64,000 nucleotides of DNA from Agelas oroides (lineage: Eukaryota > Porifera > Demospongiae > Agelasida > Agelasidae). The position numbers and the translations under genes are program-made. Shown here one piece after another: positions 1 through 64,000 of the stretch; the first letter of the stretch is position 1, and each line of letters begins with the position of its first letter. Location of the stretch: positions 6,104,636-6,168,635 of the forward strand of contig OX422183.1 of assembly GCA_949130485.1 (NCBI GenBank), given 5' to 3'. The notes under the pieces were generated by a model. It saw only the letters and a program-made list of their open reading frames with translations, searched no databases and was not told the DNA's origin.

Positions 1-116
1 CCTAACTCTGGTGTATGGCCTGATAAGTTTCACGAGCACCTGTGTGCGAATGTTTCTCAGCAGGTCTTCAATAATTTTTATGCTCTCTGATGAAAGGATC
101 CTCCATGATGGTCTAT
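1..116 (-). pseudogene. COPS2: COPS2 exon 10, partial and frameshifted
   Basis: After a CAG acceptor (119-117), the minus strand first reads TIMEDPFIREH, then stops. The next frame continues with IIEDLLRNIRTQVLVKL and a PYTR motif, as CSN2 does. The frames are separated by seven extra bases (an A-run plus TT near 72-78). If the acceptor is used in phase with exon 9, the second codon is TAG where CSN2 has a serine. The exon runs off the window's left edge. Confidence 0.75.
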
Positions 117-160
117 CTGTGAGTGGTGTGCGTGGGAATGGAGGTGGTTACAATGAGACC

Positions 161-404
161 AGGGGTTCATACAGGATCTTTTCCTGGGGGGAAATGTAGA
201 TGCGTGCAAAGGGTCCATGTGCATGTCGGTGCACCCGCTAGATTTTGATGAAATCTTGGACATATTTAAGGACAAGAATGTCAGATTCAGCTATTATACA
301 TTAAGTCTAGCTGTTGAGGCAATTATGACATCATAATTTTCTTCAAGTTTCTGGGCAGGGGGGGGGGGGAATCCCAGTGCCCCCCCTCCCTGTATGAAAC
401 CCTG
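161..404. mobile_element. Short inverted-repeat element (CAGGG..TTCATACAG ends)
   Basis: The left end CAGGGGTTCATACAGG and right end CCTGTATGAAACCCTG are inverted copies of termini that recur at 6930 and 10789, where they bound a larger element. Both flanks carry GAGAC, so the target duplication is unclear. The interior has G- and C-runs and no ORF. Confidence 0.4.
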
Positions 405-443
405 GAGACAGTGATATTTGGTTGAACTTTCATTAACTAAATA

Positions 444-1377
444 CAGTGGAACCCCTCTATAGCGGACACCATCCGGGAATGAAGTTTTGGCCTTTATAGA
501 GGGGTGTCCCTATCTCAGGGTTTTTTTTTTCATAAATGTCATTTAAATTGCATTTTAAGAAACAAAACAGCAATACAACATGAAATTATGCACAAAATCA
601 GTCCAAGCAAAAGAAAAAAGATTACATTAACAAAAATTAAGCAGGGTGAAAAAATTCTTCAAGTGTGCTCTGCCTTAGCGGCAAGGCTTGCACAGTGAAG
701 GTAGGTCAGGCCCTGATGCAATCCTTGTTGCCTCTTCTGAGTATCCTCTGCTATCCAGGAATGTTTGAACAGCTTCAAGTGAAGATATGGAAGCACGTTT
801 AAGCCTTGGGAGTGGAGCTAACTCCAGTGAAATGCACACTTACCTACTGGCTTATTGCACCGCTGCACAATCATTCTCATGCCTTCACAGTTCTGCCCGG
901 TAACGACGCTTCTTTACAGCATGGTCGACGCCTCTCATGTAAGGCTAGCTTGGTGTTGTTAGCGCCTACACAACTCGTACAGATGGCAGTAGCATGCCCA
1001 TCTTGTTTGATAACTGGTGCACGTGCAGTGTGCCGGCAAAGAACAAAGCATTCCAGCCGTAAAATATTTCCACTGCGAGTCCGCGAGTCCGCGAGTCCGC
1101 AGTCCGCAGAATACATTAGGCCGGATAATTTTTGCGGAAATGATTCCTTTTTTGCAATAAAAAGTGGGTGGAGTTGGCCATAGCATGAGGTCATTTTGTA
1201 GTGATAGGCATCATTTGGGGCCGAAAATGTGGCCGTAATACAGAGTAGAGAGGTGGCCGCGAAGCAGGGGTTTCTTAAGTACTATTCTGAATAGCGATGC
1301 AGTCGGGACCAAGGTGAGTGTTCGCCATACACAGGGTGGCCGCTCATCAGAGGTGGTCGTTAAGAGGGGTTCCACTG
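444..1377. mobile_element. Non-autonomous TA-inserted element (pogo/Tc1-like ends)
   Basis: The terminal inverted repeat CAGTGGAACCCCTCT occurs at 444 and, reversed, ends at 1377. A TA dinucleotide flanks each side (442-443 and 1378-1379), as in Tc1/mariner/pogo insertions. No transposase is visible in 934 bp, so this is a MITE-like derivative. A related end fragment lies near 22240. Confidence 0.7.
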
Positions 1378-1380
1378 TAA

Positions 1381-1463
1381 AACAGTTTTAATCCAATGTT
1401 TCAACTACATGTACACTTCTAAGATGAAGTGTAGTTGAAACGTTGGATTAAAATTGTTTCTTT
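1381..1463. repeat. Short hairpin inverted repeat
   Basis: AACAGTTTTAATCCAATGTT and its inverse AACGTTGGATTAAAATTGTT face each other across a short loop containing TACACTTC and GAAGTGTA. The hairpin is near-perfect and abuts the previous element. Confidence 0.7.
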
Positions 1464-1524
1464 AACTGGCTCGACCAAACATCACTAGCTATCATGTTGT
1501 TGTAGTTCAACACTGCACTATATA

Positions 1525-1956
1525 CACTGGAAAAAACTGGAGGTTGATTTAACCCAAGATGGGTTACCTCAGTTGCAGGACCTTGGCCTAAACTGCCTCC
1601 CACTTTTACCACAGTGTAGGGTTACAGCCTTTGCTACTCAAAGTTCCAATAAGGCATGAATACGTGTGTAGAAGTAAATAATCACTGCCCAATGCACATA
1701 GTGCATGAATATTTTTTTCAGAGTTCACCCAATAACACGTGAATATAGCCTGAGTTCCACCCCCTTTTGGCAGACATATGCAATTACAAAAAATGAATTT
1801 CATTTGCAACCTAGTTCATTGTTTGTTCACTGGAGAAGTGATGTAACCCTAAACCATGGCAAAAGGAGGTGAGCAACCGGCTGGAACTAGTTGAATCCAG
1901 ACTGCAACTGAGATGACATTTCTTGGGTTAAATCAACCTCCAATTCTTTTACAGTG
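1525..1956. mobile_element. MITE with CACTG ends and TA target duplication
   Basis: The ends read CACTGGAAAAA at 1525 and TTTTACAGTG to 1956. Subterminal inverted blocks include GAGGTTGATTTAACCCAAGA near the left end and TGCAACTGAGATGAC near the right. TA repeats flank both sides. It belongs to the same family as 62350-62806, which shares the CACTG end and the CTCAGTTGCA block. The interior is non-coding. Confidence 0.7.
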
Positions 1957-2159
1957 TATATATAGTCTTGTGGGTTCTACATTCACCTCATCTTGTGATA
2001 GCTTTGTTCCCAGGCCTTCCCACCACCTACTTTTGCTTACAGTATGCAAAAATGGAGGGTGAAGGCCTGGTCCATTTTATCACATGAGCGGCGTCAATGT
2101 TTACCTAGATTGTAAGTAGAGGGGGGGGAGGGGTCCCCAACTGAAAAAACACCTTTTGC

Positions 2160-2860
2160 ACACATCCTTTTTGTCCTGAAGACCTTGTCTAGACCCCTTC
2201 TCTTCTTCTCCCTCTCCCTCCTCCTTCTCTTCCTCCCAGCCACCAGAAGTTGGTCCATCCACACTGATGACTACACCCACTTCCATATCCCGTAACCTTA
2301 AATTGCTTATCATTCTCCTACCTCCCCACTCTCTTCTTCTTCCTTCTCCCTCCCCCCTTCTCTTTCCTCCCTCCTCCCTCCTTTCTCCTCCTCCCTCCCT
2401 CCTTCCCTTCCTCCCTCCCTCTCCCTCCCTCCTCCCCCTCTTTCCTTCCCTCCCTCCTCCCCCCTTCCCTCCCAGTGGCGTAGCTAGAAGCTGACAGTTG
2501 GTAGGGCACAAGTACAGACTGGGAACGAGACATGTACTTGGGTAGGCGTGGTTTGTAGACACATGTCTGTCGTACTCAGTAGACGAAGAGAAGCCCAGCG
2601 TGCCTGGCGGTTGCTCGAATGAAGCTACGTACGTACAGCACTGTTACACTGGCGGTTGTGTAGCTCCTGGTAAGTGAGAAAGCCGGACGGTAGGGCTCCA
2701 GTTGGTAGGGCACTTGCAGCAGTTGGTAGGGCCTAGGCCCTACCAGGCCCTACCTTAGATCCACCACTGTTCCCTCCCTCCCTCCTCCTTCCTCCCTCCT
2801 TTCCCCCTTCCCTCCTCTCTCCTTCTTCCTCCCTCCCACTTCCTCCCTCCTACTAGGCCT
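2160..2860. repeat. Pyrimidine-rich (TCCC/CCTC) low-complexity tract
   Basis: Almost pure C/T on the plus strand at 2195-2470 and 2770-2860. It was one tract before the 2473-2769 element inserted. ORFs here encode only Ser/Pro/Leu or Arg/Glu/Gly repeats and are artefacts. It lies in the COPS2 intron between exons 9 and 10. Confidence 0.85.
2473..2769. mobile_element. hAT-type MITE with perfect 8-bp TSD
   Basis: The ends are CAGTGGCGTAGCTAG and TAGATCCACCACTG. The 8-bp duplication TTCCCTCC lies at 2465-2472 and 2770-2777. Length 297 bp. Internal repeats of GTTGGTAGGGC are seen near the right half. No coding capacity. Confidence 0.8.
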
Positions 2861-3071
2861 GTTGCCACTAAGATTTCTCACCCACTACTCTGATTAGTCT
2901 ATCTAGGTATACATTAACATCATTCACATGACAAGATCTCTCGGTCCTCCCCCTTTCTTTTCTGTATACTGTAAGCAGTTTATAAACTGGATGGTGGGAA
3001 GGCCTCGGAACAAGGCTATGATACAGGGTGTTTTTCACTAAAGTTAATTAATATATTAACCCTTTAGTTAC

Positions 3072-3178
3072 CTGTTTGTTTGCAGGATCTTTTCAAACTT
3101 TCCGATGTCGTCGTTTTGGTAAGCACTAACCAAGTTTGTCATGGCCAAAATTTCTGGGTTGTTCTTGTACAGTTTGGC
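3072..3178 (-). CDS. COPS2: COPS2 exon 9
   Basis: A GTTGTAG acceptor precedes [16 protein letters not shown], followed by [19 protein letters not shown], with donor AG|GTAACT. Length 107 nt (35 codons plus two bases). This is the CSN2 segment ahead of the PCI/winged-helix region. The neighbouring introns are large and filled with repeats. Confidence 0.9.
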
Positions 3179-3527
3179 CTACAACAAGAGATTACATCAT
3201 ACATGTAAACAAACTGCACACATTAGAATACATCATCGTTACATCATTGCTAGTATATTGTATTACATCACCATTAAATCACCATCACCAATTGAGTTGT
3301 AGATGCCTAGTGGTAGCTTTCCGGCAGCCTCATTCCCAGGCCCAAGCGTTTATTAGGGCGAGCGTGAGTGACCCCCCACACTAGCGAGACTGCATTGCAC
3401 ACGTGTGTGCGTCTAGCTATCTATGCTTGTTTGTGGCTATGTACCATAAATTTCAAATGAGCGCATTCAAATATTTTGATATTTCTTTCAGCGGCTTCTC
3501 AGTTGGCTTCTGCATAAATGAAGAGGA

Positions 3528-3679
3528 GGTTATCGGTTGCCAACTTGAGCTCGGAAAATAATTTGCCAACGTTTCGACTGAATGCTCCAGTCGTATCTTT
3601 CACCCTGATGACGACTGGAGCATTCAGTTGAAACGTCGGCAAGTTATTTTCCGAGCTCAAATTGGTAACAGATAACCTT
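3528..3679. repeat. Foldback inverted repeat
   Basis: The left arm (GGTTATCGGTTGCCAACTTG, then GAGCTCGGAAAATAA) and the right arm (TTATTTTCCGAGCTC, then ATAACC) pair along about 70 bp around CTGGAGCATTCAGT. Palindromic MITE-like, no ORF. Confidence 0.75.
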
Positions 3680-3968
3680 TTTTTCATTTATTTTGATATT
3701 GTGAAACATGTGAAGGCCAGTGGAGGGCTACTGTCAGTATGCAGTGTCGGCACCCCGGAACTAAGACAACTGAAGTAAATGCCTAGTGGTAGCTTTCCTG
3801 CAGCACCATTCCCAGGCCTCCCCCATTTTTTGCTATTCGGTTTATGCTCAGTATAATAAGGAAGAGCGGTGATTAACAGGGAAGGCCTGGGAACACCTAT
3901 CACGTGAATGACGTCAGGTGAACGTGAGGTGGACATGGGGGGGGAGGAGTCCACATTCAAATAACATA

Positions 3969-4084
3969 CTAGACTTCGTCATCGAGCACTCCAACGCCCG
4001 GCACGACCCCAGATGTTGACAAGATCGACAGCAACTCACTTTCAGGCTGATTGAGCATGAGTTTGTAGTTGGGCACCGTATCCC
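3969..4084 (-). other. Possible orphan exon fragment, unrecognised
   Basis: After a plausible acceptor (ACAACTCAG) the minus strand reads GDTVPNYKLMLNQPESELLS, continues with ILSTSGVVPGVGVLDDEV, then TAG. An internal donor-like GTGAGTTG follows NQPE. The residue pattern looks coding, and it lies inside the COPS2 intron between exons 8 and 9 but matches no CSN2 segment I know. It could be a captured exon or chance. Confidence 0.3.
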
Positions 4085-4859
4085 CTGAGTTGTAGATCCC
4101 TAGTGGTACCAAGCTTTCCTGCAGCCTCATTCACAGGCCCAGCAGATATTTAACACAAACCATTCTAGGTGCTAGTGTGCTTAGCTGAGTGAACACTGTA
4201 GCAAAAGCCTGCCTCTTTGCTGTTTCACAACTTAGTATATTCACTGCTAATTGCCTTCATCATACCGTCCAGATGGCAGGTGTAGAAACCATATGGGAGT
4301 TGCATGCACACTCTTACCGTAATGAACTCTTGCCCGGCCTTCCAGCATGCAAATATAGAAGAGAGCTCACCACGTGGTCTTGCTCCCTGGCCCATCCAGG
4401 TTTTGATCGCTTCCAGTATGCAAAAACTGAGGGGGAAGGCCTGGTACCATTTATCTTTATCACATGAGTGACATTAATGTCTACCTAGGTAGACAGAGGG
4501 GGGAGGGGCTCTTAATGAAAGAGCGTGTTTGACATGTAGGTAGACAGGGGGTAGGAGCCCTCAAACTGAAGACTGTCTTTAAGGCCTTTTCACAGGATGA
4601 AGAATGCATGCGTGAAACACACTCTTTCGTTTGAGGGTCCCTCCCTTCCACTTTCTACCCAGATGTCACTCACATGATAAATATACCAGGCCTTCCCCTT
4701 CTGTTTTGCATACTGCAACCCATCAAAAACTGGACGGTGGAAAGGCCTGGGTGTTTAAGGCCTTTTCTTGCAGTGATGCTCTGTGTGTAGGAGTTCCAAC
4801 ATTCGCAAAGCGAATAAAGTTACAGTTCATTGTATAGGATGAAGAAGGCGTGCGCGAAA

Positions 4860-5985
4860 CACACTCTTTCGTTCGGGGGCCCCTCCCCCCCTCTGTCTAC
4901 CTAGGTAGACAATGATGTCATTCACGTGATAAAATATACCAGGCCTTCCCCCTCCATATTTGCATACTGCAAGCGATCAAAAACTGGACGGTGGGAAGGC
5001 CTGGGAATGAGGCTATACTGGAGCAGTGAAGGCCGGGCAAGAGTTCATTACAGTAAGAGTGTGCATGCAACTCCCATATGGTTTCCATCTGGCCGGTAGT
5101 GGAGGGTGTGTAGGGGAGGGTGTGTAGGGGAGGGTGTGTAGGTGGAGGGTGTGTAGGGGAAGGTGTGTAGGGGAGGGTGTGTAGGGAAGGTGTGTAGGGG
5201 AGGGTGTGTAGAGAGAGTGTTAGGGGAGGGTACGTAGGGGAGGGTGGTAGAGTGAGTGTTAGGGGAGGGTGTGTAGTGGGGGGTGTGTAGGGGAGGGTGT
5301 GTAGGGGAGGGTGTGTAGAGAGAGTGTGTAGGGGAGGGTGTGTAGAGAGAGTGTTAGGGGAGGGTACGTAGGGAAGGGTGTGTAGTGGAGGGTGGTAGAG
5401 TGAGTGTTAGGGGAGGGTGTGTAGTGGAGGGTGGTAGAGTGAGTGTTAGGGGAGGGTGTGTAGTGGAGGGTGTGTAGGGGAGGGTGTGTAGGGAAGGGTG
5501 TATAGGGAAGGGTGTGTAGTGGAGGGTGTGTAGGGAAGGGTGTGTAGTGGAGAATGTAGGGGAGAGTATTAGGGGAGGGTGTGTAGGGAAGGGTGTGTAG
5601 GGAAGGGTGTGTAGGGGAAGGTGTGTAGGGAGGGTGTGTAGTGGAGGGTGTGTAGTGGATGGTATGTAGAGGAGGGTCTGTAAAGGAGAGTGTAGGGGAG
5701 GGTGTGTAGAGGAGGGTCCTGGCTTTAGTGCAATTGCCTACATCATACCGGCCAGATGGAAACCATATGGGAGTTGCATGCACACTCTTACTGTAATGAA
5801 CTCTTGCCAGGCCTTCACTGCTCCAGTATAGCCTCGTTCCCAGGCCTTCCCACCGTCCAGTTTTTGATCGCTTGCAGTATGCAAAAACGGAGGGGGAAGG
5901 CCTGGTATATTTTATCACATGAATGACGTCTGTGTCTACCTAGGTAGACAGAGGGGGGGAGGGGTCCCCCATCGAAAGAATGAGC
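4860..5985. repeat. 1.1-kb palindrome around a G-rich minisatellite
   Basis: The arms at about 4860-5097 and 5749-5985 are inverted copies. They share GGAAACCATATGGGAGTTGC, AACTCTTGCC, the GGCCTTCCCACCGTCCAG block and TCTACCTAGGTAGACA. The spacer is the minisatellite at 5098-5748. Each arm carries the CCTCGTTCCCAGGCC motif shared by the hairpin elements elsewhere in the window. Confidence 0.8.
5098..5748. repeat. G-rich minisatellite (GGTGTGTAGGGGAG units)
   Basis: About 40 degenerate units of roughly 15 bp on the GGTGTGTAGGGGAG theme, with GAGAGAGTGTTAG and GGTACGTAGGGG variants. The open minus frame through it (His/Thr/Pro/Leu repeats) is a by-product. A second block of the same repeat is at 6540-6700. 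Confidence 0.9.
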
Positions 5986-6539
5986 TTGAGGCAAGCTTGA
6001 GGCCTTATCTTGTAGTTTCGAACGTTCGTGAAGCAAAAAACGTACCGCTTCTGGTTCAAAACAAAAAACGCTTGAGCAAAATGCGTTCTTTTGATGGGGG
6101 ACCCCTTCCCCCCCTCTGTCTACCTAGGTAGACACTGATGTCATTCACGTGATAAAATATAACAGACCTTCCCCCTCCGTTTTTTGCAAACTGCAAGCGA
6201 TCAAAAACTGGACGGTGGGAAGGCCTGGGAACGAGGCTAGCTCCAGTATGCAAATATGGAAGAGAGCTCTCACCACGTAGTCTTGCTCCCTGGCCCTCCA
6301 GTTTTTGATCGCTTCCAGTACGCAAAAACTGAGGGGGAAGGCCTGGTACCATTAATTTTATCTTTATCAGTCTAGTGAAATTAATGTCTACCTAGGTACG
6401 TAGACAGAGGGGGGAGGGGCCCTCAAACTGAAGAGTGTGTTTAAGGCCTTTTCTTGCAGTGATGATCCGTATGTTGGAGTTCCAACATTCGTAAAGCGAA
6501 TAAAGTTACAGTTCATTGTACAGGATGAAGAAGGTGTGC

Positions 6540-6700
6540 GCGAGGAGGGAGGGTGTGTAGGTGAGGGTGTGTAGGGGAAGGCGCGTAGGGGAGGGTGTGT
6601 AGAGAGAGTGTGTAGGAGAGGGTGTGTAGAGAGAGTGTTAGGGGAGGGTGTGTAGGGGAGGGTGTGTAGAGGAGGGTGCGTAGGGGAGGGGTTAATTCTT
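6540..6700. repeat. Second block of the G-rich minisatellite
   Basis: Same GGTGTGTAGGGGAGG units as 5098-5748, ending just downstream (minus strand) of COPS2 exon 8. Confidence 0.85.
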
Positions 6701-6731
6701 ACCTCCTGAAAATCAAAGGGTTAATTCTTAC
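6697..6731 (-). repeat. Tandem duplication of the COPS2 exon 8 splice donor
   Basis: Immediately downstream of exon 8 the minus strand repeats CCTTTGA..CAGGAGGTAAGAA. The second copy reads TTTGATTTTCAG, GAG, GTAAGAATT: an acceptor-like tract, three bases, then a donor. It would allow an alternative donor 29 nt downstream or a three-base microexon. Confidence 0.7.
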
Positions 6732-6810
6732 CTCCTGGGAGTCAAAGGGGTTAATTCCAGACTTCATGAGCATGTTTGCCAGCACAAGGTACTTCAGACA
6801 TGCTAGTCGG
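6732..6810 (-). CDS. COPS2: COPS2 exon 8
   Basis: A CATACAG acceptor precedes a 79-nt exon reading [13 protein letters not shown] then [13 protein letters not shown], a highly conserved CSN2 block, with donor GAG|GTAAGA. The first base completes an Arg codon begun in exon 7. The exon end and donor are duplicated 29 bp downstream (6697-6731). Confidence 0.93.
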
Positions 6811-7099
6811 CTGTATGGAGAGTGAGGGTGTGGGGGGTGAGAGTGTGAAGGGTCAGGGTGTGAAGGGTCAAGGGTGAGGGTATGGAGGAGGATGGGTGGT
6901 GTGGAGGGGTGAGAGTGGATGGGTGGATGCAGGGTTTCATACAGAGGGGGGGGGGGGCCTGGAATTCCCCCCCCCCAGAAATCTTGAAATTGAGTATGGT
7001 TATTATTGTGGTGCCATCAATATTAGCTATCATGTTACTGGACATAAGTATGTGTCATCAAATCTTGTTGCACATCATAATACAATTTTCTAATGCAAC

Positions 7100-7456
7100 A
7101 AATGTCATGTTGCACCGGATGTCAAGTTGCACCGGATGTCATGTTGCACCGGATGTCACGTTGCACCGGATGTCACGTTGCACCGGATGTCACGTTGCAC
7201 CGGATGTCATGTTGCACTGGATGTCATGTTGCACCGGATGTCACGTTGCACCGGATGTCACGTTGCACCGGATGTCACGTTGCACCGGATGTCATGTTGC
7301 ACCGGATGTCATGTTGCACCGGATGTCACGTTGCACCGGATGTCATGTTGCACCGGATGTCATGTTGCACCGGATGTCACGTTGCACCGGATGTCACGTT
7401 GCACCGGATGTCACGTTGCACCGGATGTCATGTTGCACCGGAAGTCATGTTGCACA
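7100..7456. repeat. 17-bp minisatellite, 21 copies
   Basis: The unit TTGCACCGGATGTCACG (C/T variants) repeats 21 times. Because 17 is not a multiple of three and no unit carries a stop, all three plus frames stay open and give the same 17-residue repeat. These ORFs are artefacts of the repeat. Confidence 0.95.
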
Positions 7457-7623
7457 CAAGGTGTGCGCTGAAGCAATGGAGGATGGTGAATTGGCGAGTA
7501 GCTACCCCCAAAACGGTACGAGATTAGTGACTAACCTGGAATTGCAGTGCATGTCGGACCACAGGGCGTAGGCACCTTCCACACACTGTTTCCGCGACCG
7601 TTCTCGATGGAATAACCGGTGAA

Positions 7624-10150
7624 TAGGGTTGGGCGGATTATGCTCAATTTTTTTACCCATTATGTTATTCTAATATGCTCAAAACTGTACCGATTATGCC
7701 TAAAATTATGCCCCAAATTTGCCTATTATGCTCAAACTATGCCCATTATTTCTGGAAGGAGCAAAGTTGTATGTTCAAATAATTATCTGACTGTACAGAA
7801 AAGTAAATTGAAACAGGATGGCAGTTTATCGACCATTGAACTGCAACATCATGGAAAGTTCAATGCAGTCGACCAGACTCTGCGATTGCTGATCATGGAA
7901 TGTAGACACCAACAGGGAAAAGGCCCTTTCTGATGCAGCTGATGAAGGTTGCACTACAAGAACTTTTTTTGCAGCAGCTGCCCAGTGCGGTAGGTCGGGA
8001 GATTTTGCTCGCCAGAATACAAGGGGGTCATGATCTGCGGATAAATCAGTGGCCTTGGCCAGGTAAGATGGCAACTCTTCCTTTAAGTTACCAATCGTTT
8101 CTGTATCAAAGAATGGAACAGCCTGAAGAGCATCAAGTGATTTGGCTGTGATACTCATTTCTGAAGCCTTGCTGCTTTGAATATAGCAAGAGCAGGTTTC
8201 AGTGGACCGTCAATGACAGTATCCATAGCAAGAGCAGGTTTCAGAGCAGGTTTCAGTGGACCATCAATGACAGTATCCGCAAAGTAGGTAAGGCCAGGCT
8301 CAATGCAGTCCATCCCATATTTAAACCATCTTTCCCTCAGCTCCTTGTTGCTTGCACCGATTAATCGACATACTGCTTCCAGATTTGGGTAGTTACCTGC
8401 CTTGATTGAATTTAGGAGTCTGTCAATAATTTCGTAGCAGTTGAGCACTGCTGGTCCGTCACTTTCTAGCTGGTATGTAGCTTCCACAAAGTACTTGCCA
8501 GCATCGATCAGTGCAGCGAGCTCAACCCGAAGCTCATCTTTCTTGGTAGCAAGGATTTTACGAAGTTTGTCAGTAGTTGCTGGTGCAGCATCGACATTGT
8601 CAAGAAATGGTTCTAGATCTCCAAAGCATACCATCACTTGGTGTAACACTTCCCACTGACTCCACCATCTGGTAGGGGAGTAAGAAAGCACTGCAGAACC
8701 AACTCTGTCCTTCCAAACTAACCTGGCCTTTGCACTATGAGCAAACAAAGACACCCATGATGAAACAAACTCAGAAACAGTGGGAACTTTGAAATGCTCA
8801 CCCACAAGGTTTAGTGTATGAGAAAAGCAAGGGACATCAATCAGAGACGGGTACATCATTGTGAGGAAACGGACTGCAACATTGTTGACAGAGGCACGAT
8901 CCCTCATACAAGCCAGAAGGAGGTCTGATGAGATGCCGAACTTGGTTGACAAAGCAGTGATAAGCTCGCGAGCTATCTCTTCACCTGTCATACTCTTAGA
9001 TAGAATGTGAAACTGCAAAAGTCACTGTTGCAACTCCCACTCATTTGACACAAAACGTACCACAATAATCATTGCTTCACCATGTCTTGTAGTTCCATCG
9101 AATGTAACTGAAAGGTGGTTATTTTCTATTTCCTCATATAGGAGTTTTTGCTCCTCCTTAAGGATGAATGGAATGAAATTTGACATGTGACTGCGGTCAG
9201 TCAAACGTAGAGCATTCTCTTCAAGGATCTATCGGAAACTGGTGAGTTTATGTAAAGGAACTCCAGCTATTAAAAGGGCTCGAACTACTTTGACACGGTA
9301 AACTTGTTGCTCAACAGGGAGAGTTTCCCCTTCTAAATGAACGTCCTCATTGTATTTTAACAATGCCTGAGCAATGTCCTTCTCATGAACACACTTCTTT
9401 GTTAGTTTTGCCGTTTGCATGTTTTTCACTCTTTATGTGACTGACAATTACACTCCGTTTCGTGCTTAATTCCTCCCGGCAGGCATTGCAGAACAGTCTG
9501 CCACCTGAGACTGTTAGCATATCCCCCTGAAATTCAGCTACTCGCTGGGATGGCATAACAGATTTCGGCCCTGCATTACTCCTCCTTCCCTTACTTCGCC
9601 GCTTACCAACAGGTGGTGTGTTCTTTCGAATCTTTCTCTTTTTTGATAGTTCAGATGGCCCAGGTGAACGTAATCTATCCAGCAAAGGTACACTGCTGGA
9701 GCGGGATTGGGTTCCGGAACTTGACCCAGTCACCTGCTGTATACTGTCCGTATCACTGAGGTCACTAGCATCATCAGTGCTTTCCAAAAGCACACATGAC
9801 CCTCTAGACTCTCCTGCCATTCTCTACAACAACACCGTCAAGACCTACCAACTACATGAACCATGTGCTGTTCCCTTAGCTATCACGTGAGGACTGGCCT
9901 GAGAACGAGGCTAGGGGACGGTCAGGGACTGGTACACGGTCTGAGGACGAGACTACTATTCTCACGTGGTCACACCCCGTTCCGCAAGTGAGGGCCTCGT
10001 TCCCAGGAACGAGGCTAGGTTAACGGGGTGTGGCCACGCAAGACTAGTCTATATTATGCTCAAAAAGTACCTATTATTCCCGCATAATGCTCAATGCTTT
10101 CTGGTACCTATTCTTCCCAAAATTCTGCCAGCATAATCCGCCCAACCCTA
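7624..10150 (-). mobile_element. hAT DNA transposon, 2527 bp, perfect 8-bp TSD
   Basis: The perfect 21-bp inverted ends begin TAGGGTTGGGCGGATTATGC at 7624 and end with CCGCCCAACCCTA at 10150. The 8-bp duplication CCGGTGAA lies at 7616-7623 and 10151-10158. Subterminal motifs (ATTATGCTCAA, CCTATTATTCC) repeat near both ends, typical of hAT transposase binding regions. It carries a decayed transposase on the minus strand. Confidence 0.95.
7826..9820 (-). pseudogene. hAT transposase, decayed
   Basis: In order on the minus strand: an N-terminal C2H2/BED-like finger (LFCNACREEL then SHIKSEKH, within 9820-9383), the RNase-H-like catalytic region (9429-8155, with NVAVRFLTMMYPSLIDVPCF and SPTRWWSQWEVL), and the C-terminal hAT dimerisation region (8158-7826, with AAAKKVLVVQPSSAASERAF). 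A frame change joins the first two near 9400. In-frame stops fall at 9229 and 9022, and another frame change falls at 8155-8158. A 42-bp duplication (DTVIDGPLKPAL twice) lies near 8200. The element should therefore be non-autonomous despite intact ends. Related to CGGBP1-like finger-bearing hAT proteins. Confidence 0.9.
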
Positions 10151-10496
10151 CCGGTGAAGACGTACGGCCTTCTCTCTGACGGATTGTTGTGAAAGGAAAA
10201 TAATAGTGCCACTCTTACCCCGCGTTCTCGGCCTATTTCTGGAAGCGTGAATGGCAGTGGATGGCGGACTGGGTACAAAGTACGTCGGAAACGAAACACC
10301 TTCTGTACTCGAACCCGGAGAATTACCAGTATAGTAGAAAGGTCGACGCTGCTGTGTTAGGACTCACTAAACTAGGCCTCCGTGGTCATTAAAACGCGTC
10401 CTTTCTGGCTGCAACTGCTTGCCGATTCACCGTCTTCCCATTGCGTTTTCTCGTATCTAGGATGCGCCCTTATATACGGCCGTGTCGCGCATGCGC

Positions 10497-10636
10497 AACA
10501 AGTATGTTATTACATGAGCGGGAGCGCAATATCGTTTATGTTGCCCTCGGGTTGATGTTGACCCTCGGGTCAACATCAATCCCTCATGCAACATAAATGA
10601 TATTGCACTCCCGCTCATGTAATAACATATACTTGT
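10497..10636. repeat. Foldback inverted repeat
   Basis: CAAGTATGTTATTACATGAG at the left pairs with CTCATGTAATAACATATACT at the right, around GCGCAATATC and GACCCTCGGGTCAAC. A near-perfect 65-bp hairpin arm on each side. Confidence 0.8.
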
Positions 10637-10789
10637 TTGGAAAGTTTGTCCCAGATTGCATCAGAAGCAATCTGAGAGGATCTAAATTCAAAATTTTCCT
10701 GGGGGGACATGCCCCCAGACCCCCCTAGTAGGCTACCATCCTGTTCCCCCCCCCCCCCTCCCCAACTCAAAATCCTGTATGAAACCCTG

Positions 10790-11020
10790 GGTGGATGGAG
10801 CTGGTGTGGGGGGGGTGTGAGTGTGAAGGGTCAGGGTGTGAAGGGTGAGGGTGAGGATATGGAGGAGGATGGGTGGTGTGGAGGGGTGAGAGTGGATGGG
10901 TGGATGGAGCTGGTGTGGATATGGATAAATGTATGGGGATAAATGCATTCATGAGGGTGTGTAAGTGGAGGGTGTGTAGGGGAGGGTGTGTAGGGGAGGA
11001 GGTTGGAGTGGTGTGTTATA
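10790..11020. repeat. G-rich GGTGTG/GAGGGT repeat tract
   Basis: Continuation of the repeat at 6820-6929 beyond the composite element: GAAGGGTCAGGGTGTG, GGATGGGTGGTGTGG and GGTGTGTAGGGGAGG units. Non-coding. Confidence 0.8.
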
Positions 11021-11060
11021 GATGTGAGTGTGGGGAAGGGGTGCAGAAAGCGTGTCCTCA

Positions 11061-11740
<680 letters not shown>

Positions 11741-11993
11741 CTCTTATCACACCCATAATGAGCGGTTGTGGAATGGCTGACTTGATGTGGAGCGATTGGT
11801 CATACAAAGTCTTCAGTTTCTTACTGTTCTTCTGTTCGGTGTACATTTGTATCTCAAGTGCGTACACTTCAAGAAGCTGAGTTCCTTTCTTGACGTCGTC
11901 CACACCTTCCTCCGTTTGGCAGGACTGGTGGAGTTGTTTGATGATTTTGGTCAGACGAGGGAAGTCACCTTGGTTAAAACACAGCTTGCCCAG
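11741..11993 (-). CDS. COPS2: COPS2 exon 6
   Basis: A CCCTCAG acceptor precedes [59 protein letters not shown], then [18 protein letters not shown] and LIMGVIR, with donor G|GTGAGG in phase 1 (253 nt). This is the helical-repeat core of CSN2 and continues correctly into exon 7. The preceding exon, which should encode a YETT.EALKD-type block, is not found. Confidence 0.94.
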
Positions 11994-12002
11994 CTGAGGG
12001 AG

Positions 12003-12545
12003 GAAGAAGAGCAGATGATTACAGGGGGGACAAGAAAGGAGGGAGGGGAGGATGGGGAAAGAGGAGAAGTAGGAAGAAGAGGGAGGATTACAGAGGGGAC
12101 AAGAAAAGATGGAGGGGGAGGATGGGGAAAGAGAAGAAGTAGGAAGAGTGGAGGATTACAGGGGGGACAATAAAGGAGGGAGGGGGGGGGGGGGGAGAGG
12201 AGAAGGGGGGAGGGGGGAGAAGGGAGCGGAGGAGTGAGGAGGAGGAGGAGGAGGAGGAGGAGGAGGAGGAGGAGGAGGAGGAGGAGAAGGGGGAGGAGGA
12301 GGGGGAGGAGGGGGAGGGGGGGAGGGGGAGGAAGGGGAGGGGGGGAGGGGGAGGAAGGGGAGGAGGGGAGGGGGAGGAAGGGGAGGGGGGGAGGGGGAGG
12401 AAGGGGAGGAGGGGGAGGAGGGGGAGGGGAAGGAGGAGGGAAAGGAGGAGGTGGAGAGAGGAAGATGGGTGAGACAGAAGAGGAGGAAGGAGGGAGGAAG
12501 ATGGGTGAGACAGAAGAGGAGGAAGGAGGGAGGAAGAAGAGAATT
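12003..12545. repeat. Purine tract with (GGA)n microsatellite
   Basis: A plus-strand run of GGA, GGGGA and AAGAGGAGG units with a core (GGA)n at 12237-12285 and two copies of GATGGGTGAGACAGAAGAGG. It occupies the interval where the missing COPS2 exon 5 should lie. Confidence 0.9.
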
Positions 12546-12594
12546 CTCAATCACATAAGTAGTATGTCCAAGTGTTCTAAGTGATCGCAAGTCA

Positions 12595-12687
<93 letters not shown>

Positions 12688-12773
12688 TTACGGGGGAAAC
12701 AACACGAGGTAACAGGTTCATTGAGTCCCCTCCCTCTCCATTTGCTTCCTTCCTTTTCTTCTTGAGTCCTCCT

Positions 12774-13070
12774 CCCTCCCTCCCTCCCTCCCTCCCTCCT
12801 CTCCTCTCCTCTCCTCTCCTCTCCTCTCCTCTCCTCTCCTCTCCTCTCCTCTCCTCTCCTTTACTTTACTTTCCTTTCCTTCCCTTCCCTTCCCTTCCCT
12901 TCCCTTCCCTTCCCTTCCCTTCCCTTCCCTTCCCTTCCCTTCCCTTCCCTTCCCTTCCCTTCCCTTCCCTTCCCTTCCCTTCCCTTCCCTTCCCTCCCCT
13001 CCACCTCCTTTTCCTTTCCCTCCTTCCTTCTCATCCCTTCCCTCCCCTCCCCTCCATCTCCCTCCCTCCC
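12774..13070. repeat. Pyrimidine microsatellites (TCCTC)n and (TTCCC)n
   Basis: (CTCCT)n at about 12795-12860, then about 25 units of CCCTT at 12875-12995, then mixed C/T. Intronic; the Glu/Arg/Gly ORF on the other strand is an artefact. Confidence 0.95.
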
Positions 13071-13148
13071 TGCCAGTCATGATGCTTATAGGAGGGAGAG
13101 GAGGGAAAAGGAGTAGGAGAGGGAGAAAGGGAGGAAAACGATGCCTAC

Positions 13149-13202
13149 CTTGATGTAGGTGAGAAGGGTCTTGTAACAATCCTTCCTATCTTCATACTCG
13201 CC
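13149..13202 (-). CDS. COPS2: COPS2 exon 3
   Basis: A CTTACAG acceptor precedes the 18-codon exon GEYEDRKDCYKTLLTYIK, with donor AAG|GTAGGC. It matches the CSN2 segment ending in YK.LLTYI and has the length expected between exons 2 and 4. Phase 0 at both ends. Confidence 0.88.
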
Positions 13203-13271
13203 CTGTAAGTGAGCATGTACATTATCAAGTTCTCATCCCATCTTTGTGTAAACATCCTTGAGGCATTCTTG

Positions 13272-13386
13272 TAGCCTTGTTCCCAGGCCTCCCACGGTTT
13301 TGTTCTTTGGTTTGTGTTCAGCTTCTGTGTATTGTACTGAACACAAACCAAAGAACAAAAATGGGGAAGTGCTGGGAACGAGGCTA
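13272..13386. mobile_element. Hairpin MITE with 9-bp TSD (Mutator-like)
   Basis: The ends are TAGCCTTGTTCCCAGGC and CTGGGAACGAGGCTA. Almost the whole 115 bp folds back, with arms meeting at CTGAACACAAACCAAAGAAC. The flanks GCATTCTTG (13263-13271) and GCATTCTTA (13387-13395) match at 8 of 9 bases. Founder example of a family repeated through the window. Confidence 0.85.
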
Positions 13387-13599
13387 GCATTCTTACAAAG
13401 GGTTGAGACGAAATGGACAGTGATATACCTGTATGATGTACTCGTGAGTAGTGTAACCATAGCTACAGTTCAAGAGGTTAACGCTTTGGTACATGTACAC
13501 AACACCAGGTTGGGTCAAAGTCCATTCCTTAGTCTCATACCCAGACTACTGTTGTGAAGTATGCAGTTTGGGAATAAGACTATTCATACCCTACTCTCT

Positions 13600-13648
13600 T
13601 CTCATGCATGCACGCATGCACGCATGTATGCGTGCACACACGCACGCA

Positions 13649-13680
<32 letters not shown>

Positions 13681-13689
13681 CACACACAC
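13600..13689. repeat. (GCAC)n / (CA)n microsatellite
   Basis: ATGCACGC and ACGC units run into a pure CA run that ends exactly at the COPS2 exon 2 donor; the CA run supplies the GTGTGTGT donor on the minus strand. Confidence 0.95.
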
Positions 13690-13890
13690 CCTCCGAAAGT
13701 TCAGTTTCATCATCTGTTTCAGAGCCTTGAACCCCCACTCTCCTCTCTTCTCCTCCAGCCCCAGCACCTGCCGGAAACCCGACAAAGCATTTCCAGGGTT
13801 CTCTTCCTTCTCAGCCTTCGCCTGGAAATAGGCATTCTCTAGCGCCACCTCCAAGTCATCTGAGTTACTCTCGTCTGTGCTGTCCACTTC
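13690..13890 (-). CDS. COPS2: COPS2 exon 2
   Basis: A TCTCTCACAG acceptor precedes EVDSTDESNSDDLEVALENA, YFQAKAEKEENPGNALSGF, RQVLGLEEKRGEWGFKALKQ and MMKLNFRR; 201 nt, phase 0. It matches the acidic N-terminal region and EWGFKALKQM motif of CSN2. The donor lies in a GT microsatellite. Confidence 0.93.
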
Positions 13891-14123
13891 CTGTGAGAGA
13901 GAGAGAGAGAAAGGAGGGAAGGATTTTTCTACAATCTGATTAGTCTCGTGACCAGACCCCACCCACGAGAGGAGAGGGTCTGGTGACGTTTGGCCGATCT
14001 CTGGGTACGAGGCTACAATCTGATCTATCCTAATTAAAATGTGAAGAGAGAGATGGAGGGAGGAGAACTCGGGAGGGAAAGGGAAGAACCAAATGGAGAG
14101 GGAGTAAGACTAACTCAACAAAC

Positions 14124-14175
14124 AGGTTACCTCGTGTTGTTTCTCTCGTCGTGTGCTGTCACTCGAAACTACTCT
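14124..14175 (+). pseudogene. Inverted partial copy of COPS2 exon 4 and its upstream intron
   Basis: The plus strand here (GGTTACCTCGTGTTGTTTC, then GCTGTCACTCGAAACTACTC) closely matches the minus strand at 12670-12710, including intron sequence 5' of exon 4. It translates to AVTRNYS. Only about 50 bp is preserved; it marks a local inverted duplication. Confidence 0.75.
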
Positions 14176-14895
14176 ATGTGTTTGCTTTGCAGGGCGAGTC
14201 ACTTGTGTGTCGTACATACATGTGTACAGATTAGTGTTTGCAATGGAGATCGAAACATAATCAAGTGATCAACGTCCTTTTAAGAGTCAGCCAGAGGTTA
14301 AGGAGGTGCGGCTACTATTTTTCCCTTTGAACCAGTGTAAACCAAGCGATCAAGAGCTTTGGAAGCTAGGCAGTGATCAAGCGTGATTTTCGTCAATCAA
14401 AGAACTTGATCCTGGTTGTAAATGTAATCAGGTTACATATTAAGTTGAAAAGGAGGTGGGGTGGAAGTGTACACTGCGCCCAGTATGCATGCAAGCATCC
14501 GATTGGCTTTTGATTGCATTCTGATGTGCGTTTATTGGAGATGCTAACTGCACGAGCTTTGCTGTGCTATAGCACTAAGCTAAAGCTTGCTGTTCTAGCA
14601 GAAGGCTCTACTAGTGACAGATGGGAAGAGGAGGGACATTATAGGCGGGTTGACCAAAAGAGGCTGCTCCTATGGTCGGGAATTTGATTTCCTTTGAACA
14701 TGTCTTGAATACAGCAATGTTTTAATTAGTCAAATCCCCACCTTGCCCCACTACAGCCCCTCACTGGGGATAACATTGATAGGCATGTACAAATGTACCA
14801 GACCCATTCCATTTTTAGGGAGGGTCTGGAAACAGGGTGTGGCTGGTGAGAGTTGATTTTGAAAGGTTTCCTCATTTCAAGGAAAAGAGGTCGTA

Positions 14896-15163
14896 TAGCC
14901 TCGCAAGCCACACCCTTTGCAGCGAGGAAGGGTCTGGTCACGCTGCAACCATCGAGTTGTCGCAATTATCGAACATAGCAGTTAGATAATAAGATGCTGA
15001 CATCCGCTAAACATGTTGTGACGTAATTTTTACTCCATGACAGTGGATACAATCTACGAAGAGCACGGATCTGATTGGTCACATCAAGTTTCTGCCGTGG
15101 CGACAACTCGATGGTTGCAGCACCCCTTCCTCAGCTCTGTGAAGGGTGTGGCTTGCGAGACTA
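14896..15163. mobile_element. MITE with about 70-bp inverted repeats
   Basis: TAGCCTCGCAAGCCACACCC at the left and GGGTGTGGCTTGCGAGACTA at the right continue inverted through CTGCAACCATCGAGTTGTCG. The ends are related to the 9-bp-TSD hairpin family (48006-48394), but no target duplication is evident here. It lies in the first COPS2 intron. Confidence 0.75.
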
Positions 15164-15319
15164 AGGGTCCCATGCTCTGAACATAGATAGCAGAGTAGTA
15201 GGACTCTACTATCTATGCTCTAAAGCATGATTTCCGAACACGATAGTATACGGACGTGATCAAGGACTTGGTCAAGTGACCTGATTAACCGCAATCCAAA
15301 ACCGTACGCATACACTCAC

Positions 15320-15361
15320 CAGTGGAGAGAAACCATCGTCACTGTACTCATCATCATCCAT
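15320..15361 (-). CDS. COPS2: COPS2 exon 1 (start of translation)
   Basis: The ATG at 15361 opens MDDDEYSDDGFSPL, with donor CTG|GTGAGTG. The acidic start and length fit the CSN2 N-terminus, and the phase (0) matches exon 2. Confidence 0.8.
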
Positions 15362-15473
15362 CCCCACGTTTACGGTTAAGAGAGAGATCTGCCCTGTGAC
15401 TGCTCCGATCGTTCACTTCACGTTTAATGCCAAGTCTCGTTTCCAAACTGCACTGTAATCTGGGAACGAGACC
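15362..15473. promoter_or_regulatory. Shared divergent promoter between COPS2 and DDX10
   Basis: Only 112 bp separate the two start codons. The interval holds a short hairpin (TCTCGTTTCC at 15435 against GGGAACGAGA to 15471), related to the dispersed hairpin family, and no TATA box. That the two genes share a promoter is inferred from geometry. Confidence 0.55.
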
Positions 15474-17801
15474 ATGAGTTCACCCAAACGCACGTGCATC
15501 GAAAACATGGCAGAATATCGAAAGAAAAGGCCCAGAAAGAAAAGGCGAGTGCCAAAGAGGGGAGAACCGCAATGGAAGATTGAAATGCGAGAGATTAGCG
15601 AGGTTTGCTCTCGCTACGTAGACTTGAGTAGCGAAAGATTGGCAATATTTTCAGACTTACCACTTTCAAAGCACACTCTTGATGGATTGAAAGCGGCTGG
15701 GTATGTAACACTAACGGACATCCAAAGGGAGGCAATTCCACTTGCTTTGAAAGGCAGAGATGTCCTAGGAGCTGCTAAGACAGGATCAGGTAAAACATTG
15801 GCGTTCCTTCTTCCAGTTTTAGAAGGTCTATGGCGTGAGCGTTGGTCGTCAATGGATGGTTTGGGTGCTCTCATAATATCTCCAACAAGAGAGCTGGCTT
15901 ATCAGACGTTTGAAGTTCTTAGGAAAGTTGGGCAACACCACGACTTCTCGGCAGGGCTAGTAATTGGAGGAAAGAACGTAAAACACGAACGGGACCGAAT
16001 TCGGTCCACCAATATTGTCGTCTGCACACCTGGTCGTCTCTTGCAACACATGGATGAAACTGCAAGTTTCGATTGCTCTTCACTCAAATTTCTAGTTCTT
16101 GACGAGGCCGACAGAATCCTGGATCTTGGTTTTGAGAAAACAATGAATGCCATTATTGAAAATTTGCCTGCTGAGAGACAGACGCTTCTATTTTCTGCTA
16201 CTCAAACTAAATCAGTTCGTGATTTAGCAAGGCTTAGTCTGGTTGATCCAGAGTACGTGGCCGTACATGAACATTCAAGAACCAGTACACCTCACAAGCT
16301 TACACAGAGCTATATTGTCTGCGAGCTTCCGGACAAGCTTGGCATTTTGTACTCTTTCATCCGAAGCCATGTGTCCTGTAAAATCATTGTTTTTATGTCA
16401 AGCAGCAAGCAAGTGAAATATATCTATGAAGCATTTCGACGGCTCCGTCCCGGTATCCCACTCATGGCTCTCTACGGGAGACAAAAACAAATGAAGAGGA
16501 TGGGAATCTACAATGATTTTTGTAAAAAGAAGGCTGCTGTTTTGCTTTGTACAGACATTGCAGCCCGAGGGTTGGATTTCCCAGGTGTTCACTGGGTTGT
16601 ACAACTTGACTGTCCCGAAGATGCCAATACCTACATTCATAGAGTTGGAAGGACAGCTAGATACGAAGAAGATGGCAAGGCATTGCTGTTTCTTCTTCCC
16701 TCAGAGGAAGATGGCATTTTAGAAGCCCTTCAGACAAAGAAGATTCCTATCTCCCCAATCCAGGTCAATCCCAAGAAGATGGTCTCAATTCAGAAAAAAT
16801 TGGAGATGTTTTGTACCCAAGATCCAGAAATGAAACACTGGGCCCAGCGTAGTTTCATTTGCTACTTGCGATCAATCCACCTGCAGTCAAACAAAATGAT
16901 CTTTGACGTACACAAACTTCCAACCACTATGTATGCCAACTCGCTCGGTCTAGCTCAGCCACCAAGAATTCGATTCCTGAGACACGTCGAAAGAAAACAG
17001 CGTAGAAGGAAACAAGCTAGTGGGTCTTTAGCCAGTGAGGCAAGTCATGAAAGCAGCTCTGATGAAATGGAACAAAATGTTGGTGCTCAAAATGTTGAGT
17101 TTGGAAGTGGGAGTGAAGATGATGAAATGGATGTACTGAAGGTGAAAAGAGTAATCCACCCTGAGCAACTTGAGGAGGAAGCAAGAGTTCTAGGCAGCAA
17201 GAGAAAGGTCTCCAAGAGTGCAGCAAAGCTGTTAACACGAGTTGGACGTGCAAAAAAGGTGCTACACAAGAAAATTAAAGTGAACAAACACATCAAATTT
17301 GATGAAGAAGGCAACCCACTGCAGGAAGACGTACAGTATCCAGATTTGGAAGAAAATCAGGAGAGTGATGACGATTTGATTCCAGCAGAATCAATCAAAC
17401 CCATACCCATTGATAAGCTGTCAGAGAGCAATAAGGAACAAATTGGTGGCATCAGCATTGAAAAGGCTCAGAGAAAACTAAAGTCAAGAGACCATATTGA
17501 TAGGAAGCGAGAACGCCAGAGAATCAAAACCAAACACCTTGAGAAGAAGGAGAAGGCAAAACGACAGAAATTTGGAGAGGAGGGAGATGTACACACAGTG
17601 GTTCTAGCCTCTCCAGAGCCAGAAGGACAGGTGTCTGGTGAAGAAGAAGCTCTGAGCAGTGATGTTGAATCTGGTGATAGCTCAGAAGAGGACATCGGAA
17701 TTCCAGCAGCAAAGAGAGTGAAGAGTTCTAAGTGGGCTACAAGTAGACAGTTAGACTTACTTCAGGATGAAGAACTGGCTTTACATTTGTTGAAAAGTTG
17801 A
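15474..17801 (+). CDS. DDX10: ATP-dependent RNA helicase DDX10 (yeast Dbp4), intronless
   Basis: A 775-codon DEAD-box helicase of the Dbp4/DDX10 type, a nucleolar factor for U14 snoRNA release and early 18S rRNA processing. Motifs: Walker A AAKTGSGKT (about 100-108), PTREL (137-141), TPGR (185-188), DEAD (210-213), SAT (241-243), ARGLDFP (364-370), HRVGRTAR (389-396). DDX10-like stretches include ENLPAERQTLLFSATQTKS, FRRLRPGIPLMALYGRQ, CPEDANTYIHR and LPTTMYANSLGLAQPPRIRF. The C-terminal third is acidic/basic low complexity with KRERQRIKTKHLEKKEKAKR, as expected of the family. No introns, unlike neighbouring COPS2. The ATG at 15507 (NMAEYRKK; A at -3, G at +4) has the better start context, so the first 11 residues may not be used. 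Intact and probably functional. Confidence 0.96.
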   Translation: MSSPKRTCIENMAEYRKKRPRKKRRVPKRGEPQWKIEMREISEVCSRYVDLSSERLAIFSDLPLSKHTLDGLKAAGYVTLTDIQREAIPLALKGRDVLGAAKTGSGKTLAFLLPVLEGLWRERWSSMDGLGALIISPTRELAYQTFEVLRKVGQHHDFSAGLVIGGKNVKHERDRIRSTNIVVCTPGRLLQHMDETASFDCSSLKFLVLDEADRILDLGFEKTMNAIIENLPAERQTLLFSATQTKSVRDLARLSLVDPEYVAVHEHSRTSTPHKLTQSYIVCELPDKLGILYSFIRSHVSCKIIVFMSSSKQVKYIYEAFRRLRPGIPLMALYGRQKQMKRMGIYNDFCKKKAAVLLCTDIAARGLDFPGVHWVVQLDCPEDANTYIHRVGRTARYEEDGKALLFLLPSEEDGILEALQTKKIPISPIQVNPKKMVSIQKKLEMFCTQDPEMKHWAQRSFICYLRSIHLQSNKMIFDVHKLPTTMYANSLGLAQPPRIRFLRHVERKQRRRKQASGSLASEASHESSSDEMEQNVGAQNVEFGSGSEDDEMDVLKVKRVIHPEQLEEEARVLGSKRKVSKSAAKLLTRVGRAKKVLHKKIKVNKHIKFDEEGNPLQEDVQYPDLEENQESDDDLIPAESIKPIPIDKLSESNKEQIGGISIEKAQRKLKSRDHIDRKRERQRIKTKHLEKKEKAKRQKFGEEGDVHTVVLASPEPEGQVSGEEEALSSDVESGDSSEEDIGIPAAKRVKSSKWATSRQLDLLQDEELALHLLKS

Positions 17802-18919
<1,118 letters not shown>

Positions 18920-19810
18920 ATGATCTACCGAGAGAAAACAAACTAGATCTCTTTTGCACTCGCATTCTACAACCTAGTCTCCACCTTGTTGGGATGAGCA
19001 TGTCTGCATGCCTTGAAATTATCACAGTAGTGATCAACTAGAGTAGGATTGCTTGAGTCTCAGTGATTCTTTCAAAATATTTAGAACTGTGAACTTGACA
19101 TTCAGGGTAGGTGTACTTCTGTTGTCCCATTTCTGAAGTGTGGTAGTCTGGTAGAATGTACTGCTTGAGAAAGAAGTCAGCATATTCACCCATGTTTGTG
19201 TGAACACACCATTGGGAAATGTTGATTAGCGTCCCTCGCTATACGGTTGAGGGCACCCACCCTGCTGGAAATGATGTTCTAAGAGGTTGTGCTTTCATGT
19301 CGTTTAGCATACACTGTTGTTGTATTTGCTTTTGAGCCTTTATTGGGATGGCCATCACATGTTGCAAGTGCTTGTGGCATGCAGTTCTATGCACTGCTCA
19401 CATGCATGACTTATAGTTGTGTCCCAGTGCTACATGCAAATTCTATATATACTCACTTCTTCCAACACTCTATTTGTAGTTTCCTTTCTCTCTCGATTTC
19501 TTCCTTTCTTTTAATAAAAGTCAGCAAACTCTTGTGTCATTTTGGTGATCTGACACTGGGGTTTGACAATGTGTAGTACTGCGTGGACTCCATTTGCCTG
19601 AAGTTCATGAGGTCTTGTATTTGCTCAGGAGTTGGTTTTATAGAGTTGAAAAGGTGATGGAGGGAGTTGTCTCCACTTTCCATTGTTAGACATTGTTCTT
19701 CCACTTATTCACATCCAGTTTTTTGGTTCCCACATCAGTGGTGTAGATGGTTGTAATCATCTGATTATCTGACTTCGGTTTCTTTCAGGAAATATTTGGG
19801 ATTCAATATT
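18920..19810. other. Intergenic stretch, no gene seen
   Basis: No histone continuation and no other convincing coding segment; an AT-rich patch with TTTAATAAAAG near 19510. Confidence 0.55.
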
Positions 19811-20011
19811 TTACATTACCTTTGTTTGCACTGGCAAAAATCTTGCAACACGGTTGATGTGCTCTCTAGATGGTTTTGTGAAGAACTCTTTACAGTCCCT
19901 GTTAATGCACATTTCGTGAGCTTCATCAATACCGATGGAGTGGCATGCCCATCCCATTATGCTCACTGTGAATCCTCCATTGCAAAGAAGATCAAGAACT
20001 TCCTGTGGGAT
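19811..20011 (-). pseudogene. Transposon-type ORF fragment (GIDEAHEM motif)
   Basis: The minus strand reads IPQEVLDLLCNGGFTVSIMG, WACHSIGIDEAHEMCINRDC, then KEFFTKPSREHINRVARFLP and VQTK before a donor-like GTAATG and a stop. I recall IDEAHEM-type motifs from multi-copy ORFs in sponge and cnidarian genomes, usually unclassified. About 65 codons survive here, possibly one exon (acceptor-like CATCCCACAG). Function unknown; a mobile or domesticated origin is inference. Confidence 0.5.
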
Positions 20012-20613
20012 GGTGAGTATGTTGGCAGTATGCTGTGGTATTAACTTTTGATCTACAGTAGCTGTTTCTGTCAGAGGCTGTAAAAAGTGCTGCCATTCAT
20101 TTCATGGCTGCCAATCTAGTTACTACTTTGTATGGCAAGGTGCAGAGTAATGTAGCTATGTAGAATAATCATGAAAAATGTACTGACTAAAAATTTCCCT
20201 GTTTGGTTTCTTGAAGACCTCTGATATGTCTTCTATCTTGTGGCAATTGATCTCATGAGAGTTGATCTGGTGGCAATTGATCTCATGAGAATCGATCTCG
20301 TGAGAGGAAGCTGTCGAAAGTAGGGATTGTAAATTTTTCACAATGCATGTATATAATACAATTTTCATTAATTCCATGAGTTTCACAAAATTATAAAAGC
20401 TGTGAAAACTGTTTGTGTGTATATATGTGGGCATGTGGCATATGCACCGTGCCACTGAAATTGTGAACTGAATTAAAACACCATGAAAATTTTGCTTAAT
20501 TGACAAGCTTTAATTTCACACTTTAGAAAGTTTTAATCTCATGAAAAGTTTCGATCAACAGTCATATGGTATGACCCTTCAACTACATTTGTAACAGCAT
20601 TCCCGACCAACCA

Positions 20614-21337
20614 ACCAAGCAGTGGCACCACCACTTGAACTCTGACCTCAGACAGGACCATGTGAGGAAAATGTATGTGAGCTGTTTTACTAATGTGTAT
20701 ATATAAATGCATCTATATAACTACCATATATGGCACATGAAGCCACACTTACTACACTTGCATGTTGTCCTCCCCTCCCTTCCCTGCACCCTCTCCTCCC
20801 CCTCATACTCCTCCCCTCTCCTTCCCCTCATACTCCTCCCCTCTCCTCCCCCTCATACCCCACCACCATCTCCTCCCCCTCACTCCTCCACCCTCTCCTC
20901 CCCCTAATACCCACCACCACCTCCTCCCCTCACTCCTCCACCCCTCCTCCTCTCTCCCCCCCCATACCCCACACCATCTCCTTCCCCTCACTCCTCCCCC
21001 TCATACCCCACCACCATCTCCTCCCCCTCACTCCTCCACCCTCTCCTCCCCTCTCCTCTCCCTCATACCCCTCCACCCTCTCCTCCCCATCATACTCCAT
21101 CCTCCCTACCCCTCATACAACTCTGCCTTCCTTTCCCTTCCCCTCAGTACTGAGACTCCCTAAATGCATCGTCCCATAGCTTTGCAGGACCCACATGTAA
21201 CCAGTATGCCATCAAGGTTGAGAAGGCCATGTTTGAGACAGCCACCAGTTGAGAGGAGTACTGACTGGATACACAAGGTGTTGGTGGAGAGGAGGAACAG
21301 GATGAACAGTGCTGTCGCTAAGAAATTTCTGGTGTGA
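20614..21337 (+). pseudogene. CBP/p300 KIX-domain fragment, broken
   Basis: Two pieces resemble the KIX domain of CBP/p300 coactivators. 20614-20672 reads TKQWHHHLNSDLRQDHVRKM with donor GTATGT. 21188-21337 follows TTTGCAG and reads NQYAIKVEKAMFETATS, then stop, EEY, stop, and in another frame HKVLVERRNRMNSAVAKKFL. KIX has WHEHVTQDLR at its start and YAKKVE..MYE.A.SR.EYYHLL later. The first stop is a CGA-to-TGA type change. The middle helix is missing and the exon phases disagree. A duplicated, decaying piece of a coactivator gene. Confidence 0.6.
20765..21150. repeat. CTCCTCCCCCTCATACC minisatellite
   Basis: Degenerate units of CTCCTCCCCCTCA(C/TACC) repeated about 20 times between the two KIX pieces. 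The Ser/Pro/His ORFs are artefacts. Confidence 0.9.
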
Positions 21338-23191
21338 ACGCATGTGAAGAACGAGGTGAAAAGGAGGATTAGGACAGGAGGCCGGTGACACTTGTTGCAT
21401 GTGATACAGTTTAAATGTACACTAGAGTAGCTGTTGACAATATTCATGGTTTCTATTTCTCATTTTTTTATTTTTTAATTTCTCATCAAAAGTACAGTTT
21501 GAATGAACTTTAGGATCAAACTTAATAGCTTGTAATATGTCAGAGCTTCAGAACTGATGTCGATAGAGCATAGACATTGTGAACACTCTTACAACAGAAT
21601 ATTTCAGTGTGAGAATTTCATCAGCTGCTTAAAAGTTGTGCCAACTAAGTAGCTAATAACAGCTCTTGAAATGAAACATTCTCTGCTATAATTCTGTCGG
21701 TCTGAATGAGTTCTAAATATTACTACATAGCAATGACCCTATATACAATACCATCCACCAATGATGTTACATAATATTTGCTTGGTATGAATTATCAACA
21801 TGCTCTGGAATGACATAAGTGAGGGAGAAGGGAATGTCAGAGCTGTTCTTCCAGTATCTTTTGCATGGCGTGGTACTGGTGGTGACACAGTTTTCTAGGT
21901 CATATTTCACCCTGGCCTGCCCAATCCATCAGAACCACCATCATGCATGGTTCAGGTGAGAAATAAAAATCCAGAGTATTGCTGCAATGAACCACATCAC
22001 CCTTATAATGAAAAGGCAGGCCTAGATGTGCAATTTCACCCGCTGTGCTGAACGTGTTTTGGTCATTACATGTAGCAGGCCTCACCAGCTGCGGTTGTGC
22101 ATGATGGCAATAATTATATAAACTAGGTGACATGCCCAAACCACTCTGCCAGCTTTTCATGTCTGGTTTATTACATGCAACTGTTCAACTGTATGTTGTT
22201 ACCTGACTACAGTTAGGTAGCAGCATGCATGTAGTTGTACAGTGGAACTCCTCTGAAAAGAACTGTGGCAGTCCCGGATAGAAATGAAATACCATTCCAT
22301 TGTGTATTTTTTTTAGTGCATGCAGTTCCCGTGTTCAAAGTGCTGTATCACTAAACTTCCCAGGGCAGGACTCATACGTGATGGGCACATGAATAACTAA
22401 TGTTTTCATGAAGTGTGCATGCATGAGCCCCACCCATAATGAAACTGCATGCAGTGATGCATGCGCAGTGCTTCAAATGTGATGATGCACTAGCTGAAAC
22501 TACGCAAACCAGAAACACGATTTGGGCTCCTCTCTCCCACCTATCCACTCTCACTCTCCTCATATTGCATCAAGTGTATACCACAGTCAGCAGTAGCCCA
22601 CATGCACATTGTGTTACCCAGAGTGCAGGGTAGCAATCTGAAGAGTGTCACCCCTGGAGTATGATCGAGAACACCTAAAGGGTGTTAGCTACTACCCAGG
22701 AGGGTATTGCACAATCCCTATGGAGTGTTAGTCACGAAAGGAATAAATATAGACTCTGCACTTGAATTTTAGCCATACAAACCAAACAGCAAAACAAACG
22801 GTGGCTGCAGCATAATATGATCGAGGAAACAGGGTATCCTGCATTTTTAAAGGAATATAGTTATTCGTATTGTGATATACTGCTATATCTCACAATTATA
22901 GGATACCTACTGTATTAAAAAAGTAATCAATGCAGCAGCAATGTTGCTGTACCTGCTGCAGATACTCATGTAACTATGCACATAGGCTTGATCATGCTCT
23001 GTGCAGTCACTGTAATGTATTCTAATTCCTCTGGGTTGAAAATAAAAATCACTCCATATAATGTACTGATGATTATTGCCCTCTTCAGTACGTGTCTTTG
23101 GTAAACATGCACTTCTGAAAGTCTCATGCATAATTTACAAGCAGATAGATGAAGCAGTTCAATCAAGTACCCTGATCAGTGGCTCTGCATG
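21338..23191. other. Intergenic stretch, no gene seen
   Basis: No supported coding sequence. Near 22240 there is a fragment (CAGTGGAACTCCTCTGAAAA) of the 444-1377 element end. The ORFs of 60-90 residues lack recognisable motifs. Confidence 0.5.
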
Positions 23192-23298
23192 TAGCCTTGT
23201 TCCCAGGCCTCGATCCCCTGCTTTTGTTCTTCGGTTAGCGTTCAGTATAATACACGGAAGTGGAAGAGTGGCGAAACACAGGCCTGGGAACGAGGCTA
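23192..23298. mobile_element. Hairpin MITE (TAGCCTTGTTCCCAGGCC family)
   Basis: The ends TAGCCTTGTTCCCAGGCC and GGCCTGGGAACGAGGCTA are inverted. The interior shares GTTCAGTATAATACACGGAAG with the copy at 47363-47596. No matching 9-bp flank. Confidence 0.75.
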
Positions 23299-23751
23299 GG
23301 TCTTCTCTACTAGTTTCTAAGCTACATCTTTGCTTTTCCAATGACAGAAACAGTGCCGTCCCATCAACATGCATACCATGCTATGGTTTTCCATTCACTG
23401 TCAGTGTATCAGAAAAATACTTTGTGGCTTTCTTGGGTGACATTGCTGGTATATTAACTAACATGGTATAAAACACAACGGACCATAGAGAGCAAAACAA
23501 TATACTTTTATACGTGCAACAACTGACTATAGGTCTACAATGACTTCACACAGACCCATTGAGTACAAACTCTGTGGAAAAAGCTCCCCTAATAATGAGT
23601 ATGCAAAAAGCTGTACAATGTCAGATTCCACACACAGATGGAGAGATGGTAACGACATGACCGAGTGACATAAAAAAACCACAAGCAGCATTCATAAAAC
23701 AACAAGAGGTTAAACTTTACAATATGCCATACAAGTGAATACAGAGGTGGA

Positions 23752-26700
23752 CTAACTTTGGTCTCTTGGGGTTGGTCTTTCTGGACATTTGACAGTTTCG
23801 ATATCACCAGCGAGGGTGGAGAGTTCAATGTCACGTAAGACCTCAACAAGAGTTGTCCAGGTCACTGGCTTCTTGCCTCTTCCAGTCAGCCATTCCTGGA
23901 GTATTGCTATGTTGATTTGTTCAGCATTGTTCAAGTATTCATGGGCCATGCTCTTGATACTCAATCCATTTCGGTCATCCAAGAGGAAGGTACCAAACTG
24001 GACATACTTGGTTGCTACTTCAACAGGAACGCTGACCACTCTTCCATCAGTACATGTAAACCTCAGTAGTTCTTGTAGGGTGGGTTTAGTGCCTGGATTA
24101 CATGGTGTGTTAGTGGGAATAGCAGAAACACAGTGGTAACACTATGATACTAGCAAGAGCACATAGAGATGTGACACTGTCATACTCATGCTAAGAGACC
24201 ACCACAATCCTGTTCACAATGCATTTCTATTCTTCCCCCAAAAACTTAGCATGGAAGCACAACTGTAGAGTAACAAATGTTACCTTGATAACTTGGTTGT
24301 TGTACTTGAGCTCCAGTGTGCTGGTATGGTGGGAAGCTGGTATGATGTGGACTGTTAGTTGGTGGAAGCTGGGTAGGTGGTGTGCATAGTGACCAAGTAA
24401 CATACTTCCCAATGTTCAAACCTAATATCTTGTAAGTAAAGGCAATTCAGCAATTATGGAACGTACTGGTGGTTGTATCATAATATGATGCCATACACTA
24501 TCATTACGTAAAATCACATCAAGTATCAGAGGAATTATAATGTAATTTACCTCAGCATGTCCTGTGCAGAAAATAACTACAGCATAAACATAACATGCTC
24601 CTTGCATAATAAAATACTTTACCACAAAAATTGTTCTTCAGTCATTGACTTACTGCAATGGGATTCGTTCTAAGAAACTCTCGATAATAGAGGCTGTAGA
24701 AAACATAAAGATGACACAAAATATTAACATATTGCATTTTCATTTTGTTAGGCTGTATATCTTATAATGCAAACGATACCTGTCAGATGTTCCTGGCAAT
24801 CCAATGCACTTGAGATGGTGTACCAGGAGGGAGTGAGCCTCTACTGCATTCTCTATCTCAGAACGCCAACGATGAAGTAGTGTTAATGAGGCATTCACAT
24901 CATGTTGTAGTGACTGCAGCTGGGGAACCATTTCCAGTTCATCTGCTAGTTCTTTTAGTTTCCCATCTCTCTGGATAGCTCGAGCTACTTCTTGCAACTC
25001 TGTATCACCGAAGTCACCCTTCTGTGCAAGACGCTACAGAAATATGTGTGATGAGTATCTCCCTGTAATGTATTTAGTCAATGACTATTGAAATAATGTA
25101 TTTAGTCTGAGGGATGTACAATGACTACTGAAATTGGAATGCTATCAAAAACATCATATGCACGCAGGAGTGCATAATACTTACCGTATTTCTTCGATCA
25201 GATCTAGATGCCGCGGCTACTATTTTTTTGTTGCACATTTCGTGCAGCTACTATTCGAAGGTGGCATTTATTTCTTTGGCAAGCCTGCTGACATCAACAA
25301 GGGCTAGATAAGGTACGTACAAGCAATATAGTGACGACTGTTGGATGCTGTCAATAGTAAGCGCAGCCTCTCAGTCTGCTGTCAGCAGTGGAAACAAGTC
25401 ATACAGCACAAACAGCCCTAGCGCTAGCGCTAGCTCAGTGACCATCGTCAGAAACTATTCACATACATACGTGTGTGCATGCCGCAAAGAGTAGCCACGG
25501 CTACAATTCGATAGCAGTGTTTATTTCGCTCAGAGCTCCTGATTGTGCGGCTACTATTTGAGGGTGGCGTCTATTCAAAGAAATACGGTACTGCTGATGT
25601 ATCACAAATAGCAGTGATATACAAACCAACACTTATAACATCTACACAAACAACAAACCTCTGGAGTACTAGGTATTTTCAGCCAGTACTGTCTTTCCCT
25701 AGTGAGATTGCAGTGATGACGTGCTTTACAGTAGACATTTAAACCTGTGTCGGCACCACATGGAATGGTGATGAAGTCTGGACACTGCTCACAGAGGAAG
25801 GCTGTTTCTACCTCTACTGAAGGTAGCCATTGACCAACTATGGCAGAACATGCCCGAATTAGTTTCATGATATCACAGCAGGTGCTTCCAAATGTCCTAT
25901 TCTTGTGTGACTGGCGATGTTGAATTCGAACTACATTGATTTGTACACTTGAGGACTGTTCACAGATTGTTAATTCATCAATTTGGTCATAGGCAAATGT
26001 TATCTTGTTGCGGAAGACACCTTGCTCAAAGAGTGGTTCACACTTTGGTTCCCTTGTCAGAGTGGTTGCTAGGCGAGTGAAGAAGCCAGGTGGTACATAC
26101 TTTGTGCTGAATGTAAGATGGATAGGAGAGGACTTCTTCACAACTGTTGTCATACTCTGCATTCTGTATTCTGCCATGTGAGTGGACAAGCTAGGAGGAG
26201 AACTCTGAGATGAGAGCTGAAGAACAGAGGGGACAAAGTATTTTCGACCTTGAATTTCAGAAACTGCTCTTGGAGGGTCAATTGGTGCTGCAAGAAGGAA
26301 GTGTTCAAGAAGATCAGCAAGTGACTGTGGTTTTAGGATGCTTTTTTTCCAGACTTCTTCATACAAAGGTTGAGTAAGGATGCCCTTCTCATGCAGTGGT
26401 TTCCAAAGCAATTGATTGGAAACTTTTTCTTCTAACCCTCTTGGTGCTAGTAGCCTACCCAGCTGCTTAACCAGCCACTGTGGATCAGCAATCACCTGGT
26501 CAGAGAGGCTCCTAATCTGAATGTAGTGGAGGAAGACAGCTAGTTCGTGGTAGAAATGAAGGACACTTGGAACAACATCTTCTGCTATCCCACAAGCTTG
26601 TCCCACTGCAACTGCTCGGTTGTATGCAACAATGGGATTATCTTTTGCTACCTTCTGAAGAACTTTTCTGAATAAAACCCAGGCTACTGGTGTTCGAACT

Positions 26701-27796
26701 TTAAGATGCTCAGAGGCTAATTGGTGCACTTGTTCTCGGATATATCTGAACCCTTTATCTTCATGCTCTTTGCCATGGCCAGCAGTGGTGTTGTCAACAA
26801 TGACACCATCCACAAGTAGAGGAGTGTATGCTTTACCCTCACAATGAGATAGGAGGGTGCTGAGGACTTCCTTATTTTCTTGTACTTCATCACCATGTGT
26901 ACCAACTGGAATAATGCGTGGGAACTTTGGGATGATGTTCTCTCCAAAGCTGTGCTGGTTTCTGGCAGAAATTTGTGGCCCTTTGTGATCATGAGCAGGA
27001 TCAGGTGTTTTCCTTCCTTGTGTAGCTCGACTTTTACCTTCAGATGGTGTAGTGGATGCCTCTAGGTTGAGATCCTCAATTGTATCTTTTCGTATGTACA
27101 TAGCATGAATGCTGGCCATCCACTGAGTTAGAAGCTGCAGTGCGGTAAAATGCTGTTCGGATATGGAAACTAGTCTCCCTGCTCTGTAAGACAATGAACT
27201 ACATTTATCAAGCAGATTTTGACGTGCATCAAAGAAAAGGAGAAACATTGTTCTGGATGTCAGAAAAGCTGGGAGGACATCAAGAAAGACAGGCTGGCCA
27301 CCACAATCCCACACATGCATCAGCACTTCTGAATGTAAATTTTCTGAGCGACTTGTGGGAAGAAAATGACTTATGGAATGCTCTGCAACCTGTTGGAGCA
27401 CAGTTTGAACTTCATTGTCCTTGATACTGGACACATACTCATCACTGCTTTGAACGCTTTGTGGTATGTATCCTTGTAGGTTGAAGTCACTAAGAGAGAC
27501 AGCTTTAGCTGGAGGCAATCTTGCTAATACTAGCTGGAACAGTCCAGCAAGTTCTTCAATCTCATCTCGATCAGTGACTTCAGCCCAGTAGCTGTCAGCA
27601 GCCTCTCCTGCTCTGGCCCAAAACTGTGGTTTCACTGTTTTAGTGTCTGCAAGGATAGTACTCTCAGCATCTTGCGGTAGACTCTGGTTCATGAGTCCCC
27701 TAAGAAGACTGCTCTTGCCAACACCTCCTGGACCAACCATCATCACTCGCGCATAAGCTACCAACACCTCACCAAGTTTCAAAGCTTCTTGATAAT
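23752..27796 (-). CDS. Roc-COR GTPase with C-terminal Death domain, five exons, 5' end not found
   Basis: Exons (minus): 27796-25659, 25033-24780, 24693-24654, 24404-24284, 24092-23752. All have GT-AG borders and consistent phases (1, 0, 2, 0, 1), giving about 963 residues to TAG. Exon 1 carries the Roc GTPase: P-loop GPGGVGKS (about 21-28), DCGGQ (G3, about 163-167) and VGTHGD at the G4 position, then the COR dimerisation region. Exon 2 is helical (VARAIQRDGKLKELADELEM). Exon 4 is a Pro/Gln/Thr linker (CTPPTQLPPTNSPHHTSFPP). Exon 5 is a Death domain (LSIKSMAHEYLNN, ILQEWLTGRG, TWTTLVEVLRDIELSTLA). The architecture suggests a nucleotide-switched signalling protein with Death-fold partners, possibly immune or cell-death related. 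Exon 1 begins in phase 1 (codon N|AT), so upstream exons must exist; directly upstream on this strand lies the 28.7-43.7 kb array. Confidence 0.88.
25184..25588. mobile_element. TA-inserted MITE inside a Roc-gene intron
   Basis: The ends CCGTATTTCTTCGA and TCAAAGAAATACGG are inverted, flanked by TA on both sides. Subterminal repeats GCGGCTACTATT and AAGGTGGCATTTATT recur inverted. It lies in the intron between exons 1 and 2 of the Roc-COR gene; no ORF. Confidence 0.75.
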
Positions 27797-28720
27797 CTGC
27801 AAACAGAAATTAGACAGTTGACATACCAAAATTGCACAGTTGTGTGCATGTGGAGAGGGGGAGGAGCCTAGTATGGTATACAGGAATTAAATGCTCACAG
27901 TAGCCACTTCTTTTCTAGCAACAATCATTTTCAATGTGTATGGACTACTCAACTGTGTTGCACAAGTAAGCTAGAAAAAACTGCTCAGAAAGGAGGTAGG
28001 AACTGAATTTGAGCTGAAAAGGTGCAAGGCTGCAGAAGGGTTTTAAAATTTGGTGAAATGGCTTGAATGTATTCTCTGTTTGCAAAATTGAACATTCGCT
28101 TCTTCATCGTAAAAGACAGTAACCTGAATGGTTTACAACATTCACAAAACTTGATTTCCTCAATCTAGACATGCACTCTCTTGAACCTTAAACATTTTGA
28201 AGGAAACTTGAAAAACACTTTAAGAATAATATTTTGGTTGGCTTAGCTCCAGACATGCTCTTATCAGTACCTCCAGCAGACAGAGGGGCAATCAGACATT
28301 TCTCTTACACACTTTTGGAAGAGTCTAAGATGATTTAGGTGAGGAGGACTATGCAAGCAAGGTTTGCGCTTTCCTTGAAGTGCTTCTACTACAACAATTC
28401 ATCTAACCCAGAAGCAGGAACTGAACTATTTTTCTTCTGTAGTGTTGTAATAAAAACAGTAATACCCACTTGACAATTCTCGCCAAATGATTCAATCAAA
28501 ATACTTATTTAATCACAAGCAACCATTGTCGAGTTGTTTGGGTGCGGCCATTCCCCAATATCTTCCACTCTCTTCCCCCTCCCCTGCTTCCCAGGTAGAA
28601 ATTTATGTGCAGTTGACACAAGGGTGGCATGGAACGACAGTGCACAAAAACTTCACCTTTCAATTTCTTCTCTTGCAGTTTCTATCAAAAAGTAGCGGAA
28701 TACCAGCGGATTCAAGTAGG
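27797..28720. other. Intron upstream of the Roc exon, no exon identified
   Basis: No coding block with splice sites could be supported on the minus strand. A donor-like GTATGTC 30 nt before the Roc acceptor would give an implausibly short intron. Array-like sequence begins near 28725. Confidence 0.5.
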
Positions 28721-29529
28721 AGTGAAAAATGTTAAACAGGACATGGAAGAGGGTGTGACATGGGAGGGAAAGAGAAGCGGTGAGCGGGAGAAGGAAAAAG
28801 AAGAGGAGAAATTACCAATCTACTTGGATGGAATGTGACAGAGTTTCTTACTAAATATTGTATGGTTGCCTATGAGTGGTACTGTACGACAACGTGCAGA
28901 GGTATCATTCTAATAGTCAACTAACAAACTGAGTGGGAGGGAATGGACCAGTTCATGTGGGAAAAGAAGATAAACAAGTGAAACAACATTATTATGTAAC
29001 CTCATCACAGAAATTATCACACACTAGTTGTGTGTTATCATGCTCACTGGTCTACTGCATATTTGGCTTGTCTGCCGATATGGGTGGTATTGTAATCTCT
29101 TGGGACAGTGAGGTCAGGGTTTCATACAGACGGGGGGGGGGGCTGGAAGAGGGTGGGACATGGGAGGGAAAGAGAAGTGGGGGGGTGGGAGAAGGGGAGT
29201 AAGAAGAGGAGAAATAGGGAAAGTATCAACCTACTTTGACGACTTGTGACAGTTTTTTTTACTAAATCTTGCATGGTTGCCTATGAGTGGTAATGTATGA
29301 TAATGTGCACATGTATCATTCTAATAGTCAACTTACAATCTGAGTAGGAGCGAATGGAGCAGTTCATGTGGGAAAAGAAGATAAACAAGTGAAACAACAT
29401 TATTATGTAACCTCATCACAGAAATTATACTGATGGTCTACAATATGACAATACCAACAAAAGGCTGCCATGTTAAATTTCACACATCATTGTTTATCAA
29501 ACACCAGTTGTGTGTTATCATGCTTGCTG

Positions 29530-30050
29530 CTGCATTATAGCCTCGTTCCGAGGCCCCACTCAGCTCTCCGTTGCTTGCTTGGATAAACGGTAGAGGGTCT
29601 GCAATAATTTATCACGTGAGTGACGTAGAAGGTAGGGAGAAGGTAGAGAGGACTTAATTGCATGAGCGTAAGTGGACCGTTGATGTGCCCATGCATGTTT
29701 GCGTATTGATAATTGACAGTATACGTAGCCGTGTTTTAGTAGGAGCCCGTTCTGACAGTTTTTTCAAACAATAAGCTCAGAGAAGACTTGAGCAAAGCCA
29801 TCTTGGCGATTAATAGTGCCTTGAAAGCCATTTTCCGGGGTGTACAGTGGTCAGTTTGCCAAGGTAAGCGAGTAAGTTAGCGTGATTCTCGAAATTATGT
29901 AGAAGTTTGTGCATGCTCACCATAGCTTGCTGTACTGCCAGGTAATGTAGTGTAGTGCCGCCTAGTCCCGTTATGTCAGCCATAAAGGTTTCGCAACCGA
30001 ACAAGTATATTCTGTCCATAAAGTGTGGGCGAGTTCATTCGTTCGCCCAC
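29530..30050. mobile_element. Truncated element with a TAGCCTCGTTC end
   Basis: TAGCCTCGTTCCGAGGCCCC at about 29538 starts non-array sequence that lasts to about 30060, where array sequence (GAGGGTAAGGGAAAGAGAAG) resumes. No matching inverted right end. No recognised ORF. Confidence 0.45.
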
Positions 30051-30214
30051 ATATAATTACGTTCTCTCTACCAGAAGAGGGTAAGGGAAAGAGAAGTTGG
30101 AGCGGGAGAAGGGAATAAGAAGAGGAGAAATGGGGAAAGGTATCTACCTACATGAATGGCATGTGACAAGAGTTTCTTACTAAATCTTGCCTAAATGTGG
30201 CATTGTATGACAAC

Positions 30215-31108
30215 TAGCCTCGTTCCCAGGTGCTCGAAAAATCAGAGGGAGAGCCTGGCACACACTGTTTGCGCATGCGCGGTTCCCCAGGTTTTTCTGG
30301 GGAACTTGGAAACTACTGTATGTCTCTGTGTTGCGCAATTGTATAGACCGTGTGCCTAAATGGGCGTGGTTACAAGTGGCAGTGACGTCATGGGCTATGG
30401 CATCATATTCTGATGACGTAATGTAGGGCAAAAAATGGCTCTGTGAATGGCAAGCTTATACAGCGATGAGGTTATGAGCTGGCTGCTGAACGTTACCATG
30501 AGCCGCACCTAAAATCGCTACAGTATAACATACATCGCTATTAGCCTTATAACATACGTGAGCCACTAAGCAATCCCGCTGTCAGTGTTGCTGGTAAAGT
30601 CGTATACTTTCGAGTATAATATAGAGTCGACACACGTATGGTGGTGAGTTTTGGGAAAGAAGTTGGCAATGCGTTCAACCAAGCCGTATTGTACGTGTTC
30701 GGTAAGGTCAGAAAGCCAGGAATAGTGCTGAAGGATGAACAAATGCTGGGATATGCTGACAGCCCATCATCTTTCGTCACTGCTACCAGAAATATCCATC
30801 CCAGGTGACTCAGTGGGAGATCTTCCAGCTCACCTTGAATGGTGAACAACCCACTAGCGTGTCTTGCATCCACTTCGGAAAGGCAGAAATGGCAGCAAAG
30901 TTGTCGCCATCGCATGTCGCCAACTATGTTCTACACTCATGCCAGTTGTGTATAATTTTACCGAATATTTCTTCACGTTACTATCTGCAAGCTCAGTTTA
31001 CGTGTCATGATAAATTTTACGGAAAGTATTACGGAATTCTTCACGCATGCGTGAGCAGTGTGTACCAGGCACTCCCTCCGATTTTTCGAGTACCTGGGAA
31101 TGAGGCTA
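30215..31108. mobile_element. Inverted-repeat element inside the array
   Basis: TAGCCTCGTTCCCAGGTGCT at 30215 and GTACCTGGGAATGAGGCTA to 31108 are inverted for about 60 bp, including CTCGAAAAATC and GCATGCGC. The ends match the hairpin family but this copy has about 770 bp inside, with open segments on both strands that I cannot identify. It helps explain the 2.07-kb gap between junctions 2 and 3. Confidence 0.75.
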
Positions 31109-34100
31109 TAGACAATTGTGTGTTATCATGCGCACTGGTATATTTTATATCTGGCTTGTCTGCTGATATGGGTGGTATTATAACCACTTGAGACAGTGAG
31201 GCTATGACAGGACACGGAAGAAGGTGGGACATGGGAGGAAAAGAGAAGTGGGGGGGTGGGAGAAGAGGAATAAGAAGAGGAGGAGAAATGGGAAAAGTTT
31301 CAACCTACTTGGACTGCATGTGACAGAGTTTCTTACTAAATACTGCTTGGTTGCCTATGAGTGGTAACGTATGACAATGTGCACATGTATCATTCTAATC
31401 GTCAACTTACACGCTGAGTAGGAGTGAATGGAGCAGTTCATGTGGGAAGAGAAGACAAACAAGTGAAACAACTTTATTACGTAACCTCATCACAGAAATT
31501 ATCAGACACTAGTTGTGTGTTATCATGCGCACTGGTCTAATTTATATCTGGCTTGTCTGCCGATATGGGTGGTATTGTAACCACTTGAGACAGTGAGGCT
31601 ATGACAGGACACGGAAGAAGGTGGGACATGGGAGGAAAAGAGAAGTGGGGGGGTGGGAGAAGAGGAATAAGAAGAGGAGGAGAAATGGGAAAAGTTTCAA
31701 CCTACTTGGACTGCATGTGACAGAGTTTCTTACTAAATACTGCTTGGTTGCCTATGAGTGGTAACGTATGACAATGTGCACATGTATCATTCTAATCGTC
31801 AACTTACACGCTGAGTAGGAGTGAATGGAGCAGTTCATGTGGGAAGAGAAGACAAACAAGTGAAACAACTTTATTACGTAACCTCATCACAGAAATTATC
31901 AGACACTAGTTGTGTGTTATCATGCGCACTGGTCTAATTTATATCTGGCTTGTCTGCCGATATGGGTGGTATTGTAACCACTTGAGACAGTGAGGCTATA
32001 AAATGTTAGACAGGACATGGAAGAGGGTGGGACATGGGAGTGAAAGAGAAGTGGTGGGTGGGAGAAGAGGAATAAGAAGAGAAGGAGAAATGGGAAAAGA
32101 TTCAACCTACTTGGACCGCATGTGACAGAGCTTCTTACTAAATACTGCATGGCTGCCTATGAGTGGTAACGTATGACAACGTGCACATGTATCATTCTAA
32201 TCGTCAACTTACACGCTGAGTAGGAGTGAATGGAGCAGTTCATGTGGGAAGAGAAGACAAACAAGTGAAACAACTTTATTACGTAACCTCATCACAGAAA
32301 TTATCACACACTAGTTGTGTGTTATCATGCGCACTGGTCTATTTTATTGTCTGCCGATATGGGTGGTATTGTAACCTCTTGAGACAGTGAGGCGATGACA
32401 GGACACGGAAGAGGGTGGGACATGGGAGGAAAAGAGAAGTGGGGGTGTGGGAGAATAGGAATAAGAAGAGGAGGAGAAATGGGAAAAGTTTCAACCTACT
32501 TGGACTGCATGTGACAGAGCTTCTTACTAAATACTACATGGTTGCCTATGAGTGGTAACGTATGACAATGTGCACATGTACGTATCATATGAATAGTCAA
32601 CTTACCTCCTGCATGAGTAGGAGGGAATGAACCAGTTCATGTGGGAAAAGAAGATAAACAAGTGAAACAACATTATTATGTAACATCATCACAGAAATTA
32701 TACTGATGAAAGTCTACAATATGACGATACCAAACAAAGATTTTCGTGCTAAATTCTGCACATGCCATTGCTTTTCCAAACACGAGTTGTGTTATCATGC
32801 TCACTGTTCTATTGTATATCTGGCTTGTTTGCTAATACGGGTGGGTGGTAATTCTAATCTCTTGTGACAGTGAGGTCATTAAATGTTAGAGAGGGTTGGA
32901 TATGTGAGGGAAAGAGAATTGGGGGATGGGAGAAAGTGAATAAGAAGAGGAAAAATGGGGAAACGTATCTACCTACGTACATGGACGGTATGTGAGAATT
33001 TCGTACTAATTGTTGCGTGTTTGACTATGAATAACATTCTTTAACAATATGCACATGTATCATATGAATTGTCAACTTACCCGCTGAGTAGGATGGAATG
33101 AACCAGTTCATGTGGGAAAAGAAGATAAACAAGTGAATCAATATTACTATGTAACCTAAATTATACTGATGAAAGTCTACAATATGACAATACGAACCAA
33201 AGATTTTCGTGCTAAATTCTGCACATGCCATTGCCTTTCTACACACGAGTTGTGTTATCATGCTCACTGTTCTATTGTATATGTGGCTTGTTTGCTAATA
33301 CGGGTGGGTGGTAATTCTAATCTCTTGCGACAGTGAGGTCATTAAATGTTAGAAATGGCTGGACATGGGACACAAAGAGAAGTGGGGGATGGGAGAAGGC
33401 GAATAAGAAGAGGAAAAATGGGGAAAAGTATCTACCTACATGGACACCATGTGACGGAGTTTTGTACTAATTATTACGTGTTTGCCTACGAGTAACATCA
33501 TATAACAATGTGCACATGTACGTATCATATGAATAGTCAACTTACCTCCTGAGTAGGAGGGAATGAACCAGTTCATGGGGGAAAAGAAGATAAACAAGTG
33601 AAACAACATTATTATATAACCACATCACAGAAATTATACTGATGGAAGTCTACAATATGACGATACCAACCAAAGATTTTCGTGCTAAATTCTGCACATG
33701 CCATTGCTTTTCCAAACACGAGTTGTGTTATCATGCTCACTGTTCTATTGTATATCTGGCTTGTGTGCTAGTACAGGTGGGTGGTATTGTAATCTCTTGT
33801 GACAGTGAGGTCATAAATGACAGACAGGACATGGAAGAGGGTGGGACATGTGAGGGAAAGAGAAGTGGGGGATGGGAGAAGGCGAATAAGAAGAGGAAAA
33901 ATGGGGAAAAGTATCTATCTACATGGACGGTATGGGACATAGTTTCTTACTAATTGTTGCGTGTTTGACTATGAGTAACATTGTATAACAATGTGCACAT
34001 GTATCATTCGAATAGTCAACTTACCATCTGAGTAGGATGGAATGAACCAGTTCATGTGGGAAAAGAAGATAAACAAGTGAAACAACATTATTATGTAACA

Positions 34101-37100
34101 TCATCACAGAAATTATACTAACAAAAGTCTACAATACGACAATACCAACCAAAGATTTTCGTGCTAAATTCTGCACATGCCATTGCTTTTCCAAACAAGA
34201 GTTGTGTTATCATGCTCACTGTTCTACTGTATATCTGGCTTGTTTGCTAATACGGGTGGGTGGTAATTCTAATCTCTTGTGACAGTGAGGTCATTAAATG
34301 TTAGAAATGGCTGGACATGGGACACAAAGAGAAGTGGGGGATGGGAGAATCCGAATAAGAAGAGGAAAAATGGGGAAAGGTATCTACCTACATGGACGGA
34401 ATGTGACAGAGTTTCTTACTAATTATTACGTGTTTGCCTACGAGTGACATCGAATGACAATATGCACATGTATCATTCTAATAGTCAACTTACCATCTGA
34501 GTAGGAGGGAATGAACCAGTTCATGTGGGAAATGAAGATAAACAAGTGAACAACATTATTATGTAACCTCATCACAGAAATTATACTGATGAAAGTCTAC
34601 AATATGACAATACCAACCAAAGATTTTTGTGTTAAATTCTGCACATGCCATTGTTTATCACACACTAGTTGTGTTATCATGCCCACTGTTCTATTGTATA
34701 TCTGGCTTGTTTGCTAATACGGGTGGGTGGTAATTCTAATCTCTTGTGACAGTGAGATCATCAAATGTTAGAAATGGCTGGACATGGGACACAAAGAGAA
34801 GTGGGGGATGGGAGAAGGCGAATAAGAAGAGGAAAAATGGGGAAAAGTATCTAATAAAGTATCTACATGGACGGTATGGGACATAGTTTCTTACTAATTG
34901 TTGTGTGTTTGACTATGAGTAACATTGTATAACAATGTGCACATGTATCATTCGAATAGTCAACTTACCCGCTGAGTAGGAGGGAATGAACCAGTTCATG
35001 TGGGAAAAGAAGATAAACAAGTGAAACAACATTATTATGTAACCTCATCACAGAAATTATACTGATGAAAGTCTACAATACGACAATACCAACCAAAGAT
35101 TTTCGTGCTAAATTCTGCACATGCCATTGCCTTTCCACACACTAGTTGTGTATTATCATGCTCACTGTTCTATTGTATATCTGGCTTGTTTGCTAATACG
35201 GGTGGGTGGTAATTCTAATCTCTTGCGACAGTGAGATCATAAAATGTTAGAGAGGGTTGGATATGGAGGGAAAGAGAAGTGGGGGATGGGAGAAGGCGAA
35301 TAAGAAGAGGAAAAATGGGGAAAAGTATCTATCTACATGGACGGTATGTGAGAATTTCGTACTAATTGTTGCGTGTTTGACTATGAGTAACATTGTATAA
35401 CAATATGCACATGTATCATATGAATAGTCAACTTACAAACTGAGTAGGAGGGAATGAACCAGTTCATGTGGGAAAAGAAGATAAACAAGTGAAACAACAT
35501 TATTATGTAACATCATCACAGAAATTATACTAACGAAAGTCTACAATACGACAATACCAACCAAAGATTTTCGTGCTAAATTCTGCACATGCCATTGCTT
35601 TTCCAAACAAGAGTTGTGTTATCATGCTCACTGTTCTACTGTATATCTGACTTGTTTGCTAATACGGGTGGGTGGTAATTCTAATCTCTTGTGACAGTGA
35701 GGTCATTAAATGTTAGAAATGGCTGGACATGGGACACAAAGAGAAGTGGGGGATGGGAGAATCCGAATAAGAAGAGGAAAAATGGGGAAAGGTATCTACC
35801 TACATGGACGGAATGTGACAGAGTTTCTTACTAATTATTACGTGTTTGCCTACGAGTGACATCGAATGACAATATGCACATGTATCATTCTAATAGTCAA
35901 CTTACCATCTGAGTAGGAGGGAATGAACCAGTTCATGTGGGAAATGAAGATAAACAAGTGAACAACATTATTATGAAACCTCATCACAGAAATTATACTG
36001 ATGAAAGTCTACAATATGACAATACCAACCAAAGATTTTTGTGTTAAATTCTGCACATGCCATTGTTTATCACACACTAGTTGTGTTATCATGCCCACTG
36101 TTCTATGGTATATGTGGCTTGTTTGCTAATACGGGTGGGTGGTAATTCTAATCTCTTGTGACAGTGAGGTCATTAAATGTTAGAAATGGCTGGACATGGG
36201 ACACAAAGAGAAGTGGGGGATGGGAGAATCCGAATAAGAAGAGGAAAAATGGGGAAAGGTATCTACCTACATGGACGGAATGTGACAGAGTTTCTTACTA
36301 ATTATTACGTGTTTGCCTACGAGTGACATCGAATGACAATATGCACATGTATCATTCTAATAGTCAACTTACCGTCTGAGTAGGAGGGAATGAACCAGTT
36401 CATGTGGGAAATGAAGATAAACAAGTGAATCAATATTATTATGTAACCTCATCACAGAAATTATACTGATGAAAGTCTACAATATGACAATACCAACCAA
36501 AGATTTTTGTGTTAAATTCTGCACATGCCATTGTTTATCACACACTAGTTGTGTTATCATGCCCACTGTTCTATGGTATATGTGGCTTGTTTGCTAATAC
36601 GGGTGGGTGGTAATTCTAATCTCTTGCGACAGTGAGATCATAAAATGTTAGAGAGGGTTGGATATGGAGGGAAAGAGAAGTGGGGGATGGGAGAAGGCGA
36701 ATAAGAAGAGGAAAAATGGGGAAAAGTATCTATCTACATGGACGGTATGTGAGAATTTCGTACTAATTGTTGCGTGTTTGACTATGAGTAACATTGTATA
36801 ACAATATGCACATGTATCATATGAATAGTCAACTTACAAACTGAGTAGGAGGGAATGAACCAGTTCATGTGGGAAAAGAAGATAAACAAGTGAAACAACA
36901 TTATTATGTAACATCATCACAGAAATTATACTAACGAAAGTCTACAATACGACAATACCAACCAAAGATTTTCGTGCTAAATTCTGCACATGCCATTGCT
37001 TTTCCAAACAAGAGTTGTGTTATCATGCTCACTGTTCTACTGTATATCTGACTTGTTTGCTAATACGGGTGGGTGGTAATTCTAATCTCTTGTGACAGTG

Positions 37101-40100
37101 AGGTCATTAAATGTTAGAAATGGCTGGACATGGGACACAAAGAGAAGTGGGGGATGGGAGAATCCGAATAAGAAGAGGAAAAATGGGGAAAGGTATCTAC
37201 CTACATGGACGGAATGTGACAGAGTTTCTTACTAATTATTACGTGTTTGCCTACGAGTGACATCGAATGACAATATGCACATGTATCATTCTAATAGTCA
37301 ACTTACCGTCTGAGTAGGAGGGAATGAACCAGTTCATGTGGGAAAGGAAGATAAACAAGTGAACAACATTATTATGTAACCTCATCACAGAAATTATACT
37401 GATGAAAGTCTACAATATGACAATACCAACCAAAGATTTTTGTGTTAAATTCTGCACATGCCATTGTTTATCACACACTAGTTGTGTTATCATGCCCACT
37501 GTTCTATGGTATATGTGGCTTGTTTGCTAATACGGGTGGGTGGTAATTCTAATCTCTTGTGACAGTGAGGTCATTAAATGTTAGAGAGGGTTGGATATGT
37601 GAGGGAAAGAGAAGTGGGGGATGGGAGAAGGCGAATAAGAAGAGGAAAAATGGGGAAACGTATCTACCTACATGGACGGTATGTGAGAATTTCGTACTAA
37701 TTGTTGCGTGTTTGACTATGAGTAACATTGTATAACAATGTGCACATGTATCATTCGAATAGTCAACTTACCATCTGAGTAGGAGGGAATGAACCAGTTT
37801 ATGTGGGAAAAGAAGATAAACAAGTGAAACAACATTATTATGTAACCTCATCACAGAAATTATACTGATGAAAGTCTACAATACGACAATACCAACCAAA
37901 GATTTTCGTGCTAAATTCTGCACATGCCATTGCCTTTCCACACACTAGTTGTGTATTATCATGCTCACTGTTCTATTGTATATCTGGCTTGTTTGCTAAT
38001 ACGGGTGGGTGGTAATTCTAATCTCTTGCGACAGTGAGATCATAAAATGTTAGAGAGGGTTGGATATGGAGGGAAAGAGAAGTGGGGGATGGGAGAAGGC
38101 GAATAAGAAGAGGAAAAATGGGGAAAAGTATCTATCTACATGGACGGTATGGGACATAGTTTCTTACTAATTGTTGCGTGTTTGACTATGAGTAACATTG
38201 TATAACAATGTGCACATGTATCATTCGAATAGTCAACTTACCATCTGAGTAGGATGGAATGAACCAGTTCATGTGGGAAAAGAAGATAAACAAGTGAAAC
38301 AACATTATTATGTAACATCATCACAGAAATTATACTGATGAAAGTCTACAATATGACGATACCAAACAAAGATTTTCGTGCTAAATTCTGCACATGCCAT
38401 TGCTTTTCCAAACACGAGTTGTGTTATCATGCTCACTGTTCTATTGTATATCTGGCTTGTTTGCTAATACGGGTGGGTGGTAATTCTAATCTCTTGTGAC
38501 AGTGAGGTCATTAAATGTTAGAGAGGGTTGGATATGTGAGGGAAAGAGAATTGGGGGATGGGAGAAAGTGAATAAGAAGAGAAAAAATGGGGAAACGTAT
38601 CTACCTACGTACATGGACGGTATGTGAGAATTTCGTACTAATTGTTGCGTGTTTGACTATGAATAACATTCTTTAACAATATGCACATGTATCATATGAA
38701 TTGTCAACTTACCGGCTGAGTAGGATGGAATGAACCAGTTCATGTGGGAAAAGAAGATAAACAAGTGAAACAATATTATTATGTAACCTCATCACAGAAA
38801 TTATACTGATGAAAGTCTACAATATGACAATACGAACCAAAGATTTTCGTGCTAAATTCTGCACATGCCATTGCCTTTCTACACACGAGTTGTGTTATCA
38901 TGCTCACTGTTCTATTGTATATGTGGCTTGTTTGCTAATACGGGTGGGTGGTAATTCTAATCTCTTGCGACAGTGAGATCATTAAATGTTAGAGAGGGTT
39001 GGATATGGGAGGGAAAGAGAATTGGGGGATGGGAGAAGGCGAATAAGAAGAGGAAAAATGGGGAAAAGTATCTACCTACATGGACACCATGTGACGGAGT
39101 TTTGTACTAATTATTACGTGTTTGCCTACGAGTAACATCATATAACAATGTGCACATGTACGTATCATATGAATAGTCAACTTACCTTCTGAGTAGGAGG
39201 GAATGAACCAGTTCATGTGGGAAATGAAGATAAACAAGTGAAGCAATATTATTATGTAACCTCATCACAGAAATTATACTGATGAAAGTCACCCACAATA
39301 CCAACCAAAGATTTTCGTGCTAAATTCTGCACATGCCATTGCTTTTCCAAACACGAGTTGTGTTATCATGCTCACTGTTCTATTGTATATGTGGCTTGTT
39401 TGCTAATACGGGTGGGTGGTAATTCTAATCTCTTGTGACAGTGAGGTCATTAAATGTTAGAGAGGGTTGGATATGGGAGGGAAAGAGAAGTGGGGGATGG
39501 GAGAAGGCGAATAAGAAGAGGAAAAATGGGGAAACGTATCTATCTACATGGACGGTATGTGAGAATTTCGTACTAATTGTTGCGTGTTTGACTATGAGTA
39601 ACATTGTATAACAATGTGCACATGTATCATTCGAATAGTCAACTTACCATCTGAGTAGGAGGGAATGAACCAGTTTATGTGGGAAAAGAAGATAAACAAG
39701 TGAAACAACATTATTATGTAACCTCATCACAGAAATTATACTGATGAAAGTCTACAATACGACAATACCAACCAAAGATTTTCGTGCTAAATTCTGCACA
39801 TGCCATTGCCTTTCCACACACTAGTTGTGTATTATCATGCTCACTGTTCTATTGTATATCTGGCTTGTTTGCTAATACGGGTGGGTGGTAATTCTAATCT
39901 CTTGCGACAGTGAGATCATAAAATGTTAGAGAGGGTTGGATATGGAGGGAAAGAGAATTGGGGGATGGGAGAAAGTGAATAAGAAGAGAAAAAATGGGGA
40001 AACGTATCTACCTACGTACATGGACGGTATGTGAGAATTTCGTACTAATTGTTGCGTGTTTGACTATGAATAACATTCTTTAACAATATGCACATGTATC

Positions 40101-43100
40101 ATATGAATTGTCAACTTACCGGCTGAGTAGGATGGAATGAACCAGTTCATGTGGGAAAAGAAGATAAACAAGTGAAACAATATTATTATGTAACCTCATC
40201 ACAGAAATTATACGGATGAAAGTCTACAATATGACAATACGAACCAAAGATTTTCGTGCTAAATTCTGCACATGCCATTGCCTTTCTACACACGAGTTGT
40301 GTTATCATGCTCACTGTTCTATTGTATATGTGGCTTGTTTGCTAATACGGGTGGGTGGTAATTCTAATCTCTTGCGACAGTGAGATCATTAAATGTTAGA
40401 GAGGGTTGGATATGGGAGGGAAAGAGAATTGGGGGATGGGAGAAGGCGAATAAGAAGAGGAAAAATGGGGAAAAGTATCTACCTACATGGACACCATGTG
40501 ACGGAGTTTTGTACTAATTATTACGTGTTTGCCTACGAGTAACATCATATAACAATGTGCACATGTACGTATCATATGAATAGTCAACTTACCTCCTGAG
40601 TAGGAGGGAATGAACCAGTTCATGGGGGAAAAGAAGATAAACAAGTGAAACAACATTATTATATAACCACATCACAGAAATTATACTGATGAAAGTCTAC
40701 AATATGACAATACCAACCAAAGATTTTCGTGCTAAATTCTGCACATGCCATTGCTTTTCCAAACACGAGTTGTGTTATCATGCTCACTGTTCTATTGTAT
40801 ATCTGGCTTGTGTGCTAGTACAGGTGGGTGGTATTGTAATCTCTTGTGACAGTGAGGTCATAAATGACAGACAGGACATGGAAGAGGGTGGGACATGTGA
40901 GGGAAAGAGAAGTGGGGGATGGGAGAAGGCGAATAAGAAGAGGAAAAATGGGGAAAAGTATCTATCTACATGGACGGTATGGGACATAGTTTCTTACTAA
41001 TTGTTGCGTGTTTGACTATGAGTAACATTGTATAACAATGTGCACATGTATCATTCGAATAGTCAACTTACATACTGAGTAGGATGGAATGAACCAGTTC
41101 ATGTGGGAAAAGAAGATAAACAAGTGAAACAACATTATTATGTAACATCATCACAGAAATTATACTAACGAAAGTCTACAATACGACAATACCAACCAAA
41201 GATTTTCGTGCTAAATTCTGCACATGCCATTGCTTTTCCAAACAAGAGTTGTGTTATCATGCTCACTGTTCTATTGTATATCTGGCTTGTTTGCTAATAC
41301 GGGTGGGTGGTAATTCTAATCTCTTGTGACAGTGAGGTCATTAAATGTTAGAAATGGCTGGACATAGGACACAAAGAGAAGTGGGGGATGGGAGAATCCG
41401 AATAAGAAGAGGAAAAATGGGGAAAAGTATCTACCTACATGGAGGGTATGGGACAGAGTTTCTTACTAATTATTACGTGTTTGCCTACGAGTGACATCGA
41501 ATGACAATATGCACATGTATCATTCGAATAGTCAACTTACCCGCTGAGTAGGAGGGAATGAACCAGTTCATGTGGGAAAAGAAGATAAACAAGTGAATCA
41601 ATATTATTATGTAACCTCATCACAGAAATTATACTGATGAAAGTCTACAATATGACAATACCAACCAAAGATTTTTGTGCTAAATTCTGCACATGCCATT
41701 GCTTTTCCACACACTAGTTGTGTTATCATGCTCACTGTTTATGCATATCTGGCTTGTTTGTTAATACGGGTGGGTGGTAATTGTAATCTCTTGTGACAGT
41801 GAGGACATAAATGTTAGAAAGGGTTGGACATGAGAGGGAAAGAGAAGTGGGGGACGAGAGATGGCGAATAAGAAGAGGAAAATTTCTACCTACATGGACG
41901 GTATGGGACATAGTTTCATACTAATTGTTGCGTGTTTGACTATGAGTAACATTGTATAACAATGTGCACATGTATCATTCGAATAGTCAACTTACCCGCT
42001 GAGTAGGAGGGAATGAACCAGTTCATGTGGGAAAAGAAGATAAACAAGTGAAACAACATTATTATGTAACCTCATCACAGAAATTATACTGATGAAGGTT
42101 TACTATATGATAAATCCAGCCAAAGACTGTCGTGTCAAATTATGCACATGCCATTGTTTATCACACACTAGTTGCGTATTAGCATGCTCACTGCATATCT
42201 GGCTTGTTTGCTAATATGGGTGGTATTGTAGTGACAGTGAGGGATGGGATGGGAGTGGGGAATGGGAGAAGGCGAATAAGAAGAGGAAAAATGGGGAAAG
42301 GTATCTACCTACATGGACGGCATGTGACAGAGGCTCATAATAATTGTTGCGTGTTTGTCTAGGAGTGACATTCTATGACAATGTGCTGACATTCTATGAC
42401 AATGTAACCTCATCACAGAAATTATACTGATGAAAGTCTACAATATGACAATACCAACCAAACACTTTTGTGTTAAATTCTCCTCATGCCATTGTTTATC
42501 ACACACTAGTTGTGTTATCATGCTCACTGTTCTATTGCATATCTGGCTTGATTGCTAATACGGGTGGGTGGTATTGTAATATCTTGTGACAGTGAGATCA
42601 TAAAATGTTAGAATGGAGACGGAAGAGGGTGGGACTTGGGAGGGAAAGAGAAGAGGGAGATGGGAGAAGGCATATTAGAAGAGGAGAAATGGGGAAAGGT
42701 ATCCACGTACCTACATGGACGGGATGTGACAGAGATTCTTACTAATTGTTACATGTTTTCCTACAAGTGACTTTCTAAGACAATGTGCACATGTATCATT
42801 CGAATAGTCAACTTACCCGCTGAGTAGGAGGGAATGAACCAGTTCATGTGGGAAAAGAAGATAAACAAGTGAAACAACATTATTATGTAACCTCATCACT
42901 GATGAAGGTTTACTATATGATAAAACCAGCCAAAGACTGTCGTGTCAAATTATGCACATGCCATTGTTTATCACACACTAGTTGCGTATTAGCATGCTCA
43001 CTGCATATCTGGCTTGTTTGCTAATATGGGTGGTATTGTAGTGACAGTGAGGGATGGGATGGGAGTGGGGAATGGGAGAAGGCGAATAAGAAGAGGAAAA

Positions 43101-43742
43101 ATGGGGAAAGGTATCTACCTACATGGACGGCATGTGACAGAGGCTCATAATAATTGTTGCGTGTTTGTCTAGGAGTGACATTCTATGACAATGTGCTGAC
43201 ATTCTATGACAATGTAACCTCATCACAGAAATTATACTGATGAAAGTCTACAATATGACAATACCAACCAAACACTTTTGTGTTAAATTCTCCTCATGCC
43301 ATTGTTTATCACACACTAGTTGTGTTATCATGCTCACTGTTCTATTGCATATCTGGCTTGATTGCTAATACGGGTGGGTGGTATTGTAATATCTTGTGAC
43401 AGTGAGATCATAAAATGTTAGAATGGAGACGGAAGAGGGTGGGACTTGGGAGGGAAAGAGAAGAGGGAGATGGGAGAAGGCATATTAGAAGAGGAGAAAT
43501 GGGGAAAGGTATCCACGTACCTACATGGACGGGATGTGACAGAGATTCTTACTAATTGTTGCATGTTTTCCTACAAGTGACCAATGTGCACATGTATCAT
43601 TCGAATAGTCAACTTACCAACTGAGTAGGAGTGAATCAACCAGTTCATGTGGGAAAAGAAGATAAACAAGTGAAACAACATTATTATGTAACCTCATCAG
43701 AGAAATTATACTGATGAAAGTCTACAATATGACAATACCAAC

Positions 43743-43874
43743 CTCATTCCTACATCTTGTAGTCTGTTGCAAAGAAGGTCTAGGGATGGAAGAGGCTTTA
43801 TATATTTCCCTTCACTCCCCTCCCTTGTTTGTGTACGTTTTGGTGTACTACATGTATCCCTAAATCTCTTTTGG
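43743..43874. other. Array boundary and short repeat fragment
   Basis: The array stops mid-unit at about 43742 (after ACAATACCAACC). The next 130 bp resembles the 'CCCTACATC' repeat seen at 49128-49255 and 58936-59040, decayed. No gene. Confidence 0.5.
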
Positions 43875-44379
43875 TTTTTAAGGTGTCATGCCGGTCACTC
43901 GGCGGAGGTTAACGAAAACTTAAACCTCGGTTACAGTCAGGACCAGGGTTACTCCTAGTTTCTGGGTTAGGGTTTGCTTTAGGGCAATCTTACTTTGCCT
44001 AATTTTAAAAAGGGCTTTAGTAGCTCATTAATATATTCATGAACCCGAAATTGCCACTCGATGGATGCATGTACATGCTCACTGTAGGTAGCATCCTAAC
44101 CACCAATGTATCTCAAATCAATACAACTGGATGCCAGCTTTTGTTCAGAGCTACTCTTAAAGTTAGGCTAGACTCATGTTTGTCACTACTTTTGGAATGG
44201 ACAACTTTGACTGCAATGAATGCATATTTTCAGCTTGTCTACGGGAGGGGCTCATTCATGAGTGGAAGCAAGCATTACTAGCCCCACCTCTCCCCCTTGT
44301 GTCACTAAACAACTCACGGCTGTGTTCCACACACAACCACTCTGCACCTCCTTTGGCGATAGATAATACAGCGTAGTAC

Positions 44380-46259
44380 CAACGATATATTGGGTATTCT
44401 AGTTAAAGCCCAGCCCAGCACTTGAAGCACCTGGCCACGGTCACCAACTAGGCTAGGCATATGGCCTTGAGACCTACGTAGGGCTACTCAACAAACACAG
44501 TCTTGGCCACTGTGGCCTTTCTGCTGCTTCTAGCTACAGCTACTGACACTACAGCACTCTACTAAACTCCTTCTTTGCAAATTACACCCCAAGTGGAAAG
44601 AAATAGTAATGAATGAATGAAAAGCCACAAAAGTGCATGTGTCTGTTCAATGTTTTAGCCTTTCCTTCCAAGCCTGAGAGGACTTACGGAAGTTTGACAC
44701 CACAGCTTGAAAAAGTCATCATTGAAGTATCTACTGTGCAAGCACTAAGGTCGAGAGCTAATCGACAGAACCATACATTTGTCAACAAAAATGAGAGTAT
44801 GCGATATTTTTTTTAAACCACTGCTAACCTGAGTTATGATCAAAAATGTTGACACTTCAGTGACCACGCTAAACTTCATCCTGACTTGCAGCTCTGGAAT
44901 TCCAAAATTTTCTGGGGAAGCATCCCCCCCCCACCCCCCAACTTTGTTCCTTCGTTTTGCGCTGAAATTCCCACAAACGTACTGTGCCCACGCTGTGCCC
45001 TAGCATCGGCTGTATGCTGGCTACACCACTGAGTCACTTTGATACTTAAGTGAAGTGCGCACTTCGCTACAGGCTTGCTCACTACAGCACATGCCATGCC
45101 TCCACAGAGCTTTTGATGGCAATGGTGCTTCTTTACAACACCGACTGATGTCTTTCAGTATAGCATATGTGTGGTGTTCTTATTTTCTATACAATTTAGA
45201 TATAGATGCGTACAACAGTAGCATGGCCATCTTCTGCCCAGCAAGTTGGCTGCCTTTGTATCATCTTGCCTCTACATGGCTTCAATTACCACCTATTAGC
45301 ACCCCTCTTCTAATTGGCAATACAAAGTAAGCTTCACTTCACTCTACACCCAATGACTATGTAATGTTAGAAGTTGGATTGTGCACCTAACCCCAATCCC
45401 CTGTTCCCTGTTCCACTTTTGCCCTAATCTAGCCAGGCTTCCACACTATGTGTAGTTAGTGGGTTTCTCTTGGTCAAAGTTTGTGCCCTTGCTGCTTGCT
45501 CACCATGCACCATGGAAGTGTGTGCCTCTAGTGGATCTGCTCAATGGTCTGTTATGGGTAGGACGAAATGGCCTGCCACCTACACCCGATACTTTTCACT
45601 TGGGATGCAGTTACCACTCTAGTCACTGCTTTTTGTTCCACAAAAAATAAAAATAAAATAAATAAAATAAATAAGTCAATCTAAGCTTATCTTCAAAGTT
45701 CCGACCACCACACCAGGGATTCTGCCAGGCCACATCTTAACTAACTTAATTATAATTGCATTATTGGATGCCAACTATAAATTATTGGATGCCAATTATA
45801 AATGCATTATTGGATGCCAATGCCGACAGGAAGCTGGGAAAATTCCCAATTATATGGACCGAGAACAGTTGAAGACTCCCAAAACTGACTATTTGCTAAC
45901 CGATTAAGAAGACAAAGAAGTCTATCAGCTTGGATTTCAGGTTTGTCGACCTCAAAAATACAGGGTGCCTCATGTGGTGGTCGGAACTTTGAAGATAAGC
46001 TTAGATCGACTTAAAAAAGAAAAGAAAAAAAAAAGGAGTTTAGTAGAGTGCTGTAGTGTTAGTAGCTGTGAGTGGTGCGTAATGCCTGCTTGTGAAAGCA
46101 AGCTTGTGTCTAGAAGCAGCAGAAAGGCCACAGTGGTCAAGGCTGTACTCATTGGGTAGGCCCAGGCCTTGCGATCGTATGCCAAGCCTAGTAGGTGACC
46201 GTGGCCCAGCGCTCCGAGTGCTGGGCTGGGCTTTAACTAGAATGCGCAATATATCGTTG
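44380..46259. mobile_element. 1.9-kb inverted-repeat element (CAACGATATATTG ends), copy 1
   Basis: CAACGATATATTGGGTATTC at the left and CAATATATCGTTG at the right bound inverted arms of about 200 bp sharing CTAGTTAAAGCCCAGCCCAG, GGCCACTGTGGCC and AAACTCCTTCTTT. A second, partly deleted copy occupies about 61660-63492. No transposase found; the interior ORFs of 60-90 residues are unrecognised. Confidence 0.75.
45672..46012. repeat. Inner foldback element within copy 1
   Basis: AAGCTTATCTTCAAAGTTCC at about 45680 and GGAACTTTGAAGATAAGCTT at about 45985 are inverted. Three tandem ATTATTGGATGCCAA copies lie inside. A half copy is present at about 61430-61665. Confidence 0.65.
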
Positions 46260-46479
46260 CATAGATAGTAGAGTAGGATATGGATTGGAAACGCACGTAA
46301 CTCACGTGATCAATCTGCCATTAACGCCCATACTGAACGCGGCATGCCCTTTGATCTTATGGGGTTCACTAAGTTCACCCAACTCCATGTGGTGACATCA
46401 CAATTTGTAATGTTTATTCCTTGCGCATTGCGCGCGCGGATCGAAGATGGAACTGGATCCAGACATGTTAATTGGAAGA

Positions 46480-47362
46480 AGCTCAGTATAAAGTCCCTTG
46501 TGAGGTAAACTTTCACTTACAGCTTGCTATAGTTTTACGGGTCGTAGTTTTATACTTACAGTAACTCTGTGAACTAAATTCAGCATAATTTCCGGACCTG
46601 AAGAGCTTCAATACTTTTCTCATGCCTTTGTGAGTGCAACAGCTAGCTCAGTAACATGCTGTGTGACTTACTAGCCTAGTCTTTCACGCTCAGGTCTAGC
46701 TTCACCAGTCTATACTAGTGATCATGAGCCATGTGCAGATTTTTTATAGTAAGTTCTAGTTTGCATGTGATGACCTAAATGTTTACTACAATCTGAGTAC
46801 AAGAACAAATTTTGTGTGAGCATCTTGGGGTACGGTTTCACTTGACTGCATTATTTAAGATACCAAAAACTTGTCCCTCAGCAAGTCATGCAAAACAGTT
46901 GCTGGAAGGCATGCAGCAAAACAAAACACCAGAAAAATCACAGAGTCTGTATTGTGTCCAAAGATGTGCAACTTTTTAACAAGAATACTGAACTCTAGTG
47001 TACATACACTATTTTCAGAGAAAACTGCTCTTGCAAACTGAAGCATGCACAGTGCAATCTGTTGAAGTGTACTCCCAAAGTAGTCTCATTGCCATACTCT
47101 CACAAATGTCTCATGTTCTGAGGGACATGTCTTGTCATGTGTAATGGTTGCTTACTACACAAAGAATGTCATAATTGCATTTAAAATCTTGATCTCAAAA
47201 TGCCGACAGTTTAGTGCTGAAGAACATTTACATCTTCTTTAATTTTACCTTGCTCCTCCCTATCACAAAAGCCTCTCTGCCCCCAGTTTCCATGACAATG
47301 TTCTCATTTGGGGTACAGTGTGTGTCAAATTGCTCCACAGACGTTTAAACTAGCATAAGCCT
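46480..47362. other. No gene seen
   Basis: AT-rich sequence inside the large element. The single minus ORF of 63 codons has no recognisable motif. Confidence 0.5.
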
Positions 47363-47596
47363 CAGCCTCATTCCCAGCCTCCCCCGTTTTTACCTTCCGT
47401 TTGCATTCACAATAATACACGGTAGCGGAAGACCAGCGTTCACAATAATACACGGGAGCGGAAGACCAGCTGGTCTTCCGCTCCCGTGTATTATTGTGAA
47501 CACAAACGGAAGGTAAAAACACTGGTCTTCCGCTCCCGTGTATTATTGTGAACGCAAACGGAAGGTAAAAATGGGGAAGGCCTGGGAACGAGGCTA
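47363..47596. mobile_element. Hairpin MITE with perfect 9-bp TSD
   Basis: The 9-bp duplication CATAAGCCT lies at 47354-47362 and 47597-47605. The ends CAGCCTCATTCCCAG and CTGGGAACGAGGCTA are inverted. The inside is several inverted copies of CCGTTTGCATTCACAATAAT-like blocks with GGAAGACCAG, forming a compound hairpin. Confidence 0.88.
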
Positions 47597-47851
47597 CATA
47601 AGCCTGATGCTAAGACACTTATCCTGGTTTCTATCCAACTTTAATATGCTGCTTGCAGTTTCTGCTCTGGAAACAGCAAGCAACCAACGATGGGTACATG
47701 ACTACATGGCCTAACTCATTTCTGGGCTCCACTAATAAGCTTGCAATAAATCAAGTGAGGATACACTGAGAGTCTGGGAAGGAGGCTACACTTTGTCATA
47801 GCAACCCGCAAAAACATGAGGAATCCTGTCTAACTGGGACCTTAGTCTTAC

Positions 47852-48476
47852 AAGGGGTAGTCACTTATATGTCCCATGTAGAAGCATTTGCGACCGGGAT
47901 CAAAATTGAATCAAGTGATCAAAGCCCTTTTTGGGGGCTGATCAAGGTGACCTCTGAACTGCTCAAATCAATGGATCAAGAACACAGAAGGGCCCAAGCA
48001 ATTAATAGTCTCGTAAGCCAGACCCACTTCCGCAAGAGAGGGAAGGGTCTGGTGAACTGCGTATACAAGCCTTGTCCCGGCGCACTGTACAGTGCGCCCC
48101 AATCACGTTGCAGTATTTTGTCACATGATACATTACATCATTGTTTCAGTAGCAATAGCAGTCTTGAAAACAGCGAAAGAGAGCTAGGACATCTTTCACG
48201 CTACTACAGGAACTGTAAAAACACTTTGAGAATAGTTTTCAGGGAGCGTGCTTACCCCGCAACAGGTAATTCAAGAGTGCATTATTTTCTGATTACGTCA
48301 TCCAGCTAATTGCATTCCGGTGGGACAAGGCTTGTATACGCAGTTCACCAGACCCTTCCCTCTCTTGCGGAAGTGGGTCTGGCTTGCGAGACTAAGCAAT
48401 TAAGCACACATTTTGCGAATCAAAAACCTTGATCCCAGTCGCAAACGCTTGAACACACGGCATATGACTACCCCTT
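47852..48476. mobile_element. Inverted-repeat element carrying a nested MITE
   Basis: AAGGGGTAGTCACTTATATG at the left and GACTACCCCTT at the right are inverted and continue through GCATTTGCGACCGGGATCAA / TTGATCCCAGTCGCAAACGC. The 48006-48394 element sits inside. The flanks AGTCTTAC and GGTCTTAG are a degenerate 8-bp match. Confidence 0.65.
48006..48394. mobile_element. Mutator-like MITE with perfect 9-bp TSD
   Basis: The 9-bp duplication AGCAATTAA lies at 47997-48005 and 48395-48403. The long inverted ends (about 85 bp) start TAGTCTCGTAAGCCAGACCC and end GGCTTGCGAGACTA. Same end family as 14896-15163. The ORF across it is incidental. Confidence 0.9.
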
Positions 48477-49127
48477 GGTCTTAGTAGGAAAGTCTTAGTC
48501 TTAGTCTTAGTAGGTAACAGGTTAGCTCACAAGCTAGGGACGAACATGATCACAGTATTCAATATTAAAATACTGACTGAACCTGTTGGGGGGTTTTACA
48601 CGAGTCCAGTATTAGCTACATAATTTTCTTGCTATAAAATTAAGTTGCACAATCTCTTTGAATACAATACAGATTACCTGATGTCTTGTTCAACTGGTGT
48701 TTTGTTGCCTCCAATCGACTCGAGGATCTAGACTAGGAGCTTCGCAGAGAGGTGTGGCTTGCGAGACTAATGTGCTACATGTCTGGATCCTGTTCCATGG
48801 TGCTCTGCGCGCGCAATGCGCACATTACAGTTTATGACGTCACCACATGGAGTTGGGTGAACTTAGTGAACCCCACAGCGAGCATGTAGATGCGTCCATC
48901 GAGTGGCAATTTTGGGTCATGAATATATTAATAAGCTACTAAAACCCTAAAATTAGGCAAAGCAAGATTGCCCTAAACCAAACCCTAACCCTGAAACTAG
49001 GAGTAACACCGGTCCTGACTGTAACCCAGGTTTATGTTTTTGTTAACCTCCGCAGAGTGACTTCCGCCGCCACCTTAATCTGCAGCCCTAAAACTGCACC
49101 AGTATTAGTCTTACATATACAAGACTT

Positions 49128-49255
49128 AAAAACGTAAAAAGATGTAGGGATGGCATGCCAAAAAGTAGGCAAACAAGGTAGGGATAAACGCATGAAAGCA
49201 AAGGTCAACATATTGGCAAAGCCCCATCCCTACATCTTTTTCACACTACAGTTAG
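49128..49255. repeat. Short copy of the 'GATGTAGGGATGGC' inverted repeat
   Basis: ACAAGACTTAAAAACGTAAA, GATGTAGGGATGGCATGCC, and the inverse CCCATCCCTACATCTTTTT about 90 bp later. Longer relatives frame the MULE at 58936-60445. Confidence 0.7.
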
Positions 49256-49319
49256 TGCATGGGGGTCTTCCTAAAACGTACCACAAGTTCACAACCTTTA
49301 TTACTGGCAGTTCATGGCT

Positions 49320-49538
49320 GTAGCCTCGTTCTCAGGCCACTTCCTCCTCCCACATGGCCTGGTAATGAGGCTAGTATGACCCTCTTGGTAGCATTACGTT
49401 ATACGGAACTCTTCAACAACTTAAGCAGTGAGTTGGAGTAGACTGCAGACTTATGATAGTGTCGCTGGCGATTTCGCTTGTGTACTAGTCTCGCTTCCAG
49501 ACCAATGACCGTGGTCTTTGGTCTGGGAACGAGACTTC
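49320..49538. mobile_element. Two short hairpins of the CCTCGTTCCCAGG family
   Basis: 49320-49373: TAGCCTCGTTCTCAGGCCAC to TGGTAATGAGGCTA. 49487-49537: TAGTCTCGCTTCCAGACC to GGTCTGGGAACGAGACT. Both are almost pure hairpins of about 52 bp. Confidence 0.7.
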
Positions 49539-49756
49539 GTGTGCGCATGCGTACACAATTAGAAAATGGCGTCATAAGCAACGCACAGCAGCCTCAGAGT
49601 GTTGTGAATGGCTTTTGTTGACCAGGGTGAATTTGACACTAAGAAGACGCTGAGTGGTCGTAGAGCTCCGCACTGTGATAAGCATCAGTTTCGTGCTAAA
49701 ATTACGGTGAGTGCTTGAACCGTTTTTGAGTTATTGCTGTTTGAACAAAAGTCGTA

Positions 49757-49817
49757 ACGAAGAAAGAAAGAAAGAAAGAAAGGAAGGAAGGAAGGAAGGA
49801 AGGAAGGAAGGAAGGAA

Positions 49818-49891
<74 letters not shown>
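49757..49891. repeat. (GAAA)n/(GGAA)n microsatellite
   Basis: GAAA units, a GGAA block, then GAAA units again, about 33 tetramers in all. The Lys/Glu and Phe/Ser ORFs are artefacts. Confidence 0.97.
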
Positions 49892-50685
49892 ATAAGAAAA
49901 ATGGCACTTTTCCTAGCGCACACTTTTGTGTTTAGCTGTCTTCCGCAGTCTTGCTGATCACAAAGGCACTCAAAGAGGAAGCCTGGGCGCGTTTGTGGTG
50001 AAGTTATACGGCTTTTGCTTAAGTATTGCATATATTGCGCATCGGTGCCATCCCTACATAGAGAGTCTACCGGCTCTCTGATACTGAAGCCAAGGTGTTG
50101 CTACTGTCTCAAAATGGATCTTATTGGTCAGCATCTCATGCATACTAATAACATCTGCTAGACCCTCTCTCACTTTTCAGGAGGGTGAGAGATGGTCTGG
50201 CTTGATAGACTATTTTAGGTGTTAATTGGAAGCTTATCACATTTTCAGTTACTGATAGCATAAATTGCAGAGGCGCCTCTGAATTTTAGGTGTTAATTGG
50301 AAACTCATCAGTTACTGATAGTATAAGCATTGGCAACCAATAATCTGCAAGCTGGCTATCTTTGATGATGTATAAACAATTTGATCCATGCAACAACATG
50401 CCAATAGACTTTATAATTAGGTCCCAGTTTTTCCAGTAAAGGTGTCAAGACCCTATTCTTCAATGAGGCCATGCGTCAAAAACTTGGTCTGGAGATGAGA
50501 ATAAGTTTGTTATGCAGCACTAATCCTATTTCGTGTGCATATTCCCTCACAATGAGACATACCTCATCCTCAGATGGCTCACTGTCACTCATTGTTAGGT
50601 CAGTGTGCTGCTGCTAGGAAACAAAGATGGCATCAAAATTAATTTCAGGTAACTTAGAAAATGGCAACGGTTGTGGAACATAGCT
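49892..50685. other. No gene seen
   Basis: Unique-looking sequence with a local duplication (TTTTAGGTGTTAATTGGAA at about 50214 and 50284). No supported ORF. Confidence 0.5.
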
Positions 50686-50860
50686 TAGCCTCGTTCTGGG
50701 CTCTCTCCACAACTTGTGAAGAGAGCTAGGGAATGAGGTTATGGTCAGACTGTAATGTACTACTAGCTGGTATCATAGTGTATACATTTTTAATCTGCAA
50801 ATCCCTTGCATTTCTGAGTTCAAACAACCTGCTATATCATTAGCCTTAATTGTTCCCAGC

Positions 50861-50861
<1 letters not shown>

Positions 50862-50890
<29 letters not shown>
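50862..50890. repeat. Poly-C run of about 29 bases
   Basis: An uninterrupted C homopolymer; its length in the assembly should be treated as approximate. Confidence 0.9.
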
Positions 50891-50891
<1 letters not shown>

Positions 50892-50924
50892 CACCGGAAT
50901 GCAAAATCGTGAAAGCAGTTCCAG

Positions 50925-51035
50925 TAGCCTGGTTCCCAGACCTTTAATTGTCACCATCCAGTTTTTGATCACTTACAGTTTGCATACTGCAAGCAATCAA
51001 AAACTGAACACGGGAATAGCCTGGGAACAAGGCTA
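50925..51035. mobile_element. Hairpin MITE (TAGCCTGGTTCCCAGACC)
   Basis: The ends TAGCCTGGTTCCCAG and CTGGGAACAAGGCTA are inverted around CAGTTTTTGATC / GATCAAAAACTG-type arms, the same interior as the copies at 4.9-6.3 kb. Confidence 0.75.
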
Positions 51036-51668
51036 TGAAACTTGTATTGGTACTGTAATTTGGAAATACCCATATAATGCATTTATCACAGAGACCTGAG
51101 TTTTGCAACACTTGCAATGCACTGTGTTGGCAAACTAGGTCTGTGGGAAACAAATTCCTGCAAGGTGGTCATTGTCAAATGATTGCAATCATTCAATAAT
51201 ATTAGAAGCTACAAGCTATAGCTTCTAATGATGCATGAGCTAACAAGTTAACACAACAGAGCTGAGGTTGTAGATGTAGTGGAACGGTGTTGTGAGCTTC
51301 ACCAAAACCAAATGTGAGTGATCATCAAGTTAGTAAATGACCACCATGTAAGGGTGGCATTGCTTGCTTCCTACAAGAAGCCTCTAATGCTCAACTGAAC
51401 TACACTTGTGGCTCATGATATTAAACACTAGTGGTTTTGTTGGACTGCAATGAAGTGAGTGGAATACTTAACCAAAGGAACTGTTTCGCATTCACATATA
51501 GTTTTTACGTAGCATGCAATTTCTTCCCATATTAGGGTATCCTGCAACCTGTTTCCACTCCTAGTCATCATAATGTGCTAAATATATATCATGTGAATGC
51601 AACTCGGGATTCACCAAAAGTGTACTATACACATTCTGCCAAAGCAAAGCTCATGGTAGCAGTTTTAT
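51036..51668. other. No gene seen
   Basis: No supported ORF, RNA gene or repeat beyond a short AGAAGCTACAAGCTATAGCT palindrome near 51205. Confidence 0.5.
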
Positions 51669-52300
51669 CAGTGGCGGATTTAGGGGGGGTAAGGGGGGTG
51701 CAAATGCACCCCCCTTTGGCGGCTAGTAATGTATTTTGCGTACATAACTGCACGAGTCCATCAAATGATTATGCAGCAGTGGCATGCAGCAACAACAACC
51801 AGGCACAGTTACACACTCACGTATCAGTTCCTTACTGATCTCCAGACGTTTGACTAGGCCTAGAGTTGCTTCGAGATATTCAGTTCGGCCCGAGGGGTCC
51901 GCCACGGCGCGCCTCGGCGTACGAGATTTCGAAATCCACTGGATTTCACGTGGATTTCGGATTTCAGAGTGGATTTCTGGATTTCAGTTTGGATTTCTGG
52001 ATTTCAGTTTGGATTTCTGCCGACAGGTCTCTTGTATGTTCTTGGATATTAGCAAAACATTTTAGTTAGTTGTAGTTTTGGTTAACTAAATTTTAAAAAG
52101 GCCATACTAAAATGTATTTAGTTAAAGTTATAGTTAACTAAACAACACTGTCGGACAGTGTACGAGATTTCTTTTGTGACGACCCCTCGGTTCGGCCTTC
52201 CAGCTATATGCGTTCACGTGACCGAAAGTGGGCGTGGCAACCCCAAAAATTTCCGGCGCGCGAGCCGGTGACTGAACCCCCCTTTCTAGATCCGCCACTG
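51669..52300. mobile_element. hAT-like MITE (CAGTGGCGGATTTAG ends)
   Basis: CAGTGGCGGATTTAGGGGGG at the left and CTAGATCCGCCACTG at the right are inverted. The flanks share TTTAT. Internal 18-bp tandem repeats (GGATTTCTGGATTTCAGT) lie at 51950-52020. End-related to the 2473-2769 hAT MITE. Confidence 0.7.
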
Positions 52301-52852
52301 TTTATTCATGCCACGCAATGCACTAAGCCTAACACTACCATTTCTATTCTCAGTGGTGTGTACAATGTAGCTAACTCCCCCACAAAAATGCCACATTAAT
52401 ACCTTCCAAACTATCACATATTTCACATAAGCAACAACAGGGGCATATCCAGAGATTAAAGTTCAACCGTATCCGACCTCCTCTCACCAGACCCCTTCCC
52501 TCTCTTGCGGAACGGGGTGTGGCCACGCGAGACTAACAAAAAGAGTGGGGGTTGGTCCAGCGTGTGTAGCGTGCAGTTGTCTTAGTCCCGTGCCCAGCCC
52601 CTCCCCGCACTGGGCATGAGACTATACAGTTGTCTGTGCACGTATATATAGCCTGCGGTGTTGTCAGGAAGGGGATGCTCCCCCAGGAAAAATTTTGATA
52701 TGAGAGTGCTTCTGATGCCGTCGGAAGACCGCCATAACCACGCAACTTTATGGCAATTGAAGTAATTTGAAGTGTAACTCAGGCGAGTCATCGTATGGTC
52801 GTTTCTTGGACCCCCTTTCCTTCGGAATCATCGGCACTGCCACAAAAACTAT

Positions 52853-53007
52853 CTCTTGGGAGCTGCAGATTTAGCACTACAGATATGAAGCTGCAGTTAG
52901 ATGTGCGCTGCGTCGGAGTAGCTACGTGCTCTTGGGAGCTGCAGATTTAGCGATACAGATTTGCGGATATGAAGCTGCAGTTAGATGTACGCTGCGTCGG
53001 AGTAGCT
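52853..53007. repeat. Two-copy tandem duplication of about 75 bp
   Basis: CTTGGGAGCTGCAGATTTAG, ATATGAAGCTGCAGTTAGAT and GCTGCGTCGGAGTAGCTACG occur twice in order. Confidence 0.85.
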
Positions 53008-53184
53008 ACGTGCGCTAAGTGCGCGGTAAACCTCCGCGTTCACGGTTGCTCAGTCCCACACCATGCAAACCTTCATCACTAGTGGAAGCTAATGATGCAA
53101 ATTTCAATGCCTGCATGTAGCGGACTAGAAAGAAACTCCCCCATGAACATCTGGACTTGTTGCTACGTAAATAGAAAGTACGTA

Positions 53185-53421
53185 GGGTAGGGCGGGGTAA
53201 TTCGGAACGCGGGGTAATTGGTGGTTCCGCACGGACTGGAATTCAGGCCTTGTTTCAAAAAAAAAATTTAACCATTCCTAACCATCTTTGGTATGCAAAG
53301 CTGCAAGTCCTGAAAGCACCTGCCACTGAAATTTTACACCTGCAAGGCTTGTAGTGTTTGAGATAGAGCTCTGTGAACTTAGATGAACGGAAGTGCGTTC
53401 CGAATTACTCCGCCCTACCTT
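53185..53421. mobile_element. MITE with AGGGTAGGGCGGGGTAATTC ends
   Basis: The left end pairs with GTTCCGAATTACTCCGCCCT at the right. 237 bp, no ORF, target duplication not evident. Confidence 0.7.
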
Positions 53422-53854
53422 GTATCTTTTACGCATATGAGTAGAAAATACAACTTACTCAGTCTGTGACGGTGCCGAAAACTCCACAAGTCATTTTCAC
53501 TTCCGAGCTGCTACCTGCACCGTTTGCATCAACCGTTCCACACTAGTGAGTTGAATTGTGATTTTTCACATATACGTTGTTGGTTCCCAGACCCTTCCTG
53601 CATGGGGAGGGCGAGAAACGGGTGAATAACTCTACCCCATGCAACGCGGATCCACGGCTGCGTTCTTACCATCAGTGTTGATGAAGGAAAAACGTGAATG
53701 CCAAGTAGGTGTGAGTCGTGAATAACATTCTGTGTGTCTGGCTACGGACGGTTGCAAGTAGCTTGTCTAATTAGCAGGTGGGTGATAGGTTGTCCAAGGC
53801 ATACTTGGAGCTAAACTAATTTTGCAGGCCATATTCCTTTTTGTAGGATGGTAG

Positions 53855-53939
53855 TAACCTCGTTCTCAGGCTCTCCCCGCGCGTGCAAACAAAGTATTGC
53901 AAGTGATGGAAAGCTGGGCGGGGCCTGGGAACGAGGCTA
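53855..53939. mobile_element. Hairpin MITE with 9-bp TSD (8 of 9)
   Basis: The flanks GGATGGTAG (53846-53854) and GGATGGGAG (53940-53948) match at 8 of 9. The ends are TAACCTCGTTCTCAGGC and GGCCTGGGAACGAGGCTA. 85 bp. Confidence 0.8.
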
Positions 53940-54128
53940 GGATGGGAGGGAGCCTGGGAAAACACTTTCCTCCTCTACATGAGGGTTCAGTAATTGAGCC
54001 TACCCATATCAGGTAGTGTGTATGGTACTAGGACAATGAGGTTACATGTAACACATTGAATCAGATTTGTATGCAGATGAGATGAAGTTGCTAAACACTT
54101 GGAGGAAGTGATACAATGGTTGTTACAG

Positions 54129-54720
54129 ACAGTCTACTTCCGGGGGTTAAGTTTGTCCATCTGTTGGAGGATTGAATCCCGTTGCTCTTCATACTGCTCG
54201 GGAGTCAGAACTCCAATTTCTACAAGTGAATGCAGCTCCTTTATCTGTGGATATAAGTTGTCTTCAACTGAGCAGCCCTTACAGGTGTAATGACAGGGCT
54301 CCCAGATATGCGTTGTGGTGGAGTTGATGAACCAGCACTCTTGTGAGCACTACTGTTAGATGACTCACTACATGGTGGCTGCAAAGCCGCAGCAAGTGAT
54401 GTGGCGAGTGTAGTCACTGCTGTAGTGAGGACATCACTAGACCCTGATTTTCTAACACCATGAGCACGTCCTTGCATAGCAGAAAAGAAAGAGCCTTGGG
54501 GATGTTCATCATAACTTGAATTTTGGTTAACATTAATAGCTTCTGCCCACAGGCGATACTGGGGCCCTGTATATTTGTCACCATGCTGTACATTTAGCTT
54601 TTGAAAGATCTCCTGAACATGTGCGTTTTTTTCTTCAGACAGAGATTTCCTCCGACATTTTATTAAAGTAGATGATGAATTTTTCTGCATCCCATCGCTA
54701 TCCAAATCAGACTGTTCATC
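54129..54720 (-). pseudogene. Left-arm copy of an unidentified ORF
   Basis: The minus strand reads KSLSEEKNAHVQEIFQKLN, QHGDKYTGPQYRLWAEAIN, then SSDVLTTAVTTLATSLAAAL, a Ser/Pro segment, and, after a frame change near 54250, IKELHSLVEIGVL and the end LQQMDKLNPRK. The family is unknown to me. The last part looks like a short coiled coil (EEQRDSILQQMD). Paired with the right-arm copy at 56640-57232. Confidence 0.5.
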
Positions 54721-55239
54721 TGATTCTACAGCTCACATGCACTCTCCCAGGTGAACATTCATACCACAATGTAATTGTACTTCCACTATGCAATTTCCCC
54801 AGAATAGTCATCACCTGTACGTATCCATACACGTTTATTGCCTCTGAAGTACCATAATTCCATGTTTTTAGCTTCTCCACAAACCTTGTTCCCGAACTCA
54901 TGCACAAAAAACTGACTGCATTTTGCACACAAATTAATTACACCATGTGTGTGAGCATGTGCACACTATCTAGATTAACTAATTAATTTAGTGACAATCC
55001 AGAGGCTTCTTGCAGCTGCTGAGCTCAAGTTCAGAACTCAGGGTTACACAAACGTATAGCATGAAGATTCAGTATCAGTTATTTTTCATTACCATAGATG
55101 CCCATCCTGTCCTGAATGGAAGACGAGGGTTCTGATCTCACATATCTGGCACATATCTTGTGAATAAACAGGCACATGGGTGAGCAAATCTACACTTTGT
55201 CGTGAAGCCAAAAGGATGGGACAAAAAGATGAGAATAGC

Positions 55240-55840
55240 AACTCAGAGGAGTGACATTGCTCGAGCTCACTTTATGGTTCAAGTTGAAAATATGAGTGCT
55301 GATACCTTTATATGGGTTGATGAAACTGGCTCAGACAAGCGGAATGCTCTTAGAAAGTATGCTTACAGCCTGTGAGGTGTTACACCCATCAACTACTGCC
55401 TCTACACTTCAGGTAGGTGAATATCTGCAATTTCTGCTATTTCAACAAGAGGGGTTGAAGATTTTTATCTCGCAGGAGGTGTCAACGGTGATACGTTCTG
55501 TGCTTTTATTGAAAAGTGCTTGCTACCTGTTCTAATGCCCTTCAATGGGTCTAACCCCGTTCCATTGTTGTCATTGACAATGCTTCAATCCATCACATTG
55601 ACAAAGTCGTACAATTGGTCAGTGGTGTTGGCACCCTGCTGTGGTTCCTTCCCCCGTACAGTCCAGACTTAAATCCTATAGAACCAGTTTTTAGCCAAGT
55701 GAAATCCTACTTAAAGAATAATAGTGTAGCATACAGGATTTGTGATAATCCACGTCTTTTTGTACATGCAGAATTTACATCTGTCACACAAGAACACTGC
55801 CTAGGGCATATTGAGCATGTAGGTTACAAACTACACTAGT
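55240..55840 (+). pseudogene. DDE transposase remnant (Tc1/mariner-IS630 type)
   Basis: Across shifting frames: WVDETGSDKRNALRKYAYSL with a conserved D; GVNGDTFCAFIEKCLLPVLM; a VIDNASIHH-like block (second D) in the third reading; then LLWFLPPYSPDLNPIEPVFS and QVKSYLKNN, with the catalytic acid in NPIE. Several stops and frame changes mean it is dead. It lies exactly between the palindrome arms. Confidence 0.8.
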
Positions 55841-56639
55841 CATGCCTGAACATGGTTACTTACTATTATTGTTTTCGTTTGATCTTGGCAACTGAGTCTA
55901 ATCCATGAAGTACATGTAAATACAATTTGTTGTACACATCAACATGCTATGTTACCCTGAGTTCTGAATTTGAGCTGAGCAGCTGCAAGAAGCCTCTGGA
56001 TTGTCACTAGTTACTCTAGATAGTGTGCACATGCTCACACACGTGGTGTAATTAATGTGTGTGTAAAACGCGGTCAGCTGTATAGCTAGTTCGTTGACAG
56101 TTTAGAGAGTTAGGCTAGTTGCTGATGGTGAGATGGATCCCTACGCCAGACCATATACTACGACCAAACCTATTTTGCTAGTAACTACCAACCTGGTCCT
56201 GCCATATCAGTAACAAATTATGCGGTAAACCGGGCCAGTTACGCATCCAGACCTAGATCAGCTCAGACTCCAAGCCAGTAGTTTGAAACTGGACATGGAA
56301 GCATACTAACGCCGCTGATAGATGATGAGGACCTGGACTCTGATGACCATGATGTGCTGAGCTGACTATCAAAGTGTTTAGAAGGGGGAGTGGAGGGAAA
56401 AATTATGTTGTGCGAAGTGTTCAGACAGCCAATATTTCAAATGATACTGCTTTCAGAGAGTTTGTTGTGCATGAGTTTGGGAACAAGGTTTGTGGAGAAG
56501 CTAAGAACATGGAATTATGATACTTCAAAGGCAATAAACGTGTATGGATACGTACAGGTGATGACTATTCAGAAATTTTGGGGAAATTGCGTAGTGGAAG
56601 TACAATTACATTGTGGTGTGAATGTTCACCTGGGAGAGT

Positions 56640-57232
56640 GTGAGCTGTAGAATCAGATGAACTTTCTGATTCGGATAGTGATGGGACGCAGAAAAATTCA
56701 TCATCTACATTAAAACGTCAGAGGAAGTCTCTGTCTGAAGGAAAAAAACGCACGTGTTCAGGAGATCTTTCAAAAGCTAAAGGCACAGCATGGTGACAAA
56801 TATACAGGGCCCCAGTATCGCCTGTGGGCAGAAGCTATTGATGTTAACAGTTACGATGAACATCCCCAAGGCTCTTTCTTTTCTGCTATGCAAGGACGTG
56901 CTCATGGTGTTAGAAAATCAGGATCTAGTGATGTCCTCACTACAGCAGTGACTACACTCGCCACATCACTTGCTGCGGCTTTGCAGCCACCATGTAGTGA
57001 GTCATCTAACAGTAGTGCTCACAAGAGTGCTGGTTCATCAACTCCACCACAGCGCATATCTGGGAGCCCTGTCATTACACCTGTAAGGGCTGCTCAGTTG
57101 AAGACGACTTATATCACACAAATAAAGGAGCTGCATTCACTTGTAGAAATTGGAGCTCTGATTCCAGAGCAGTATGAAGACCAATGGGATTCAATCCTCC
57201 AACAGATGGACAAACGTAACCCCCGGAAGTAG
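56640..57232 (+). pseudogene. Right-arm copy of the unidentified ORF
   Basis: Same protein as the left arm: SLSEG..RTCSGDLSK at the start (shifted), then YTGPQYRLWAEAI, QGRAHGVRKSGSSDVLTTAV, PPQRISGSPVITPVRAAQLK, IKELHSLVEIGALIPEQYED, ILQQMDKRNPRK, stop. The region from 56888 is open to the natural stop; upstream the frame is broken. Confidence 0.55.
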
Positions 57233-57561
57233 ACTACACGTTTACAACCATTGTATCACTTTCTCCAAGTGTTTAGCAACTTCATCTCATCTGCATACAA
57301 ATCTGATTCTGTCTGTTACATGTAACCTCATTGTCCAAATTCAGTACACACTACCTAATATGGGTAGGCTCAATTACTGAACCTCCTGTTGAGGAGGAAA
57401 ATGTGTTTCTCCCCGGCTCCCACCCATCCTGCAAAAAGTAATAAGGCCTGGAAGCTGCAAAATTAGTTTAGCTGCAATTGGACAACCTATCACCCACTTA
57501 CTAATTAAATTATGGGCACCCTTAGAGGCTTCAACATTCAACATGAACTAGACAAGCTACT

Positions 57562-58770
57562 TGCAACTGTCTGTACACGTGTTGTGTGGTACAATAAACT
57601 TGTAAGAATTTGTGGCTTAGCAACTATCAATTATTAAACATTAATGAAATTCCGTGGATCCCCAGTTGGGGTTGAAAGCTCGCGAATGTCAAGTAGGTGT
57701 GAATCGTGAATAAAATTCTGTGTGGATGTGCGGTGTGGACACCTGGCTACACGTTGTGTGGTACAATAAACTTGTAAGAATTTGTCACTTCGCAACTATC
57801 AATTATTAAACATTAATGAAATTCCGTGGATCTGTTGTTGGGGTTGAAAGCGCGCGAATGCCAAGTAGGTGTGAATCGTGAATAAAATTCTGTGTGGATG
57901 GATGTGCGGTGTGGACACCTGGCTACACGTTGTGTGGTACAATAGGGTTAATCCCATCTCGCCTACTCCCATTTCGCCTACTAAATATCAAATTGTGCCA
58001 GTTTGCCTACTCAGCCAAAAATAGTTTTGTGACACTAAGACAAGCATCCAAGCAACTGAGCTTGCCTTTTCTACAACAGAGGTGAAGGGGTGCTCTTTCC
58101 ACTTTGCTCAAGCCCTAAATCGGAAGATATCCACACTTGGGCTTCTTTTATTCATTTCATGCACCAGACAGTTGCACCAGACAGTTTTGTGCCTCTTTGA
58201 TTTGTACAACTAGCTAGCCTGGGAACAGCCAAGGTTACAGCTCCTAATCTGCCAAGAGTTGATGAGTTTTGTAACATATTTCATGGTTGGTGGGCAATAT
58301 GAGTTGCCAGAAAAAGCTCATCCCAATGTCTGATCGAAATTTTTAAACACACACAGCACACACAGAAGTTTTGATTGCTCAGCTTGTAACTGGTTCCTAA
58401 CCACCATAAAGTGTTGTAGCAACTAAAAATACTCTTTTCTTTACTTAGAAACTGTTTTTAGTTGAGTAGGCGAAATGGCACATTTTGATTTTTAGTAGGC
58501 GAAATGGGAGTAGGCAAAATGGGAGTAGGCGAAATGGCACCAAACCGTACAATAAACTTGTAAGAATTCGTGGCTTAGCAACTATCAATTATTAAACATT
58601 AATGAAATTCTGTGGATCCGCAGTTGGGGTTGAAAGCGGAGAATGTCAAGTAGGTATGAATCGTGAATAAAATTCTGTGTCGATGTGTAGTGTGGACACG
58701 TGGCTGGCTACACGTTGTGCAGTGCGATAAACTTGCAAGAATTCGTGGCTTCACCATAGACTATTCAGAT
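57562..58770. repeat. About 180-bp tandem repeats, interrupted by a MITE
   Basis: Three to four units share ACACGTTGTGTGGTACAATA, AACTATCAATTATTAAACAT and GAATCGTGAATAAAATTCTG. Unit starts fall near 57570, 57755 and 57925 (continuing at 58547 after the insertion). Part of the unit is also seen near 53690. Confidence 0.8.
57945..58546. mobile_element. hAT-type MITE with perfect 8-bp TSD
   Basis: The duplication GTACAATA lies at 57937-57944 and 58547-58554. The ends carry repeated CCCATTTCGCCTACT (left) and AGTAGGCGAAATGGGAGTAG (right). 602 bp; the interior ORF of 63 codons is unrecognised. Confidence 0.9.
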
Positions 58771-59067
58771 GATTCATCATCGTGGGGCGAGCCTGAGCAA
58801 GCAGCACATGGCTGATGTTCTATTTTGTCATGGCACACAGCAGGATTGTCACTGTTTGCGGTTATAAGCCAAACTTGATTGGGGCGAATGCAGCGAGCCC
58901 CACACTTGTGGTGAAAACAGAAAATTGCCTATATATACAAGACTTAAAAACCATTAAACATGTAAAAAGATGTAGGGATGGCTTGCCAAAAAGTATGCAA
59001 ACAAGGTAGGGATGATGTAATAGTGAAGGTAAAATTTACAAACCCTCGAGTCCCTGCATCGTTTTCA

Positions 59068-60280
59068 TGGGTGGTTCCCAGAATGTCTAATGTCAAAATG
59101 TCTAATCCCAGAATGTCTAACACTTTGTGCAATTAACAACAATTACCCCTAAGACTCGTGCTGAGGTAAATCTCTCTGGTGACTGGTTGAACACCCCATC
59201 AGGAAGCAGGTTTCTACTCCGGAATGAAGGCACTGACGACAAAATCTTGTTTGCTACAGATGACATGCTCCAACGACTATGTGAACTAGAAACTATCTAT
59301 GCGGATGGAACATTCCGAGTGTGTCCTGCGTTCTTCACACAGCTGTTCACTATCAATGGTTTCATCAACAATCAGCAATTCCCACTCGTGTACGGCCTCC
59401 TACCTTCCAAATCTTGAGATGATTACAATTTTCTCCTATCTCAAAGAGAGGAGGCTCAGGATCTAGGCCTATGACTCAACCCGAAAGCAGTGATGGCGGA
59501 TTTCAAACTGGCATTGGTGCAATCTCTTGAGCTCCAATTTCCTGGTGCTGATATCCAAGGATGCTTCTTCCATTTTTCGCAGTGCCTCTGGAGGAAGGTT
59601 CAAGCATAGCCACTCCACTATTTATGGTTCAAGCGCTTGGCCTGACTGATCTGTACAAGAATGATCCTGTGACACAACGATTCATTCACAAGACTGTAGC
59701 TCCTGTCATCCCTGAGGCTGACGAGTTTCTTCACTACTTCAAAGCAACATGGTTGGACGGCCACTATGCACCGAGAACCTGGAACTATCACCAGCACGAG
59801 GGTCCAAGAACCAACCATCATTTGGAGGGATGGTACAACCGCCTAAAGAGCACAGCGAGAAAAGCACACCCCAACCTCTATGAGTTCATAGGGACAATTC
59901 AGAGATAGCAGGCTGCGACAGAGGTCACAATCCAACAATTAGAAGGAGGAGGCAGGCTACGGGCCAAGAGAAGAAAGATTGTTCAGCATGAAGAGAACAT
60001 AAAAAGACTTCACTGACGATTTCATGGCAGGAAATAGAACTTTAGAGTCATTTTTGTCTAGCATTAGTTTTTGTGTTGTATCATTTGACTATTAGGCACT
60101 TTTTTTTTCATGCATAATTTTTTTAGTGTTAATTATATGCACACTGCACTTGTTTATATTGATTTATTGTGAAGACATGCAATTAACATTCAACTAACAC
60201 TTTAGACATCTGGGATTAGACATTCTGTCATTAGGCATTCTGGGATTAGACATTTTGACATTAGACATTCTGGGAATAAT
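59068..60280 (+). mobile_element. Mutator-like (MULE) transposon with perfect 9-bp TSD
   Basis: The duplication TCGTTTTCA lies at 59059-59067 and 60281-60289. The subterminal repeats CCCAGAATGTCTAA and TGTCAAAATGTCTAA are inverted at the two ends. It carries a broken MULE transposase. Length 1213 bp. Confidence 0.85.
59127..60040 (+). pseudogene. MULE transposase remnant
   Basis: Reads ELETIYADGTFRVCPAFFTQ then LFTINGFINNQQFPLVYGLL (the first catalytic Asp in ADGTF, as in MULE domains), a stop at 59415, MADFKLALVQSLELQFPGAD and GCFFHFSQCLWRKVQ (DFE.A and GC.FHF.Q motifs), then another frame with LDGHYAPRTWNYHQHEGPRT, NHHLEGWYNRLK. At least two frame changes and three stops. Confidence 0.85.
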
Positions 60281-60445
60281 TCGTTTTCACACTAGTTTGC
60301 AACTGTAATGTAAAAGGATGTAGGGATAGGGCTTTGTAAATTTACCTTCACTATTACATCATCCCTACCTTGTTTGCATACATTTTGGCATGCCATCCCT
60401 ACATCTTTTTACATTTTTAATGTTTTTTAAGTCTTGTTTCTGCAC

Positions 60446-60870
60446 TTTTTTGGTGTTAATCTCAGACTTAAGCCTAAGAAGAATATTTCTTCCAAGTGTA
60501 ACCACAACCCCAGAACTTGAAACGGCATTGACAATTTAGTAGTGGTTCCAAGCATGTAATAACATTGCCAGCTAGAATCTGATGAAGGCCAACCACTCTC
60601 CGGAGCTCCGTACCAAACTTTTTGAAACCAATCTCCTGAATTTTGATCACATGACGACTGACCAGCTGCAAACTATACTGACTGACCATCTAGCATCACA
60701 GATTGCTAAAGTTGTGAGTAGCTACTTTGCGTGACCTATGTGGTGTTCATAAACTTTGCTGACTACTACGGGAAGAGACCGTGCCAGCCGTGCGCATGGT
60801 TAACTTGTAGCCTCGTTCCCAGACCCTCACCCAGCTTGCAGTACGGTTAAGCGGGACCGTATATGGTGGC
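60446..60870. other. No gene seen
   Basis: Non-coding by my reading. Half of a hairpin family end (TAGCCTCGTTCCCAGACC) lies at 60809 without its partner. Confidence 0.5.
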
Positions 60871-60879
60871 CCAGGGTGC

Positions 60880-61025
60880 ACTCCGATGTAGCATCCGCAG
60901 CGGGATCGCATTTTGTCCGCACTATGTCCACACTACTCCCGTAGTCTTTCCGCACCGTTTCCGCAGCATCTCCGCAGTCTTTCCGCATTGTTCCCGCGGT
61001 ATCTCCGCACTGTTGCTGCAGTCTG
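60880..61025. repeat. TCCGCA-type minisatellite
   Basis: Degenerate 12-16-bp units built on TCTTTCCGCA / TCTCCGCACT repeat about ten times. Confidence 0.75.
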
Positions 61026-61659
61026 CTTTTAGTCAGGAATTGCAGTATAGCTACACAGCAGAGCGTTTCTCTTGTTTAGGCAGGTTCATTTGGGTGAGAA
61101 GACTGTGGCCGAGACTCTGAGCGACCAAAGGGTGATGTATTCAGCTATGGTGTTGTTAGTTAGTTAATACTTTGTGTCATATAAACGTATGTATACTTTC
61201 ACTAATAAATTCTGTAGTGTTTGCTTGGTAATTATGTATAGTCACTGGTTATTCCTTCAAGCAGGTGATGTAAATTATATGGAGTCAACATGATGACTGC
61301 ATGCAGGATTATTCTTTGTTAATCAGTCGTAATTTACCAGATCATGCCATGCATAATCACATGTATCAACTTTACATCCATCATACACACTACTGTCCAG
61401 TTTGTTATAGATCATGCAGTTAAGGTGGCAGAGAACCCTGTTACTTTCAAGGTCGACAAACCTGGAATCCAAGCTGATAGACTTCTTTGTCTTGTTAAAA
61501 TTGTAGCGAATAGTCAGTTTTGGGAGTCTTCATCCGTTCACTGTCCGTAAAATTTTCCCCATTTCCTGTCGGCATTGGCATCCAATAATCAGTTTATAAT
61601 TAAGTTAGTTAAGATGTGGCCTGGCGGAACCTGGTCGGAACTTTGAAGATAAGCTTAGA

Positions 61660-63492
61660 TCGACTTTTTACACCACAAGTGGAAAGAAAAAAAAATTATA
61701 GTAAATAATGAATGAATGAATGAATGAATGAAAAGCCACCTAAGTGTATGTGCATGTCCAATGTTTTAGCCTGTCTTTCCAAGCCTGAGAGGACTTACTG
61801 AAGTTTAACACCACAGCTGGATACAGTTATCATTGAAGAATCTTCAGTTAAAGTACTAAGCCTGAGAGGTAATCCATGGAGACTATACAGGGCCATACAT
61901 TTGCCATCACGAAATGGGACCAATGGTGACACAGGATTTTACAGTGCCCAAACTACCTATCTTAGCACTAAATGAGAATATTACGATTTTTTTTAAACCA
62001 CTGCTAACCTGAGTTATGACCAAAAATGTTGACACTTCAGTGACCACACTAAACTTCATCCTGACTTGCAGCTCTGAAGCCTTGTATAATAACTAAGGTA
62101 GGTACACTGTTAACAAGCTAGGTCTATTAGCTACAACTTTCTGGTAGCAGACTACCGATACAGCACAGCCACACTGAGCTACAAGTCACTTTGATACTTG
62201 AATGAAGTGCGCACTTCACTACAGGCTTGCTGCACTACAGTACATCCCATGCTTCCACAGCGCTTTTGATGGCAACGGCGGTTCTTTACAACACTGACTG
62301 ATGTCTCTCAGTAGCATTTGTGTGGTGTTCTTATTTTCTATACAATTTACACTGTAAAAACATTTGGGTTACTTCAACCATATTTTGGTCATCTCAGTTG
62401 CATGCCTGTTGTGTACGTGACACGTTACAAACTTCAAGGGATGCTTCCAATTTGCTTAAATGTAGTTGAGACACTTCTCCTTTTTGTTCACTCAGGATCT
62501 TCTTGCAGAAAGCCTATTTGGCTACATTCCTGGCATTTCTACCATAACCATGCAACCAAGGAACTCCTCCAGGGGTGGATGTGTAGGATCAAAGAAACAC
62601 TAAACCTTACCAGAAATGCTAATTTATATATTATATAGGCCTTCTGCAAGATGATCCTAATTTAACAAAAGGGAGAAGGTTCTCAACTACACTTTGGTTC
62701 AAATTGTAAGCATCCCTTATGAAGTTCATAATGTTTCACTTACACAATGGGCATGCAACTGAGATGACCAAAATATGGTTGAAGTAACCCAAATGTTTTT
62801 ACAGTGTAGATGTAGATGCATACAACAGTAGCATGGCCATCTTCTGCCCAGCAAGTTGGCTGCCTTTGTATTATCTTGCCTCTACATGGCTTCAATTACC
62901 ACCTATTAGCACCCCTCTTCTACATTGCAATACCAAGTAAGCTTCACTTCACTCTATATACACCCAATGCATGACTATGCTTAATGTTAGAAGCTGGATT
63001 GTGCACCGAACTCCAAGCCAGGCTTCCACACCATGTGAGTTTCTCTTAGTTAAAGTTTATGCCCTTGCTGATTGCTCACCATGCACCTGGAAGTGTGTGC
63101 CTCTAGTGGATCTGCTCAACGGTTTGTTATGGGCAGGACGAAATGGCCTGCCACCTACACCCGATACATTGCACTTGGGATGTAGTTACCACCTGCACTC
63201 CAGTCACCGGTTTCTTTCCACTTGTGGTGCGGTTATGCTCGAAAAAAAAGAAAAAAAAAGAAGAAGGAGTTTAGTAGAGTGCTGTAGTGTCAGTAGCTGT
63301 GAGTAGTGCGTAGTGCCTGCTTGTGAAAGCAAGCTTGTGTCTAGAAGCAGCAGAAAGGCCACAGTGGCCAAGACTGTACTCATTGGGCAGGCCCAGGTCT
63401 TGCGATCGTATGCCAAGCCTAGTAGGTGATCGTGGCCCGGTGCTTCGAGTGCTGGGCTGGGCTTTAACTAGAATGCGCAATATATCGTTGAT
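61660..63492. mobile_element. Copy 2 of the CAACGATATATTG element, with a nested MITE
   Basis: Matches 44580-46259 in order: GAATGAATGAATGAAAAGCC, CCAAGCCTGAGAGGACTTAC, AAGTGCGCACTTC, CTTTACAACAC-GACTGATG, then the right arm ending CAATATATCGTTG at 63492. The left arm is missing. The MITE at 62350-62806 interrupts it. Confidence 0.8.
62350..62806. mobile_element. CACTG-end MITE with TA duplication, empty site known
   Basis: CACTGTAAAAACATTTGGGT at the left pairs with ACCCAAATGTTTTTACAGTG at the right, with TA on both sides. The paralogous copy (about 45190-45205, ACAATTTAGATATAGATGCG) lacks the insert and has one TA, confirming the borders. Confidence 0.92.
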
Positions 63493-63678
63493 ACGGTCAT
63501 GTAGAAGTTAGTTTAAAATGGGGTTTTGAGCCTAGAGTTACTCTAGGGGAAACTTTAAATGAGCAAAACCTAGAGTAACTCATGGGGCAATTTTAAACCA
63601 GCACAACCTTGATGTACTCTAGGGGGAATTTTAAACCAATGTAAAGAGTGTAAAAATCCCAGGATATATGCATAACAT

Positions 63679-63872
63679 TGCTACTTATATGGGACAATTT
63701 TAAACCACTTCAGGATGAATGGCTTACGAAGGGGCACACTCACACAAATGAACCCAGGATTAATGCACTGCATTGCTACTTATATGGGACAATTTTAAAC
63801 CACTTCAGGATGGATGGCTTACGAAGGGGCACACTCACACAAATGAACCCAGGATTAATGCACTATGTTATG
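63679..63872. repeat. Two-copy tandem repeat, about 97 bp
   Basis: TTGCTACTTATATGGGACAA, AACCACTTCAGGATG and GGGGCACACTCACACAAATG are repeated with one or two changes. Preceded by an ACTCTAGGGG / AATTTTAAACCA repeat at 63530-63640. Confidence 0.85.
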
Positions 63873-63928
63873 AAGGGACGTACTCGATTTATGGGCATAG
63901 TCACAAAATTTACCTCGATCAGATTGCA

Positions 63929-64000
63929 GTGACACTTGCCAAGTGTTTAAAGCATTTGACTGTGGACCAAAAGGTCCCAGCTGTGAATCCCACCTGTCAC
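63929..64000 (+). tRNA. tRNA-like sequence (His-type GTG loop), probably pseudogene or SINE head
   Basis: The 5' GTGACA pairs with the 3' TGTCAC at the window edge. A D-arm-like GCCAAGTGTTTAAAGC is followed by TTTGACTGTGGACCAAA (anticodon loop CTGTGGA, GTG) and a degenerate T arm (CTGTGAATCCCACC in place of TTCGAATCC). The T loop and one anticodon-stem pair deviate, so a tRNA-derived repeat is more likely than a working gene. Confidence 0.35.

Follow-up and report, generated by a model that had tools for sequence, protein, structure and literature searches.

Layout of the array and its occurrence in the genome

The locus described here raises the question of whether groups of three bases, each lying between an apparent acceptor and an apparent donor, are exons, and if so how a gene would use them. 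In the window, by which we mean the whole 64,000-nucleotide stretch that was analysed, an array of 28 three-nucleotide candidate exons with their introns occupies positions 28926..43620 on the minus strand, its 28 junctions running from 43620 down to 28926. On this strand CAG-NNN-GTWAGTTGAC is present at 28/28 junctions, and the distance between CAG and the donor is three bases at every one of them, in agreement with an earlier note on this DNA that had described three-base separators and units ending in CAG. That note had also given each unit a near-identical intron, but not all introns have similar lengths: 24 of the 27 unit spacings fall within 393-479, a single one reaches 2074, and another two, close to the array start, measure 801 and 821. 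Judged by eye, one junction appears to be missing in each of these last two. Each unit offers a pyrimidine tract with CAG ahead of the triplet and a GTAAGTT-type donor behind it; the donor is GTAAGTTGAC at 27/28 units and GTTAGTTGAC at the final unit. Over the 28 units the three triplet columns have entropies of 1.85, 1.89 and 0.86 bits, and the flanking columns (3 bases before the triplet and 10 after) have entropies of 0 or 0.22 bits.

From the array start, microexons 1 to 28 on the minus strand would be TTG (43618..43620), CGG (42817..42819), CGG (41996..41998), CGG (41541..41543), TAT (41072..41074), GAG (40593..40595), CCG (40120..40122), ATG (39648..39650), AAG (39186..39188), CCG (38713..38715), ATG (38242..38244), ATG (37772..37774), ACG (37307..37309), TTT (36838..36840), ACG (36373..36375), ATG (35906..35908), TTT (35437..35439), CGG (34969..34971), ATG (34494..34496), ATG (34025..34027), GAG (33546..33548), CGG (33081..33083), GAG (32606..32608), CGT (32213..32215), CGT (31808..31810), CGT (31411..31413), ATT (29337..29339) and TTT (28926..28928). 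The acceptor of microexon 23, at 32608, has 4 inserted bases (CTCATGCAG), and the donor of microexon 28, GTTAGTTG, is probably weaker.

A search of the 259-Mb genome with CTACTCAG-NNN-GTAAGTTGAC (18 fixed bases) returned 621 matches, and the reversed pattern returned none; a shorter 14-base pattern gave 837 matches versus 2 for its reversed version. A chance origin of the pattern is excluded. Exact matches were found neither in the GTDB contig collection nor in IMG/VR. When the spacing between the two halves was freed to 0-12 bases there were still 621 matches (289 + 332), every one with a spacing of 3, and with the spacing left free in 14 genes, whole or partial, 220/220 units had this same value, a count made with a stricter acceptor pattern, which does not pick up 17 units, out of 237, whose acceptors have diverged. 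A spacing of zero, with AG directly followed by GT as in the recursive type, was never found with the patterns used. Recursive splice sites are not known to keep any nucleotides. If the units were recursive splice points that help to excise a lengthy first intron, their three bases would be a non-coding by-product; acceptor and donor do nearly adjoin, in the manner of recursive sites, but 621/621 matches keep exactly three bases, which are diversified and free of stops, and we regard this explanation as very improbable.

The Roc-COR gene family and its reading frame

Units sit upstream of the Roc exon, on the same strand, in 17/17 close Roc-COR paralogues, and among the matches listed every location of the pattern is upstream of a Roc exon. 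The earlier note's picture of a single odd array gives way to a system spread over many genes, with 621 or more units and 17/17 Roc-COR genes. Unit number varies from gene to gene, and array A combines 66 units with only 12 kinds of codon.

In the window the first coding exon (50563..50592, minus strand) encodes MSDSEPSEDE, starts with ATG and ends in phase 0 at the donor gtatgt; 18 nt 5′ of the ATG, the sequence ctagcag may serve as its acceptor. This exon belongs to a block shared by 4/4 genes compared, in all of which it has 27-30 coding nt and ends in phase 0. It encodes 9-10 residues that are mostly polar (by eye) and poorly conserved among the four genes. A 25-nt exon (28657..28681, minus strand; acceptor gatag, donor gtgaag) encodes KLQEKKLK plus one base and converts phase 0 to phase 1. 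Allowing up to 3 mismatches, with a control that gave 0 matches, the pattern of this exon has matches at 15 loci, which precede the Roc exons of 15/17 genes by 0.85-10.1 kb, and was not found in the other 2 of the 17 Roc-COR genes. Full comparison of four genes places the array in the intron between the first coding exon and the 25-nt exon. The Roc-COR exon (25605..27796, minus strand) has the acceptor tttgcag and a phase 1 start, and its frame is open to a stop at 25602-25604, the 3′ end of the exon being approximate.

With a phase 0 first exon, and a 25-nt exon standing before the phase 1 Roc exon, each triplet would be an in-frame codon. The read-out proposed in the earlier note, in which an upstream exon is joined through triplets to the Roc exon at 27796, loses the frame, and the 25-nt exon at 28657-28681 restores it when placed between them. 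Direct joining of exon 1 to the Roc exon was likewise rejected, because it would set the phase 0 end of the first exon against a phase 1 acceptor and break the frame.

The Roc exon in the window scores above the Pfam cut-offs for Roc (46.5 bits, cut-off 27) and COR-A (47.3 bits, cut-off 35.3), with Roc followed by COR as in Roco proteins. Its best solved-structure matches by sequence are 4wnr, a leucine-rich-repeat protein, and LRRK2, at E ~1e-5. An AlphaFold model of this exon, built with 44 sequences, has a mean pLDDT of 54 and values below 50 across residues 1-74, and was set aside. A comparison of the joined N-terminus with 5.8 billion proteins gave 8 matches from 20 candidates, none with the residues of the 25-nt exon before DYQEALKLG, and by eye those residues are lacking in the best 120 of 742 Roc homologues. 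Downstream, an open frame at 24743..25033 (minus strand) is probably an additional coding exon, with matches of 54-60% identity 3′ of the Roc exon in three other genes, a figure obtained with an approximate query in which 17 middle residues are missing; it has no Pfam match. A weak Death-domain candidate lies at 23755..24141 on the minus strand (Pfam Death E 0.0078, 16.8 bits, below the 22.6 cut-off). In B and C, frames lying 3′ of the Roc exon pass the Pfam Death cut-off of 22.6 with 30 and 31 bits, and the candidate downstream frame of A has no Pfam Death match. Death-like frames lie downstream of the Roc exon in some genes, as putative parts of the same gene.

Codon content and divergence of the triplets

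Among the 621 triplets there are no stops, and TGG is present 12 times; the TAN box holds 7 TAY and zero TAR. Column shuffles of 146 triplets led to an expectation of 4.7 stops, and zero stops were obtained in 0.3% of shuffles (0.6% when shuffled within arrays). All 20 amino acids are represented across the family, and the chained triplets read without a stop. The third base is mostly G, which is the donor preference, unless the amino acid demands otherwise: counting each gene-triplet kind once, it is not G in 5/36 cases in four-fold boxes versus 23/44 in split boxes (p 3.8e-4), and genome-wide in 59-60/284 versus 145-146/337. Synonymous non-G codons (CGT, CTC, GGA and others) are exceptions to this rule. 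AGN codons are absent (0/621), which splice-site rules would account for equally well.

Splice signals on both sides of the unit, a frame that is kept and a stop-free chain are also what would be seen if all triplets were always spliced in, giving a peptide of 28 residues in the window or 66 in array A. Against such a constitutive chain, a fixed peptide offers little reason for selected differences between units, the number of units is unequal among genes, and 28-66 efficient 3-nt exons would be required in series; we consider it improbable.

The triplets differ far more than their surroundings. Per-site difference is 0.46-0.71 in the triplet versus 0.02-0.10 across 54 flanking bases. On array trees, computed without the triplet, its columns 1 and 2 change 7-21 times against an array mean of 0.5-0.8, and none of the 329-473 other columns matches the lesser of these two in 4/4 arrays. 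The trees used 64/66, 25/28, 23/25 and 24/28 units, without the final units and without any that a long gap follows. By plain entropy, one triplet column of array B (start side) ranks only sixth within its unit. The p values are optimistic because duplicated units are not independent, and the tree-based counts partly correct for this kinship. Consensuses of the four arrays agree at 30/32 columns at the splice ends, compared with 66% in the interior. Pairs of units with 0-1 differences per 300 flanking bases have the same triplet in 12/12 cases in A, 5/6 in B and 4/6 in W, with no such pairs in C. Near-identical units therefore mostly keep their triplet, and there is no sign of change with each duplication.

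One W pair has 1/300 flanking differences and 3/3 triplet differences, and multi-base changes of this kind between near-identical units look targeted, as might be expected if the repeats were no exons but a satellite with a site hypervariable at the DNA level, such as a mutator or recombinase target. The avoidance of stops, the third-base rule and the fit to the frame favour translation instead, very recent duplicates mostly retain their triplet, and among the matches listed all sites are upstream of a Roc exon. We think such a satellite very unlikely as a substitute for exons, although mutator and exon readings can be compatible with one another.

The ladder of 3-nt exons proposed in the earlier note, selectable or chainable in frame, has strong sequence support as a prediction of splicing because of the strict 3-nt spacing, the lack of stops, the diversification at the level of codons and the linkage to 17/17 genes. 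Diversifying selection seems to act on what looks like a library of exons, each one codon long. We put the probability that the triplets are translated, alternatively used single-codon exons, whatever the number per mRNA, at about 0.8. Counting against it are the protein matches, which lack the residues of the 25-nt exon, the want of any precedent known to us for such an array, the 2 of 17 genes in which the 25-nt exon was not found, the poor conservation of the first exon's residues, and the near-identical units that mostly share a triplet.

Use of the triplets and comparison with known systems

As predicted from the sequence, the first exon would be joined to one or more triplets and then to the 25-nt exon. 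Between the mRNAs of one gene, a single residue or a few would differ, some 10 residues from the N-terminus, and these residues would adjoin the KLQEKKLK-DYQEALKLG run leading into the GTPase. An exon of 3 nt leaves hardly any room for its acceptor and donor to be bound simultaneously, and for this steric reason we consider a stepwise route likely, in which the first exon would be spliced to one unit and that unit's donor would then be used again, to another unit or to the 25-nt exon, so that each stop leaves one codon behind. That each mRNA would carry an ordered sample of several codons has, in our estimate, slightly less than an even chance. We also entertain, more tentatively, a codon ratchet in which stepwise splicing would write differing ordered strings of codons into the Roc-COR N-terminus, per cell or per molecule; one gene would then yield a combinatorial peptide tag, drawn from an alphabet of 20 residues across the family that is kept diverse by selection.

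A special case of alternative use is mutually exclusive choice, in which one triplet per mRNA would be selected, as in Dscam, through competing RNA pairing or a silencer. Such arrays usually occur where exons have been duplicated in tandem and the introns are similar (PMC6071210), and diversification from unit to unit suits alternatives. In B, C and W, pairing between a purine-rich stretch 3′ of the 25-nt exon and the pyrimidine-rich region of the unit exceeds that of shuffles (p 0.002, 0.0005 and 0.0095), but not in A (p 0.163). This stretch is absent within 80 bases after the 25-nt exon in 3/7 further genes, and a gene's own pair is best in 1/4 cases by unit and 3/4 by stretch, with no clear co-change. 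Of 8 tests of pairing downstream of exon 1 or upstream of the 25-nt exon, those that beat shuffles came from individual genes, C (p 0.04) and A (p 0.015), and whole-duplex folding for a docking site gave nothing consistent. The 66 units of array A, with their 12 codon kinds, also exceed the need of a one-residue choice. We do not claim a Dscam-type docking site, the purine-rich lead being missing from those 80 bases in 3/7 further genes and the own-pair preference inconsistent; G-runs that follow so small an exon might be no more than an enhancer. Exclusive choice appears rather unlikely, its share being contained in the probability given above for alternative use, and we favour stepwise splicing of a small ordered sample over a choice of exactly one.

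To our knowledge 3-nt exons are known singly, and we know of no precedent for an array of them. Literature searches on microexon arrays, 3-nt exons, microexons in sponges, expansions of Roc-COR genes and recursive splicing, whose scope left most subscription papers and bioRxiv outside, returned no description of such an array in the titles and abstract openings listed. If the triplets are spliced as predicted, the unit of alternative splicing would be a single codon, with libraries of hundreds varying chiefly there, and this would be a new path to protein diversity beyond gene rearrangement, hypermutation and the choice of domain-sized exons. With 17 such genes, a ratchet, if true, could act as an identity or recognition code. 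The arrays would also make testable how the spliceosome handles an exon of 3 nt, where both sites can hardly be occupied together.

Several known systems share features with the arrays. Like recursive splice sites, the units have acceptor and donor back to back, and stepwise splicing is proposed. Like Roco GTPases such as LRRK2, the genes encode Roc and COR-A above the Pfam cut-offs, but unlike LRRK2-type Roco genes they form a family of 17 close paralogues in which a codon array precedes the Roc exon, with Death-like frames downstream in some. Single 3-nt microexons occur in mouse Ncam and Drosophila TnT, and 1-nt plant microexons in APC11 and VPS55, those of VPS55 having a conserved GTRAGT donor (PMC8042270 and PMC8831610). 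As in those cases, acceptor and donor signals here flank the predicted exons, of three in-frame nucleotides, but in arrays, whereas those of Ncam, TnT, APC11 and VPS55 are described singly. Schistosome MEGs (PMC4671649) carry small exons in the central coding part, mostly of a length divisible by 3 and skippable in frame; their microexons are distinct exons of <36 bp, 26/33 of them symmetrical in the described set, and described MEGs encode relatively small, secreted or membrane proteins. The arrays resemble them in having small predicted in-frame exons that could be omitted, and differ in that MEG exons are varied, whereas all 621 here are 3 nt, with near-identical units in the four aligned arrays and one hypervariable codon in each.

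Dscam exons are domain-sized, whereas an exon here would be one codon, and docking-selector pairing is putative here. The Dscam1-type arrays of arthropods hold dozens of tandemly duplicated exons, variable in content, in a single intron, with introns that resemble each other (PMC6071210), and if the units here are exons, they too are tandem duplicates within one intron. Should exactly one triplet enter each mRNA, the arrays would be an extreme variant of the Dscam type and not a new kind.

Triplet arrays of the window and the genome

The earlier note had described a ladder of 28 junctions on the minus strand (28725-43742), and our analysis bears this out: at each junction a pyrimidine tract and CAG are followed by three bases and then GTWAGTTGAC. 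In transcription order, the triplets of the window's array (W) are TTG CGG CGG CGG TAT GAG CCG ATG AAG CCG ATG ATG ACG TTT, followed by ACG ATG TTT CGG ATG ATG GAG CGG GAG CGT CGT CGT ATT TTT. Exceptions to regularity are the final donor (GTTAGTTG), an insertion in one acceptor, one spacing of 2074 bases, and two spacings of 801 and 821 bases close to the start, where a junction is missing by eye. Sequence flanking the junctions is near-constant, and all four bases are present in triplet columns 1 and 2. Elsewhere in the window lie an uninterrupted 780-aa DEAD-box helicase frame with an SPB4-like C-terminal extension (15459-17798, plus strand), transposase pieces with a hAT dimerisation region (7829-8209, minus) and a DDE_3 endonuclease (55555-55836, plus), and two minisatellites (17-base unit x 21, 96%, 7102-7455; 14-base unit x 46, 79%, 5096-5717).

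The assembly (259 Mb, 141 contigs; window at C1:6104636-6168635) was searched with the pattern CTACTCAG-NNN-GTAAGTTGAC, which gave 621 matches (289 + 332) and none with the reversed control. Allowing 0-12 bases between the pattern halves still returned 621, with no unit of spacing other than 3 under this long pattern in the whole genome. The total is a lower bound, because a shorter 14-base pattern gave 837 matches (control 2) and the gene at C9:8740683, with 23 units in 9 kb and other donor tails, escapes the longer pattern. In the divergent array at C9:8741001-8750000, unit length is about 262-288 bases and the donors read GTAAGTTGTG, GTAAGTTATC and GTAAGTTGTC, but the exons are still 3 nt.

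There are 17 close paralogues of the Roc exon (E < 1e-40; 13 on C1, three on C9, one on C17; two reported as two pieces each), and same-strand units lie upstream in all 17. Four arrays were covered in full (66 units in A, 28 in B, 25 in C and 28 in W) and ten partially (2-23 units per array), and three are known by listed positions only (5717782, 6199994, C17:4013064). The array-gene link is weakest at 8628654, since the 6 kb read holds only two units, of which one has an altered donor, and another unit series begins 50-100 kb upstream. Among the unit matches listed, every place is upstream of one of the 17 Roc exons, and the arrays are, as far as placed, a property of one gene family; one array spans at least 63 kb (5872699-5935863). 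The Roc-COR family is also large in other public assemblies, so that arrays could be compared across species; a protein-database search gave 742 matches, and the 120 listed look like unspliced genomic frames.

Flanking exons and reading frame

Comparison of the upstream regions of A, B, C and W revealed one common block, which holds a short putative first coding exon (exon 1; MSDSEPSEDE in the window, 50563-50592). It comprises ATG plus 27-30 coding bases and a GTATGT or GTGTGT donor, with phase 0 in all four genes. Because its residues differ much among genes, exon 1 is less certain than a 25-nt exon downstream of the array (28657-28681; KLQEKKLK plus one base), which is common to the genes and was found at 15 loci (control 0 when up to three mismatches were allowed); these precede 15 of the 17 Roc exons by 0.85-10.1 kb. 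A search for the 25-nt exon failed in two of the 17 Roc genes, where the Roc exons, by eye, seem to start in phase 1 too. The Roc exon begins AT|TAT CAA, in phase 1. Given phase 0 after exon 1, the 25-nt exon and phase 1 at the Roc exon, the triplet is predicted to be a whole codon, in the order M..E-[X]-KLQEKKLK-DYQEALKLG-Roc. The earlier note had sought its read-out where an upstream exon meets the Roc exon at 27796; joining exon 1 directly to the Roc exon breaks the frame, and this join is ruled out.

Right after exon 1, about 100 nt of intron (50460-50562, minus strand) are conserved across the four genes, by visual inspection more strongly than exon 1 itself. This block is a candidate control element, and comparison of the four genes gave no pairing with units that recurs between genes. 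Similar words stand in opposite orientation near 44.4 and 46.2 kb (44300-46300, by eye), a possible mobile element separating exon 1 from the array.

More exons probably lie 3' of the Roc exon. In B and C, frames 3' of the Roc exon match Death with 30 and 31 bits, above the Pfam cut-off of 22.6, the window's candidate was weak at 16.8 bits, and a candidate frame downstream in A had no Death match in Pfam. AlphaFold modelled the Roc exon poorly, and this model was given no weight.

Coding content and diversity of the triplet

The 621 triplets include no TAA, TAG or TGA, 12 TGG, and in the TAN box 7 TAY and no TAR. Column shuffles of 146 triplets drawn from the four arrays gave an expectation of 4.7 stops, with zero in 0.3% of shuffles, or 0.6% when kept within arrays. 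Donors prefer G at -1, and the third base is G in 416 of 621 triplets. The non-G third bases fall mostly where the amino acid requires them: counting each gene-triplet kind once in the 14 genes read, they occur in 5/36 kinds in four-fold boxes vs 23/44 in split boxes (Fisher p 3.8e-4). Genome-wide counts, in which units are not independent, are 59-60/284 vs 145-146/337 (p 8e-9), with 183 SKN triplets (55 non-G) and 101 NCN triplets (4 non-G among 100 matches listed). CGT, CTC, CTT, GGA and a few more are exceptions. All 20 amino acids are encoded, 16 within the four arrays and H, Q, S and C elsewhere (C once). AGN is absent from all 621, as expected if an AG within the exon confused the acceptor.

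Diversity was analyzed in 64/66 (A), 25/28 (B), 23/25 (C) and 24/28 (W) units, leaving out units preceding a gap of at least 700 and the last unit. Triplet columns top the plain entropy list in all four arrays, with one B column (start side) sixth. In three-column windows, triplet entropy was 4.33, 3.61, 5.21 and 4.55 bits (A, B, C, W), and the highest non-triplet window reached 2.41, 3.15, 2.88 and 3.69 bits. The triplet shows a per-site difference of 0.46-0.71 vs 0.02-0.10 for 54 flanking bases, and the triplet differs in 44/63 A pairs with 4-6 differences per 300 flanking bases. On trees built without the triplet, its columns changed 21/19/13 (A), 7/12/2 (B), 13/12/9 (C) and 11/11/5 (W) times; array means were 0.5-0.8, with maxima of 10, 6, 6 and 7 elsewhere, and no non-triplet column in the four arrays equalled the lesser of triplet columns 1 and 2. 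Arrays that arise by duplication do not provide independent samples. Pairs with 0-1 flanking differences mostly carry the same triplet (A 12/12, B 5/6, W 4/6), which speaks against a mutator acting at every duplication. A moderate site-specific mutator at the triplet may act. Selection for difference is the simpler reading of the diversity.

Proposed splicing route and known systems

Between the consensuses of the four arrays, 30 of 32 splice-end columns are invariant vs 66% of the interior. A 3-nt exon can hardly bind U2AF and U1 simultaneously, so stepwise splicing would be the natural route: exon 1 would be spliced onto a unit, whose GTAAGT would then be used again as the donor of the lengthened exon. 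Such splicing need not end after one unit without an extra device. Array A offers 12 codon kinds in 66 units, which is redundant for a choice of one residue and not for an ordered sample. The lack of a built-in stop and this redundancy favor an ordered sample of several codons per mRNA, to which we give a probability of roughly 0.45; exactly one codon per mRNA seems somewhat less probable. A Dscam-like docking element was also sought. Downstream of the 25-nt exon lies a purine-rich stretch (GGGAAGCAGGGGAGGGGGAAG; 28560-28593, minus strand), present in several paralogues, whose pairing with the pyrimidine-rich part of the unit exceeds that of shuffles in 3/4 genes. However, own pairs are best in 1/4 by unit and 3/4 by stretch, 3/7 further genes lack the stretch in the 80 bases read after the 25-nt exon, and docking was not established in the four genes and seven further ones.

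Among the papers listed in literature searches, with preprints and most subscription journals outside their scope, none describes a system of this kind. In Dscam arrays, docking-selector pairing picks a single exon (PMC6071210), schistosome MEGs chain different small exons that are mostly symmetrical (PMC4671649), mouse Ncam and fly TnT have single 3-nt exons (PMC8042270), and plants have 1-nt exons (PMC8831610). None of these, in the parts of the sources available to us, unites a tandem array, one-codon exons and a hypervariable codon, and from its sequence we rate the system as putatively a categorically new one. If cDNAs each carry exactly one triplet, the system would instead be an extreme variant of Dscam-type arrays.
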